A stretch of 64,000 bases of DNA from Anisakis pegreffii (lineage: Eukaryota; Nematoda; Chromadorea; Rhabditida; Anisakidae): the NCBI GenBank assembly GCA_035041965.1, contig JAPYMA010003061.1, positions 115,095-179,094 on the forward strand. The letters run 5' to 3'. How positions within the stretch are numbered: the stretch's first letter is position 1; the number at the start of each line of letters is the position of its first letter. Under the pieces are notes generated by a model. It was not told the DNA's origin and made no database searches. It saw nothing but the letters and a program-made list of their open reading frames with translations. This document shows, piece by piece, positions 1 to 64,000 of the stretch. Made by a program: the position numbers and the translations under genes.

Positions 1-1
1 G

Positions 2-591
2 GTGGAGGCTGATAAGCGATTTTGGGTGATCAACGAGAGCCGTAAATGTGAGTCGATTGAAATTTCATCGGTTAAGAAGTTAAATTTCGTCATTTACCGA
101 ACATACAGCGTCTTGTTGATAACTCGAACATCTTTGCGAAATTATCTGAGAAAGTTCAAATGTTATTGTTTTTAAAATTATTATCACTCAACTTTGAATT
201 AATTCAACGTTTTGTTACTGAATTTTCTTTAGTTGTTTGAATTTGATTAATGACGTTTTTTGCCTTCGTGATATTGTGCATATGCTCTGGTACTGTTTTG
301 TTTCAGTGTTGTTCGTAAAAGAGAGTGGTCTTGGGCAGATATCCTTTTCGGTGATACCAAAGATGGTTGGCTTCTTACCGTATCCATCGATCAGCGTATT
401 CTGCTGTCATCACTTGAGAACCGCATCGGTTTGTGATCATTTCTGCTTCGTTGAATTGAATTTAATGCGAAAACATTATCCTCCATTTTGATCCAAAATA
501 CGTGCGCGGATTTAAGTTAAATCTCCTTCGAGTTCGTTTATCTTCTCGGTTTGACTGGTATGGCGTTATAAAGGAATCAGTGATGCTCATC
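2..591 (+). other. coding-like blocks at the left edge, possible upstream exons
   Basis: Three blocks read like protein but could not be joined with certainty. Bases 2-47 read VEADKRFWVINESRK and end at a strong donor (GTGAGT at 48). A frame opening after a TTTCAG acceptor (306) reads VVRKREWSWADILFG and continues to about 430. Bases 535-591 read through SSRFDWYGVIKESVMLI to a GTTAGT donor at 592. The intron phase of the first junction does not match the best reading of the second block, so the model is incomplete. I do not recognise the family. It could be the 3' part of a gene that starts outside the window, or chance. Confidence 0.3.
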
Positions 592-727
592 GTTAGTTAA
601 CGCTTCGTGGAGATATCATTACAATAGTTATTATGAATGCATGTATCGGTGCATGCTCGGCTGACGATGATATTACTTTGTTGACGTCGAACCATTTGAC
701 GTTGCTGACATCGCTACGCGATGTGAG

Positions 728-961
728 GAATATGTATGGTTGGTGAGAGGAGAATGTTCACTTCAGGACAAGTCAATAACACATCTGGAGCAACGTCTGT
801 GCGGTGATCGTTTGCTGAGTTTCAATCGTACAAGCGGTAAACAAGTGCATGTTTTGGGTGCATTCCATCAATCGGCTGATCAGAAATCAATCACCTCAGA
901 AAAGAGTGGAAGCGGACGCTTGAAGGAAGCAAAAAGTCGTTTAACGAAATTATTTGATTAA
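728..961 (+). CDS. possible terminal exon of an unrecognised gene
   Basis: The frame is open from 671 to the TAA at 959-961. It reads EYVWLVRGECSLQ near its start, then a polar, lysine-rich tail ending KSRLTKLFD. A GAG acceptor-like site at 725-727 would let it follow the block ending at 591 in phase 0. Its composition (charged residues, two Cys, two Trp) looks more like protein than the other frames here. No family is recognised, and no polyadenylation signal was sought in detail. Confidence 0.35.
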   Translation, partial: EYVWLVRGECSLQDKSITHLEQRLCGDRLLSFNRTSGKQVHVLGAFHQSADQKSITSEKSGSGRLKEAKSRLTKLFD

Positions 962-3900
962 TCCAAGTGTGTTAAAAAATGAAAAAGGAACTTGTTACGG
1001 TTACGGTTCGCTGCGATCGATTTCTCAACCACATTCCATTTATGAGAACAATTCGCATTGATGCAGTGATTATGTTCAATTTATCGGCTGCGAACAGCAT
1101 CCTTCACGAGGCAGTTCCCGTTAATTGAATATCTTTTGATGCGCAATTGTTTAATTACTTTCATCTTTTCTCGCAGATTTCTCATTTGAACTTAAGTCGA
1201 TTTCGATTTATTGCCGCTCAAATTTTTTGACATCTTTTAACTTGTGCAACGAATTTATTCATCTCGTCTCACTGACATAACTGTGAATAGGAGGTTCTTT
1301 ATTGAGCATTCATTGTGAAGATTTGAAATATGCCTTTTGTGTGGGAGAATTTTTGCTTTAGGCTTCGCAAAAATGGTTTCGCATTCGGAAAGGGAAACTT
1401 TAAAATCATAATTTAGTGTGAATTCTGGATTTCATCAGTTTTATTCCTGGACAAGGATGCGTTCATGTTTAGTCAGTTATATTGTTGAGTGAAAAATTGT
1501 GATTTTTTTCATCAAACTGTCGTTACAAAGAATGACTTAATAATGATATTGCAACAGTACGGACGAGATGTTGATTCTTTTGCTTAATGGGATGCAAAAT
1601 TAATCAGATTATTTCTGTGGTTGTGCTTTGATATAGCACATTAACGTGATCGGCACGTGGCAAGTGAATGATAGTTTAAAAATGTACTTTGTGGAACGTT
1701 GTGATTATGAAGCTAAATAATTGGTCTTATATCGTACTGAAGAGATTGGTTATTTACAATAGCAGTTGCAGTGTTAATAATACTGATTTTAATAATAATA
1801 ATAATATTCCAGAAAGATTTTTATTAATATCAACGGGGTTAGTAATAGATTAAGGAGGGAGCGCGTTGAACTTAGTGGTATCGCTTGTTATGTTTGGGAC
1901 GAGATGCTTGTGAAGTTTTGGGAATGTGTCAGCAAAATTTTTTTGAAATGAATGCGATTAGTAAAGAAATAATACAGTAGACGTTATGCTGAATGTGGAT
2001 AGCATTTATTCGTCCTTTGTCAAACGAATCATCCTCCCACTTTCTTGCAATCTATTTTTTGCGTTTGTTTTGACTGTCTTTGTTCTTTGATCTGAAACAA
2101 TTTGTATGTTGACGAGAATGTATTGAGTAGAGTTTCCTGGCTAATTGGTAGAATTTTCATGCCATTCACCATTCAGATACAAAACTATTTCGTTTGTTTT
2201 CAAAGTTTGAGGTAGTGTGGAAAAATTCAGATGTCTTCATTAGGGAATAGAGTGGATGAAATCATAAAAATGGTGGTCAATGTTCTGTAGAAGTGAAGAA
2301 GTTTCATGTGATGCTGATGAACCATTTGAAGAAGTTTCGTGCTTTTCTATGCAAGAATTTTTTACGTTTTGCATTTGCTCACTTTCGTCATTTTACTTCC
2401 CAAATTAGTTCGATTCTCTTGATTCGTGAGTGAGGATTCCTGCCGGTCCAAAATAAAATTGCTAATTGTATGTCAGATAGAATTTAAGAAGGTATCAAGG
2501 TGATTTTGTATTTTTTTCGTTCATTTCAGCCAATCAGTTTTATCTATGTATTTCGATTCGAATGGTGCTCTGTTTTACCATTCACAGTGAAAATTTAATC
2601 TATTTTTTTGTTATGCTTAAAGAATTTGAGCGGTTTTCACTGTGATTCAAATGATGAAATCAAGTCATTGCATTCAATTTTTAGTTTTCACGAAATTTCT
2701 ATTTCACAGAACCGGTTGAGTGCACGCATTAATTCAGTTGGAATATCGCGTTGATTCATCCAAACATAATGGCAATTCAAATTATGCACAAAAATTTTTT
2801 TTCCGATTAACGCCTCATTTCATCCATCATTCCGGTAACAATTTTTGCTCCATTTCAAGTTGTAATCTGCATTTTTTGCTACTGCCAAAGTCTATTTAGT
2901 TGACCTCCAAAATTGGTGCCTATGTGGTGCACTCTTTGCACTCAATTATGCACAATCAGTAAACTCAAGTTGGAAGATTTTATGGAGGTTCTATTTTTTA
3001 AATTTAAAATACTTTAGTGATTTTGATTGATTTCTTGATTTGTGCGTATTCTTAGTCGTTATTTATATTTAAGATGAGTGAAAAGTAGCACCGACTTTCT
3101 GCTTTAGGACTTCGAATTTGCTGCTCGAAGCAGTTTTATGAGGTTGTGAATTTCGCTGTCATTTTTAATAGAAACTCTCGTTGAGATCGTTATATTTGCA
3201 CATTTTTTATCTTTCTGTTCTTTGCAATATTCCGGTACTTCATGCCATCGTCGGGAAACGAATGTTATCTATTTGTTCACTTATTTCATTCAGTTTGAAT
3301 TCTTATTGCAGTGTGACAGAAGATAGAACTAAGGAATAGCATTATTAAATTTTACTAACTCCGCAAGTTATCAGCAATAACAATAACATGAGCACTACAC
3401 TCCGGAAATTATTCGCTACTTTCACCTCATCATAAATTCAATTGCTTTTCCCACTTATTCGCTCATTTCAACGAATTCAAGGTCGCTGTTCATTTGTAAT
3501 TCTAATGAGTAATAAATTCTATTCATTTGCTTTATTCATATTTTGTTCTCATTATTAATGCAATTTTAAGTAAATATATTTGGTGTTTAATACGAAGTGT
3601 TTTTGTTTGCATAATTTCTGAACTTTATTCAAATGTACAGATTTTCGTTATTGATTATAAGCTTATGTTAGTGTATATTTTGGAGAGTTGGATGCAGTGA
3701 GTGGTTTTGAAGCCGTTCGCTGCTTAAGTTCTTTGGAAAAGGTCGGTGAACCGGTTCGTGATGTTACTTTTCATCTTTTGAGATTTTATTTGTGATGTTA
3801 TTGTTATTAATTATTGTTTTTGTTGTTGTTGTCGTTGACGTATCATCGTTACCATCATTATTTCCATCTCCATCATAAATTATGTCAGAACTGTTCAGCG

Positions 3901-5773
3901 GACAGATTTCATGAGAATTTGATGTGATCTGCGATGAATTATTCAAGTCTGATTGATCTGTTTGGCTGATTTGTTTTTTTTCAATTCTCTTTGATTGATC
4001 ATTCAAATGTAAGAAAGGTTTTCATTGTCATTTCGGTCAGTTTTCAATCCTTGAATTAAGTGACAAGTTTAGCTCCGGATTGAAAATTGAATTAAATGAC
4101 AATGAAAATCATTTTGATTTGTCGAATTCTACTGAAGCATTTTGATTGCGAGTTGTTGGTTGCTTTCAGCTCGAATTATTTCGGTGATGTGATTTTAATA
4201 AGATGATTTAATGTGTGATAAAAATACGAGTTTTCAAATGAATTGTTTCTTTATTATTGCGCTGAGTTGATTCACGAGTAGAAAGTGAAGTGCTCAAAGA
4301 AACGGTACATAACATACACTCCTGATGTGTGTATACATGTATGGTGTATGTATGTTCGATTGTTTCGCCTCAACATATGCGTTTTATCGACGAGGTGCTC
4401 ACAATTTGGGAAGTAGGATTGTGCTACGGCAAAGATGATAGTCGAAGTGAAAATCAAGTGGATATGATTTGCCCGCATCATTAATTAACAACAAGGACAG
4501 TTGTTTATTGTTAAAAACACGATCGTGCATCTCTTTCATTTGTTTTGTTTACTAATTTAATGGCCATGATTTTGCGAAATTCAATATCCAATTTTAACAC
4601 GACGACTGTGCTTCCTTTCTATGCTTCGTTCTCACTTAACTCGAGTCCGTTATACATTCTCTCTGCTCTCTTTAATATATGGTTAATAGTAGAATGAGCG
4701 ATTAGCTCAAATATAATATATATTTGAGGTCACTGCATCTCTCTTCAATCGATTCCCTATTGAGTGGCGATAATCGGAACAGAGATATCGCGGTGTATTA
4801 CTTTATGAACTTCTTTACTTTATTTATGGTTCATTGCATTAGGAAAATTAGGATTATACCGGGTAACCATCTATTCTTTTAATAGATAGCCTCAACTCCA
4901 ATGTGTGCCTCAGTCTAAGTCTAAGACCAAGCTTGGTCTGCGTGATATCCTACTCTGATTATCGCTACTTTCGTTCGTTTTGGTTACATCAAAGATCAGA
5001 ATTATTTGGGTGTTAAATTTAGTGTCATTATTTTAGTGGTGCTAGTCAAATAGTGCAGTAATAACAGCGCTAATTCAATTCTGACAGCAGTGATGGGTGT
5101 ATTGAATGATGATAACAATGGTAAAAGTTTTATGATGGTAATAGTAGTAATGATAATGATAGCAGCGTTAATCGAAATAACAATAGCGTGAGGATTATGA
5201 TAATTACGATGCCAGTGTAATGATAACGATGCCAATTTCAGTATTGATATTCACCGTGCGATAATGATAGTAATGAAAGTAACTAAGAATGAGTAAAACC
5301 GTATCTTTGCGATGCAAAAATGCATTAAAGAGAATTACTTATTTAGATGTGTACAAATTTGCGAGAATGACACTTCGATTTGTAATACCATCATATCTGC
5401 CATATTTATTATGAATGATTAGCATGAGAACAAAAAATAAATTGGTGTCAGGAGAGCAAAAGATTGATACTCGAATATTGACTGGATATCTGTGCTGTGT
5501 TAGAATTCGAGAGATGCAGGAACGGATGCACATAAAGGGCATGCCAGTTTGCTAGAGAGATAACAGCGAATATGGGCAGATGTGTAATCTTAATGGGCTG
5601 TTGCCGAAGTAGTTATAAGGAAGTGTTTTGATACGCGACAGGATATATTATAGTTTAGATACGCCGCTTCACGTTCACATAAAGTTTATATTGTAAATAT
5701 TAATTCCGAGTTCCATTTTATGGTCATCAGATTGATTTCAAGATTTGTTAATAGAAATATCAATGAAAGGATT
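962..5773. other. AT-rich non-coding stretch
   Basis: I see no supportable gene. There is a short TAA-type trinucleotide run near 1789-1806. A minus-strand open frame at 3764-4006 encodes a polar, Asn/Thr/Asp-rich peptide produced by simple sequence. The stretch may be intron or intergenic DNA. Confidence 0.5.
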
Positions 5774-5902
5774 ATCAAGTTTCAAATCAAGTTTCACTTG
5801 ATTTGAAACTTGATGTGTTTTTTTTGATCAACTTGATCAACTTTTTTGATCAAAATTTTGATCAACTTCATTCAAATCAAGTGAAACTTGATTTGAATGA
5901 AG
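5774..5902. repeat. cluster of near-perfect palindromes
   Basis: Three inverted repeats lie side by side. Arms 5774-5792 and 5796-5814 are 19-bp exact complements around a 3-base loop. A 20-bp perfect palindrome lies at 5846-5865. Arms 5866-5882 and 5886-5902 are 17-bp exact complements around a 3-base loop. The outer two share the core AAATCAAGT. The cluster could be the remains of a small foldback element or a hairpin-forming site. No target duplication is evident. Confidence 0.85.
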
Positions 5903-8636
5903 TCGATCAAAATCAATTGTATTGTTCCTCCTACCTCATGAAGTTTCAATGCTTCAAAAAAAACTGAGTTAGAGGGATTTGTTGTGGAAACGAATTGAAG
6001 GATCTCATTGTTCGTTCCAAGAGAGATTAGGTTTGAGCCATTAAGTTCGGAAAATTTGTAACCTGAAGTGATTTCGGGACACAGACACACGCCCAAGTCG
6101 AGCCGTAAGCGGAAGCCTAAGGTAAGCCTAAGAGTGGGGCCAATCCTAATTCAAGCGGACGAGGCTGAAATTCAGGCAAGTAATCGAAGAGGATTGTGTT
6201 AGATTGTTGGGAAACTTGATGGGGCACTTTTTAAAATAGTTACGAGTGTGATCCACCCAAGAGTTATCGTTACCTTTCTATTGGCATTTCGAATTCTGAA
6301 CTTTTGAATTCTGAAAATGTTTAGGAAAATGCCTAAATATCAGGATTTGATCAAGTGCCGCATTTTATGTAACTGTGACAATATACTCATCTTGAATCAC
6401 CTACCGCTCATGCCCAGTCCGTTCATACTCAATAATATTTGTTGTTTACTGCCCAAGAGACAACGAATGGATAAATCATTATTACATAACAGCGCCACTT
6501 CGAACTTCGTTTTTCAGGAAGCAGTGAACGAAAATTTTATAATGTCATCACTGTTGCCTCGTTTCTCATCATCACCGTTACTTTATCCTCTGTTTACGAT
6601 CGTTTTTCAATCCCAAGATTGAAGAACGATCCTGGGATTCATCCTAATCCTGGGATCGAAAACTGGCCAAGATTTTGCAAGCACTGTTTGTATCCAGTGG
6701 AGAGTCAGCAAGGTAAATGATGGTAGAGGACGCAGTTATTAAAGGGTGATAAAATATCTAAAGACAACCGGCGATATATCAGAAGTGTTGCCCGTCCGTT
6801 CAACATTTTAGTACAACTTCAGGGCAACAAGAGATATAGTGCGAATAAGTTGGCCCAAAATAGGAGAGATTTATGCGAAACGTATGACCGGAAATGGAAA
6901 TGCATTGTAAAAATAAAAAATATTGGGATCACTAAAAAAGATGTTTTTTGAACTTTACTAAGTACTGATCGGACAGGTAGAGGAGATAAAGCAATATTTC
7001 TTAGAATTTTGTTGCTGATTAATCATTCATAGTAAATATCTTAAGAATCGATCGTTAACATAACGCTATTGCGTGAACTACAAATACTGCTTCTCTCAAC
7101 AATAATAGTGCTTACTGACCTGATGACGGTAATATCAATGATGATAATGGCGATAGCGATTATTGGTTTGTGTTTAATGTTTTTGATTCCCTGTGTTTTC
7201 TTGTAATTGGTAACTTCAAGTGTTGTTCTTCGTTGTTCGCAAACTAAGCTGATTATTGATCATAGGATGTAAGTTCCGAGAATGGATTCTATTTTGATGT
7301 AGAGATTTCCTACATATTCTCAATGTACCAAGCCATGCTATGATTCTTTTTTGAGCATCGTTTTGTGTCATTCTAACGCTTGCATTGTCATGGATACCTC
7401 TGGAAATACGCAATTATGTTCTCTGAAGGCATTTCATGTTCAGTCGACTTTGTAACTTTCTCCTTAATTACTCACCTCAATTCCTGTACTCGAAATAAGT
7501 TCTTAAACTCGTCTTAGTTCAAAAATTTTTTCCATACGTTATGCTCCAAATTTCATCACAAATTCTCTGAGTATAGGTGATATTTAGAATTTTTCTCGGT
7601 TGGAATTTTCGTTACTGTTTTTTCATCTTCAATTTTTGAAGTCGTCTCAATCTTTCCTCACTAAACAGCGAAAAATGTTCATATAAACTCTTGTGAAACT
7701 AAAATTCGTTGTCCACCACGCAATAATTCCATATGGATTTCCACAGTTGTTAGTGTTTGATCAAAGCAATTTCTTTGTTTTTTCGTAAACCAAACATTCA
7801 AAAATAAAAATGTAGGCTTAGATAGGTAACATTAGCTGCGCTACGAATCATCCCTCACTTCTATCATTTGTTGCTATCTAAACTTCGAATTCTGATGCCT
7901 AGCGATCATCTCATATTTAAAGGAGCTTCGGGACAACTATGCAATTATTTTGCGACATCAGCTCATGAAAGTGTTCGGAGTCATAAGCGTACTCAATCAT
8001 TCCTAACTTCATTCAGAATAACCTTAGAAAAGTGATAAGAATATGCTTTAAATGTTTTCTTTATGGGCTATTCCATTCAAAATGTTTCCCATTGCAAAGT
8101 TAAACATTTAAGTTCTCATGGACTGAACGCTAACTGAAAGAAAACAATATTATGACTTCTTTCAATTTTTAAATATAACGCAAAATAATTGTTTATACGA
8201 AATTTATAATATGTTTTTGCAATTTACATGCTATGTATCCGCATGATGAAACAATTTTGTTATTATATAATGCGAAAACATTTCGTAAATTATATTGCAT
8301 CAATGCTATTATCTGGTGTTGTACAAACCGTTTCATATGTTCGAAAGTTTTGTATTGTGGAAGCTGTCCACGTTTCCTTCTCATCAAATAATTATCAATA
8401 AACTGTTCATTGCGTTTCCATCAAATTCAATCAATCATATTGAAGCATTCATCACGGAAACTGAAATTTTGAAACATTCATCACGGAAACTGAAATTTTG
8501 ATTGAAGCCCAAAGTGTTTCGTTTTTATGAATGCATTATCAATAGAAAGATACATTAAGCGTCCGTTCACATAGCAAAAAAGCGTCATACATGTTTTGTA
8601 CGTTCATATGAGTGAATGTGCAGAAAAGAAGTGCAG
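5903..8636. other. non-coding stretch upstream of the hexosaminidase gene
   Basis: No gene can be supported. A 29-bp motif containing CATTCATCACGG is tandemly duplicated at 8446-8503. The promoter of the downstream gene should lie here, but no core element stands out. Confidence 0.5.
8446..8503. repeat. two-copy tandem repeat, 29-bp period
   Basis: Copies begin at 8446 and 8475 and differ only at the last few bases. This is a local duplication with no coding role seen. Confidence 0.8.
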
Positions 8637-11600
8637 ATGTCAAGAAATTTGAAGGTATATGTACGAAGCGTTATGCTCCGCACAGCACATCTGTCAACAG
8701 GTTGCACCTCATCGTTGATACTATTTCTAATCGTCAGTTTCATATTCATCTATGTAGCACTCTCGTCAGATTCTACATCATTATCCAAAAAATATTTCGG
8801 TTCACTGCGTAAGATGGAACCGCTAAGAACTGTCAATCCTTTTGATCAGGTTATCTTCAGTTCTTTTTATTGTCGTATTATGCAAATGAAGCGTCCACTA
8901 TTTTGTCCCCATTTATTACTTCTCTTGTTTTGCTCACTGCAAAAAGCTTCTTTCATAGAATGAGAGAGAAAAGCTTTGTTTAAGTTGTTCCATTTGGAAC
9001 TGGATGATGAATCAGTTAATTGAAAGGTTAAGAGTATGAAATAGCAAATGGTCAAGTAACTAAAATGAAAAAATAAATTTATTCAATCTTAATTCATATT
9101 ATCTTACAAATTTCATTTTGGTTTCATGTATTTCCTCTTTCACAACAATTCTTCATTTCTTGTTCAGTCTCTTCTCTCCAACTTTCTAATCGATTTTCAG
9201 TTTTTATTACATTGCAGAAGATCGTGCATTTTGATCTGAAGGGTGCTCCACCTAAACTTGAGTATTATGCTGAATTATTTCCGATGCTGAAACGATTAAA
9301 TGTCGATGGCGTATTGATGGAATATGAAGATATGTTTCCGTATTCGGGTGATATCGCCATCTTAAAACGATCAATCGCCTATACGAGAGACCAAATTGCG
9401 TCAATACTCAGTGTGATTCGAATTCATCATTATTATTGCTGTTGTTATTATCACCATCGATATTATCATTAACATTATTATTTTTATCTCATACTTGCTC
9501 ATTTGTACTGTTAATGTTTTTCGTTTTCGTTCATGATCCTTATTCTTTTAAAGCTTCGATTTTATCTTCTGTTTACTGCATTTCCAGATGGCTAAACAAA
9601 ATGATCTCGAAGTAATTCCATTGGTTCAAACGTTTGGGCATATGGAATTCGCATTAAAATACAATCGATTCGCATATTTACGAGAAGATCAAGAACAAAT
9701 CGATACTATTTGTCCGTCGGAAAGTGGATCGTGGATCTTGATCACCGAAATGCTCCGCCAAGTATCATCATTATTGTTATTACAATGAAATTCTATGTTT
9801 TGAAATGACCACTCATAGATGTCATTGTTCTATGTAATTCTATGTCTATCATTGGAAGTTAGGATGTTTCATTCTGTTCGAACGTTAAAGGGATCTATGT
9901 TTCGGCTCAATCTAGGTTCGTGCTCTCCATCCAGAATCAAAACGAATTCATATCGGATCTGATGAAGCGTGGCAAATTGCAAAAGATCAGCGATGCCTTG
10001 ATCGATTACGGTCTGAACTTGGATCTTCAACTGAACGACTAAAACTTTCGCATATCTCCAGGTCTTGTTATTGTTCGAATTGCTGAATTGAGCGTGAAAT
10101 TGCCTCCAAACTTGATTTAGTTTTGAGGTGGAACCCTCCTGTGAAGCAGTATCATGGAATGATACGTTGTGAGACCACAGCGAGGTTACAGTGCGATTTT
10201 TTGCAAGAAAAGCGTTTGTTAGGAATGATACTGCGAATACAGTTGATTGTGATGCAAACATTTTTGGAAATTAAAGCAGTAACAGTGATGAATACAGTGG
10301 TGACAGTAATGATACCGATAGTGATAAAACAGGAACAATAATAATTCATTAATGCTGATGTTAATAATACGTTTAAGAACGGCGAATTTTGCAAAGCATG
10401 AGTTGGGTTTTGATGAGGTGTTGGCGTGGAACGATATGTTCGGTGAAACAAATGAGCAGTTGTTGTTGCAGTATAAATTGGGTGAATTGTTAACGCCTGT
10501 TGTTTGGGGTTATTCCGTGAATGTGACACAACCGAATTACTTTCCTGGTGGAATGTTCGAAAGATACTCAAAGGTTTTCATTGCGTCATTCATTTATCGT
10601 TTCGTCATTGCACTCATCAGAACGCCATTTCATTATTTTTATGTTTCAATAAGTTTTTCGTTTCATTTGCAATTTTCTTTAAACAATATGATACTTGAGG
10701 TTTTCGATCGACTGATGTTTGCTAGTGCGTTCAAAGGTGCAAATGGAAAAGATCAGAAATTTGCAAATGCAGATCGTTATTTAGCGAATCAGCTGTCTTA
10801 TGTGGATTTGTATCGGATCAATGAAACGGTTCGTTTAGTTCCTTCTTTTTTAATCACTAGTTATACCTTTAAATTATCTTGACTTATCCATTCTTTCGTA
10901 ACGGATATCGTAAAAGAATGTTCGAATCGTATTACTTCAAACTTTATCATAGTTTCATATTTTGCTTCATTGTTCCTCAATACATATCGTTGAATGTTTA
11001 ACTCATTATTTTGCATTCGAGTCTTGACTGTTCTGGTCTATTTTTTGAATATTGTCGCGGGGAGATTGATCCAGCTGTTAAAAATGAAAGTTTAAGCATT
11101 TGATTGGGCGTCTGAAAGGAATCATCTTAACTGGATGGCAAAGATACTCGCATACGCTACCACTCTGTGAAATATTACCGGTTGGAATCCCATCGTTAGT
11201 TATGGATATTGTTTATCTGAACAATACAACAGTAGCAGTTGATGAATTGCGTCAATTAACACGAGTGTGTTTTTGATTTGACTCATTTATTACAGCTCAT
11301 TTTCGAATGTTTGAATTCTCATATTGAACTTTCTTTGTGTTTTTAAAAGTTTAGCCAAATCTTTGAAAATTTACGAAATCAGTTTTCTGATTGAATTTGG
11401 ATTGATCGTTTGCAAACAGTATACATGTGATAAAGTTGTTCGTTGATTTTTGACATTTTGCTGTAGTCAAGTTGAGAATAAATGTGCACCGTTCTGGACT
11501 CATTTTATAAATGTGCATCTTTGTACTCTCATACATTTGGGATACAACTATTAGTTTGTTTTAGAAATTTATTCGTTTTGAATTTTTTCTATGTAATCGA

Positions 11601-12688
11601 TGTTCATTTCGTACTTGTTCTCAACTATGAATCTTTCCATACGAAACACATTCATTTGTTACGCTGTTAAGAAACTCTCAAATAACTTTGGCAGGCATTT
11701 TAAGGAATTTTTGGACTGCAGATCTCCAGAACCCGAATTCGCGCCAATCGTGTTAGGCACGGAATCGTACTATCCGCCATCTGATATAGCATACACGAAT
11801 TGTACATTCCCTGGCCATCAGATCTATGATATTGTAATCATTTCATATTATCTAACGAACATTTACGTTCACTAATTGTTCACGAACCACTCACATTGCT
11901 TGATTTACAAATGTGAACCGGGGAAACGTTTCAAATCATTGGTTGAAATTATCAAATTGACTCGAATTTAGATTTCAAAATTCAAAATCTGAACCATAGA
12001 ATCATCATTATTTGATTATGTTCACACTGTGAAATTCCGAGAGTATGGAATTCTAGATTGAAAGATTACGGTTCGATGTATGGCGATTGCATCGATTTGT
12101 TTATTCGAATGAAGTGAAAGATTCCATTTTAAAGCAACTCAGCGAATTTGAGCGAAAGGTTATTGAACAGAATTCGGTTTACATCCTCAGTATATTGATT
12201 GCGATATATTTATAATTCGGATGATTCCAGTCATACTCTAATGATTACGGAAATTTCGGGCAAATTTTCTTACCCAGATTAAAGCGATACTCATTATGGA
12301 TATTTTTTGTTTTACTCATCTCAGTGTGGGTCATTACAATCGTAAACGGTGATAGCCTGAACTTTCATACCAACGAAAGATCCTTTTATTTTAAATTAGA
12401 CAATTTTGAACGTGCTCGATTTTAATCTTTGGATAAGCAAATCTTTAGAAATATATAGAAACGTCACTGATCAGTTCCAAATTCTATTCGTACCTTCATT
12501 GAGTTCTCACCTCTCACGAATGTGATGTTTGTTTTTTAATAAAATACTTTTTGAATCTTTCAGAAATTCTGATGCGTTTGATTCTTTTTCAGCTACGATC
12601 TTCTATGTCGCCTTACTTTTACCAGGAAACTGTCGATGAATTCATCAACTCAACAATCAGTCCACTGAGAACACTTCTTCTGGTCTGA
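8637..12688 (+). CDS. GH20 beta-hexosaminidase, HEXD / nematode HEX-2 subfamily, membrane-anchored
   Basis: Ten exons: 8637-8849, 9218-9412, 9588-9761, 9916-10061, 10378-10573, 10700-10828, 11097-11266, 11695-11833, 12057-12176, 12593-12688. Phases agree throughout and give 525 residues. Residues 26-43 form one hydrophobic segment ([17 protein letters not shown]), expected to anchor a type II membrane protein in the secretory pathway. [12 protein letters not shown] (about 72-83) opens the catalytic domain; [12 protein letters not shown] follows in exon 3; HIGSDEAW places the family's catalytic Asp-Glu pair at 210-211; AWNDMF and LTGWQRY (to about 368) are also family hallmarks. Known relatives remove terminal GlcNAc/GalNAc, and the nematode members trim N-glycans; that role is inferred here. 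An in-frame ATG at 8616 would add 7 residues, but an AG at 8622-8623 could be a trans-splice site removing it. Exons 9 and 10 are the least certain. None of the nine inferred donors is GTAAGT or GTGAGT. Confidence 0.88.
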
Positions 12689-13094
12689 TGAACAAAGCTT
12701 TTTTCGCCTCATGCCTGCTAATTTCATTCCCTCATCTTAATCGTTAATGTTTATTCAGAAAGGTTCTTACTGGATTCTGAGAAATTCTCATTTGTTTTTC
12801 TGAAGAGTTGGTTTTGAAAATAGGTAGACTATTCAGTTGTGGCGCGATTATGCAGACAGTCCAAGGGACAAGAAATATTGCACACCTTGAAAATTAGAAC
12901 ATAATCCAAAAAATTCCATCAAAAAAAGTGACGTCAGTTTGTGTAATTATAAATCAAATAAAATTTCATCATGCATGCAACAGTTGATTGTGCAAGTATG
13001 TAGTATAATGAAAGCATTCAATTTCAGGCGATAAGTATTATACAAATCTACCCATGCTACTCGCAGTAGCAGAAGTATGATTATCTGTGTACAC
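12689..13094. other. downstream flank of the hexosaminidase gene
   Basis: No further coding potential is seen up to the hAT-like element. It presumably contains the 3' untranslated region. Confidence 0.4.
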
Positions 13095-13301
13095 CAGTGG
13101 TTCCCACGTTCGGGTGCTCTAATTACCCCCTTCGATGGTCTGGTAGGCAGTCATTATCCCCACCTCCCACTCCCTCCCGCTGCACCAATTCACTATTTCC
13201 ACGCATAATGTCAGAACTAACTTGCCGCCGACTCCATCCATTACCCTCCTGGTATCCCAAATTACCCATAAATGGGTATTTCTCCACTATGGGGATCCCT
13301 G
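13095..13301. mobile_element. short non-autonomous hAT-like element (MITE)
   Basis: This 207-bp block is visibly more GC-rich than its surroundings. It starts CAGTGGTTCCCA and ends with the complement of CAGGGATCCCCA, so the termini match at 9 of 12 positions. It is flanked by GTGTACAC (13087-13094) and GTCTACAC (13302-13309), an 8-bp target duplication with one mismatch. Termini beginning CAG and 8-bp duplications are typical of hAT transposons. It has no transposase. The open frame across it is not protein-like. Confidence 0.75.
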
Positions 13302-13309
13302 GTCTACAC

Positions 13310-15505
13310 TTTTTGCATTCTTGAAATTTCTCTGATCCTCTCCATACCAGCTTTTTTCAATTAAAATAATAACTTGTTGCGTTGCGAATATCCTGTAGAG
13401 TTGTTTTCTTTTTTTATAATTACGCATCTGTTCTTGTAAATTCAATTGTCTGTATCTTATTGAGTCACTATCGTTTCTGTGAAACGCCGTAATTTCAACG
13501 CTTCTAAAAGTCTTGCTCTCACTTTCTTCAAAGCATAATTCTTTCATGTCGTGTATTTAACTGAAACATTTAAGAATTAAAGTTACGTTAGTGTTGTTGT
13601 GGTGTTTTTTGTGCGATAATTATCGAATGACTTTTATGTATTGTTTTTTTGAATATTTCAAGAACAGGTGGTTTTATTGTTAATATTGATGTTTCAGGAT
13701 TGATTTTTCCAATTTTGATATTGTCTTGAATAAAGCCCTTCGTTATGAGTTCCATCCTTTGTGAAGGTCTCTCTGGATTTCACGGATGAAGTATCATCAC
13801 TATGGTTGTTATTGGACGAGTAATTTTTGAATGCAATCTATTCTGCCATATTCGAACTGTTTGGGTCTTGGGTCCGTCCATTCGGATGACTAAAATCATT
13901 TGATATGTTGAGTTTCACAGTGCATTGATTAGGCTGAGGGACCAAGACGTGATGCAAGTGCAGCCCATTGACCGCTTCCCCATCCACCACTCAGATTGAA
14001 TGGAACCTCCAAGAAAAATAATCCTCTTTCCTCATTGGCTTGATCAGCATTCCTTCGCAATGCTGTTCGGGACTGAAGCTTTCAATGAGTCAATGAAACC
14101 TCTTGACGCGTTACATGAGTTTTCGAGATGACACCTTTTGTCGCTTTTTCAGATGAACTGCTAGCGTTTCTTGAGGTAAAATACGATAATCAGAGTGTCT
14201 CATAGATGTTGAAAATTTCGTCAACGCACAACATTCCTTTCCTAGTTATATTATTTTATGGAATTCGTCAACAGATTTTTCTCGATTAGCAGTATAACCA
14301 CTCAGTCACTTCCCTGCCATGGTCAGTTGACGTGCTTTATGATGCTTACAAAATCTCCATTGCCAGCCGGGTGTTCAGCAGAATGGAACAAAATCAGTGT
14401 GTATGGGACAAAATCAGTTCAATAGAATGGAACGAAACAAAAGGTATTCAAGTTTCTTTGGAAAGATTAAAGTAGTAAACGCTGAAATTTGTTCTCTTCA
14501 TTGCATGAATCGAGTATGAACACTCCGATACAATTTTCAGTATCATGCACATAATCCCCTCATTATTCGCCCATTTGAATGCGGAGGGGTTTGGATATGG
14601 GATTTGTTCGTATTTCTTTGAATTGCTGCGTTCGCAGTCATCCTTCTGCACAGGTTTAATCATTCTTCATACACTACTCGTTCAAATAAATATTTCATCA
14701 CAGTTTAATCTTCTGTTTATAATTTTACACAAAAATCTTTTCATAATTACCCAAATTCAATGTTTTCATTTACTGCTTGATTATTTTTGATGCTATGGTG
14801 CAGTTGATATCAAATTTGACAAATTCCCTTGATCTGACAAATTAATTCCCTTGATTTGCATAAGTTTGACAAATTCCCTTGGTTTGGCAAAATTAACAAT
14901 ATGACAAACTCCCGTAATATATACCTATGTGAATTACACGCTTAAAATCTTTAACTTTAAATCGTACGGAAACCTTAAAAATACGTATAAGTGAATCACA
15001 CAGATTGCCATAAATATCCATCGGTTTTAATAAGCATGAAAGCCATGAGTGATTCTTCTGTTGGTTCCCTCTTCAAACTGGCTGTTCCGTCTTTAAAATT
15101 ACTGCATTAAAGATAGTCAACTTATTTGAAGTTTATGAACATGAAATCCTGAAGTGTGCTGTTACTCGCATGTGAACTACATTAAAATTATTGAGAACAC
15201 CGCAAGCGACAAAATAAACTCTATTCGCAGATGAGGACTGAACTCACAGTTTTCAACTACTACCCAACAATTTGTCAATATACTGAAACCAAATTGCCGG
15301 GTAAAATCGGAAGAAAAAATCTTTTTCGGAACATGAGAAGATGGCCGATTTCGAAAGCAACAGCCCACGCGAATATCTTCGAAAGCCATGGGTTCTGTGA
15401 AAGTATTTTAAAATGTGAAAAGTACTCCAGGACGGATTCATCGTTCCACACACAAAATGCTCACGCATGCGTCCGCGTTACCGGATCATTGGAGAGGAAA
15501 AAATC
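13310..15505. other. non-coding stretch with short degenerate repeats
   Basis: No gene can be supported. Around 14805-14910 the phrase TTTGACAAATTCCCTTG recurs about four times with variation, a small decayed tandem repeat. The open frames here are short and have no recognisable motif. Confidence 0.5.
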
Positions 15506-15591
15506 TGCCCCATAGCAGGCTCGAACTGCTGACCTTCGCATGTCTCATTCACTTATAAGTACGACGCGCTAACCGACTGCGCCAATGGGGC
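15506..15591 (-). tRNA. tRNA-Ile (UAU), intron-containing, inverted solitary copy
   Basis: The gene is 86 bases and folds as in the main array (acceptor GCCCCAT with ATGGGGC, anticodon UAU, 12-base intron after base 37). The intron differs by one base (GAGACATGCGA for GAGAGATGCGA). A T6 terminator follows. It points away from the plus-strand array and has its own flanks, so it may be an ancestral or escaped copy. Confidence 0.9.
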
Positions 15592-16185
15592 ACACACGGT
15601 CGTCACATATCATTCATCATACTCGCAATTGTCACGTTCAATAATAATTACATAGCTGGAGTGTTAACAATAAACTAAAAAATCATAAGACCACAATTAA
15701 TAGTCGATGAATGCTGGGCACGAGAAAAGGATTATTGCATGGACGGGCAATTTAATAAGAGTTGAATTAAGAAGAGTAACCGTAATGAGGTTGAGTCCAA
15801 GTGATATGGATAGTTGAATAGATAACTGAATACACTTATATATATGAAAGATGTGCCTAACGCATTCCCGTGACCGTGTGGTGCACCGTAAATCCTCCAT
15901 CTTCGCAGCCTCCCATCACAGCCTGCAAGAGGCTGATTTGCATAGCCAATCATTTCAACATTAATTTGTCGATCTCCCCTTCTTGAAACCCTAAAAGAAA
16001 GTCAAGATTTGGGCAGCTTCAATAAATTTTCGAATTCCAATTCGATCTCTGCATTTATTTTAAAGAGCAGTTCCTCCATGTAAAAATCACAATATCGAAA
16101 AAACGCAACAATATCATTATCCATCGAAATTTCTTTGATTCATATCACATTCGGACCCAACATATGCTAAAAGTACGGAATGTTT
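15592..16185. other. non-coding stretch between tRNA-Ile copies
   Basis: Nothing is recognised beyond short, unsupported open frames. Confidence 0.4.
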
Positions 16186-16257
16186 TGACCCATAGCAGGT
16201 TCGGACTGCAGACCATCGCACTCCACATTAACTCATAAGGACAACGCGCTGATCGGA
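16186..16257 (-). pseudogene. decayed tRNA-Ile (UAU)
   Basis: The complement matches tRNA-Ile(UAU) from the T-arm through the D-arm with many substitutions. The intron region is altered, and the 5' acceptor strand is gone after about 16257. Acceptor pairing cannot form, so it is a pseudogene. Confidence 0.7.
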
Positions 16258-16416
16258 AACGATAAGCTCAAAACTGTCAACAAATTGAGCAAATGGTGGT
16301 ATGGGAGAGGCGGTCTACGAGCGTTATCATGCCGGATTCACCTCTTATGAAAAAAGTGATCAACGCCTTGAGAATTTCGCAAAAAACTAACAGTACCTTT
16401 TTCCCACATATTCCAG

Positions 16417-16487
16417 GATGCAGGAATTTGATTTTCAATCACGATACGACCACGATCAGTTCCAGCTTCCGACGAAAAGCAACGATG
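16417..16487 (+). other. exon-like block, unrecognised
   Basis: It is bounded by a TTCCAG acceptor and a GTAAAT donor and reads MQEFDFQSRYDHDQFQLPT in one frame. A second open frame overlaps it. No partner exon was found, so it may be chance. Confidence 0.2.
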
Positions 16488-16499
16488 ATGTAAATGGAT

Positions 16500-16601
16500 T
16501 TTTTTTTTGCAATTTCCCTTACATGGTTAAAGTAATTTTTATTGCAATCTGCTTCCAAGAAATATTGGATCCGCAATATCCGTTGAACTGCGACCAAACG
16601 T
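16500..16601 (+). repeat. diverged array spacer at the left end of the tRNA-Ile array
   Basis: It aligns with the inter-gene spacer of the array (ACATGGTTAAAGTAATTTTT is shared) but has many changes further on. This is the decayed outermost spacer expected at the edge of an array homogenised from within. Confidence 0.75.
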
Positions 16602-16687
16602 GCCCCATTGGCGCAGTCGGTTAGCGCGTCGTACTTATAAGTGAATGAGAGATGCGAAGGTCAGCAGTTCGAGCCTGCTATGGGGCA
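16602..16687 (+). tRNA. tRNA-Ile (UAU)
   Basis: Array copy 1; consensus body, T4 terminator a few bases downstream, diverged 5' spacer. Confidence 0.9.
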
Positions 16688-16790
16688 AAACCTTTTCGCA
16701 AATTTGCTGACATGGTTAAAGTAATTTTTATTGTAATCTCCTTCGAAGTAATATTGTATCCGTAATACCCGTGGAACTAAGACTGGATGT

Positions 16791-16876
16791 GCCCCATTGG
16801 CGCAGTCGGTTAGCGCGTCGTACTTATAAGTGAATGAGAGATGCGAAGGTCAGCAGTTCGAGCCTGCTATGGGGCA
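16791..16876 (+). tRNA. tRNA-Ile (UAU)
   Basis: Copy 2; body identical to copy 1. Confidence 0.9.
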
Positions 16877-16979
16877 AAATCTTTTCGCAAATTTGCTGAC
16901 ATGGTTAAAGTAATTTTTATTGTAATCTCCTTCGAAGTAATATTGTATCCGTAATACCCATGGAACTAAGACTGGATGT

Positions 16980-17065
16980 GCCCCATTGGCGCAGTCGGTT
17001 AGCGCGTCGTACTTATAAGTGAATGAGAGATGCGAAGGTCAGCAGTTCGAGCCTGCTATGGGGCA
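16980..17065 (+). tRNA. tRNA-Ile (UAU)
   Basis: Copy 3; identical body. Confidence 0.9.
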
Positions 17066-17168
17066 AAATCTTTTCGCAAATTTGCTGACATGGTTAAAGT
17101 AATTTTTATTGTAATCTCCTTCGAAGTAATATTGTATCCGTAATACCCGTGGAACTAAGATCGGATGT

Positions 17169-17254
17169 GCCCCATTGGCGCAGTCGGTTAGCGCGTCGTA
17201 CTTATAAGTGAATGAGAGATGCGAAGGTCAGCAGTTCGAGCCTGCTATGGGGCA
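17169..17254 (+). tRNA. tRNA-Ile (UAU)
   Basis: Copy 4; identical body. Confidence 0.9.
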
Positions 17255-17358
17255 AAATCTTTTCGCAAATTTGCTGACATGGTTAAAGTAATTTTTATTG
17301 TAATCTCCTTCGAAGTAATATTGTATCCGTAATACCCGTGGAACTAAGACTCGGATGT

Positions 17359-17444
17359 GCCCCATTGGCGCAGTCGGTTAGCGCGTCGTACTTATAAGTG
17401 AATGAGAGATGCGAAGGTCAGCAGTTCGAGCCTGCTATGGGGCA
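17359..17444 (+). tRNA. tRNA-Ile (UAU)
   Basis: Copy 5; identical body. Confidence 0.9.
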
Positions 17445-17547
17445 AAATCTTTTCGCAAATTTGCTGACATGGTTAAAGTAATTTTTATTGTAATCTCCTT
17501 CGAAGTAATATTGTATCCGTAATACCCGTGGAACTAAGACTGGATGT

Positions 17548-17633
17548 GCCCCATTGGCGCAGTCGGTTAGCGCGTCGTACTTATAAGTGAATGAGAGATG
17601 CGAAGGTCAGCAGTTCGAGCCTGCTATGGGGCA
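17548..17633 (+). tRNA. tRNA-Ile (UAU)
   Basis: Copy 6; identical body. Confidence 0.9.
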
Positions 17634-17736
17634 AAATCTTTTCGCAAATTTGCTGACATGGTTAAAGTAATTTTTATTGTAATCTCCTTCGAAGTAATAT
17701 TGTATCCGTAATACCCGTGGAACTAAGATCGGATGT

Positions 17737-17822
17737 GCCCCATTGGCGCAGTCGGTTAGCGCGTCGTACTTATAAGTGAATGAGAGATGCGAAGGTCAGC
17801 AGTTCGAGCCTGCTATGGGGCA
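17737..17822 (+). tRNA. tRNA-Ile (UAU)
   Basis: Copy 7; identical body. Confidence 0.9.
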
Positions 17823-17926
17823 AAATCTTTTCGCAAATTTGCTGACATGGTTAAAGTAATTTTTATTGTAATCTCCTTCGAAGTAATATTGTATCCGTAA
17901 TACCCGTGGAACTAAGACTCGGATGT

Positions 17927-18012
17927 GCCCCATTGGCGCAGTCGGTTAGCGCGTCGTACTTATAAGTGAATGAGAGATGCGAAGGTCAGCAGTTCGAGCC
18001 TGCTATGGGGCA
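17927..18012 (+). tRNA. tRNA-Ile (UAU)
   Basis: Copy 8; identical body. Confidence 0.9.
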
Positions 18013-18116
18013 AAATCTTTTCGCAAATTTGCTGACATGGTTAAAGTAATTTTTATTGTAATCTCCTTCGAAGTAATATTGTATCCGTAATACCCGTGGA
18101 ACTAAGACTCGGATGT

Positions 18117-18202
18117 GCCCCATTGGCGCAGTCGGTTAGCGCGTCGTACTTATAAGTGAATGAGAGATGCGAAGGTCAGCAGTTCGAGCCTGCTATGGGG
18201 CA
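18117..18202 (+). tRNA. tRNA-Ile (UAU)
   Basis: Copy 9; identical body. Confidence 0.9.
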
Positions 18203-18305
18203 AAATCTTTTCGCAAATTTGCTGACATGGTTAAAGTAATTTTTATTGTAATCTCCTTCGAAGTAATATTGTATCCGTAATACCCGTGGAACTAAGATCG
18301 GATGT

Positions 18306-18391
18306 GCCCCATTGGCGCAGTCGGTTAGCGCGTCGTACTTATAAGTGAATGAGAGATGCGAAGGTCAGCAGTTCGAGCCTGCTATGGGGCA
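18306..18391 (+). tRNA. tRNA-Ile (UAU)
   Basis: Copy 10; identical body. Confidence 0.9.
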
Positions 18392-18495
18392 AAATCTTTT
18401 CGCAAATTTGCTGACATGGTTAAAGTAATTTTTATTGTAATCTCCTTCGAAGTAATATTGTATCCGTAATACCCGTGGAACTAAGACTCGGATGT

Positions 18496-18581
18496 GCCCC
18501 ATTGGCGCAGTCGGTTAGCGCGTCGTACTTATAAGTGAATGAGAGATGCGAAGGTCAGCAGTTCGAGCCTGCTATGGGGCA
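18496..18581 (+). tRNA. tRNA-Ile (UAU)
   Basis: Copy 11; identical body. Confidence 0.9.
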
Positions 18582-18684
18582 AAATCTTTTCGCAAATTTG
18601 CTGACATGGTTAAAGTAATTTTTATTGTAATCTCCTTCGAAGTAATATTGTATCCGTAATACCCGTGGAACTAAGACTGGATGT

Positions 18685-18770
18685 GCCCCATTGGCGCAGT
18701 CGGTTAGCGCGTCGTACTTATAAGTGAATGAGAGATGCGAAGGTCAGCAGTTCGAGCCTGCTATGGGGCA
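18685..18770 (+). tRNA. tRNA-Ile (UAU)
   Basis: Copy 12; identical body. Confidence 0.9.
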
Positions 18771-18873
18771 AAATCTTTTCGCAAATTTGCTGACATGGTT
18801 AAAGTAATTTTTATTGTAATCTCCTTCGAAGTAATATTGTATCCGTAATACCCGTGGAACTAAGATCGGATGT

Positions 18874-18959
18874 GCCCCATTGGCGCAGTCGGTTAGCGCG
18901 TCGTACTTATAAGTGAATGAGAGATGCGAAGGTCAGCAGTTCGAGCCTGCTATGGGGCA
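18874..18959 (+). tRNA. tRNA-Ile (UAU)
   Basis: Copy 13; identical body, first followed by a type b spacer (T5). Confidence 0.9.
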
Positions 18960-19061
18960 AAATGTTTTTGCAAGTTTCTGACATGGTTGAAGTAATTTTT
19001 AATGTAAGCTGCCTCCATGTAACATTGTATCCGTAATACACGTGGAACTAAGATCGGATGT

Positions 19062-19147
19062 GCCCCATTGGCGCAGTCGGTTAGCGCGTCGTACTTATAA
19101 GTGAATGAGAGATGCGAAGGTCAGCAGTTCGAGCCTGCTATGGGGCA
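19062..19147 (+). tRNA. tRNA-Ile (UAU)
   Basis: Copy 14; identical body. Confidence 0.9.
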
Positions 19148-19250
19148 AAATCTTTTCGCAAATTTGCTGACATGGTTAAAGTAATTTTTATTGTAATCTC
19201 CTTCGAAGTAATATTGTATCCGTAATACCCGTGGAACTAAGATCGGATGT

Positions 19251-19336
19251 GCCCCATTGGCGCAGTCGGTTAGCGCGTCGTACTTATAAGTGAATGAGAG
19301 ATGCGAAGGTCAGCAGTTCGAGCCTGCTATGGGGCA
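19251..19336 (+). tRNA. tRNA-Ile (UAU)
   Basis: Copy 15; identical body. Confidence 0.9.
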
Positions 19337-19439
19337 AAATCTTTTCGCAAATTTGCTGACATGGTTAAAGTAATTTTTATTGTAATCTCCTTCGAAGTAA
19401 TATTGTATCCGTAATACCCGTGGAACTAAGATCGGATGT

Positions 19440-19525
19440 GCCCCATTGGCGCAGTCGGTTAGCGCGTCGTACTTATAAGTGAATGAGAGATGCGAAGGTC
19501 AGCAGTTCGAGCCTGCTATGGGGCA
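19440..19525 (+). tRNA. tRNA-Ile (UAU)
   Basis: Copy 16; identical body. Confidence 0.9.
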
Positions 19526-19628
19526 AAATCTTTTCGCAAAATTTCTGACATGGTTAAAGTAATTTTTATTGTAATCTGCTTCGAAGTAATATTGTATCCG
19601 TAATACCCGTGGAACTAAGATCGGATGT

Positions 19629-19714
19629 GCCCCATTGGCGCAGTCGGTTAGCGCGTCGTACTTATAAGTGAATGAGAGATGCGAAGGTCAGCAGTTCGAG
19701 CCTGCTATGGGGCA
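19629..19714 (+). tRNA. tRNA-Ile (UAU)
   Basis: Copy 17; identical body. Confidence 0.9.
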
Positions 19715-19817
19715 AAATCTTTTCGCAAATTTGCTGACATGGTTAAAGTAATTTTTATTGTAATCTCCTTCGAAGTAATATTGTATCCGTAATACCCGTG
19801 GAACTAAGATCGGATGT

Positions 19818-19903
19818 GCCCCATTGGCGCAGTCGGTTAGCGCGTCGTACTTATAAGTGAATGAGAGATGCGAAGGTCAGCAGTTCGAGCCTGCTATGGG
19901 GCA
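19818..19903 (+). tRNA. tRNA-Ile (UAU)
   Basis: Copy 18; identical body; its 3' spacer begins as type b and ends as type a. Confidence 0.9.
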
Positions 19904-20005
19904 AAATGTTTTTGCAAGTTTCTGACATGGTTGAAGTAATTTTTATTGTAATCTCCTTCGATGTAATATTGTATCCGTAATACCCGTGGAACTAAGATCT
20001 CATGT

Positions 20006-20091
20006 GCCCCATTGGCGCAGTCGGTCAGCGCGTCGTACTTATAAATGAATGAGAGATGCGAAGGTCAGCAGTTCGAGCCTGCTATGGGGCA
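20006..20091 (+). tRNA. tRNA-Ile (UAU), variant
   Basis: Copy 19; D-loop T to C (GGTCAGC) and intron G to A (TATAAATGAATG). Pairing is unaffected. Confidence 0.8.
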
Positions 20092-20194
20092 AAATCTTTT
20101 CGCAAATTCTCTTACATGGTTAAAGTAAATTTTATTGTAATCTGCTTTGAACTAATATTGTATCCGTAATACCCGTGGAACTAAGACTGGATGT

Positions 20195-20280
20195 GCCCCA
20201 TTGGCGCAGTCGATTAGCGCGTCGTACTTATAAGTGAATGAGAGATGCGAAGGTCAGCAGTTCGAGCCTGCTACGGGGCA
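20195..20280 (+). tRNA. tRNA-Ile (UAU), variant, possibly defective
   Basis: Copy 20; G19 of the D-loop is A (TCGATTA), losing a base normally needed for the D-loop/T-loop contact. The acceptor also has an A-C mismatch (CTACGGGGCA). Confidence 0.6.
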
Positions 20281-20383
20281 AAATCTTTTCGCAAATTTGC
20301 TGACATGGTTAAAGTAATTTTTATTGTAATCTCCTTCGAAGTAATATTGTATCCGTAATACCCGTGGAACTAAGATCGAATGT

Positions 20384-20469
20384 GCCCCATTGGCGCAGTC
20401 GGTTAGCGCGTCGTACTTATAAGTGAATGAGAGATGCGAAGGTCAGCAGTTCGAGCCTGCTATGGGGCA
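20384..20469 (+). tRNA. tRNA-Ile (UAU)
   Basis: Copy 21; identical body, type b 3' spacer. Confidence 0.9.
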
Positions 20470-20571
20470 AAATGTTTTTGCAAGTTTCTGACATGGTTGA
20501 AGTAATTTTTAATGTATGCTGCCTCCATGTAACATTGTATCCGTAATACACGTGGAACTAAGATCGGATGT

Positions 20572-20657
20572 GCCCCATTGGCGCAGTCGGTTAGCGCGTC
20601 GTACTTATAAGTGAATGAGAGATGCGAAGGTCAGCAGTTCGAGCCTGCTATGGGGCA
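20572..20657 (+). tRNA. tRNA-Ile (UAU)
   Basis: Copy 22; identical body. Confidence 0.9.
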
Positions 20658-20760
20658 AAATCTTTTCGCAAATTTGCTGACATGGTTAAAGTAATTTTTA
20701 TTGTAATCTCCTTCGAAGTAATATTGTATCCGTAATACCCGTGGAACTAAGATCGGATGT

Positions 20761-20846
20761 GCCCCATTGGCGCAGTCGGTTAGCGCGTCGTACTTATAAG
20801 TGAATGAGAGATGCGAAGGTCAGCAGTTCGAGCCTGCTATGGGGCA
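20761..20846 (+). tRNA. tRNA-Ile (UAU)
   Basis: Copy 23; identical body. Confidence 0.9.
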
Positions 20847-20949
20847 AAATCTTTTCGCAAATTCTCTTACATGGTTAAAGTAATTTTTATTGTAATCTGC
20901 TTCGAAGTAATATTGTATCCGTAATACCCGTGGAACTAAGATCTCATGT

Positions 20950-21035
20950 GCCCCATTGGCGCAGTCGGTTAGCGCGTCGTACTTATAAGTGAATGAGAGA
21001 TGCGAAGGTCAGCAGTTCGAGCCTGCTATGGGGCA
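20950..21035 (+). tRNA. tRNA-Ile (UAU)
   Basis: Copy 24; identical body. Confidence 0.9.
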
Positions 21036-21138
21036 AAATCTTTTCGCAAATTTGCTGACATGGTTAAAGTAATTTTTATTGTAATCTCCTTCGAAGTAAT
21101 ATTGTATCCGTAATACCCGTGGAACTAAGATCGAATGT

Positions 21139-21224
21139 GCCCCATTGGCGCAGTCGGTTAGCGCGTCGTACTTATAAGTGAATGAGAGATGCGAAGGTCA
21201 GCAGTTCGAGCCTGCTATGGGGCA
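21139..21224 (+). tRNA. tRNA-Ile (UAU)
   Basis: Copy 25; identical body, type b 3' spacer. Confidence 0.9.
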
Positions 21225-21326
21225 AAATGTTTTTGCAAGTTTCTGACATGGTTGAAGTAATTTTTAATGTAAGCTGCCTCCATGTAACATTGTATCCGTA
21301 ATACACGTGGAACTAAGATCGGATGT

Positions 21327-21412
21327 GCCCCATTGGCGCAGTCGGTTAGCGCGTCGTACTTATAAGTGAATGAGAGATGCGAAGGTCAGCAGTTCGAGCC
21401 TGCTATGGGGCA
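21327..21412 (+). tRNA. tRNA-Ile (UAU)
   Basis: Copy 26; identical body. Confidence 0.9.
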
Positions 21413-21516
21413 AAATCTTTTCGCAAAATTTGCTGACATGGTTAAAGTAATTTTTATTGTAATCTGCTTCGAAGTAATATTGTATCCGTAATACCCGTGG
21501 AAATAAGATCGGATGT

Positions 21517-21602
21517 GCCCCATTGGCGCAGTCGGTTAGCGCGTCGTACTTATAAGTGAATGAGAGATGCGAAGGTCAGCAGTTCGAGCCTGCTATGGGG
21601 CA
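21517..21602 (+). tRNA. tRNA-Ile (UAU)
   Basis: Copy 27; identical body. Confidence 0.9.
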
Positions 21603-21705
21603 AAATCTTTCCGCAAATTTTCTGACATGGTTAAAGTAATCTTTATTGTAATCTGCTTTCAAGTAATATTGTATCCGTAATACCCGTGGAACTAAGACTG
21701 GATGT

Positions 21706-21791
21706 GCCCCATTGGCGCAGTCGATTAGCGCGTCGTACTTATAAGTGAATGAGAGATGCGAAGGTCAGCAGTTCGAGCCTGCTATGGGGCA
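21706..21791 (+). tRNA. tRNA-Ile (UAU), variant, possibly defective
   Basis: Copy 28; same G19-to-A change as copy 20, acceptor intact. Confidence 0.65.
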
Positions 21792-21894
21792 AAATCTTTT
21801 CGCAAATTTGCTGACATGGTTAAAGTAATTTTTATTGTAATCTCCTTCGAAGTAATATTGTATCCGTAATACCCGTGGAACTAAGATCGAATGT

Positions 21895-21980
21895 GCCCCA
21901 TTGGCGCAGTCGGTTAGCGCGTCGTACTTATAAGTGAATGAGAGATGCGAAGGTCAGCAGTTCGAGCCTGCTATGGGGCA
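21895..21980 (+). tRNA. tRNA-Ile (UAU)
   Basis: Copy 29; identical body, type b 3' spacer. Confidence 0.9.
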
Positions 21981-22082
21981 AAATGTTTTTGCAAGTTTCT
22001 GACATGGTTGAAGTAATTTTTAATGTAAGCTGCCTCCATGTAACATTGTATCCGTAATACACGTGGAACTAAGATCGGATGT

Positions 22083-22168
22083 GCCCCATTGGCGCAGTCG
22101 GTTAGCGCGTCGTACTTATAAGTGAATGAGAGATGCGAAGGTCAGCAGTTCGAGCCTGCTATGGGGCA
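22083..22168 (+). tRNA. tRNA-Ile (UAU)
   Basis: Copy 30; identical body. Confidence 0.9.
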
Positions 22169-22271
22169 AAATCTTTTCGCAAAATTTCTGACATGGTTAA
22201 AGTAATTTTTATTGTAATCTCCTTCGAAGTAATATTGTATCCGTAATACCCGTGGAACTAAGATCGGATGT

Positions 22272-22357
22272 GCCCCATTGGCGCAGTCGGTTAGCGCGTC
22301 GTACTTATAAGTGAATGAGAGATGCGAAGGTCAGCAGTTCGAGCCTGCTATGGGGCA
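22272..22357 (+). tRNA. tRNA-Ile (UAU)
   Basis: Copy 31; identical body. Confidence 0.9.
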
Positions 22358-22459
22358 AAATCTTTTCGCAAATTTCTGACATGGTTAAAGTAATTTTTAT
22401 TGTAATCTGCTTCCAAGTAATATTGTATCCGTAATACCCCTGGAACTAAGATCTCATGT

Positions 22460-22545
22460 GCCCCATTGGCGCAGTCGGTTAGCGCGTCGTACTTATAAGT
22501 GAATGAGAGATGCGAAGGTCAGCAGTTCGAGCCTGCTATGGGGCA
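22460..22545 (+). tRNA. tRNA-Ile (UAU)
   Basis: Copy 32; identical body. Confidence 0.9.
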
Positions 22546-22648
22546 AAATCTTTTCGCAAATTTGCTGACATGGTTAAAGTAATTTTTATTGTAATCTCCT
22601 TCGAAGTAATATTGTATCCGTAATACCCGTGGAACTAAGATCGGATGT

Positions 22649-22734
22649 GCCCCATTGGCGCAGTCGGTTAGCGCGTCGTACTTATAAGTGAATGAGAGAT
22701 GCGAAGGTCAGCAGTTCGAGCCTGCTATGGGGCA
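22649..22734 (+). tRNA. tRNA-Ile (UAU)
   Basis: Copy 33; identical body. Confidence 0.9.
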
Positions 22735-22837
22735 AAATCTTTTCGCAAATTTGCTGACATGGTTAAAGTAATTTTTATTGTAATCTCCTTCGAAGTAATA
22801 TTGTATCCGTAATACCCCTGGAACTAAGATCTCATGT

Positions 22838-22923
22838 GCCCCATTGGCGCAGTCGGTTAGCGCGTCGTACTTATAAGTGAATGAGAGATGCGAAGGTCAG
22901 CAGTTCGAGCCTGCTATGGGGCA
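22838..22923 (+). tRNA. tRNA-Ile (UAU)
   Basis: Copy 34; identical body, type b 3' spacer. Confidence 0.9.
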
Positions 22924-23025
22924 AAATGTTTTTGCAAGTTTCTGACATGGTTGAAGTAATTTTTAATGTAAGCTGCCTCCATGTAACATTGTATCCGTAA
23001 TACACGTGGAACTAGGATCGGATGT

Positions 23026-23111
23026 GCCCCATTGGCGCAGTCGGTTAGCGCGTCGTACTTATAAGTGAATGAGAGATGCGAAGGTCAGCAGTTCGAGCCT
23101 GCTATGGGGCA
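23026..23111 (+). tRNA. tRNA-Ile (UAU)
   Basis: Copy 35; identical body. Confidence 0.9.
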
Positions 23112-23214
23112 AAATCTTTTCGCAAAATTTCTGACATGGTTAAAGTAATTTTTATTGTAATCTGCTTCGAAGTAATATTGTATCCGTAATACCCGTGGAA
23201 CTAAGATCGGATGT

Positions 23215-23300
23215 GCCCCATTGGCGCAGTCGGTTAGCGCGTCGTACTTATAAGTGAATGAGAGATGCGAAGGTCAGCAGTTCGAGCCTGCTATGGGGCA
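23215..23300 (+). tRNA. tRNA-Ile (UAU)
   Basis: Copy 36; identical body. Confidence 0.9.
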
Positions 23301-23403
23301 AAATCTTTTCGCAAATTTGCTGACATGGTTAAAGTAATTTTTATTGTAATCTCCTTCGAAGTAATATTGTATCCGTAATACCCGTGGAACTAAGATCGGA
23401 TGT

Positions 23404-23489
23404 GCCCCATTGGCGCAGTCGGTTAGCGCGTCGTACTTATAAGTGAATGAGAGATGCGAAGGTCAGCAGTTCGAGCCTGCTATGGGGCA
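23404..23489 (+). tRNA. tRNA-Ile (UAU)
   Basis: Copy 37; identical body. Confidence 0.9.
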
Positions 23490-23592
23490 AAATCTTTTCG
23501 CAAATTTGCTGACATGGTTAAAGTAATTTTTATTGTAATCTCCTTCGAAGTAATATTGTATCCGTAATACCCGTGGAACTAAGATCGGATGT

Positions 23593-23678
23593 GCCCCATT
23601 GGCGCAGTCGGTTAGCGCGTCGTACTTATAAGTGAATGAGAGATGCGAAGGTCAGCAGTTCGAGCCTGCTATGGGGCA
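23593..23678 (+). tRNA. tRNA-Ile (UAU)
   Basis: Copy 38; identical body. Confidence 0.9.
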
Positions 23679-23781
23679 AAATCTTTTCGCAAATTTGCTG
23701 ACATGGTTAAAGTAATTTTTATTGTAATCTCCTTCGAAGTAATATTGTATCCGTAATACCCGTGGAACTAAGATCGAATGT

Positions 23782-23867
23782 GCCCCATTGGCGCAGTCGG
23801 TTAGCGCGTCGTACTTATAAGTGAATGAGAGATGCGAAGGTCAGCAGTTCGAGCCTGCTATGGGGCA
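23782..23867 (+). tRNA. tRNA-Ile (UAU)
   Basis: Copy 39; identical body, type b 3' spacer. Confidence 0.9.
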
Positions 23868-23969
23868 AAATGTTTTTGCAAGTTTCTGACATGGTTGAAG
23901 TAATTTTTAATGTAAGCTGCCTCCATGTAACATTGTATCCGTAATACACGTGGAACTAAGATCGGATGT

Positions 23970-24055
23970 GCCCCATTGGCGCAGTCGGTTAGCGCGTCGT
24001 ACTTATAAGTGAATGAGAGATGCGAAGGTCAGCAGTTCGAGCCTGCTATGGGGCA
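23970..24055 (+). tRNA. tRNA-Ile (UAU)
   Basis: Copy 40; identical body. Confidence 0.9.
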
Positions 24056-24158
24056 AAATCTTTTCGCAAATTTGCTGACATGGTTAAAGTAATTTTTATT
24101 GTAATCTCCTTCGAAGTAATATTGTATCCGTAATACCCGTGGAACTAAGATCGGATGT

Positions 24159-24244
24159 GCCCCATTGGCGCAGTCGGTTAGCGCGTCGTACTTATAAGTG
24201 AATGAGAGATGCGAAGGTCAGCAGTTCGAGCCTGCTATGGGGCA
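24159..24244 (+). tRNA. tRNA-Ile (UAU)
   Basis: Copy 41; identical body, type b 3' spacer. Confidence 0.9.
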
Positions 24245-24346
24245 AAATGTTTTTGCAAGTTTCTGACATGGTTGAAGTAATTTTTAATGTAAGCTGCCTC
24301 CATGTAACATTGTATCCGTAATACACGTGGAACTAAGATCGGATGT

Positions 24347-24432
24347 GCCCCATTGGCGCAGTCGGTTAGCGCGTCGTACTTATAAGTGAATGAGAGATGC
24401 GAAGGTCAGCAGTTCGAGCCTGCTATGGGGCA
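24347..24432 (+). tRNA. tRNA-Ile (UAU)
   Basis: Copy 42; identical body. Confidence 0.9.
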
Positions 24433-24535
24433 AAATCTTTTCGCAAATTTGCTGACATGGTTAAAGTAATTTTTATTGTAATCTCCTTCGAAGTAATATT
24501 GTATCCGTAATACCCGTGGAACTAAGATCGAATGT

Positions 24536-24621
24536 GCCCCATTGGCGCAGTCGGTTAGCGCGTCGTACTTATAAGTGAATGAGAGATGCGAAGGTCAGCA
24601 GTTCGAGCCTGCTATGGGGCA
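24536..24621 (+). tRNA. tRNA-Ile (UAU)
   Basis: Copy 43; identical body. Confidence 0.9.
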
Positions 24622-24724
24622 AAATCTTTTCGCAAATTCTCTTACATTGTTAAAGTAATTTTTATTGTAATCTCCTTCGAAGTAATATTGTGTCCGTAAT
24701 ACCCGTGGAACTAAGATCTCATGT

Positions 24725-24809
24725 GCCCCATTGGCGCAGTCGTCAGCGCGTCGTACTTATAAATGAATGAGAGATGCGAAGGTCAGCAGTTCGAGCCTGC
24801 TATGGGGCA
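24725..24809 (+). tRNA. tRNA-Ile (UAU), variant, possibly defective
   Basis: Copy 44; 85 bases. One G of the D-loop GG pair is deleted (AGTCGTCAGC). It also carries the copy 19 intron change. Confidence 0.55.
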
Positions 24810-24912
24810 AAATCTTTTCGCAAATTTGCTGACATGGTTAAAGTAATTTTTATTGTAATCTCCTTCGAAGTAATATTGTATCCGTAATACCCGTGGAACT
24901 AAGATCGAATGT

Positions 24913-24998
24913 GCCCCATTGGCGCAGTCGGTTAGCGCGTCGTACTTATAAGTGAATGAGAGATGCGAAGGTCAGCAGTTCGAGCCTGCTATGGGGCA
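24913..24998 (+). tRNA. tRNA-Ile (UAU)
   Basis: Copy 45; identical body, type b 3' spacer. Confidence 0.9.
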
Positions 24999-25100
24999 AA
25001 ATGTTTTTGCAAGTTTCTGACATGGTTGAAGTAATTTTTAATGTAAGCTGCCTCCATGTAACATTGTATCCGTAATACACGTGGAACTAAGATCGGATGT

Positions 25101-25186
25101 GCCCCATTGGCGCAGTCGGTTAGCGCGTCGTACTTATAAGTGAATGAGAGATGCGAAGGTCAGCAGTTCGAGCCTGCTATGGGGCA
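25101..25186 (+). tRNA. tRNA-Ile (UAU)
   Basis: Copy 46; identical body. Confidence 0.9.
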
Positions 25187-25289
25187 AAATCTTTTCGCAA
25201 AATTTCTGACATGGTTAAAGTAATTTTTATTGTAATCTGCTTCCAAGTAATATTGTATCCGTAATACCCGTGGAACTAAGATCTGATGT

Positions 25290-25375
25290 GCCCCATTGGC
25301 GCAGTCGGTTAGCGCGTCGTACTTATAAGTGAATGAGAGATGCGAAGGTCAGCAGTTCGAGCCTGCTATGGGGCA
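25290..25375 (+). tRNA. tRNA-Ile (UAU)
   Basis: Copy 47; identical body. Confidence 0.9.
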
Positions 25376-25478
25376 AAATCTTTTCGCAAATTTGCTGACA
25401 TGGTTAAAGTAATTTTTATTGTAATCTCCTTCGAAGTAATATTGTATCCGTAATACCCCTGGAACTAAGATCGGATGT

Positions 25479-25564
25479 GCCCCATTGGCGCAGTCGGTTA
25501 GCGCGTCGTACTTATAAGTGAATGAGAGATGCGAAGGTCAGCAGTTCGAGCCTGCTATGGGGCA
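25479..25564 (+). tRNA. tRNA-Ile (UAU)
   Basis: Copy 48; identical body. Confidence 0.9.
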
Positions 25565-25667
25565 AAATCTTTTCGCAAATTCTCTTACATTGTTAAAGTA
25601 ATTTTTATTGTAATCTCCTTCGATGTAATATTGTGTCCGTAATACCCGTGGAACTAAGATCTCATGT

Positions 25668-25753
25668 GCCCCATTGGCGCAGTCGGTCAGCGCGTCGTAC
25701 TTATAAATGAATGAGAGATGCGAAGGTCAGCAGTTCGAGCCTGCTATGGGGCA
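25668..25753 (+). tRNA. tRNA-Ile (UAU), variant
   Basis: Copy 49; same D-loop and intron changes as copy 19. Confidence 0.8.
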
Positions 25754-25856
25754 AAATCTTTTCGCAAATTCTCTTACATGGTTAAAGTAAATTTTATTGT
25801 AATCTGCTTCGAACTAATATTGTATCCGTAATACCCGTGGAAATAAGATCGGATGT

Positions 25857-25942
25857 GCCCCATTGGCGCAGTCGGTTAGCGCGTCGTACTTATAAGTGAA
25901 TGAGAGATGCGAAGGTCAGCAGTTCGAGCCTGCTATGGGGCA
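25857..25942 (+). tRNA. tRNA-Ile (UAU)
   Basis: Copy 50; identical body, type b 3' spacer. Confidence 0.9.
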
Positions 25943-26044
25943 AAATGTTTTTGCAAGTTTCTGACATGGTTGAAGTAATTTTTAATGTAAGCTGCCTCCA
26001 TGTAACATTGTATCCGTAATACACGTGGAACTAAGATCGGATGT

Positions 26045-26130
26045 GCCCCATTGGCGCAGTCGGTTAGCGCGTCGTACTTATAAGTGAATGAGAGATGCGA
26101 AGGTCAGCAGTTCGAGCCTGCTATGGGGCA
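26045..26130 (+). tRNA. tRNA-Ile (UAU)
   Basis: Copy 51; identical body, last complete copy. Confidence 0.9.
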
Positions 26131-26233
26131 AAATCTTTTCGCAAAATTTCTGACATGGTTAAAGTAATTTTTATTGTAATCTGCTTCCGAGTAATATTGT
26201 ATCCGTAATACCCGTGGAACTAAGATCGGATGT

Positions 26234-26292
26234 GCCCCATTGGCGCAGTCGGTTAGCGCGTCGTACTTATAAGTGAATGAGAGATGCGAAGG
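26234..26292 (+). tRNA. tRNA-Ile (UAU), cut by assembly gap
   Basis: Copy 52; consensus up to the variable loop, then the run of N begins. Confidence 0.85.
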
Positions 26293-26392
26293 NNNNNNNN
26301 NNNNNNNNNNNNNNNNNNNNNNNNNNNNNNNNNNNNNNNNNNNNNNNNNNNNNNNNNNNNNNNNNNNNNNNNNNNNNNNNNNNNNNNNNNNN
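26293..26392. other. assembly gap, 100 N
   Basis: The round length suggests a placeholder of unknown size. The base after it (26393) is not array sequence, so the unresolved part of the array lies inside the gap. Confidence 0.95.
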
Positions 26393-27312
26393 GGTGAGCA
26401 GATCTTATTCGAGGAAAGGAATCCCTGCCTTTCCTGCTCATTGAGACTGCGAAAAATTCAAGATGAATAGATGGTATGATATTTTATTTTAAAAACCGGT
26501 TGGATTAGCACTGGAGTAGGTCAGATTCAATTCAGTAATCTGATTCAAGCAAGAAGTTTGGGTTTCCGTTTGTCCAACTACAAAAGGACTGTGGATCTTC
26601 CCCGAGATGACAAATCGACTAGAGGATGAGTTTCACTGCATATTAACTGTAATATCCAGCTGGTAATTACGATGTAAACCTTTGGTTGTAATCACGTTGC
26701 AAATTGCGACGCTTGGACATATTTATACAGCACCACAAAAATGTTGCATCAATGATGTTAATTATGGAATCGAAACAAAATCACTTCAAGCACGTGACAC
26801 AGCACAATTTGTTGATAAATGATTGTAAGCAACAGTGAGCAAAAATTAGTAGTCAACACCGTTACAACGCAAAATACTGTAGCTGTGGATTATGGCAATC
26901 GATGATTATTGCTGATTGTTGCTTGACCATCTGAGAAATCTCGAATGTTCTCACAACATAATCATGAACAGTCGATTCCATTCGCACAGTCGAGTGCTCA
27001 ATCAACGTATTTAACGAAAGGTGATTGTGGATGTACGATACAATCACAACAAGTTCTTAATTCAATGCTAATCACTTCCCATCTGCCGCACGATTTGTTA
27101 CCGAAATTTTTCAGTATCTAAAAGTGCGAGCCAATTATTCGATGAGTTATGAATGATCATAATGCAAACTCTCTGCAGACTTATCACTCGAATTTCTATT
27201 TCTTTATTTTTTTCGCATTATGTAAACTTTCCTGATGATAATCAAAAAAATTATTGGGGACGGCAGCGATGATCACTGTTGTTTTGTCAGTGGACGCGGC
27301 GGTGAATGATGA
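26393..27312. other. stretch between the tRNA-Ile array and the IL-17-like exon
   Basis: A minus-strand open frame (26862-27047) contains STVRMESTVHDYVVRTFEIS and could be a further 3' exon, since the exon at 27313 has a possible phase-0 donor (GTAGTT at 27354). Nothing else is recognised. Confidence 0.3.
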
Positions 27313-27592
27313 TCACCCAGCAAAAATTTGTGTGCTTAGAGCAAGTAAAACTACCGCCTTGCAGCAAATTACTTCGAATTGTTGAAACTCTGATTTAGCA
27401 TGAAATTTTACTCTAAATGGAAGAAACCGCTGCCGGCAAGTGCCTTCACCACGTAGACATAGGTCTTCAGCGCAGATCACTTCATTCAGCACTCGTGGAA
27501 AGTAACCGTCAGGTAATTGTCGTATAGCATGGCAAGTTTGACACATACGGTATCTCAAATAAAATTTCCATTGCATGAAACTATTGGGAAAT
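27313..27592 (-). CDS. IL-17-like cystine-knot cytokine domain, terminal exon
   Basis: On the minus strand a CACACAG acceptor precedes 27592 and the frame runs to a stop at 27313. It reads FPNSFMQWKF, then a Cys-rich core. The core holds P-x-V-x-x-E-x-x-C-x4-C (FPRVLNEVICAEDLC), the spacing of the first conserved Cys pair region of IL-17 cytokines. LPFRV and the FEVICCKAV strand follow, where that family has its final paired Cys. The protein stops soon after, also as in the family. C. elegans has one such cytokine (ILC-17.1); similar neuro-immune signalling here is inference. Cys spacing elsewhere differs from vertebrate IL-17, so another cystine-knot family is possible. The junction to the exon at 28021 has mismatched phase, so a small exon may be missing. 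Confidence 0.5.
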
Positions 27593-28020
27593 CTGTGTGA
27601 TTAGTCTCTAAACCTGAATAATAGATGAATCAATAGTAGAAGTTATGATTGCATGAAACGATGCCAAAGAAGAAAGAACGCGGTATTCGTGGTAATGGCG
27701 AAAACAGAAAGGCCTAAACCTGCAGTGAGTTACTCAGATTAATCGTGTTTTATCGGATCTGATTGCTCGGAGTTATTGTTTGGGAATTTTTTTGCCAACA
27801 TATTGGATATAAGCTAATGAAATGAACAGTTGCAGATTTGTAATGGAATACTGGAGAAGGAAGATTTAAATCTCAGGCACCAACCCTCGTGTTGAGTCTG
27901 TATTGCTTTCGAATGGTTCGTCGTCACATTCCAACGCTACAGTCGTACCTCAAGAAAAAGCAAAAATTTCATCGGTCCGAGGAGTTACGCATCATTGAAA
28001 ATATTCTGCCCTCTACTTAC

Positions 28021-28547
28021 CAATCACTCCTTTTGCAGTACCCGAATTGAGTGTCTTCAGCGCTCGTCGGTCTTGCATATTGCGTCGCTTCCGTTCTTTC
28101 TGCGCTACTCTTTCGTGCACGATCTCCTCTTGTCCTATCGAAGCCGATGCTTGATATTGCCCTTCAGGATTCTTAGCAAGGTTTTCTGATTCAATTTCCC
28201 AAGGTGCATGATTATGTCGGCGTTGAGTGCTGGTCAAAGATTTGTCGTTGGGTGGCTCCCTCCTATTCGAATAAGTTGTATGGCCGAAATCCGATGGAAA
28301 TGAGCTAACTGCTGAGGCATTGTTGGCAATTAATTCAACTCTGACATCCGAAGGTATCTGATCAAGAAATTTCCGTGATTGAACACCTCGTCGAGGCGTC
28401 CGGTCTCCTCGCCAATGCTGTTCCACATTCCACTCTTCTTCATGCCACCAAGTATTAGATTCCGAGTGCGTACGATGCGTTCTTGATGAGGTTTTCCTTC
28501 TGCAATGACAATAATTTCCGTCCGCAATCGTAATTTGATGGGAAATC
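28021..28547 (-). CDS. internal exon, probably of the IL-17-like gene
   Basis: A long minus-strand frame of about 175 codons is bounded by a TAG acceptor (28548-28549) and a canonical GTAAGT donor (28020). It begins ISHQITIADGNYCHCRRK and ends ALKTLNSGTAKGVI, and is rich in Arg, Glu, Ser and Asn with no hydrophobic segment. It joins the upstream exon in phase 2. A second open frame overlaps its first half (IGLGFPIKLRLRTEII), reached from an alternative CAG acceptor at 28558-28559, so the exon start is not settled. It may encode a disordered pro-region. Confidence 0.45.
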
Positions 28548-29018
28548 CTAATCCAATCTGAAGCAGCGATAGACAAAAATGCTTAATGATCAACTTTAAA
28601 CAACGAGAACAAATCTCCTCATTCCGTATTTTCAGTAGCCAACTATTTAGTTAATTTATGAAGTGTGAAGACTTCCGAAGAACTTGCGTTACGCTTTTTC
28701 GACTTGCGTGCATCATGATGCTTCGTGCAATTCCAGCTTGATATTCACAGTCATTATCACAAACATAGTTTTCTTTCAGCGTTGAAAACCTGCAATCAGT
28801 GCATGTTATTATGGCGGACTGGTCGGTCGCAAAATCTGAATAAATGAATATTGCATCGCTCTAGGGTTCTTTGTTCATCGAATGTTGCAATAACCCAGCA
28901 GTTCCGATAATTTATAATTTTATTCAAACTTCTGTTTTAACAGATTTCTTTCAGGTGTCCAAGTATTCACGTATTATAGAATAGCAATATTAACAACATT
29001 AATAACTACAGCACTCAC

Positions 29019-29289
29019 CGTGATGGATCATTGAGATTTGGAAATTTTTCAGCTGCAGTTTGAATATCTGGAGCCATATATATTTCAGCGTATAGGCCAC
29101 CATCCTTCATACGAGCCAACAGCTTGTTATCATCTAGTTGATCGCACGCCTGCAGTGGAGCTGCTGGCGAGTATTGTCCAGAAATCGCCATCTTTCGCAT
29201 TCGGTTGTATTCTTCATCATATTGATGCTGCGATCTCATCCGGGTTTCTCTCGCAAAACTGACTGAACGGATTTCACCCGACACATCAT
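29019..29289 (-). CDS. internal exon upstream of the IL-17-like domain
   Basis: It is bounded by a TTTTAG acceptor (29290-29295) and a canonical GTGAGT donor (29018). It reads DDVSGEIRSVSFARETRM through LLARMKDGGLYAEIYMAP to NDPS with an even, protein-like composition. An in-frame stop lies just before the acceptor, so an earlier exon must supply the start. No family is recognised. It may be the N-terminal part of the IL-17-like gene or a separate gene. Confidence 0.5.
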
Positions 29290-29417
29290 CTAAAACTCAC
29301 TAACGTTTAAAGAAATGATACGGTAGCTGAAAAAAAACGATTTCAGCAAAAATGAGGTGAGAATTAGAAATAAAGCCCCCACAAAGGGTTTTTCTACGCA
29401 TGGAATGATCTAAAAAA
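29290..29417. other. short non-coding stretch
   Basis: Nothing is recognised. The missing first exon of the minus-strand gene may lie here or further right. Confidence 0.3.
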
Positions 29418-29470
29418 GCGAGCAAGTCTCGCACCTGCACGGGCAATGCTCATTGGATTTTAAGTCCGAC
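29418..29470 (-). pseudogene. decayed tRNA-Ser-like fragment
   Basis: The complement aligns with the T-arm, variable arm and anticodon arm of the array tRNA-Ser (ACCTGCACGGGCA resembles ACCTGCGCGGGCA). The anticodon loop reads CTTAAAA and the T-loop motif is destroyed. Confidence 0.5.
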
Positions 29471-30100
29471 TGTCGCGATTATCGCGATATTAAATGGAGG
29501 ATTGTGATTGATTACTATAGATCAGAGATTATCTCTGTTTTATAAAGTTATTTGGGATCAACACCGACAAATGAAGATCATAAATCACGGCAGTGTTCAA
29601 TGATCACGACAGAGGCTATCTTCACATAAAATATGGCTATCAAAATCACGAATAAAATGGAACAACTGGGCTAAAATAAGATAATGGCAATGCACTCTTC
29701 ATCAGAGATCACTACAACCCCGATAAGTTCAGCTTTTACTTATGGATCAAAAACCACCACGCCTATCATCCCGAAGTATAAAAGGATGAAGTTGGGGCGA
29801 CATCTTCATTTGTGATCTTATTATTTTTTCAGTGTTCAATAACTTTTAATTAATTTGTCATCATTGCTATCGTTATTATTATCATTGTTATGCTTATTAT
29901 TATTCCGTAAACGATTATTCTTTAATAACATTATTATTATTGTTATTGATTATTACTGATAATTATTGTTATCTTATAGTTGATATGATATGATCGCTAT
30001 TAATTAACGTTATTATTGTATGCATGGTTTAATTACCCAAGTTTGAGGTAATTGACTAATAAACAATTGTTGACAACTCGACAATTCGTCACACCGACAC
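29471..30100. other. AT-rich flank of the tRNA-Ser array
   Basis: 29840-30020 is dominated by ATT/TTA-type simple sequence. No gene is seen. Confidence 0.5.
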
Positions 30101-30123
30101 CTCAACCACTCGCACATCGCTGC
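30101..30123 (-). pseudogene. tRNA-Ser 5' fragment at the array edge
   Basis: It matches the first 23 bases of the array tRNA-Ser with two changes and is followed by array spacer on the plus-strand right side. The rest of the gene is absent. Confidence 0.7.
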
Positions 30124-30203
30124 GACATTTTAATGATAAATTCGCTTCGTGAAAGGATTTCTCTAATCCCAGAAAACTAAAAAGTTCCCTCCCCAAAAAT
30201 CCA

Positions 30204-30285
30204 CGCAGCGAGCAGGATTCGAACCTGCGCGGGCAGAGCCCATTTGATTTCGAGTCAAACTCCTTAACCACTCGGACATCGCTGC
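30204..30285 (-). tRNA. tRNA-Ser (CGA)
   Basis: Copy 1; consensus body, T5 three to five bases past the 3' end. Confidence 0.9.
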
Positions 30286-30366
30286 GACATTATAATGATA
30301 AATGCGCTCTGTGAAAGCATTTCCCCAATCCTGGGAACACTAAAGAGATCCCTCGCTAAAAAGCTA

Positions 30367-30448
30367 CGCAGCGAGCAGGATTCGAACCTGCGCGGGCAGA
30401 GCCCATTTGATTTCTAGTCAAACTCCTTAACCACTCGGACATCGCTGC
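30367..30448 (-). tRNA. tRNA-Ser (AGA)
   Basis: Copy 2; third-type spacer on its 5' side. Confidence 0.9.
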
Positions 30449-30529
30449 TGGTATAAATCCTGCTGCACGATATTTATGCTGTTACGTTTAAGCTGTAAGG
30501 AGTTAACGTTCTGTAGGTGAAAAATTTTT

Positions 30530-30611
30530 CGCAGCGAGCAGGATTCGAACCTGCGCGGGCAGAGCCCATTTGATTTCGAGTCAAACTCCTTAACCACTCG
30601 GACATCGCTGC
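30530..30611 (-). tRNA. tRNA-Ser (CGA)
   Basis: Copy 3; third-type spacer supplies its T5 terminator. Confidence 0.9.
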
Positions 30612-30693
30612 GATATTATAATGATAAATGCGCTCTGTGAAAGGATTTCTCTAATCCTGGGAACACTAAAAAGTTCCCCCCCCTAAAAAGCTA

Positions 30694-30775
30694 CGCAGCG
30701 AGCAGGATTCGAACCTGCGCGGGCAGAGCCCATTTGATTTCGAGTCAAACTCCTTAACCACTCGGACATCGCTGC
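30694..30775 (-). tRNA. tRNA-Ser (CGA)
   Basis: Copy 4; second CGA in a row. Confidence 0.9.
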
Positions 30776-30856
30776 GACATTATAATGATAAATGCGCTCT
30801 GTGAAAGCATTTCCCCAATCCTGGGAACACTAAAGAGATCCCTCGCTAAAAAGCTA

Positions 30857-30938
30857 CGCAGCGAGCAGGATTCGAACCTGCGCGGGCAGAGCCCATTTGA
30901 TTTCTAGTCAAACTCCTTAACCACTCGGACATCGCTGC
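30857..30938 (-). tRNA. tRNA-Ser (AGA)
   Basis: Copy 5. Confidence 0.9.
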
Positions 30939-31019
30939 GATATTATAATGATAAATGCGCTCTGTGAAAGGATTTCTCTAATCCTGGGAACACTAAAGAG
31001 TTCCCCCCCTAAAAAGCTA

Positions 31020-31101
31020 CGCAGCGAGCAGGATTCGAACCTGCGCGGGCAGAGCCCATTTGATTTCGAGTCAAACTCCTTAACCACTCGGACATCGCTG
31101 C
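31020..31101 (-). tRNA. tRNA-Ser (CGA)
   Basis: Copy 6. Confidence 0.9.
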
Positions 31102-31182
31102 GACATTATAATGATAAATGCGCTCTGTGAAAGCATTTCCCCAATCCTGGGAACACTAAAGAGATCCCTCGCTAAAAAGCTA

Positions 31183-31264
31183 CGCAGCGAGCAGGATTCG
31201 AACCTGCGCGGGCAGAGCCCATTTGATTTCTAGTCAAACTCCTTAACCACTCGGACATCGCTGC
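31183..31264 (-). tRNA. tRNA-Ser (AGA)
   Basis: Copy 7. Confidence 0.9.
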
Positions 31265-31344
31265 GATATTATAATGATAAATGCGCTCTGTGAAAGGATT
31301 TCTCTAATCCTGGGAACACTAAAAAGTTCCCCCCTAAAAAGCTA

Positions 31345-31426
31345 CGCAGCGAGCAGGATTCGAACCTGCGCGGGCAGAGCCCATTTGATTTCGAGTCAAA
31401 CTCCTTAACCACTCGGACATCGCTGC
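31345..31426 (-). tRNA. tRNA-Ser (CGA)
   Basis: Copy 8. Confidence 0.9.
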
Positions 31427-31507
31427 GACATTATAATGATAAATGCGCTCTGTGAAAGCATTTCTCCAATCCTGGGAACACTAAAGAGATCCCTCGCTAA
31501 AAAGCTA

Positions 31508-31589
31508 CGCAGCGAGCAGGATTCGAACCTGCGCGGGCAGAGCCCATTTGATTTCGAGTCAAACTCCTTAACCACTCGGACATCGCTGC
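31508..31589 (-). tRNA. tRNA-Ser (CGA)
   Basis: Copy 9; CGA in a position where spacer type predicts AGA. Confidence 0.9.
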
Positions 31590-31670
31590 GATATTATAAT
31601 GATAAATGCGCTCTGTGAAAGGATTTCTCTAATCCTGGGAACACTAAAAAGTTCCCCCCCTAAAAAGCTA

Positions 31671-31752
31671 CGCAGCGAGCAGGATTCGAACCTGCGCGGG
31701 CAGAGCCCATTTGATTTCGAGTCAAACTCCTTAACCACTCGGACATCGCTGC
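31671..31752 (-). tRNA. tRNA-Ser (CGA)
   Basis: Copy 10. Confidence 0.9.
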
Positions 31753-31833
31753 GACATTATAATGATAAATGCGCTCTGTGAAAGCATTTCCCCAATCCTG
31801 GGAACACTAAAGAGATCCCTCGCTAAAAAGCTA

Positions 31834-31915
31834 CGCAGCGAGCAGGATTCGAACCTGCGCGGGCAGAGCCCATTTGATTTCTAGTCAAACTCCTTAACCA
31901 CTCGGACATCGCTGC
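31834..31915 (-). tRNA. tRNA-Ser (AGA)
   Basis: Copy 11; third-type spacer 5'. Confidence 0.9.
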
Positions 31916-31996
31916 TGGTATAAATCCTGCTGCACGATATTTATGCTGTTACGTTTAAGCTGTAAGGAGTTAACGTTCTGTAGGTGAAAAATTTTT

Positions 31997-32078
31997 CGCA
32001 GCGAGCAGGATTCGAACCTGCGCGGGCAGAGCCCATTTGATTTCTAGTCAAACTCCTTAACCACTCGGACATCGCTGC
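31997..32078 (-). tRNA. tRNA-Ser (AGA)
   Basis: Copy 12; AGA directly after AGA. Confidence 0.9.
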
Positions 32079-32159
32079 GATATTATAATGATAAATGCGC
32101 TCTGTGAAAGGATTTCTCTAATCCTGGGAACACTAAAAAGTTCCCCCCCTAAAAAGCTA

Positions 32160-32241
32160 CGCAGCGAGCAGGATTCGAACCTGCGCGGGCAGAGCCCATT
32201 TGATTTCGAGTCAAACTCCTTAACCACTCGGACATCGCTGC
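32160..32241 (-). tRNA. tRNA-Ser (CGA)
   Basis: Copy 13; start of a long regular alternating run. Confidence 0.9.
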
Positions 32242-32322
32242 GACATTATAATGATAAATGCGCTCTGTGAAAGCATTTCCCCAATCCTGGGAACACTAAA
32301 GAGATCCCTCGCTAAAAAGCTA

Positions 32323-32404
32323 CGCAGCGAGCAGGATTCGAACCTGCGCGGGCAGAGCCCATTTGATTTCTAGTCAAACTCCTTAACCACTCGGACATCG
32401 CTGC
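32323..32404 (-). tRNA. tRNA-Ser (AGA)
   Basis: Copy 14. Confidence 0.9.
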
Positions 32405-32484
32405 GATATTATAATGATAAATGCGCTCTGTGAAAGGATTTCTCTAATCCTGGGAACACTAAAAAGTTCCCCCCTAAAAAGCTA

Positions 32485-32566
32485 CGCAGCGAGCAGGATT
32501 CGAACCTGCGCGGGCAGAGCCCATTTGATTTCGAGTCAAACTCCTTAACCACTCGGACATCGCTGC
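32485..32566 (-). tRNA. tRNA-Ser (CGA)
   Basis: Copy 15. Confidence 0.9.
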
Positions 32567-32647
32567 GACATTATAATGATAAATGCGCTCTGTGAAAGCA
32601 TTTCCCCAATCCTGGGAACACTAAAGAGATCCCTCGCTAAAAAGCTA

Positions 32648-32729
32648 CGCAGCGAGCAGGATTCGAACCTGCGCGGGCAGAGCCCATTTGATTTCTAGTC
32701 AAACTCCTTAACCACTCGGACATCGCTGC
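32648..32729 (-). tRNA. tRNA-Ser (AGA)
   Basis: Copy 16. Confidence 0.9.
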
Positions 32730-32809
32730 GATATTATAATGATAAATGCGCTCTGTGAAAGGATTTCTCTAATCCTGGGAACACTAAAAAGTTCCCCCCT
32801 AAAAAGCTA

Positions 32810-32891
32810 CGCAGCGAGCAGGATTCGAACCTGCGCGGGCAGAGCCCATTTGATTTCGAGTCAAACTCCTTAACCACTCGGACATCGCTGC
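32810..32891 (-). tRNA. tRNA-Ser (CGA)
   Basis: Copy 17. Confidence 0.9.
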
Positions 32892-32972
32892 GACATTATA
32901 ATGATAAATGCGCTCTGTGAAAGCATTTCCCCAATCCTGGGAACACTAAAGAGATCCCTCGCTAAAAAGCTA

Positions 32973-33054
32973 CGCAGCGAGCAGGATTCGAACCTGCGCG
33001 GGCAGAGCCCATTTGATTTCTAGTCAAACTCCTTAACCACTCGGACATCGCTGC
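32973..33054 (-). tRNA. tRNA-Ser (AGA)
   Basis: Copy 18. Confidence 0.9.
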
Positions 33055-33134
33055 GATATTATAATGATAAATGCGCTCTGTGAAAGGATTTCTCTAATCC
33101 TGGGAACACTAAAAAGTTCCCCCCTAAAAAGCTA

Positions 33135-33216
33135 CGCAGCGAGCAGGATTCGAACCTGCGCGGGCAGAGCCCATTTGATTTCGAGTCAAACTCCTTAACC
33201 ACTCGGACATCGCTGC
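33135..33216 (-). tRNA. tRNA-Ser (CGA)
   Basis: Copy 19. Confidence 0.9.
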
Positions 33217-33297
33217 GACATTATAATGATAAATGCGCTCTGTGAAAGCATTTCCCCAATCCTGGGAACACTAAAGAGATCCCTCGCTAAAAAGCTA

Positions 33298-33379
33298 CGC
33301 AGCGAGCAGGATTCGAACCTGCGCGGGCAGAGCCCATTTGATTTCTAGTCAAACTCCTTAACCACTCGGACATCGCTGC
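33298..33379 (-). tRNA. tRNA-Ser (AGA)
   Basis: Copy 20. Confidence 0.9.
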
Positions 33380-33460
33380 GATATTATAATGATAAATGCG
33401 CTCTGTGAAAGGATCTCTCTAATCCTGGGAACACTAAAAAGTTCCCCCCCTAAAAAGCTA

Positions 33461-33542
33461 CGCAGCGAGCAGGATTCGAACCTGCGCGGGCAGAGCCCAT
33501 TTGATTTCGAGTCAAACTCCTTAACCACTCGGACATCGCTGC
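33461..33542 (-). tRNA. tRNA-Ser (CGA)
   Basis: Copy 21. Confidence 0.9.
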
Positions 33543-33623
33543 GACATTATAATGATAAATGCGCTCTGTGAAAGCATTTCCCCAATCCTGGGAACACTAA
33601 AGAGATCCCTCGCTAAAAAGCTA

Positions 33624-33705
33624 CGCAGCGAGCAGGATTCGAACCTGCGCGGGCAGAGCCCATTTGATTTCTAATCAAACTCCTTAACCACTCGGACATC
33701 GCTGC
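33624..33705 (-). tRNA. tRNA-Ser (AGA), U32 variant
   Basis: Copy 22; base 32 is T instead of C (loop TTAGAAA). Confidence 0.88.
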
Positions 33706-33789
33706 GATATTATAATGATAAATGCGCTCTGTGAAAGGATCTCTCTAATCCTGGGAACACTAAAAAGTTCCCCCCCCCCTAAAAAGCTA

Positions 33790-33871
33790 CGCAGCGAGCA
33801 GGATTCGAACCTGCGTGGGCAGAGCCCATTTGATTTCGAGTCAAACTCCTTAACCACTCGGACATCGCTGC
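33790..33871 (-). tRNA. tRNA-Ser (CGA)
   Basis: Copy 23; one G-to-A change at the variable arm/T-stem junction; expanded poly-C in the spacer. Confidence 0.85.
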
Positions 33872-33952
33872 GACATTATAATGATAAATGCGCTCTGTGA
33901 AAGCATTTCCCCAATCCTGGGAACACTAAAGAGATCCCTCGCTAAAAAGCTA

Positions 33953-34034
33953 CGCAGCGAGCAGGATTCGAACCTGCGCGGGCAGAGCCCATTTGATTTC
34001 TAATCAAACTCCTTAACCACTCGGACATCGCTGC
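33953..34034 (-). tRNA. tRNA-Ser (AGA), U32 variant
   Basis: Copy 24; loop TTAGAAA. Confidence 0.88.
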
Positions 34035-34114
34035 GATATTATAATGATAAATGCGCTCTGTGAAAGGATCTCTCTAATCCTGGGAACACTAAAAAGTTCC
34101 CCCCTAAAAAGCTA

Positions 34115-34196
34115 CGCAGCGAGCAGGATTCGAACCTGCGCGGGCAGAGCCCATTTGATTTCGAGTCAAACTCCTTAACCACTCGGACATCGCTGC
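34115..34196 (-). tRNA. tRNA-Ser (CGA)
   Basis: Copy 25. Confidence 0.9.
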
Positions 34197-34277
34197 GACA
34201 TTATAATGATAAATGCGCTCTGTGAAAGCATTTCCCCAATCCTGGGAACACTAAAGAGATCCCTCGCTAAAAAGCTA

Positions 34278-34359
34278 CGCAGCGAGCAGGATTCGAACCT
34301 GCGCGGGCAGAGCCCATTTGATTTCTAGTCAAACTCCTTAACCACTCGGACATCGCTGC
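34278..34359 (-). tRNA. tRNA-Ser (AGA)
   Basis: Copy 26; its 5' spacer has several private changes. Confidence 0.9.
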
Positions 34360-34439
34360 GATATTATAGTGATCAATGCACTCTATGAAAGGATTTCTGT
34401 AATCCTGGGAACACTAAAAGTTCCCCCCCTAAAAAGCTA

Positions 34440-34521
34440 CGCAGCGAGCAGGATTCGAACCTGCGCGGGCAGAGCCCATTTGATTTCGAGTCAAACTCCT
34501 TAACCACTCGGACATCGCTGC
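34440..34521 (-). tRNA. tRNA-Ser (CGA)
   Basis: Copy 27. Confidence 0.9.
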
Positions 34522-34602
34522 GACATTATAATGATAAATGCGCTCTGTGAAAGCATTTCCCCAATCCTGGGAACACTAAAGAGATCCCTCGCTAAAAAGC
34601 TA

Positions 34603-34684
34603 CGCAGCGAGCAGGATTCGAACCTGCGCGGGCAGAGCCCATTTGATTTCTAGTCAAACTCCTTAACCACTCGGACATCGCTGC
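34603..34684 (-). tRNA. tRNA-Ser (AGA)
   Basis: Copy 28. Confidence 0.9.
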
Positions 34685-34765
34685 GATATTATAATGATAA
34701 ATGCGCTCTGTGAAAGGATTTCTCTAATCCTGGGAACACTAAAAAGTTCCCCCCCTAAAAAGCTA

Positions 34766-34847
34766 CGCAGCGAGCAGGATTCGAACCTGCGCGGGCAGAG
34801 CCCATTTGATTTCGAGTCAAACTCCTTAACCACTCGGACATCGCTGC
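34766..34847 (-). tRNA. tRNA-Ser (CGA)
   Basis: Copy 29. Confidence 0.9.
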
Positions 34848-34928
34848 GACATTATAATGATAAATGCGCTCTGTGAAAGCATTTCCCCAATCCTGGGAAC
34901 ACTAAAGAGATCCCTCGCTAAAAAGCTA

Positions 34929-35010
34929 CGCAGCGAGCAGGATTCGAACCTGCGCGGGCAGAGCCCATTTGATTTCTAGTCAAACTCCTTAACCACTCGG
35001 ACATCGCTGC
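34929..35010 (-). tRNA. tRNA-Ser (AGA)
   Basis: Copy 30. Confidence 0.9.
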
Positions 35011-35090
35011 GATATTATAATGATAAATGCGCTCTGTGAAAGGATTTCTCTAATCCTGGGAACACTAAAAAGTTCCCCCCTAAAAAGCTA

Positions 35091-35172
35091 CGCAGCGAGC
35101 AGGATTCGAACCTGCGCGGGCAGAGCCCATTTGATTTCGAGTCAAACTCCTTAACCACTCGGACATCGCTGC
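35091..35172 (-). tRNA. tRNA-Ser (CGA)
   Basis: Copy 31. Confidence 0.9.
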
Positions 35173-35253
35173 GACATTATAATGATAAATGCGCTCTGTG
35201 AAAGCATTTCCCCAATCCTGGGAACACTAAAGAGATCCCTCGCTAAAAAGCTA

Positions 35254-35335
35254 CGCAGCGAGCAGGATTCGAACCTGCGCGGGCAGAGCCCATTTGATTT
35301 CTAGTCAAACTCCTTAACCACTCGGACATCGCTGC
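35254..35335 (-). tRNA. tRNA-Ser (AGA)
   Basis: Copy 32. Confidence 0.9.
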
Positions 35336-35415
35336 GATATTATAATGATAAATGCGCTCTGTGAAAGGATTTCTCTAATCCTGGGAACACTAAAAAGTTC
35401 CCCCCTAAAAAGCTA

Positions 35416-35497
35416 CGCAGCGAGCAGGATTCGAACCTGCGCGGGCAGAGCCCATTTGATTTCGAGTCAAACTCCTTAACCACTCGGACATCGCTGC
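35416..35497 (-). tRNA. tRNA-Ser (CGA)
   Basis: Copy 33. Confidence 0.9.
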
Positions 35498-35578
35498 GAC
35501 ATTATAATGATAAATGCGCTCTGTGAAAGCATTTCCCCAATCCTGGGAACACTAAAGAGATCCCTCGCTAAAAAGCTA

Positions 35579-35660
35579 CGCAGCGAGCAGGATTCGAACC
35601 TGCGCGGGCAGAGCCCATTTGATTTCTAGTCAAACTCCTTAACCACTCGGACATCGCTGC
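35579..35660 (-). tRNA. tRNA-Ser (AGA)
   Basis: Copy 34. Confidence 0.9.
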
Positions 35661-35741
35661 GATATTATAATGATAAATGCGCTCTGTGAAAGGATTTCTC
35701 TAATCCTGGGAACACTAAAAAGTTCCCCCCCTAAAAAGCTA

Positions 35742-35823
35742 CGCAGCGAGCAGGATTCGAACCTGCGCGGGCAGAGCCCATTTGATTTCGAGTCAAACTC
35801 CTTAACCACTCGGACATCGCTGC
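35742..35823 (-). tRNA. tRNA-Ser (CGA)
   Basis: Copy 35. Confidence 0.9.
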
Positions 35824-35904
35824 GACATTATAATGATAAATGCGCTCTGTGAAAGCATTTCCCCAATCCTGGGAACACTAAAGAGATCCCTCGCTAAAAA
35901 GCTA

Positions 35905-35986
35905 CGCAGCGAGCAGGATTCGAACCTGCGCGGGCAGAGCCCATTTGATTTCTAGTCAAACTCCTTAACCACTCGGACATCGCTGC
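35905..35986 (-). tRNA. tRNA-Ser (AGA)
   Basis: Copy 36. Confidence 0.9.
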
Positions 35987-36069
35987 GATATTATAATGAT
36001 AAATGCGCTCTGTGAAAGGATTTCTCTAATCCTGGGAACACTAAAAAGTCCCCCCCCCCTAAAAAGCTA

Positions 36070-36151
36070 CGCAGCGAGCAGGATTCGAACCTGCGCGGGC
36101 AGAGCCCATTTGATTTCGAGTCAAACTCCTTAACCACTCGGACATCGCTGG
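36070..36151 (-). tRNA. tRNA-Ser (CGA), base 1 changed
   Basis: Copy 37; base 1 is C instead of G, breaking the first acceptor pair. Confidence 0.75.
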
Positions 36152-36232
36152 GACATTATAATGATAAATGCGCTCTGTGAAAGCATTTCCCCAATCCTGG
36201 GAACACTAAAGAGATCCCTCGCTAAAAAGCTA

Positions 36233-36314
36233 CGCAGCGAGCAGGATTCGAACCTGCGCGGGCAGAGCCCATTTGATTTCTAATCAAACTCCTTAACCAC
36301 TCGGACATCGCTGC
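36233..36314 (-). tRNA. tRNA-Ser (AGA), U32 variant
   Basis: Copy 38; loop TTAGAAA. Confidence 0.88.
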
Positions 36315-36394
36315 GATATTATAATGATAAATGCGCTCTGTGAAAGGATCTCTCTAATCCTGGGAACACTAAAAAGTTCCCCCCTAAAAAGCTA

Positions 36395-36476
36395 CGCAGC
36401 GAGCAGGATTCGAACCTGCGCGGGCAGAGCCCATTTGATTTCGAGTCAAACTCCTTAACCACTCGGACATCGCTGC
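36395..36476 (-). tRNA. tRNA-Ser (CGA)
   Basis: Copy 39. Confidence 0.9.
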
Positions 36477-36557
36477 GACATTATAATGATAAATGCGCTC
36501 TGTGAAAGCATTTCCCCAATCCTGGGAACACTAAAGAGATCCCTCGCTAAAAAGCTA

Positions 36558-36639
36558 CGCAGCGAGCAGGATTCGAACCTGCGCGGGCAGAGCCCATTTG
36601 ATTTCTAATCAAACTCCTTAACCACTCGGACATCGCTGC
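36558..36639 (-). tRNA. tRNA-Ser (AGA), U32 variant
   Basis: Copy 40; loop TTAGAAA. Confidence 0.88.
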
Positions 36640-36719
36640 GATATTATAATGATAAATGCGCTCTGTGAAAGGATCTCTCTAATCCTGGGAACACTAAAAA
36701 GTTCCCCCCTAAAAAGCTA

Positions 36720-36801
36720 CGCAGCGAGCAGGATTCGAACCTGCGCGGGCAGAGCCCATTTGATTTCGAGTCAAACTCCTTAACCACTCGGACATCGCTG
36801 C
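36720..36801 (-). tRNA. tRNA-Ser (CGA)
   Basis: Copy 41. Confidence 0.9.
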
Positions 36802-36882
36802 GACATTATAATGATAAATGCGCTCTGTGAAAGCATTTCCCCAATCCTGGGAACACTAAAGAGATCCCTCGCTAAAAAGCTA

Positions 36883-36964
36883 CGCAGCGAGCAGGATTCG
36901 AACCTGCGCGGGCAGAGCCCATTTGATTTCTAATCAAACTCCTTAACCACTCGGACATCGCTGC
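36883..36964 (-). tRNA. tRNA-Ser (AGA), U32 variant
   Basis: Copy 42; loop TTAGAAA. Confidence 0.88.
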
Positions 36965-37044
36965 GATATTATAATGATAAATGCGCTCTGTGAAAGGATC
37001 TCTCTAATCCTGGGAACACTAAAAAGTTCCCCCCTAAAAAGCTA

Positions 37045-37126
37045 CGCAGCGAGCAGGATTCGAACCTGCGCGGGCAGAGCCCATTTGATTTCGAGTCAAA
37101 CTCCTTAACCACTCGGACATCGCTGC
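37045..37126 (-). tRNA. tRNA-Ser (CGA)
   Basis: Copy 43. Confidence 0.9.
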
Positions 37127-37207
37127 GACATTATAATGATAAATGCGCTCTGTGAAAGCATTTCCCCAATCCTGGGAACACTAAAGAGATCCCTCGCTAA
37201 AAAGCTA

Positions 37208-37289
37208 CGCAGCGAGCAGGATTCGAACCTGCGCGGGCAGAGCCCATTTGATTTCTAGTCAAACTCCTTAACCACTCGGACATCGCTGC
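37208..37289 (-). tRNA. tRNA-Ser (AGA)
   Basis: Copy 44. Confidence 0.9.
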
Positions 37290-37369
37290 GATATTATAAT
37301 GATAAATGCGCTCTGTGAAAGGATTTCTCTAATCCTGGGAACACTAAAAAGTTCCCCCCTAAAAAGCTA

Positions 37370-37451
37370 CGCAGCGAGCAGGATTCGAACCTGCGCGGGC
37401 AGAGCCCATTTGATTTCGAGTCAAACTCCTTAACCACTCGGACATCGCTGC
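37370..37451 (-). tRNA. tRNA-Ser (CGA)
   Basis: Copy 45. Confidence 0.9.
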
Positions 37452-37532
37452 GACATTATAATGATAAATGCGCTCTGTGAAAGCATTTCCCCAATCCTGG
37501 GAACACTAAAGAGATCCCTCGCTAAAAAGCTA

Positions 37533-37614
37533 CGCAGCGAGCAGGATTCGAACCTGCGCGGGCAGAGCCCATTTGATTTCTAATCAAACTCCTTAACCAC
37601 TCGGACATCGCTGC
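37533..37614 (-). tRNA. tRNA-Ser (AGA), U32 variant
   Basis: Copy 46; loop TTAGAAA. Confidence 0.88.
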
Positions 37615-37694
37615 GATATTATAATGATAAATGCGCTCTGTGAAAGGATTTCTCTAATCCTGGGAACACTAAAAAGTTCCCCCCTAAAAAGCTA

Positions 37695-37776
37695 CGCAGC
37701 GAGCAGGATTCGAACCTGCGCGGGCAGAGCCCATTTGATTTCGAGTCAAACTCCTTAACCACTCGGACATCGCTGC
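37695..37776 (-). tRNA. tRNA-Ser (CGA)
   Basis: Copy 47. Confidence 0.9.
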
Positions 37777-37857
37777 GACATTATAATGATAAATGCGCTC
37801 TGTGAAAGCATTTCCCCAATCCTGGGAACACTAAAGAGATCCCTCGCTAAAAAGCTA

Positions 37858-37939
37858 CGCAGCGAGCAGGATTCGAACCTGCGCGGGCAGAGCCCATTTG
37901 ATTTCTAGTCAAACTCCTTAACCACTCGGACATCGCTGC
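37858..37939 (-). tRNA. tRNA-Ser (AGA)
   Basis: Copy 48. Confidence 0.9.
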
Positions 37940-38020
37940 GATATTATAATGATAAATGCGCTCTGTGAAAGGATTTCTCTAATCCTGGGAACACTAAAAA
38001 GTTCCCCCCCTAAAAAGCTA

Positions 38021-38102
38021 CGCAGCGAGCAGGATTCGAACCTGCGCGGGCAGAGCCCATTTGATTTCGAGTCAAACTCCTTAACCACTCGGACATCGCT
38101 GC
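38021..38102 (-). tRNA. tRNA-Ser (CGA)
   Basis: Copy 49. Confidence 0.9.
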
Positions 38103-38183
38103 GACATTATAATGATAAATGCGCTCTGTGAAAGCATTTCCCCAATCCTGGGAACACTAAAGAGATCCCTCGCTAAAAAGCTA

Positions 38184-38265
38184 CGCAGCGAGCAGGATTC
38201 GAACCTGCGCGGGCAGAGCCCATTTGATTTCTAGTCAAACTCCTTAACCACTCGGACATCGCTGC
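38184..38265 (-). tRNA. tRNA-Ser (AGA)
   Basis: Copy 50. Confidence 0.9.
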
Positions 38266-38346
38266 GATATTATAATGATAAATGCGCTCTGTGAAAGGAT
38301 TTCTCTAATCCTGGGAACACTAAAAAGTTCCCCCCCTAAAAAGCTA

Positions 38347-38428
38347 CGCAGCGAGCAGGATTCGAACCTGCGCGGGCAGAGCCCATTTGATTTCGAGTCA
38401 AACTCCTTAACCACTCGGACATCGCTGC
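38347..38428 (-). tRNA. tRNA-Ser (CGA)
   Basis: Copy 51. Confidence 0.9.
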
Positions 38429-38509
38429 GACATTATAATGATAAATGCGCTCTGTGAAAGCATTTCCCCAATCCTGGGAACACTAAAGAGATCCCTCGCT
38501 AAAAAGCTA

Positions 38510-38591
38510 CGCAGCGAGCAGGATTCGAACCTGCGCGGGCAGAGCCCATTTGATTTCTAGTCAAACTCCTTAACCACTCGGACATCGCTGC
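38510..38591 (-). tRNA. tRNA-Ser (AGA)
   Basis: Copy 52. Confidence 0.9.
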
Positions 38592-38671
38592 GATATTATA
38601 ATGATAAATGCGCTCTGTGAAAGGATTTCTCTAATCCTGGGAACACTAAAAAGTTCCCCCCTAAAAAGCTA

Positions 38672-38753
38672 CGCAGCGAGCAGGATTCGAACCTGCGCGG
38701 GCAGAGCCCATTTGATTTCGAGTCAAACTCCTTAACCACTCGGACATCGCTGC
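38672..38753 (-). tRNA. tRNA-Ser (CGA)
   Basis: Copy 53. Confidence 0.9.
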
Positions 38754-38834
38754 GACATTATAATGATAAATGCGCTCTGTGAAAGCATTTCCCCAATCCT
38801 GGGAACACTAAAGAGATCCCTCGCTAAAAAGCTA

Positions 38835-38916
38835 CGCAGCGAGCAGGATTCGAACCTGCGCGGGCAGAGCCCATTTGATTTCTAATCAAACTCCTTAACC
38901 ACTCGGACATCGCTGC
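38835..38916 (-). tRNA. tRNA-Ser (AGA), U32 variant
   Basis: Copy 54; loop TTAGAAA, last copy with this change. Confidence 0.88.
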
Positions 38917-38997
38917 GATATTATAATGATAAATGCGCTCTGTGAAAGGATTTCTCTAATCCTGGGAACACTAAAAAGTTCCCCCCCTAAAAAGCTA

Positions 38998-39079
38998 CGC
39001 AGCGAGCAGGATTCGAACCTGCGCGGGCAGAGCCCATTTGATTTCGAGTCAAACTCCTTAACCACTCGGACATCGCTGC
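38998..39079 (-). tRNA. tRNA-Ser (CGA)
   Basis: Copy 55. Confidence 0.9.
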
Positions 39080-39160
39080 GACATTATAATGATAAATGCG
39101 CTCTGTGAAAGCATTTCCCCAATCCTGGGAACACTAAAGAGATCCCTCGCTAAAAAGCTA

Positions 39161-39242
39161 CGCAGCGAGCAGGATTCGAACCTGCGCGGGCAGAGCCCAT
39201 TTGATTTCTAGTCAAACTCCTTAACCACTCGGACATCGCTGC
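39161..39242 (-). tRNA. tRNA-Ser (AGA)
   Basis: Copy 56. Confidence 0.9.
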
Positions 39243-39323
39243 GATATTATAATGATAAATGCGCTCTGTGAAAGGATTTCTCTAATCCTGGGAACACTAA
39301 AAAGTTCCCCCCCTAAAAAGCTA

Positions 39324-39405
39324 CGCAGCGAGCAGGATTCGAACCTGCGCGGGCAGAGCCCATTTGATTTCGAGTCAAACTCCTTAACCACTCGGACATC
39401 GCTGC
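39324..39405 (-). tRNA. tRNA-Ser (CGA)
   Basis: Copy 57. Confidence 0.9.
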
Positions 39406-39486
39406 GACATTATAATGATAAATGCGCTCTGTGAAAGCATTTCCCCAATCCTGGGAACACTAAAGAGATCCCTCGCTAAAAAGCTA

Positions 39487-39568
39487 CGCAGCGAGCAGGA
39501 TTCGAACCTGCGCGGGCAGAGCCCATTTGATTTCTAGTCAAACTCCTTAACCACTCGGACATCGCTGC
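39487..39568 (-). tRNA. tRNA-Ser (AGA)
   Basis: Copy 58. Confidence 0.9.
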
Positions 39569-39649
39569 GATATTATAATGATAAATGCGCTCTGTGAAAG
39601 GATTTCTCTAATCCTGGGAACACTAAAAAGTTCCCCCCCTAAAAAGCTA

Positions 39650-39731
39650 CGCAGCGAGCAGGATTCGAACCTGCGCGGGCAGAGCCCATTTGATTTCGAG
39701 TCAAACTCCTTAACCACTCGGACATCGCTGC
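39650..39731 (-). tRNA. tRNA-Ser (CGA)
   Basis: Copy 59; last of the regular alternating run. Confidence 0.9.
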
Positions 39732-39812
39732 GACATTATAATGATAAATGCGCTCTGTGAAAGGATTTCTCTAATCCTGGGAACACTAAAGAGTTCCCTC
39801 GCTAAAAAGCTA

Positions 39813-39894
39813 CGCAGCGAGCAGGATTCGAACCTGCGCGGGCAGAGCCCATTTGATTTCGAGTCAAACTCCTTAACCACTCGGACATCGCTGC
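39813..39894 (-). tRNA. tRNA-Ser (CGA)
   Basis: Copy 60; flanked by hybrid spacers, breaks the alternation. Confidence 0.9.
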
Positions 39895-39975
39895 GACATT
39901 ATAATGATAAATGCGCTCTGTGAAAGCATTTCCCCAATCCTGGGAACACTAAAGAGATCCCTCGCTAAAAAGCTA

Positions 39976-40057
39976 CGCAGCGAGCAGGATTCGAACCTGC
40001 GCGGGCAGAGCCCATTTGATTTCTAGTCAAACTCCTTAACCACTCGGACATCGCTGC
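39976..40057 (-). tRNA. tRNA-Ser (AGA)
   Basis: Copy 61; third-type spacer 5'. Confidence 0.9.
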
Positions 40058-40138
40058 TGGTATAAATCCTGCTGCACGATATTTATGCTGTTACGTTTAA
40101 GCTGTAAGGAGTTAACGTTCTGTAGGTGAAAAATTTTT

Positions 40139-40220
40139 CGCAGCGAGCAGGATTCGAACCTGCGCGGGCAGAGCCCATTTGATTTCTAGTCAAACTCCTT
40201 AACCACTCGGACATCGCTGC
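40139..40220 (-). tRNA. tRNA-Ser (AGA)
   Basis: Copy 62. Confidence 0.9.
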
Positions 40221-40301
40221 GATATTATAATGATAAATGCGCTCTGTGAAAGGATTTCTCTAATCCTGGGAACACTAAAAAGTTCCCCCCCTAAAAAGCT
40301 A

Positions 40302-40383
40302 CGCAGCGAGCAGGATTCGAACCTGCGCGGGCAGAGCCCATTTGATTTCGAGTCAAACTCCTTAACCACTCGGACATCGCTGC
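40302..40383 (-). tRNA. tRNA-Ser (CGA)
   Basis: Copy 63. Confidence 0.9.
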
Positions 40384-40464
40384 GATATTATAATGATAAA
40401 TGCGCTCTGTGAAAGGATTTCTCTAATCCTGGGAACACTAAAAAGTTCCCCCCCTAAAAAGCTA

Positions 40465-40546
40465 CGCAGCGAGCAGGATTCGAACCTGCGCGGGCAGAGC
40501 CCATTTGATTTCGAGTCAAACTCCTTAACCACTCGGACATCGCTGC
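40465..40546 (-). tRNA. tRNA-Ser (CGA)
   Basis: Copy 64. Confidence 0.9.
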
Positions 40547-40627
40547 GATATTATAATGATAAATGCGCTCTGTGAAAGGATTTCTCTAATCCTGGGAACA
40601 CTAAAGAGATCCCTCGCTAAAAAGCTA

Positions 40628-40709
40628 CGCAGCGAGCAGGATTCGAACCTGCGCGGGCAGAGCCCATTTGATTTCTAGTCAAACTCCTTAACCACTCGGA
40701 CATCGCTGC
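40628..40709 (-). tRNA. tRNA-Ser (AGA)
   Basis: Copy 65; third-type spacer 5'. Confidence 0.9.
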
Positions 40710-40790
40710 TGGTATAAATCCTGCTGCACGATATTTATGCTGTTACGTTTAAGCTGTAAGGAGTTAACGTTCTGTAGGTGAAAAATTTTT

Positions 40791-40872
40791 CGCAGCGAGC
40801 AGGATTCGAACCTGCGCGGGCAGAGCCCATTTGATTTCGAGTCAAACTCCTTAACCACTCGGACATCGCTGC
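40791..40872 (-). tRNA. tRNA-Ser (CGA)
   Basis: Copy 66. Confidence 0.9.
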
Positions 40873-40954
40873 GATATTATAGTGATCAATGCGCTCTATG
40901 AAAGGATTTCTCTAATCCTGGGAACACTAAAAAGTTCCCCTCCCTAAAAAGCTA

Positions 40955-41036
40955 CGCAGCGAGCAGGATTCGAACCTACGCGGGCAGAGCCCATTTGATT
41001 TCTAGTCAAACTCCTTAACCACTCGGACATCGCTGC
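40955..41036 (-). tRNA. tRNA-Ser (AGA)
   Basis: Copy 67; T-stem C to T leaving a G-U pair; third-type spacer 5'. Confidence 0.85.
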
Positions 41037-41117
41037 TGGTATAAATCCTGCTGCACGATATTTATGCTGTTACGTTTATGCTGTAAGGAGTTAACGTTCT
41101 GTAGGTGAAAAATTTTT

Positions 41118-41199
41118 CGCAGCGAGCAGGATTCGAACCTGCGCGGGCAGAGCCCATTTGATTTCGAGTCAAACTCCTTAACCACTCGGACATCGCTGC
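41118..41199 (-). tRNA. tRNA-Ser (CGA)
   Basis: Copy 68. Confidence 0.9.
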
Positions 41200-41280
41200 G
41201 ATATTATAATGATAAATGCGCTCTGTGAAAGGATTTCTCTAATCCTGGGAACACTAAAAAGTTCCCCCCCTAAAAAGCTA

Positions 41281-41362
41281 CGCAGCGAGCAGGATTCGAA
41301 CCTGCGCGGGCAGAGCCCATTTGATTTCGAGTCAAACTCCTTAACCACTCGGACATCGCTGC
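41281..41362 (-). tRNA. tRNA-Ser (CGA)
   Basis: Copy 69. Confidence 0.9.
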
Positions 41363-41443
41363 GACATTATAATGATAAATGCGCTCTGTGAAAGCATTTC
41401 CCCAATCCTGGGAACACTAAAGAGATCCCTCGCTAAAAAGCTA

Positions 41444-41525
41444 CGCAGCGAGCAGGATTCGAACCTGCGCGGGCAGAGCCCATTTGATTTCTAGTCAAAC
41501 TCCTTAACCACTCGGACATCGCTGC
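41444..41525 (-). tRNA. tRNA-Ser (AGA)
   Basis: Copy 70; third-type spacer 5'. Confidence 0.9.
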
Positions 41526-41606
41526 TGGTATAAATCCTGCTGCACGATATTTATGCTGTTACGTTTAAGCTGTAAGGAGTTAACGTTCTGTAGGTGAAAA
41601 ATTTTT

Positions 41607-41688
41607 CGCAGCGAGCAGGATTCGAACCTGCGCGGGCAGAGCCCATTTGATTTCGAGTCAAACTCCTTAACCACTCGGACATCGCTGC
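41607..41688 (-). tRNA. tRNA-Ser (CGA)
   Basis: Copy 71. Confidence 0.9.
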
Positions 41689-41768
41689 GATATTATAATG
41701 ATAAATGCGCTCTGTGAAAGGATTTCTCTAATCCTGGGAACACTAAAAAGTTCCCCCCTAAAAATCTA

Positions 41769-41850
41769 CGCAGCGAGCAGGATTCGAACCTGCGCGGGCA
41801 GAGCCCATTTGATTTCGAGTCAAACTCCTTAACCACTCGGACATCGCTGC
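41769..41850 (-). tRNA. tRNA-Ser (CGA)
   Basis: Copy 72. Confidence 0.9.
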
Positions 41851-41931
41851 GACATTATAATGATAAATGCGCTCTGTGAAAGCATTTCTCCAATCCTGGG
41901 AACACTAAAGAGATCCCTCGCTAAAAAGCTA

Positions 41932-42013
41932 CGCAGCGAGCAGGATTCGAACCTGCGCGGGCAGAGCCCATTTGATTTCTAGTCAAACTCCTTAACCACT
42001 CGGACATCGCTGC
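41932..42013 (-). tRNA. tRNA-Ser (AGA)
   Basis: Copy 73. Confidence 0.9.
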
Positions 42014-42093
42014 GATATTATAATGATAAATGCGCTCTGTGAAAGGATTTCTCTAATCCTGGGAACACTAAAAAGTTCCCCCCTAAAAAGCTA

Positions 42094-42175
42094 CGCAGCG
42101 AGCAGGATTCGAACCTGCGCGGGCAGAGCCCATTTGATTTCGAGTCAAACTCCTTAACCACTCGGACATCGCTGC
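42094..42175 (-). tRNA. tRNA-Ser (CGA)
   Basis: Copy 74. Confidence 0.9.
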
Positions 42176-42256
42176 GACATTATAATGATAAATGCGCTCT
42201 GTGAAAGCATTTCCCCAATCCTGGGAACACTAAAGAGATCCCTCGCTAAAAAGCTA

Positions 42257-42338
42257 CGCAGCGAGCAGGATTCGAACCTGCGCGGGCAGAGCCCATTTGA
42301 TTTCGAGTCAAACTCCTTAACCACTCGGACATCGCTGC
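42257..42338 (-). tRNA. tRNA-Ser (CGA)
   Basis: Copy 75; private changes in its 5' spacer (ATGTTTTTATG). Confidence 0.9.
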
Positions 42339-42419
42339 GATGTTTTTATGATAAATGCGCTCTGTGAAAGGATTTCTCTAATCCTGGGAATACTAAAAAG
42401 TTCCCTCGCTAAAAAGCTA

Positions 42420-42501
42420 CGCAGCGAGCAGGATTCGAACCTGCGCGGGCAGAGCCCATTTGATTTCTAGTCAAACTCCTTAACCACTCGGACATCGCTG
42501 C
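42420..42501 (-). tRNA. tRNA-Ser (AGA)
   Basis: Copy 76; third-type spacer 5'. Confidence 0.9.
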
Positions 42502-42582
42502 TGGTATAAATCCTGCTGCACGATATTTATGCTGTTACGTTTAAGCTGTAAGGAGTTAACGTTCTGTAGGTGAAAAATTTTT

Positions 42583-42664
42583 CGCAGCGAGCAGGATTCG
42601 AACCTGCGCGGGCAGAGCCCATTTGATTTCGAGTCAAACTCCTTAACCACTCGGACATCGCTGC
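42583..42664 (-). tRNA. tRNA-Ser (CGA)
   Basis: Copy 77. Confidence 0.9.
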
Positions 42665-42745
42665 GATATTATAATGATAAATGCGCTCTGTGAAAGGATT
42701 TCTCTAATCCTGGGAACACTAAAAAGTTCCCCCCCTAAAAAGCTA

Positions 42746-42827
42746 CGCAGCGAGCAGGATTCGAACCTGCGCGGGCAGAGCCCATTTGATTTCTAGTCAA
42801 ACTCCTTAACCACTCGGACATCGCTGC
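42746..42827 (-). tRNA. tRNA-Ser (AGA)
   Basis: Copy 78; third-type spacer 5'. Confidence 0.9.
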
Positions 42828-42908
42828 TGGTATAAATCCTGCTGCACGATATTTATGCTGTTACGTTTAAGCTGTAAGGAGTTAACGTTCTGTAGGTGAA
42901 AAATTTTT

Positions 42909-42990
42909 CGCAGCGAGCAGGATTCGAACCTGCGCGGGCAGAGCCCATTTGATTTCTAGTCAAACTCCTTAACCACTCGGACATCGCTGC
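42909..42990 (-). tRNA. tRNA-Ser (AGA)
   Basis: Copy 79. Confidence 0.9.
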
Positions 42991-43071
42991 GATATTATAA
43001 TGATAAATGCGCTCTGTGAAAGGATTTCTCTAATCCTGGGAACACTAAAAAGTTCCCCCCCTAAAAAGCTA

Positions 43072-43153
43072 CGCAGCGAGCAGGATTCGAACCTGCGCGG
43101 GCAGAGCCCATTTGATTTCGAGTCAAACTCCTTAACCACTCGGACATCGCTGC
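43072..43153 (-). tRNA. tRNA-Ser (CGA)
   Basis: Copy 80. Confidence 0.9.
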
Positions 43154-43234
43154 GACATTATAATGATAAATGCGCTCTGTGAAAGCATTTCCCCAATCCT
43201 GGGAACACTAAAGAGATCCCTCGCTAAAAAGCTA

Positions 43235-43316
43235 CGCAGCGAGCAGGATTCGAACCTGCGCGGGCAGAGCCCATTTGATTTCTAGTCAAACTCCTTAACC
43301 ACTCGGACATCGCTGC
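43235..43316 (-). tRNA. tRNA-Ser (AGA)
   Basis: Copy 81; third-type spacer 5'. Confidence 0.9.
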
Positions 43317-43397
43317 TGGTATAAATCCTGCTGCACGATATTTATGCTGTTACGTTTAAGCTGTAAGGAGTTAACGTTCTGTAGGTGAAAAATTTTT

Positions 43398-43479
43398 CGC
43401 AGCGAGCAGGATTCGAACCTGCGCGGGCAGAGCCCATTTGATTTCGAGTCAAACTCCTTAACCACTCGGACATCGCTGC
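43398..43479 (-). tRNA. tRNA-Ser (CGA)
   Basis: Copy 82. Confidence 0.9.
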
Positions 43480-43560
43480 GATATTATAATGATAAATGCG
43501 CTCTGTGAAAGGATTTCTCTAATCCTGGGAACACTAAAGAGTTCCCTCGCTAAAAAGCTA

Positions 43561-43642
43561 CGCAGCGAGCAGGATTCGAACCTGCGCGGGCAGAGCCCAT
43601 TTGATTTCGAGTCAAACTCCTTAACCACTCGGACATCGCTGC
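43561..43642 (-). tRNA. tRNA-Ser (CGA)
   Basis: Copy 83; last complete copy before the gap. Confidence 0.9.
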
Positions 43643-43701
43643 GATATTATAATGATAAATGCGCTCTGTGAAAGGATTTCTCTAATCCTGGGAACACTAA
43701 A

Positions 43702-43801
43702 NNNNNNNNNNNNNNNNNNNNNNNNNNNNNNNNNNNNNNNNNNNNNNNNNNNNNNNNNNNNNNNNNNNNNNNNNNNNNNNNNNNNNNNNNNNNNNNNNNN
43801 N
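43702..43801. other. assembly gap, 100 N
   Basis: The gap sits inside array sequence: spacer precedes it and a diverged spacer follows. Copy number beyond it is unknown. Confidence 0.95.
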
Positions 43802-43864
43802 AATGCGCCTGCGAAAGGATTTCTCCAATCCTGGGAACACTAAAAGTTCCCCCCTGTAAAGCTA

Positions 43865-43916
43865 CGCAGCTAGCAGGATTCGAACCTGCGCGGGCAGAGC
43901 CCATTTGATTTCTAGT
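43865..43916 (-). pseudogene. truncated tRNA-Ser (AGA) at the right array edge
   Basis: It retains the 3' half (acceptor strand with one change, T-arm, variable arm, anticodon loop). The 5' half is replaced by short duplications of GTGCCCATTT. Confidence 0.85.
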
Positions 43917-43978
43917 GCCCATTTGAAGTGCCCATTTCTAGTGCCCATTTCTAGTGCACGCGGGCAGAGCCCATTTGA
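43907..43978. repeat. micro-duplications of a tRNA-Ser fragment
   Basis: The phrase GCCCATTT(CTAGT) recurs four to five times, ending with a second copy of CGCGGGCAGAGCCCATTTGA. It derives from the variable arm and anticodon arm of the neighbouring tRNA, as if by slippage or patchy repair. Confidence 0.75.
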
Positions 43979-44616
43979 AACGGCAAATTCTCACGGGAAG
44001 ACACTAAGACAATAACTATAACATGGCTTAGGTAAAAACTAGATTTCCACATTTTCACAGAAACGGAACTGCTAAAAGAACTTCTTTTTGTTGTCACCAT
44101 TTCTCTTAGCTTACCATGTTATCAAACTGTCTGTAATGTAGGAACGACAGTTTAAGAATGACGACACTTCTACTTCATTTGATCGCTTTTCGTCTCCGAA
44201 ACGCCTTATTTACAGTAAGATTGAAAGAACGAAATACTGAGAAACACTATAAGGTATGCTACAGACAACATGATGAAGTGATTCATCCTCATTGAATAAA
44301 TGCTCTCGCAACTTCTAAATTACTTTCCGTTTAGCCGTTCCTCTGTTTTACGATCTACATAAAATAGTTACCAGTAATGAACAATTTTTGGCTGGTACAT
44401 CAGGAAAAGATGCAATAGTAATTATTATCACAAGTGCTACGTTCCTCATTTTCACATAATTTCGATGTTCATTTATCCTCAACGGTAATTCCAATTCGTT
44501 TTTATATCATTTCATTTGGTTTATTGTTTACCATTGACAACCAAATTTTTTCGAGGATCACTTCAAACTCGAATAAATTCACATCAAAACCGAAGATGAA
44601 AAGAAGATGAACATAC
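43979..44616. other. non-coding stretch right of the array
   Basis: I see nothing that can be supported as a gene. Confidence 0.4.
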
Positions 44617-44706
44617 CTGGAGCGATGCTGTCAAAAACGATTTCTTAACAACTTCGTTGACAAGAAGCTCATTGCTTATTGTTAGTAATGCATTGAAATT
44701 ATTCAT
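44617..44706 (-). CDS. possible first coding exon, unrecognised
   Basis: ATG at 44706 is preceded by an in-frame TAA. It gives 30 codons (MNNFNALLTISNELLVNEVV...) ending at a GTATGT donor. The composition is protein-like, but no second exon was found. Confidence 0.3.
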
Positions 44707-45719
44707 TTACTTCCGTCTAACTATCAGAAAAGCTTGAAAATTGAAGGTGGAGATTGAGTTGATCTAGATTTTCGTTATTGACCTTTGAGTAAAAAAGTGA
44801 AACAAAAAACTGATGAAATGAAAGTTAATTGAGTGTTTTTTTTGGTTCACGACTTAAACGAATAACCGGTTTTATACTATTTACACAACACGTTTTAAGC
44901 ATACCGATTGCCGCTTCTGTTTTTTTCGTTGTTTAATGCACTAATAATTGCGATGTTCGCCAAGCCTGTGTCCTTATATTTAACAGAAAAACAACTAACT
45001 AATTCAACTTCCTTACATGACAGTCAAACCCTATGAATTCAGTGCACGAATTAACGAAGAAAAGTGATTGAAACGAAAAGATAGACGCCTCCAATGATAT
45101 GAATCGTCTCACTGAGCAAGCTAAATCGGATGACGGCTGCCATTAAGATTATGAGTGTGAGAGCTGGGAAATTCAACGTGGAAAAAAGTCCGTTCATGTG
45201 CGTCAACTAAAACTCCTCGTCGAGATTAAATTGATATTTATGTCATTTGTGATGGATATTAACAGATGCTGCATTTTTGTTGCACTTTTCAGATATTGTC
45301 ATTCAATGAGTTCATCCTATTAACGCAGTGATGCCGACTGTCTTCATGCGAGGGCAGATTTTTAGTTTTGTTGGCAAAATTGTTCTACTAATTCAGAGGA
45401 CTGTTGTTTGGTTGACTTGAAATAGGTTCTGGCGTTAATGGCCTTACATGTCTGCAGTGATGCTCATAATTTTTCCAGGCAAACAGCAACGAGAATTTTC
45501 AACAGGATCCCGTTATTTTAAGAGACACTTTGTTTTATGTGTTTAATGCGTTAAGAATGCCGTCCATCTTGAACACAACTCAACATTTTTCGCTTCAACC
45601 GACCATATACTTAACTCTGTTCCTGTATAAATGTACGTATTTTTATGGTGCACTGTATGATCTGTATATCGTCAAAATTTTCCGTGCAGTGTTGCATTTT
45701 CAAATTAAACCTTAACCGT
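44707..45719. other. non-coding stretch
   Basis: Nothing is recognised. Confidence 0.4.
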
Positions 45720-45824
45720 TCAAACTTGGACATTTTCAGCATTCATGAAGGAGGCCGAGCCTAAAGGTTCGCGAACAAACTGTCTATAACGATCCATACA
45801 ACACTGATACCGAAAAGCAGTGTG
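45720..45824 (-). CDS. possible terminal exon, unrecognised
   Basis: After a TTATAG acceptor the frame reads HTAFRYQCCMDRYRQFVREP to a stop, 34 residues. It lies downstream of the secreted-protein exon at 46104 on the same strand, but the simple junction has mismatched phase, so a linking exon would be needed. Confidence 0.3.
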   Translation of the reverse strand, partial: HTAFRYQCCMDRYRQFVREPLGSASFMNAENVQV

Positions 45825-46103
45825 CTATAAAAATGAGATAAATTGAATTATCATTTTCTGTGGATATTTTATGCCACCGGAATTCTTCATGATATATTTG
45901 GAATGAGCGCAACTTGAAAATACACGATTTAAGTGGAACTCACAACCCTGATGACGTGCTAAGTAGTGGACTGCATTGCTACAAATGTATGTATTGGTTT
46001 AAGGATTGTCTCATACACATCTCCTTAAAGCAAATAAATAAATCCCATTTTTACTCCGTCATTTAGGTATTCAGTGGAAGAAAAAATCTACGGCAACACT
46101 AAC

Positions 46104-46434
46104 CTTCATTTTGTATATTTCCGTGGGAATATTCTTGATGATCTGTGAGATTCTCTGATGTGATGCCACTCAACTGACCAGAATATGATTGGTGTTGATC
46201 TTGATAAACCTGTTGGCTGCCACTGTCGTTATCATAGTCGTAACCGCTGTTATTATCAGTATAATTACTACTACTGCTCACCGCATTCATAGCTTGAATA
46301 TTAGCTATAAACAGCGCCGAACATAGTAAAAGAAGAAGGAACTGAAGGAACAGACAATTCTGTTGGAAAATATTTACAGAATGGCGGGTGAAACTGCTTG
46401 TGAATGATTCCTTCCGCATCAATTCTCGGAACAC
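46104..46434 (-). CDS. possible first exon of a secreted Asn/Ser/Tyr-rich protein
   Basis: The 110 codons start at 46434 (MFRELMRKESF) or at a second Met five residues on, and end at a GTTAGT donor. A hydrophobic run (CLFLQFLLLLLCSALFIA) looks like a signal peptide with cleavage near IQA-MNA. After it comes a low-complexity acidic stretch rich in Ser, Asn, Tyr, Asp and Gln (NNSGYDYDNDSGS), then an NLT glycosylation site. I recognise no family; it could be an extracellular matrix or cuticle-associated protein. Confidence 0.4.
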
Positions 46435-47260
46435 GAGATGGAGTCGGCTTGTTAAGTGAATTAAAACTAATCAATCAATAGGGTTTTCGAAAAATTTTCT
46501 GGTCTTTTCATTATGAAATTTGGTTGCGTTCGACTTGATTGGTACGTGACATGCACTGATGAAAATCATTTAAACTGACTATTTTCATCTTACATGCATT
46601 GCAAATGACACTGCTCACTCAAACAGGCACATGTGACCATATGTATTTCCACGCTGAAAACAGCAAAGATGATTGAACAAACATACATACAATCAGGTGC
46701 ATGAACATATAGACATGATAAATTTCAGAACAAAAAAGTTGTGTGCCGATAAATTAACAATCTGAAATATTTCATTATCAATACAAACTTATTCGATTTT
46801 CTTCCATGAAACACATTCACTGCACAAAAAGAGTTTGTTCAGCAGTTTTGTTCCGAAATTGTAGCAACAGGTTTTGTGATCATTTTATCTCCTCTGTAGC
46901 CTGCTTATTACGAGCTGCACTCCCCCACTCCCATCAAAGTATAATACTCTGTTGCTTTGACAAACCACTCCTTACCGTTTCGGACTGGAATAATAGGTCT
47001 CGTTGAGTAACTTACTAAGGTCAAGACTCGACTTGACATGGTGTGAACCTGCTGAATTCCATTCCTACAAATATGCATAATCAGCATGATTCAGCATGGG
47101 TGCAATCAACATGATTACATTATTAAGCGTGATATCTGAATTGAGATCCCTGCATGCTTTAGCGGATCGCTTGATAGTTTCACTGATTAAAGTAACGGGG
47201 TTTGTGGAACGATTGAAGCGGAGTGTTCTCGCTTGAACGTAGAATAATGAAGTTCTCGAT
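46435..47260. other. non-coding stretch
   Basis: Nothing can be supported beyond short open frames. Confidence 0.4.
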
Positions 47261-47776
47261 TTATAGACGCAATTCTAGATGCAGCGAAAGTGCGTTATCT
47301 TTTGCACAGTAAGTTCGGAGAAAAATCGGAAAATGCACATTACCTACAATAGCTGATGTATATTCTGAGACCAATTTGAATCCGTGGAAATTCATTAGGA
47401 TATTAGATTGAACATTAATTAGGAACCAATTTGAAGTTCGCGTCATTTTACACCTGCAATTTCTGTGTTCCAAGCAAACAGTACTGCTCAGATTAGCACA
47501 ACAGTTATTCAGGAATATTTGTGATCTATCTCGATTGGTACCAAAGAAAGCCTGAATCATTTGTGCAACTTAGTCAATGGTCAATGTGATTAACACCAAA
47601 GAATGATGGGTGTTTTTTGTTTTCCGACAGCGAAAGAAGTTGACTTCGTTATTTACAATCGCTGCTTGCGGCATGAGTACTTCGGCTGTTCGTCTGATAG
47701 ATATATCGATGGATTTAGAGATAGGAATGTCATAAAGAGTATATCCGTCGCTCTTGTTGATACTTAATAGCCTCAT
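47261..47776 (-). other. two coding-like blocks, unrecognised
   Basis: A frame from ATG 47776 reads MRLLSINKSDGYTLYDIPIS and on for 68 residues, with an in-frame stop just upstream. A second frame just downstream contains CLEHRNCRCKMTRTSNWF and reaches a GTAATG donor near 47345. They may be two exons of one minus-strand gene, but no convincing junction was found. Confidence 0.25.
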
Positions 47777-48734
47777 GACGAGATGAATTCATGCCCTCAA
47801 CAAATATGTGTTCACATAAACATCACACTACCTCTCTCAATACTGTCACACATTGCACATCCATGTTTCGTAAACATTATTTTGCTTGTCACTTTATGAG
47901 GTTTATGATCGCTTAAAATACCATCGAGAACGTTGTTTACTGATTCTTTTTCTGATGTCAATAAAATCATGATTGGACAAAGTGAAAACCCTTTAAAAAC
48001 CTTTCATTTCAGCTTTTTCGAACTATCTCGTTCATACAAATTTAGATTTCAAATGAGTCGATTATTGTTACTTTTGAGTTTGTCCTCAATTTTTTTGGTC
48101 AACCTGAAATGCTGAGGATAAAAAGTCTGGTTCAGAATCAGACGAGGAGTGCTATTTGATGCATTTAATACGACGTTGATTAACGTCAGCATTGCATCTT
48201 AAATCATCACATTTTCTTTGGCGGTATGAAAAATACACTTTCGACATCAATGAACAAATTACATATTTCATCACCCTTCAAGCGACCATGACAAAATCAC
48301 TCGTCGAATTTAGTTCTGCATTTTAGTGCAGTTTGCAACAATTTTTTTGTGGTGAAATTTTCGTAAGACAAAAAAACATGAATCTACATGTTTACTTGGT
48401 AATTGGAACACTTCAAAGAATTCGTAGAAAACAGCGAAGAAATCAAGCCGATTAGGTGAATATAACGCTTCAGACTTCAAGCGCAGCACTTAACCGAAAC
48501 GAATCAACAAAATACTTGAGATACAAAAAAATTTTGGCGAGCTCATCACATTAGTCACATTCGTTGTTTTTTAGATTAGCTTTCGTATTCCTTCGAAATC
48601 AAATTGAATTGATCGTCGAATGCCTATCCATGTGCCTAAAATGAGCGCAAATTTTTCTTGTACAGATGTAGAAATTTTCGGAGTTTGATAAAAACTTTAG
48701 CTGACTGATTAGAAGTCCACTTTGGCAAAACTTT
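47777..48734. other. non-coding stretch
   Basis: Nothing is recognised. Confidence 0.4.
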
Positions 48735-48805
48735 CGCAGCGAACCTGCGCAGGCGAAGCCTATTTGATTTCTAGTCAAACACCTTAACCACTCGGACATC
48801 GCTGC
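48735..48805 (-). pseudogene. solitary decayed tRNA-Ser (AGA)
   Basis: It matches the array gene from base 1 through the anticodon arm. Its variable arm is still paired but different (AGGC/GCCT). An 11-base deletion removes half of the T-arm and so the B box. It lies 5 kb beyond the array with unrelated flanks. Confidence 0.8.
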
Positions 48806-50849
48806 ATGGTTCCGGCGATCATAATGGTACCTCCGGACATAAAGCGAGTTTGAAAACCTTTGGACATGAAGCGAGTTTTAAATGATGCCTCTCTTGTGCT
48901 GACAGTCTCGAAATGGTATCGCATCCATCATTCTTAAGTTCGACGGAAAGGAACGTTAAAATACCATTGTAAATGAAAGTTTTCCGGGGGCGAATTCCCT
49001 GAGCTAATTTCGCGCATTCTTGGTCACATTTTTCTTCATGGACAAGCAACTTTCTTCCAGTTGATCAATTTCATTATTGTGAATTTATCACTACGTCCAG
49101 TGATTGATTGATTTTTTTTGTTAGACTGATGCTAAAAATGAATGAAATTCCGAACTCCTGGAGCTTTGCCACACTACACGATCAAAATAATCGACTAATT
49201 CAATTGTGCCTGTCGATCATCGAATTAAATTGCTCACCATGCTTTTTTCGATTTTAATTTTCAAAGTTCGTTCCACTTCAAATTATATTTTCAACAATAG
49301 TACAATTCTTATGTGCATGCGATACATCATACTGAGAAAGTTGATTGCTTGAAGCTCATTTTAGTAACGACTCAAACTGTGATGATCAATGTCATCAAAA
49401 TCGTGAAACTCTTAGACTGCTAATCTTCGACCATTCATATAACTCGCAGAGTACATAAACTATATTATTTCCAAGAACTATCGGATAATATGGATAAAAT
49501 GATGATCAGTTGAGCAGATTAAGTCATTTATTTTATAACACAGTTTCAGTGTGACCAATCAAATATCGTAAAAACGACGAATTTATGACGCTTTTCACTG
49601 TTTTATGATTGAGTGTATGGATTTTCTGGAATTCCTGCAAAGGATAGGTTCTGAACTTTTCGAGAGAGGATTCTTGATAAACTCGATGATCCGTATAAGG
49701 CGATGTAAAGTTCACTGCACGAAGCCACGAAAAGGTTAGACTTCCGTGTCGTATTTCTAAAAATACATTTGTTTGATGTGACTATGAGATCACATTGATA
49801 CGAAACACTCTGCTAGTTGAACGGGAATATTGCATTCATTCTCATCGATCAGATCATTGATTCTCGACCATCGATTAATGAATTTTTATTGTATTCGACT
49901 GGTCTATTCATTGTCGGTTCGTTCTTCTGCTTTTGTTTTCTGTTCATTTTTAAACGAATGCGTTCTAAATTATAAATGATTTCCAATATGTTTATTACTC
50001 ATTGCCTTTAGAAGAGAAAAAATTGAAAGCTTTCAAATGAAAATTCCGATGATAAATTTTCTCGGAACTAAAATGAAATTTTGATGATCACCACTGAAGA
50101 GAATTTCATCAATTAGTATTGCAAAGTTCTTTGTTGAGTTTCATAGGAAAAGTAAAGTTGTTAAAGAATGCATCAGATGAAAATGCATTCTTCGTTGTTC
50201 ACACAACTTGAAGGAGACAATTATGACGCAACCATTTGAGACAGTTGACTCGATAACTTAAGCACAAGATTATTCCTTTAGTTTGTGCCATCAGGAACGA
50301 CTTTGAGCAAATCCTTTTGAATAATCCCTCAGCCTGGACATTTTTTTAACGCATCCGCTCGTAGTCAATAAGTGCCTTTATTTGTGCGTTGGTTGTGCAA
50401 AGCTTTTGAATACATTAAACTCTGAGAACAACTCGACTACAATGACCAGAAATGGGCACAAGTGTGTGTTGAATGCTTAAAAAACCAGTATTGGGATGCT
50501 TGTATGAACTACGTTCAGCCATGTGATTAAGTTAACCACCCAAACATAATGCCTGGACGAAACCCAAAAATGTCGAGTGAACAGCGCAAATTTTCAATAA
50601 TTTTCAATAATTCAATAATAGCGCAAATTTCAATGTATTGATGACGGGTCAACCATATATTTGATTCCTTGACCTTCTTTTTCAAGTTGTTTGGTTGTTA
50701 GATTTAAGTGATTCCTTGAAATTACTTTTTTTTCAACTTAAGTTCACATACGTAAGTGTGCTCAAGAATTTTTTTCTATCTGCACCAATAGTGTACCCGT
50801 AGTATATGTTGACGGTGTTTCCTAGTCTAGTTGATGTCAGCAGCAAGGG
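48806..50849. other. non-coding stretch
   Basis: A minus-strand frame at 48819-49049 contains the near-repeat KLASCPKVFKLALCPEV, from an imperfect DNA duplication of GACATAAAGCGAGTTT. It is not supported as a gene. Confidence 0.35.
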
Positions 50850-51056
50850 TTACATTTGAAGGCAGTAGTAGTCTTTATTACGGGGTTGATTTTCTCCGGC
50901 AAAAGCAAATCCTGCTGGGTCTTTAGCAATCCTTTTCTCAATAAAGGGAATGAGCGCATTCTGCGGCTTCTTAATACGAACAATTTGCTTATCAGGCATT
51001 TCCCACTGTTTCCTGCGGCTGAACCCTAAGTCTAGTTCAGCCAGTTGTTCGAAAAT
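50850..51056 (-). CDS. 68-residue coding-like block, possible terminal exon or gene relic
   Basis: The open minus-strand frame reads FEQLAELDLGFSRRKQWEMP, continues with IPFIEKRIAKDPAGFAFAGE, and ends KDYYCLQM before TAA. The balanced, charged composition is convincingly protein-like and richer in GC than its flanks. No start Met fits and the upstream in-frame stop is at 51057, so it must follow a splice acceptor (for example CTTAG near 51013) or be a fragment. The family is not recognised. Confidence 0.4.
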   Translation of the reverse strand: MFEQLAELDLGFSRRKQWEMPDKQIVRIKKPQNALIPFIEKRIAKDPAGFAFAGENQPRNKDYYCLQM

Positions 51057-51132
51057 TCACTTATCAATGCGTCTCATCTATTATATATTGCATGCATAAC
51101 CTATATACATGAGTATGAGTTGTATATTTCAG

Positions 51133-51226
51133 GTAGTCGTACATTTCATGCAATCTGCTGGGTTCCACGTAAATATGAACCGGACAGAAACGTTTCACTG
51201 ATGATACAAAAACAGCCAACATACTG
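51133..51226 (+). CDS. internal exon of an unrecognised plus-strand gene
   Basis: It is bounded by a strong ATTTCAG acceptor and a canonical GTAAGT donor. The only fully open frame reads SRTFHAICWVPRKYEPDRNV then SLMIQKQPTYW, with two leading bases and two trailing bases. A frame further right (51232-51684) is interrupted by one stop and contains a hydrophobic helix (FATYILISCLLIANVYSNI), so later exons of a membrane protein may lie there. Confidence 0.4.
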
Positions 51227-51684
51227 GTAAGTTGATTACGATCACATGTGGAGGTTTTTGTTGGAAATTTCTAATCGAACTGATGAATAAATTTTCTCGA
51301 CAAGTTGATTTGTTAAGTAATGCCACTCTCACGATCAAATATATTATACGTGGCTTCGACTTTGCCACTTATATCCTGATTTCATGTCTATTGATAGCAA
51401 ACGTATATTCCAACATAATGACTAATGAATGACTGACTTGCTCATTAGGGATGGCAGTCAGTCTGTCTGCTAGTTGGTCACTGCAATGGCTTAATGATAC
51501 TTTTTTGGATATGCCAGCATTTAGCACTGTGATCGTTAACCTTTCGCAAATAAACGATAGTCGGAATGAGGTGTTCGTCGATATTTGTTTAATGAAACTA
51601 ATGAAAGTATTCAACAAACAGTTTCGTATACTCTTGCGATTTTGCGCATATCCTAGTGATCTGATGAGAGACAGCGGATGTTAG

Positions 51685-52886
51685 CCGGCAGCGAAAAATT
51701 TGGCCATGGGTTTAAGAAGGGATGCTGAGCTACGATGAAAAAGATAAGCAATAGAGTGGAAATCCATTTAGAACATAAAGCGTAAGTAGCCTTAAGAACA
51801 GCTGAAATGTAACATTTCGCATATATTGGAGAAGTGATTAGACCTGGAAGAAGTGTGCTATGTATTTTCTAAACGACTCTTTCGGAGTGACCAGAGGCCG
51901 ACGGCATTAGCAGGTGCAGAGCCGAGGTGAACGAGGGCAATGACTCAAAAAAAATTTTCACCACCGTATAAAACTAGAGCATGCATGTACCCAAAAATTC
52001 ATTCGTGTACGCACCACATCCTTTTACGAATCTATACGTCATTATCCAATCACCATAAGCATTAAATTCTCGCGTGATAACCATGCTGCACTTTCTGAAT
52101 TATACGTCATCACACGAATACATATGTCATCATCTAATCAGCATAATCGTTGAATTCGTGAATAACAGTAAATAAGTCCCGTAAGCTTACATTCACTGTT
52201 GATTCAAAACTGCTCAAAAAGACAAATATAGTGGCAAGGAATTGGAAAAAATAAAACTTTATGTACAGCGATAATGAATTTGCTAATTGTTGCATTTGTA
52301 TGTGAATAAAAGTTAGTTTAGATGTGTGATATATTCACAAGAACATTTTCAGTTGATGGATGAATGCCTTTATTGTTTGTTGTCTGTTCATTCAGCAGCT
52401 AATTTTTCAAAGCAGTGCTGCAGAAGTTAAGCGGTGTAAAGCACAATGACGTTAATGTTCAAAAAACAAACAGATGGAACCACAAAGATGAGTGACTCCA
52501 ACTTTAATCACTGCTCATAGTGACTACCTGCTCGATCATCTACTGCCGTGTTACGTCTTATGATCTTATTTCATAAGATCTTGTGCTATATGACCTTATC
52601 AAATATAGTGTCTACTCACGTGCTTTTTTCATTTTGTTGTTGCGTCACATTTACCAGCTGTCATATATTTTATTCTCATTAGTCGTTTCATGTTACACAA
52701 TAAATGAATGAGAAGCGAGCAGAGCATGTGAGCAGAGATCTTATATGGTAAGATCATTTGGCAACAGATCGTAAGACTCGGGTCATGAAACAGGCAACCG
52801 TCTAGTGCATAGTTTTACTGATAGGAAAGGAAATCACGAGGAAACAACAATATGCATTACTTGCTTGCTTTAAGTAAACATATACT
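51685..52886. other. non-coding stretch
   Basis: There is an 8-bp inverted repeat, GATCTTAT/ATAAGATC, at about 52562-52580. No gene is seen. Confidence 0.4.
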
Positions 52887-53321
52887 ATGCTTACTTTTTT
52901 ACACACACACACAATCTCTCGTTTCGTATTCTATGCGCACTCCGATGCTTTTCGTTCTGCTTTACATCGCATCTTTGGCTTTCATGCTATTCGTTGTCAT
53001 CGTAAAAATGCATCAAAACTAATGTTTTGTCAGCAGCGTTTCTGTTGGAGTATCATTTCGGATGGGATTTTTTTGGAGGCTCTGCCGTCATCGTTTGTTG
53101 ATCAGCAACGAACGGAAGAAATTGAAGTAGCTAGAACTGAAGGTGAACATGAAAGCATCGCACTGCTTAGCACCTCATTCTTTCTTCACAACTTCACTCG
53201 TTTGATTCATCTCATTCATGATTATGGAGATGTGAGCAAGCGTGGATTGGCTTCGGCAGACTGGATTGCGAATGGAAATGATGATTATGTGGATGTGAGA
53301 GGGCGAAATCACTTCATATAA
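52887..53321 (+). CDS. hypothetical protein, 144 residues
   Basis: ATG 52887 to TAA 53321. The N-terminal part (RFVFYAHSDAFRSALHRIFG) faintly resembles the end of helix 7 plus the basic tail of a class A receptor. The rest has acidic (QRTEEIEVARTEGEHE) and hydrophobic patches. The likeness is weak and no upstream receptor exons were found. The length and mixed composition make it one of the better unassigned frames here. Confidence 0.3.
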   Translation: MLTFLHTHTISRFVFYAHSDAFRSALHRIFGFHAIRCHRKNASKLMFCQQRFCWSIISDGIFLEALPSSFVDQQRTEEIEVARTEGEHESIALLSTSFFLHNFTRLIHLIHDYGDVSKRGLASADWIANGNDDYVDVRGRNHFI

Positions 53322-53858
53322 GTCAGCAAAGTGAATGAAAATCAGGAAGAGGCACTTTATATAAGTCTATTTATAAGCCTCATCCGAAAGAAGATGTTGT
53401 AATAAAAATCAGCACTAAAAGTTGTGTTGCACGTCGCCATTTTGCTACCCTACAGCTGGTGACGTAACCACCCAGATGAAGCTAGCTAAATAAGCATACG
53501 CATCTCTTGTTGGCTGTTTTGTCAGCTGCTTGCTTGTATGCATATTGGCTCGATTAATGATGAACATTCACCGCAAATATTTAAGCCTTTCTCTATTCAT
53601 TCTATCCTCTGCAGCAGCTCATCTGTTGGAATCATGCATGCTTTTTTATGCCTTATTGGCGATGGAAGGAAGTGTGGAAAAGAACGAGGGACTACGAGGG
53701 TGGTGCTTCATGCAAAGGAAGCATACTATTGGAAGGAGGAGAACAATAATTGATAAATAAGTGCCTTCGGGCTGAGATGCATAGAAGCAAATACATCCTG
53801 AAACGTAAGTTTTCAGTGGAAAGACAGATGAACGCATAAAATAGCCGAGATTGTTCAG

Positions 53859-54035
53859 CAGGAGGTGAAGCGCGCAAATTTCAAGAACAAGCTCGGAGCA
53901 ACTGATTTGATCGAGAGAGTAGTCGAGAAAGTTGGAAACGAAATGCGTCAATCTGTCGAACGATGCGACCAAGTTCAAAAAATAGTACAGTGGGTGGGGT
54001 ATTGGCGAAATGAAGAAAAAGGAGGGTTGGTATAG
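53859..54035 (+). CDS. possible terminal exon, charged helical protein
   Basis: After a TTGTTCAG acceptor the frame reads QEVKRANFKNKLGATDLIER, then VVEKVGNEMRQSVERCDQVQ, and stops at TAG 54033-54035 (58 residues). The spacing of charged and hydrophobic residues suggests an amphipathic or coiled-coil helix. The family is not recognised and upstream exons were not found. Confidence 0.35.
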   Translation, partial: QEVKRANFKNKLGATDLIERVVEKVGNEMRQSVERCDQVQKIVQWVGYWRNEEKGGLV

Positions 54036-56021
54036 GTAATGCATTATGATGATGGTACTAGGTGTTAGTCATTGATGTGATTGCTTTTCCATTAGCTCCA
54101 GTGGTAGCAGTTCTACTCTTGGAATAGTATTAGGAGTGATGACAGTGTTCTTGTAAGAATTAGAAGTAAAACTAGGTGTGGTGATGGCATGGAACGTATT
54201 GGAAATGAAAATAATAAGATAGCAGTAAGAAGTGTGTGTCAATGTGTGTATGCTTTCTTAAGGTGTTCTCGAAAGTCATCCTAGTGAGCAATGACATTTG
54301 CACAGGCAGTTAGTGGTTCGTTATCATTATTATCATCGACAGTATCATATAGCAGATATTGCCTTGCCCTCATGTTGCACGCTAAATAATCGAGGGTGCG
54401 TCTAATGGATACTGCTGATGTTGGTGCACTAGCGGTTTAGAGGTGCGATTGTAGAGGGCGAAACAAGAGCTGAGAGAAGAGAAGAGCTGAAAGCTGAATG
54501 CAGTCGGTAGGTATCTCCTCTCATCTCATCTCGATGATCTGCACTAATTCTAGCCAATGCTGCCTGCATCTGCACTAGATTCTGTGTATGTGCTCATAAA
54601 TTTGATCTTATCATTATTCTTACTGTTAACAGTGATATCGCTTATCAGCAGTACGCTACCGATATCATCGTCGTTATCAGTAGAAAGATTACTCAGTAAG
54701 TGAGAAGAACAAGTAGTCATTCAGTATCAGTTGCTCTATAAGCCTAGCGTTAACTATTACTAATACTACTATACACTGTATATTGCATGCTCTAAATTGT
54801 GAATTTGAATTTCATCAGCCACCTGTAAGAAAATGCAATTATTGATTCAAATCATCTCATCTGCGACTTATTTTTTTAATTCGATCCAATCAGATATCAA
54901 TTCAATTTACTGTAATTAGTTCAGTTCAAGCATCAGTGATTAAACTTACTATCATTACTCAATCTAAAAAATTTATTGGTTGATAGAGTATTCATTTGAA
55001 TGATCACTATTTACAGTCGTGTTGTGCTGTGTTGGCTGTTGGCTGGGCAGTGTTGAAGGAAAGAGAAAAGTGTTGATTTTTCGATTAAGGAGACACAACG
55101 AAGGAATTCAGTTATATGAGCGAACGAACGTGTAAAAGGCAGGCGATCAACGATCATCGCATCGAATAATATTATATTTTTGTTGTTACCATTATTTTCA
55201 CTCAAAGCATTTCTATAATTATCATTATCATTGCCAGCCTTGTTATCACTATTCGACTCATCATTCTGCGAATATCTTCGGCGTACTGCTATTCCATTGA
55301 TATTCAGCATCATTTTGATATCATTCATCATTCGATATCGAATATCAAGTGAGCATCAATCACACATACGCTCGATCATATTTCGTTGAATCATTCAACT
55401 GATTTATTCACATTCAAATTCTGATTCGATATTACTAAATTTACTGTTGTCGTTATCTTTGCTGAATTTCTATTATTGCTAATATCTCTATTATCAGTTG
55501 ATTCTAATCCTTATCATTGCTATTGCTTTGTGTTGGTTTTTGCTTGGTTAAAAATCAACAGAAGTCGAATGCAAACGATATGAATTCATTCAGAAATTAC
55601 TTTCAGTGCTTCGCATAAAGATATTCGCTAAATTGCTCATACCGATTGGCTGATAAGTGCATAAATCGTTATCAGTACCATTCGACGCCACTATCAGCAC
55701 GATAGCATTACTGGCCAATCGCTCACCATTCATTTAGTAATTATAATCAAATCTGATCCGATATATAGCTGGCATATAACGGTTATACGCACACCATCTG
55801 AACATCCATTCATATCCATCCATCTATCTATCCACCCATTCATCTATCTATCTGTCTATTTCATTCACTCCCTCTTCACTACTGCTATTACTATCAAAGC
55901 CAGAGTTAAATAACCACTAACTATCCAGCAACTACTCGGTTATTGCTCTTTTTGAAACGACCAAGGCTGCGAGTACTAGCCTAAGGACACACAGACACAC
56001 AGCATCGAACAGCAACAAGAG
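54036..56021. other. non-coding stretch with simple sequence
   Basis: It includes ATTATC/ATCATT-rich runs. A minus-strand frame at 55011-55331 is partly built from them. It may hold the promoter and 5' untranslated region of the exon at 56022. Confidence 0.4.
55803..55862. repeat. CATC/TATC tetranucleotide repeat
   Basis: An imperfect microsatellite of CATC, CTAT and CATT units. Confidence 0.8.
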
Positions 56022-56135
56022 ATGCTATGGTGTTGTCGTGCTACTGCTGCTACCAGCGCCTCTCCGGCACTTATCAACTCCGTTCAGGCACAATCCGACC
56101 ATTTTGGTCCAATGCTCATACAGTCCAACAAAACG
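56022..56135 (+). CDS. possible first coding exon, N-terminal CC motif
   Basis: ATG 56022 opens 38 codons (MLWCCRATAATSASPALINS...) ending SNKT at a GTTTGT donor in phase 0. The local sequence is much more GC-rich and codon-like than its surroundings. An N-terminal MLxCC is typical of palmitoylated peripheral membrane proteins. A TTTCAG acceptor near 56594 could continue the frame for 33 codons (SLLLLCHHHHHICSHQ) to a stop. The rest of the gene may instead lie beyond the window. Confidence 0.4.
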
Positions 56136-58573
56136 GTTTGTTTCTTTGCCATTTTTGACTTTGTTTGTTCATTCCTCTTATGATCATTGTTTATTTTGAT
56201 AATCCAGTAGCGTATCACTCTCATTATTGATACGATTGTTTAATTCCAAATAAAAGTAAAGCAATAACCGCTCATATCGTCATCACGCTTAACATACTCG
56301 TCATTATAGTCATAGTTGTTGTTATCGTTCATGATCGTTAACTAGTATCAGCCTTATTGTTACCACTATAATCACCACTCAAATTGCTTACAGTGAAAAT
56401 AAGTAGCTTTTGCAACTCTTCAAAGTGACATATAGCCATGAAATTTATGCCATACAAAAGCATTGAAGTTCTCTATCCGCCGTTTCCATTGCAAATTACT
56501 GTTTATTCTGTATCACTAAGACTGCTCGAGAATTAATCCTCATAAGCCTTTCAGCAACCAGTATTTCAAAAGCATTCCACCATTTTATCATTTCAGTCAT
56601 TATTATTGCTTTGCCACCACCACCACCACATTTGTTCCCATCAATTCGCTGCGATGCTATCAAAAATCAATGCAATTCATTATTGCCCGCTGTCCGATTG
56701 AATAAGTGATAGCATATTTCGTTGATAATAGTGCACAATAACCATCAGTCTTGCTGTTTCATTATCAGTTTTGATATCAAGAGATCTGTCTCTTAACGTT
56801 ACCATACATTCTATGCTTCTGGAAACGCTACAATGCAACAGGAATTGTTCATCTACAAATGTCATGTCATTTTGTACGAGTTCCACAAAACTTGCACTCA
56901 TATTCTATCGAGCAGATTGCTTCGTTAAAGTGGTATGCACATTGCAATGAAATGTTTCGCATTGTAGTCTTCCAAAAAGCGAACGATTTACGGAATTCAA
57001 ATACCGTAAGAAGGTGCTCTGCGCATAAGTATACTATCTCACATACAGTCGTCTAATTGTATTTCGCAGTAGCAGCAGCATGAAAGCATCGTCGTGAAAA
57101 CACTCTATTTCATCACTTTTCCACAATTATATGGTGTAACTGACATCGTTATTTCATGAATACGCTTTATTGCCATGCATAGACGGATAATTTTTTCTCA
57201 TATATTATCGCTGAAGTGTTCTGTGAAAAATCCTGCTCGGGGAAGACATATTGGAAAAACTACCAAGCAACTTATATTTATTCCACTCACCTGGCAGAAA
57301 TGCGCGTAAAGCGGGAAGTTAAGACATTAGCTGCCAAACATACAAAACATTCTCTATTGTAAGAAATTTTTCGTTTGGTTCCGAGACTTCTTCCATGCAT
57401 AATGAGAATGACACAACAATCATATCATTCTACATTTCAACAAAATCTCCCACTTAAAAATTCATAACAGTACCATGGGTTGATCAACATTCAACATGAT
57501 TGTTGTTGTATCGATGAAGCATTTATATACGAGGTGTAGAATTTCATTGTTTCATTCATTCTCGCTATCCATTCTTCTCATTCGATTGCTCACATTCAAC
57601 TGAATACATTCTGAACAATCACAGCTAATTGCTTGTATCTAAACGGATTGTTTGCTGGTTGTGTCGAGTAACTAATGTTTATGTTGCTTTCGTTGAAAAA
57701 TGTTCACTTGCTACATTCATTTGCTACGTATCATTTCTCCAAAGCAGTTTTGCAGTCACTCCATTTTGCAGAAGAAGTTCAGAAATTCTGAAAGCCACTG
57801 AACGAAGGTAGCGCCGAATTTTGGCTAAAAAACGTTTGGGAAGCGAGACTCGGGGCTTGTGTTCTTATTTTCGGGCTTACATGATAAATAACCTTCGACT
57901 TCCTCAACTCTCAGTATTTGTCACTGAATTCCACCCCGGAATAATTTTGTAAATGGGATTTGACCGAAGAATGCCTTTCCATTTTCCGAATCGACAACGC
58001 ATACGTTTACATAAATGGATCCACTGACGAATGGTTTTTTGACAATTACTGTTGCTCAGTTTCACTTAGATTCAACCAAAGCGAGAAATGAATCAATCGG
58101 ATTGTATTGTGAAATCGCTCAAAATCACTTATGAAAACTGAACATTTATTTGCACAAACACACAAACACACACCGAACACATTCGCCTGCACACAAACTC
58201 TCAACCAAAAATGCATTCGAGATTGTTCATTTATTTTCATCACAACAAAACTTCATTATTGATTATTCATACGTATCTTTTCATAGCGCACACTCTCACA
58301 AACAAATCAATTCCCATCAACAACTGTTTATTTCAACAAAATGGTTTTTGTTTCGCTCGATCATTTCTTTCTCATTGCGTCTTCGAAATTATTCAAAGAA
58401 GCACTGAAACTTGATGATGATAAACATTTCGTGATGATATTGTGCAGCATCGCAAACACATGATATGAAATATCATTTCTTACACCATCAGTCTCTGATC
58501 GTAACGTTAACTTAGGTGCATCAAAGTTCACACCTTAGGTTGAGCATAACGTAATGGTGTTGAAGTTCTTATA
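56136..58573. other. non-coding stretch, possibly intron
   Basis: No supportable gene. A CA-rich run lies at 58155-58200. Confidence 0.4.
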
Positions 58574-59225
58574 TTAGGTCTAGTAGAAAGTTCTCGGGCA
58601 GCTAAGCTGGCAAACTGATATAATGAAACATTGCGTTTCATTGTAGAGTTTTTGTATCTAGTGTTATACGTCGTTTTGAAACCCATTTTCTGCGCTATCC
58701 GAATATACCCATACTTGGTCTTCATTCTTTTAATTTGGAGACTTTAGGAGTATTGAATCATGGCTATGATAAGATGATAATTCACGGAATTATGCTTTAT
58801 GAATTCAAACTTGGTCGTTCGAGCAGGGAGGTGACGGCTAATATCAACAATGCATTTGGGGAGGGAACCGCTTTCAAATCGACAGTTGGGGATTGGCTCA
58901 ATAAGTTGTTAGGTCACACTTCAGATCTCAACAACAACGAATTGAAAAAGGTGGTGGAGTCAGACCCCGCTTATTCTCAGGCACAGGTGGCGGACCAACT
59001 TGGTGTTTACCAAAGAACTATTTCAACTCACCTACGACAGATGGGGAAGGTCAAGAAGTTGGATCGCTGAGTTCCGCATGAACTGGACAAAACGGAAGCA
59101 TTCAGACGTTCGGAAATTTGTTTTTCATTGCTGCTCAGAAGCAACAGTGATTCATTCCTTGATCGAATTATCACTGCGAATGAAAAGTGGATCCAATAAT
59201 AATTGGATGAATGAAGAATGATGAG
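58574..59225 (+). mobile_element. mariner-family transposon relic, 5' part
   Basis: A TA dinucleotide (58572-58573) precedes TTAGGTCTAGTAGAAAG, which resembles a mariner terminal repeat. The transposase relic follows. No matching complementary end was found downstream, so the element seems truncated or too eroded on the right. Confidence 0.65.
58774..59200 (+). pseudogene. mariner transposase relic (N-terminal HTH domains and start of catalytic domain)
   Basis: The frame reads IIHGIMLYEFKLGRSSREVT with NNAFGEGTAFKSTVGDW (first helix-turn-helix). VESDPAYSQAQVADQLGV and STHLRQMGKVKKLDR follow (second helix-turn-helix and linker). TGA at 59068-59070 replaces the Trp of the conserved WVPHEL motif. 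After it the same frame continues VPHELDKTEAFRR to RIITANEKWIQ, then stops. The linker between the two DNA-binding parts is shortened by roughly 15 residues. The first catalytic Asp (usually CDEKW) is Asn (ANEKW). The remaining catalytic residues are missing. The element is dead. Confidence 0.85.
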
Positions 59226-60315
59226 ATTTTTTGGAAGGGGTTACGTTCATTCGAACTATGCAAAATTCATCCAAAAATTGATGACATTAGTTGACTCGGC
59301 CATTATTTGGCAGCAACTGTTTGTTGAGGCTTAGCAAGTCAATTTACCTAGATTACTTCTTTTGAGCTTCAAAGAACCAAAGTGCCTCCTCGTATGTCTG
59401 TTACTAAACATATTACTATGTCTAATAGCAGATCTAATTCCATTTCTGGCAATCAGTCGACAGTTTTGGTAGTCATTGACAGTTCCTTGCACTTATTTCG
59501 ATACCAGTTCGGGAGACTTGATAGTTTAAAGTTATTCATTTCCACTGAAAATTTTGGTGTTTTCGCTGGTCGAATTTTCTGATCACTACGCAGAAAGTGC
59601 ACAATAGATCAGCTGTTCGTTGATCTTCTCGTTCGTTCTTAGTTTCGATCAACAACGATCGTTTTTTTGGTGATTGATCTTATCGAGCAATCGATCATCT
59701 GGCGGCTAGTCTTTCGACTTGTGTGAATCAAAACATTTTCCTTGAAGAATTGAAAGACGACTACTTGCATCAAGCGCCCTCGTTTCGTATTACAAAACAC
59801 TGATTTATTTGTGTTGAATGTATTCGATTCTGTTTTTCATCTGTAAATTTCAAGCAATGATTTCGTAAAAAGCTGACCAGTTCGCGGATATTTTCTACGT
59901 GTTGCGAGTGGTCTTTTTTGCTCCAAAAATAAATCACATTGCTCGCTTCTGTTCACTCATCCCACTAAAAAAAACTCGGTGAGACTATCAAGAAAAAAAG
60001 ATCGCAACTTATCGCTAAAAATTTCGGCTGTTATTTATAGTAGACGAGAGTTTTTTGATTCATTCGAACAGAAGTGCGACTCATTTAGAGATGTTCTGAC
60101 TGAACTCAGTTATCATCCCTCAGTGCAACTAAAGTATCACCAATCAATCTCACCCTTAGCCAACTGCACTTACTCGAACTGATAAGTAACCATATCAGAT
60201 TTATCCTCATTGGTTTCAGCAATCAATGCACTGATATCCTAATGCTAGCACACTGCTCAGCTAACACATCTGTTTTGTTATCCAACAACGGTTGGGAGAT
60301 CAAGCATATTTACTG
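59226..60315. other. non-coding stretch, possibly eroded transposon 3' part
   Basis: Short fragments just after 59226 (KIHPK) may be the continuation of the transposase, but nothing can be aligned with confidence. A frame at 59979-60182 has no recognisable motif. Confidence 0.35.
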
Positions 60316-60588
60316 ATGGCTCTTGTAATGTTATGGTTCACAATATGTTCAAGTGTGGAACTAAAGTTCAATTTATCCGGAATTACATGTGAATTAGCAG
60401 AAGTTGTTTGTTTCAGACATCTACGTTCGCACCCCATAAAAATTCTCGTAACTTTAAGGCTTTGTTTGTTTACACTAGCTGACAGCAGTAATTTGATCGT
60501 AACGGTTGATATCAAAACTTCAGTTATAGGCAATGATAATGCGGCAATCATGATATCTGAAGATAAGAGTGAAGTTGACAGCGATTAG
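60316..60588 (+). CDS. hypothetical small secreted or anchored protein, 90 residues
   Basis: From ATG 60316 the frame begins MALVMLWFTICSSVELKFNL, which fits a signal peptide. It continues with an NLS glycosylation site, two Cys (ITCELAEVVCF) and an acidic end (SEDKSEVDSD). An earlier TTG-initiated extension is unlikely. No family is recognised and it may be an exon of a longer gene. Confidence 0.3.
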   Translation: MALVMLWFTICSSVELKFNLSGITCELAEVVCFRHLRSHPIKILVTLRLCLFTLADSSNLIVTVDIKTSVIGNDNAAIMISEDKSEVDSD

Positions 60589-63500
60589 GATGATGATTCT
60601 GTTAATGATTATATGGTCGAAATGTTTGCTGATATTAATATTGGGAATAGCAATAACGACGGCTAAATACATGGTTGATTATAGGATGTGTGTTTATCAT
60701 GTGAGAATTTGAATGAGCTGAACAGGGAGAATGATAATGAATGCATTGGTAATGAGCAACTATTCAGGAAATTTCATGCCGTCGGTTAATATGGCTAGCA
60801 GGGGCGTGTGGATGAGGTAACTATGGAAATTCACCAGTAATCTCTCAAATACTTGAAATAAATGACCGCATACATGTATTTACTCATAAACATCTCTTTA
60901 AGAGTAATTATTTCCCCATACCTAACCAACAGTTCATTGCCTTATCAATAATTTATCTTATCACTTCATATTACATACGGTTCATTGCATGTATTGTTGT
61001 TTCTCTGTTTGATTTGATGATAAATTTAAGAAAAACAAAATTCTTCAACAATTATCAGATTCGTTTCGATATAATCCCTTGTTTTTACCTGATCAAGTGA
61101 TTTTTTGTATTGGATGAAAGGAACGTAAGGAATTTTCCGAATTAATCAATGGCCTCTTCCGTTTTTTGAATGCAAACCAAGATATTATTGCCATACAAGA
61201 AATAGCTAGAGGGTGGTTGTATTCGCAAGAAATAGTAAGAGAGTGGTTTTATTCAAACATAAAACAGAAGAAGAGAAGTCATTAGCTGAAATCAGCCGGT
61301 TTTTAATGCAGCGGTTTCATGGAGATTTGTTTGTGACACAATGCATGCGAACTCGACGATAATGTGCATGATTCGACTTTCGGAAACCAACTATAAGTAA
61401 GTAAAACAATGCGAAACAAATGAAATTTCATTGCATTTTGAATTGCCATTTTCAAAAAATTCACTCTGAAACACATTTCAGTGAGCGGATAAACCTCCCT
61501 CTCCTCCCGCCGTGCCATCTTAATGAATATTATGATAGTGCTTGCATGAAACGATAATTTTAGTTAATGAAATAACATAATACGAGTCACAAAAATGTTA
61601 CGCGATTCCTTAATGCGTTTTCAATAATGCGCATACGATATTAAACCCCATTTGAACTGATACGATCGAGAATACTCAATATAATACTACTTCATTTTCT
61701 TCTTTTCCAATCAGTCACGGAAATTTTCACTCATTTTCTTTCTAATGTCTCATTATTCGTTATTTTTTGTCTCAGAAAATTCCTTTCCCGTTATTTGTTC
61801 GCAAATTCCCCGTTGTTTCATCGAATAAATTTTCTCACCAACCTAATCAGAGAAGAATTCAATATTATTCGAAACAATGATGGATTATTATGGTAAATTT
61901 TGACGAAATTCGAAAAAAAAACACTCTTGAAAAATCACTCAAACGATCGCTTTTTCACACGTTCCGCTGCAATATTTATCATTCGGTACGTCGACGTGTA
62001 CACATACAATCTGATACAATTGTATTTCATGTTGAGTAAATCGTCGAGCATAATCGAGTGAAGTGTCGCTGGAGGAAAAAGTTATCGAAAAGACCAAATA
62101 AATTGAACTGAAAAAATTTTCAAGTTATCTTGTGAGCGATCTATTTTCGGCTCACTGTGTTTTTGATTGAAAATTTTCGTCACTCAATTCGTATTCGGAG
62201 CATCGAATATGAATTTCAGCTGATAATTTTCTCTTTCTGTTCCATTTCGCTTCACTTTTTTTGAGGTCTTCACTCACTTCAGACCAGCCTCAGTGCTCAA
62301 CATTCCTTCAATCCTTTAAATTGTCTAGGGAAACCAAATTTTAAAAAATCGATACCTAAAGAAAACAAAAAAGGACAACATTGATGGTTGAATTCATGTG
62401 AATATTCATTACATTTCGGGTTGTTGCTGCTGAAAATGAGACTGCCTACGGAAAACGTGAAAAAAACTTTACTGTCAACCAGAAAAGCTTCATCATCCGC
62501 GATCAACAATATTCATGGTTAGGTGCGTTTACCAAAGATGAAACGTTCAAGTAATCAAGGATAATATATTATTGGATGAGTGAATTTTTAAATTAACTTG
62601 TTATTGTTTGATGGTTTTCAGGTTTTGAATTCAACATTTTTAGCGGATCTTTAATAATAGTAAGACTAGTGAAAAATGTTTGCGTAAGGCTTCCGTTTGT
62701 AGAAGTATTATATGCTAGTGACTATTTGAGTAATATAACAGAACGAGGCGAGTCAAAGCCTCGACAGAAACGTTATACTTGAAACTGAAGTAAAATTTTA
62801 TGAACTACTGAGATGGCTGATATTGTTCAACTCAGCTGAGCGTTACTAATTGTTTCCATTGATTTAATTTATCGACGACTTTGACTTGATGACATTGATT
62901 CAAATTTGTACTGACCTTCATAGTATACCACCCTTCAATAGACACGAAAATGACCGTATTTGCATAATGCATTTGAGCTGCTGTGTATTTCTTATGATGT
63001 CATCAAGAAGCCAAGCTCTCATCCATTCGTGCATTTCATGTTATCCAACTGAGTTTAAGCAGTGATTTATTCCATCATCATGCACTTAAATGTGGTTAAC
63101 AATATAAGAGCATCAAGATAACTGCCTGCAGTTAATCGCTGCCTCTCGCAATCTCAACAGGTTAACTGACAGATGAATATTACAATGCGTCTATTCAATA
63201 ATTTATTTAGCAATGCAAACGCTCACCCCGAAAGTATAATATGTACTCATACTAATGATAACGGTTAGCAGTAATGAGCTAGTGTTCTTACGGTGGAGTT
63301 CACTTCGTAAGTCCAAGTCATCACTTAAATTACTGCTAGTGAATCAAATGCTATTAGATCTTGATATACCAAAAAATATCATCTTGGGTATGTAGCATCA
63401 ATTGCATACGTACCTATACGTACCATCTTGGTAGGTATTTCTCGAACGAGTAATGAAAAGATCATTGACTACGCCCTTCATTCGTAAAAGCAATAAGCCG

Positions 63501-64000
63501 CATTTGCTGACACTGAAGGTTTGTTGGAGGCTAATCTCAATAATGTGCAGGTTCATTCAAGCGAACAATAAATTGCAGTAGATGAGAAAAACTATTGAAA
63601 TTAGCGTGAAAATTTCCAAATCTCCCATTCCTCTCTTCTTCGAATGATCTCAACAGCTAGTCAACAAATTGAATTGATTGCTCGAGGGATCGTCATCGAT
63701 TCGTCGCCGAAATTACAAACAACTGCAAAGCATTGTAATTTCGGCAATGATATGATTTACTACTGGCAATGATATGCTTTCAATTCTGAAATATTCGTTA
63801 AGTTCTGATCTGAATTTTTGTGAACGGTTCATTGCTATCAAAATATTGATCAGTGCTTTTACGTCATATTGTTTGTTTTTCATCATGTATCAATAATCAT
63901 TTCAAAAATGACATCTAACAGTTGAGTGTAATAGTATGAGAAATTGATCGAGCTGATACATCATTTTGTGCTGATCAATCGCTGATTGAGCAAAATCGAT
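60589..64000. other. non-coding stretch to the right edge
   Basis: I see no supportable gene. An 11-bp inverted repeat, GCCGAAATTAC/GTAATTTCGGC, lies at 63706-63716 and 63735-63745. A short imperfect tandem repeat (TAGAGGGTGGTT / AAGAGAGTGGTT) lies near 61203-61250. Confidence 0.45.

Follow-up and report, generated by a model that had tools for sequence, protein, structure and literature searches.

How can a tandem array of almost identical tRNA genes carry two anticodons, and how did these come to alternate gene by gene? The question is raised by a tRNA-Ser array of the nematode Anisakis pegreffii, which lies in a 64,000-nucleotide stretch of contig JAPYMA010003061.1 (hereafter the window):

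30204..43642, minus strand: tandem tRNA-Ser array of 83 genes, 45 CGA and 38 AGA (ARAGORN, Rfam)

Between 30203 and 43643 ARAGORN called 83 genes, every one a serine tRNA encoded on the minus strand, and all 83 scored 55.4-62.6 bits with Rfam RF00005, for which the cut-off is 29. The repeat unit of about 163 bp consists of an 82-bp gene and a spacer of 80-84 bp. When bases 32 and 34 are excluded, 80 of the 83 gene bodies are identical and the remaining three carry one private change each; base 32 is T in seven AGA copies. Gene calling, Rfam and the comparison of bodies therefore bear out the initial annotation, which had described 83 genes sharing one body, 45 with CGA and 38 with AGA. The copy number of 83 is a lower bound, since a gap of 100 N touches the array. 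A Pol III terminator, scored as a T run of at least four within 15 bp downstream, follows every gene (83/83), and the genes are arranged head-to-tail, unlike the scattered copies expected of a tRNA-derived SINE family. The locus is a genuine tandem array. Folding of single Ser gene sequences recovered the cloverleaf only partly. A genome-wide search with a Ser pattern gave 121 matches, with at least 27 in the C190 array among the 100 matches listed; on the reverse strand, 84 of 88 matches are the 83 genes of the window and one stray copy.

The order of the two anticodons is far from random. Neighbouring genes differ in anticodon in 70 of 82 pairs, a number never reached in 100,000 shuffles of the order, and the longest alternation in those shuffles was 21 genes versus 48 observed. 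This run divides the array into three parts:

39732..43642, minus strand: 5' outer part, units 1-24 in transcription order, with irregular order and three spacer types
31997..39731, minus strand: central block of 48 strictly alternating genes, units 25-72 in transcription order, with the dimer C-S1-A-S2 of about 326 bp
30204..31996, minus strand: 3' outer part, units 73-83 in transcription order, with irregular order

Strict alternation had been placed at copies 13 to 59; the order itself was confirmed, and its true extent is copies 12-59 counted along the plus strand. The anticodon ratio within the block is 24:24, by construction of strict alternation. Among the 23 dimers measured in the block, 13 are 325 bp long, eight 326 bp, one 328 bp and one 329 bp, and nine distinct sequences occur. 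Additionally, a higher-order repeat analysis, which the initial annotation had proposed, found a two-gene period. Mean divergence across the array is 0.0545 between units two apart (lag 2) versus 0.1067 between neighbours (lag 1), a lag-2 value as low as this occurred in 0/5000 order shuffles, and identical unit pairs number 24/80 at lag 2 versus 1/81 at lag 1. Inside the central block divergence is low at even lags and falls to 0.0068 at lag 2. The array thus holds a higher-order repeat, in the sense of a multi-unit period closer than neighbours, which is strict in the central block only. The proposed homogenised unit of two genes and about 326 bp accordingly holds for the central 48 genes and not for the whole array, as the outer 35 genes are irregular and not dimeric.

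The spacers fall into three types, S1, S2 and S3; in the central block the type goes with the anticodon, whereas the outer parts mix all three. The gene after S2 is CGA in every case (33/33) and the gene after S3 is AGA in every case (9/9); the final AGA unit of the block carries S3. S1 and S2 were separated by diagnostic bases. Clustering at 4% merged the two types and masked the downstream link (mutual information 0.031 bits; 2460/5000 shuffles as high), and was set aside. The 5' outer part contains C1-C3-A2 trimers, of which three occur in the outer parts of the array, and spacers that mix bases of S1 and S2. Variants inside the block are also linked across units: an S1 variant is present in the unit preceding 5 of 7 block AGA genes with T32 versus 1 of 17 without it (Fisher p 0.003), and in the unit following 4 of 7 versus 2 of 17 (p 0.04). 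A comparison of S1-S3 with the remaining fetched loci gave no match at E 0.01; the only match was to the right flank of the window itself. That flank and the other surroundings of the array hold the following features:

30093..30203, minus strand: last spacer and degenerate partial gene that close the Ser array on its 3' side (limits approximate)
43702..43801, no strand: assembly gap within the Ser array, near its 5' end, exactly 100 N long
43802..43995, minus strand: degenerate terminal Ser unit, an S1-like spacer piece and a broken AGA-like gene (end approximate)
48735..48805, minus strand: stray AGA-like tRNA-Ser copy with a shortened T arm (33.6 bits; gathering threshold 29)
16602..26292, plus strand: tRNA-Ile(UAU) array of 51 full genes and one gap-cut gene, with a 189-bp unit
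26293..26392, no strand: 100-N gap that interrupts the tRNA-Ile array

The S1-like piece of the terminal unit is 89% identical over 66 aligned positions, and the broken gene beside it contains 13-bp duplications. The stray copy is a probable pseudogene. The tRNA-Ile(UAU) genes contain an intron of 12 nt (length read by eye), and divergence by lag showed no dimer in their array. Open frames of 110 codons or more number 74 in the fetched DNA; of the 20 scanned, five matched a Pfam family, one of them below the curated cut-off, a set too small for estimates of codon usage. SL1 RNA is present in the genome, as in a nematode, and a COX1 search yielded frames interrupted by stops.

Base 59 separates the array from the dispersed serine genes. 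It is C in 82 of the 83 array genes and T in 7/7 of the dispersed genes fetched (four CGA and three AGA); the stray copy has the array-type GCAGG, not the GTAGG of the dispersed genes. The presence of C59 in both anticodon classes of the array, and of T59 in the dispersed genes, indicates that copies were homogenised across the two anticodon classes, with base 34 left mixed.

Mixing of anticodons on one body is not limited to serine. Together with the Ser array we read eleven large tandem tRNA array stretches of 18-83 genes each (18-56 in the other ten), and arrays of Pro (AGG/CGG), Leu (AAG/UAG) and Val (AAC/CAC/UAC) likewise combine one body with several anticodons. Their units are single genes or isoacceptor mixes rather than several different tRNAs. 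Strict alternation was absent from the two arrays tested for it, Pro and Leu, in which transition counts are near those of shuffled orders (p 0.16 and 0.025) and give no sign of a role for order, and the order of the Val array is irregular by eye. The link between spacer and anticodon is modest in Pro (shuffles as high: downstream 125/5000, upstream 3/5000) and in Leu (downstream 3/5000, upstream 320/5000). Seven of eight tRNA family patterns matched at least one array; the eighth, for Ala, gave no match, and Lys(UUU) matches are scattered, some of them paired (63 of 7927 candidates scored). The Val array on C13 was assessed among the 100 matches listed of 109. For Asp/Glu, 100 of 162 matches were listed, so that further arrays may exist. 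Some stretches, namely the two Val stretches and the Pro stretches on C1688 and C956, may be fragments or alleles of a single array. All eleven stretches reach an N gap or lie less than 300 bp from a contig end, which makes the assembly at these places doubtful.

Genes vary less than spacers wherever an array varies enough. Diversity is 0.0032 in genes versus 0.057 in spacers for Ser (S1 and S2 units, base 34 omitted), 0.0040 versus 0.070 for Ile(UAU), and, with base 34 included, 0.0096 versus 0.096 for Pro and 0.0053 versus 0.112 for Leu. The contrast fails in S2 units alone (one variable column each in gene, 0.0043, and spacer, 0.0015), in Pro(UGG) (0.0049 versus 0.0055) and in Glu(CUC) (0 versus 0.001), all places of little variation. 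Conversion tracts confined to genes could also produce the low gene diversity. The most variable gene site is base 34 in Ser (38/82 units), Pro (20/44), Leu (10/46) and Val (20/38), a comparison with other sites that is post hoc, having been made after the arrays were seen. Elsewhere, base 32 varies in 7/82 Ser units, base 16 in 14/38 Val units (a count in which minor variants are inflated by copies of altered length), two gene sites in Glu(UUC) (11/52 each) and one in the Arg array (9/44).

Based on these results, we consider it probable that unequal exchange and conversion shape a functional multi-copy locus in which both anticodons are selected, and that alternation is a by-product of dimer amplification. 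Judged from its sequence, the array is probably a functional multi-copy tRNA-Ser locus, the genes of which would be transcribed. Unequal exchange and conversion between copies would keep the tRNA body uniform over both anticodon classes, and the worm's need for two readers, I34 derived from AGA genes and C34 from CGA genes, would keep base 34 mixed. By the general rules of decoding, an AGA tRNA with inosine at position 34 and a CGA tRNA could together read the UCN codons. A Ser(UGA) array stretch of 29 genes lies on another contig, and the CGA/AGA pair is therefore not the sole UCN reader. The C-S1-A-S2 pair perhaps descends from a trimer, C-S1-C-S3-A-S2, that lost one C-S3 unit through exchange within a gene, 5' of base 34. 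Strict alternation would then have followed when one such pair was amplified whole in mid-array, as a side effect that is not itself under selection.

An alternative is that a tRNA pair was swept into tandem amplification as a neutral satellite, with the majority of copies silent. The 18-83 copies in each of eleven stretches, the degenerate end units, as in satellites, and the dispersed genes that exist for both anticodons are in keeping with this reading, but the greater conservation of gene bodies than of spacers, seen in the arrays that vary enough, and the terminators behind all 83 Ser genes argue against it, and we regard it as unlikely. More improbable still is that the alternating order was itself selected, such that a two-gene unit fixes CGA:AGA at 1:1 at any copy number. 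The overall ratio of 45:38, the even ratio of the block and its low divergence at even lags agree with such pairing; however, the Pro and Leu arrays mix anticodons without the strict order, the Val array does so as judged by eye, and amplification of any dimer yields alternation without selection. That the assembler created the alternation or the copy number is very improbable: although both window arrays are touched by 100-N gaps and each of the other nine stretches comes to within 300 bp of the end of its contig, the two anticodons go with different spacers in the block, so that two kinds of unit exist, nine distinct dimers occur among 23, and merging two haplotypes would not be expected to yield a 48-unit alternation, all of which speaks against a simple artefact.

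The array can be set beside several known systems. Nearly all tRNA genes of Entamoeba are arrayed, in units of up to five tRNA genes; the arrays of E. histolytica and E. dispar have short repeats between the genes, and species with the same unit organisation differ in intergenic sequence (PMC2652664). As far as the available part of that account extends, the likeness lies in tandem arrays of many tRNA families with units that can hold several tRNA genes, whereas A. pegreffii is an animal, its units are one gene or base-34 isoacceptor mixes, and some of its genes are dispersed. The repeat search of the window reported no short tandem repeats between the Ser genes.

Pairing of isoacceptors in a satellite-like repeat had been called unusual, which needs qualification, since Pro, Leu and Val mix anticodons too and an alternating cluster of Tyr and Ser genes is known in plants (PMC11700998). 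The Arabidopsis SYY (Ser-Tyr-Tyr) cluster is reported to be silent in most tissues (PMC12308677), much as the neutral satellite reading supposes for the Ser array. In the parts of these two accounts available to us, the plant clusters resemble the Ser array as long tandem arrays with different tRNA genes in repeating or alternating order and with a core grown by tandem duplication between variable flanks, and the 27 reported Tyr-Tyr-Ser repeats of SYY amount to a similar gene number (PMC12308677, PMC11700998). SYY, however, joins different tRNAs for two amino acids, whereas the Ser array joins isoacceptors one base apart, as do several families in this genome.

Similarly, tRNA remolding turns one isoacceptor into another by an anticodon change; in the sections available, such shifts fall mostly at the first anticodon base (39/44), and Ser, Pro and Leu each show at least one without linked body changes (PMC3923123, PMC4981973). 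Those studies compare orthologous genes across species, whereas here both states adjoin in dozens of homogenised copies. Animal tDNA clusters of fifty or more tRNA genes are described in Nematostella and teleosts, an account whose accessible part contains neither an alternating isoacceptor unit nor a nematode cluster of this size (PMC2888827). The literature covered, with most subscription journals outside its scope, yielded no alternating isoacceptor tRNA array and no large nematode tRNA arrays, a weak negative. The serine tRNA genes of fission yeast (S. pombe; Amstutz 1985) are reportedly kept alike by conversion. They are three unlinked genes as opposed to a tandem array, with conversion common to both.

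Concerted evolution has been described, in the portion available, for paralogous tRNA genes that share one anticodon (PMC4981973). Here it appears to act across anticodons, leaving the wobble base mixed and, in one array, strictly alternating. We tentatively extend this, at somewhat less than even chances, to the isoacceptors of several four-codon families, Ser, Pro, Leu and Val, as co-arrayed, jointly homogenised gene populations that vary freely mainly at base 34; recombination in a satellite-like array would set the anticodon ratio of the cell and selection would hold the mix. The mixed arrays offer a natural setting in which to test what fixes and maintains isoacceptor ratios. Furthermore, C59 versus T59 distinguishes array-derived tRNA-Ser, so that expression or silence of giant tRNA arrays is directly decidable in this worm.

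The tandem tRNA-Ser array on the minus strand of the window, from 30203 to 43643, comprises 83 genes on which ARAGORN and Rfam agree. Base 34 assigns 45 of these to anticodon CGA and 38 to AGA, confirming the composition given in the initial annotation. Once bases 32 and 34 are left out, the gene bodies are identical in 80 of 83 copies. Strict alternation of the two anticodons had also been claimed, and it is real, but it covers 48 genes (copies 12 to 59, plus-strand order), one more than was counted. None of 100,000 shuffles reached 48, the shuffled maximum being 21, and none had as many anticodon changes between neighbours as the array itself (70 of 82 pairs).

The anatomy of the spacers and of the repeat explains this gene order. 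Three spacer types lie 3' of the Ser genes: S1 (n = 41), S2 (n = 33) and S3 (n = 9). S1 and S2 are homologous, their commonest forms differing at 8 of 81 bases, and S3 is an unlike sequence that falls apart from both on clustering. Over the whole array, 37 CGA genes have S1 as their next spacer, 6 have S3 and 2 have S2; among AGA genes, 31 have S2, 4 have S1 and 3 have S3. The gene after S2 is CGA in 33/33 cases and the gene after S3 is AGA in 9/9, while S1 leads to AGA in 29 and to CGA in 11. The alternating genes form a central block:

31997-39731: CGA gene, S1, AGA gene, S2 (C-S1-A-S2) repeated, with S3 after the last AGA gene as the exception

Mean divergence over the whole array is 0.0545 at lag 2 versus 0.1067 at lag 1, and none of 5000 shuffles of the unit order had a lag-2 value this low. 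Within the central block, up to lag 30, even lags give 0.007-0.010 and odd lags 0.061-0.063. Additionally, dimers tend to move as units, because T at base 32, found in seven AGA genes of the block, is linked to an S1 variant nearby. This variant marks the preceding S1 in 5/7 of these genes versus 1/17 of the other AGA genes in the block (Fisher p 0.003), and the following S1 in 4/7 versus 2/17 (p 0.04). No dimer of this kind is seen in the arrays for Ile(UAU), Ser(UGA) and Arg(UCG), and nothing in the other fetched loci matches the Ser array spacers.

That the assembler produced the alternation is argued against by the anticodon-linked spacer types and by the nine distinct forms among the 23 dimers of the central block, which measure 325 bp (13 dimers), 326 bp (8), 328 bp (1) and 329 bp (1). 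We conclude that the Ser array is real and its repeat well characterised.

In the outer parts, gene and spacer order is irregular. The trimer C-S1-C-S3-A-S2 (C1-C3-A2) is present three times, the spacers of some units (1, 19 and 24, counted in the direction of transcription) combine bases of S1 with bases of S2, and both array ends bear degenerate partial units. At 43802-43995, on the gap side, a broken terminal Ser gene carries 13-bp duplications of a piece of the anticodon loop. The central dimer could have arisen from the C1-C3-A2 trimer if one C-S3 unit was lost by an exchange within a gene, 5' of base 34. Most simply, the alternation is a by-product of dimer amplification.

Pattern and DNA searches of the genome found arrays on other contigs (C numbers; L numbers are stretches fetched from these):

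C190: Ser(UGA), 29 genes called
C309: Arg(UCG), 46 genes by seed word, one of them CCG
C76: Ile(AAU), 56 genes
C41: Glu(CUC), 48 genes
C80: Glu(UUC), 55 genes
C710: Pro(UGG), 18 genes
C1688 (L034): Pro, mixed on one body, AGG 25 and CGG 20
C1331 (L035): Leu, mixed on one body, AAG 37 and UAG 11 in the stretch read
C1458:1-6500 (L041): Val, mixed on one body, AAC 17, CAC 13 and UAC 7, 172-bp unit
C13:39933-53051: second Val stretch, 172-bp unit, AAC, CAC and UAC all among the matches listed

Seven of the eight family patterns run matched at least one array, and the Ala pattern matched nothing. Lys(UUU) matches were dispersed, some of them paired (63 of 7927 candidates scored). A non-array tandem of tRNA-Ser genes, CGA and UGA, about 100 bp apart, lies on C800 (L012, ~27946-28210, minus strand).

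The mixed anticodons in Pro, Leu and Val alter the picture of the Ser array. The Pro and Leu arrays show no strict alternation (longest run 7 in each; transition counts by shuffling, p 0.16 for Pro and 0.025 for Leu). In a comparison drawn up after the arrays had been seen, no gene site varies more than base 34 in Ser (38/82), Pro (20/44) and Leu (10/46), and it ranks first in Val (20/38), where base 16 also varies (14/38, a second body variant); the unmixed arrays vary too, at other sites, two at 11/52 in Glu(UUC) and one at 9/44 in Arg. The anticodon mixture kept across four families is a more telling fact than the alternation.

Genes of the Ser array have C at base 59 in 82/83 copies, versus T in all seven dispersed CGA and AGA genes fetched (4 CGA, 3 AGA); a stray broken copy of the array's form (48735-48805) was left out of the seven. 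Either the array-specific C59 has therefore passed into both anticodon classes, or one of the two derives from the other within the array. Judged from these sequences, homogenisation appears to cross anticodon classes, and base 34 stayed mixed while C59 came to both.

In most arrays, gene diversity is lower than spacer diversity: 0.0032 versus 0.057 in Ser (S1 and S2 units, base 34 excluded), 0.0040 versus 0.070 in Ile(UAU), 0.0081 versus 0.115 in Arg, 0.0117 versus 0.0283 in Ser(UGA) and, over all gene sites, 0.0096 versus 0.096 in Pro, 0.0053 versus 0.112 in Leu, 0.0094 versus 0.050 in Glu(UUC) and 0.0005 versus 0.0070 in Ile(AAU). The contrast fails where there is little variation, namely in S2 units alone (0.0043 versus 0.0015), Pro(UGG) (0.0049 versus 0.0055) and Glu(CUC) (0 versus 0.001). 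Together with the T run within 15 bp 3' of the gene in 83/83 Ser genes, the lower gene diversity may be read as signs of function.

Three features of the window bear on the limits of the assembly (122.66 Mb, 1740 contigs):

16602-26292, plus strand: Ile(UAU) array, 51 full genes, orientation opposite to the Ser array, cut by a gap
26293-26392: gap of 100 N, cutting the Ile array
43702-43801: gap of exactly 100 N, touching the Ser array

For each of the remaining nine array stretches read in detail, a contig end is no more than 300 bp away. Array copy numbers are minimum values, and some of the stretches could belong to a single array, as pieces of it or as its alleles. Contig C535 (L015) seemingly starts within a tRNA-Glu(UUC) gene (first 69 bases, a wrap-around call), and the contig could thus hold a further end of the array for Glu(UUC). 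The Ile(UAU) genes carry extra bases at the canonical intron site and thus seem unlike the nematode V-arm type in the accessible part of PMC4300185. A lone intron-bearing tRNA-Ile(UAU) gene, at 15506-15591 on the minus strand, precedes the Ile array by about 1 kb and is opposite to it in orientation.

Elsewhere in the window, an open frame at 58627-59067 (plus strand) has a Mos1-type transposase helix-turn-helix domain (Pfam HTH_48), and one at 10328-10879 (plus strand), without a Pfam match, in part resembles a beta-N-acetylhexosaminidase of known structure (E 3e-6). The genome contains genes for the spliced-leader RNA SL1 that score over the Rfam cut-off and are mostly arranged in tandem rows; the same search matched 0 of 14 prokaryote control genomes. 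Since SL1 is an RNA of nematodes, the genome belongs to a nematode. On C14, C181 and C1485 the SL1 genes lie in tandem units of ~552-560 bp.

Large tRNA arrays, alternating ones included, are already known, as the accessible parts of the papers cited here describe. Nearly all tRNA genes of Entamoeba histolytica are arrayed, with at most five to a unit (PMC2652664), and Nematostella and teleosts have tRNA gene clusters with fifty or more members (PMC2888827). In plants, clusters with 25-28 repeats are known for Pro and Ile, and the Arabidopsis Ser-Tyr-Tyr cluster, reported as 27 three-gene repeats, is described as alternating Tyr and Ser genes (PMC11700998); it is active in root cap cells and silent in most tissues (PMC12308677). 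Similarly, in a survey that included nematodes, the first anticodon base was changed in 39 of 44 isoacceptor shifts (PMC3923123; see also PMC4981973, PMC7919458). The Ser array is thus ordinary in parts, as a large tRNA array and a higher-order repeat, and uncommon as a whole. The variant seen here is the co-arraying of isoacceptors unlike only at the wobble base, once as an alternating dimer, in an array-rich animal genome. Since expression can differ between identical tRNA genes in C. elegans (PMC4999229, as far as the accessible text goes), the spacers may matter; base 59, in turn, tells array-made from dispersed-made tRNA.
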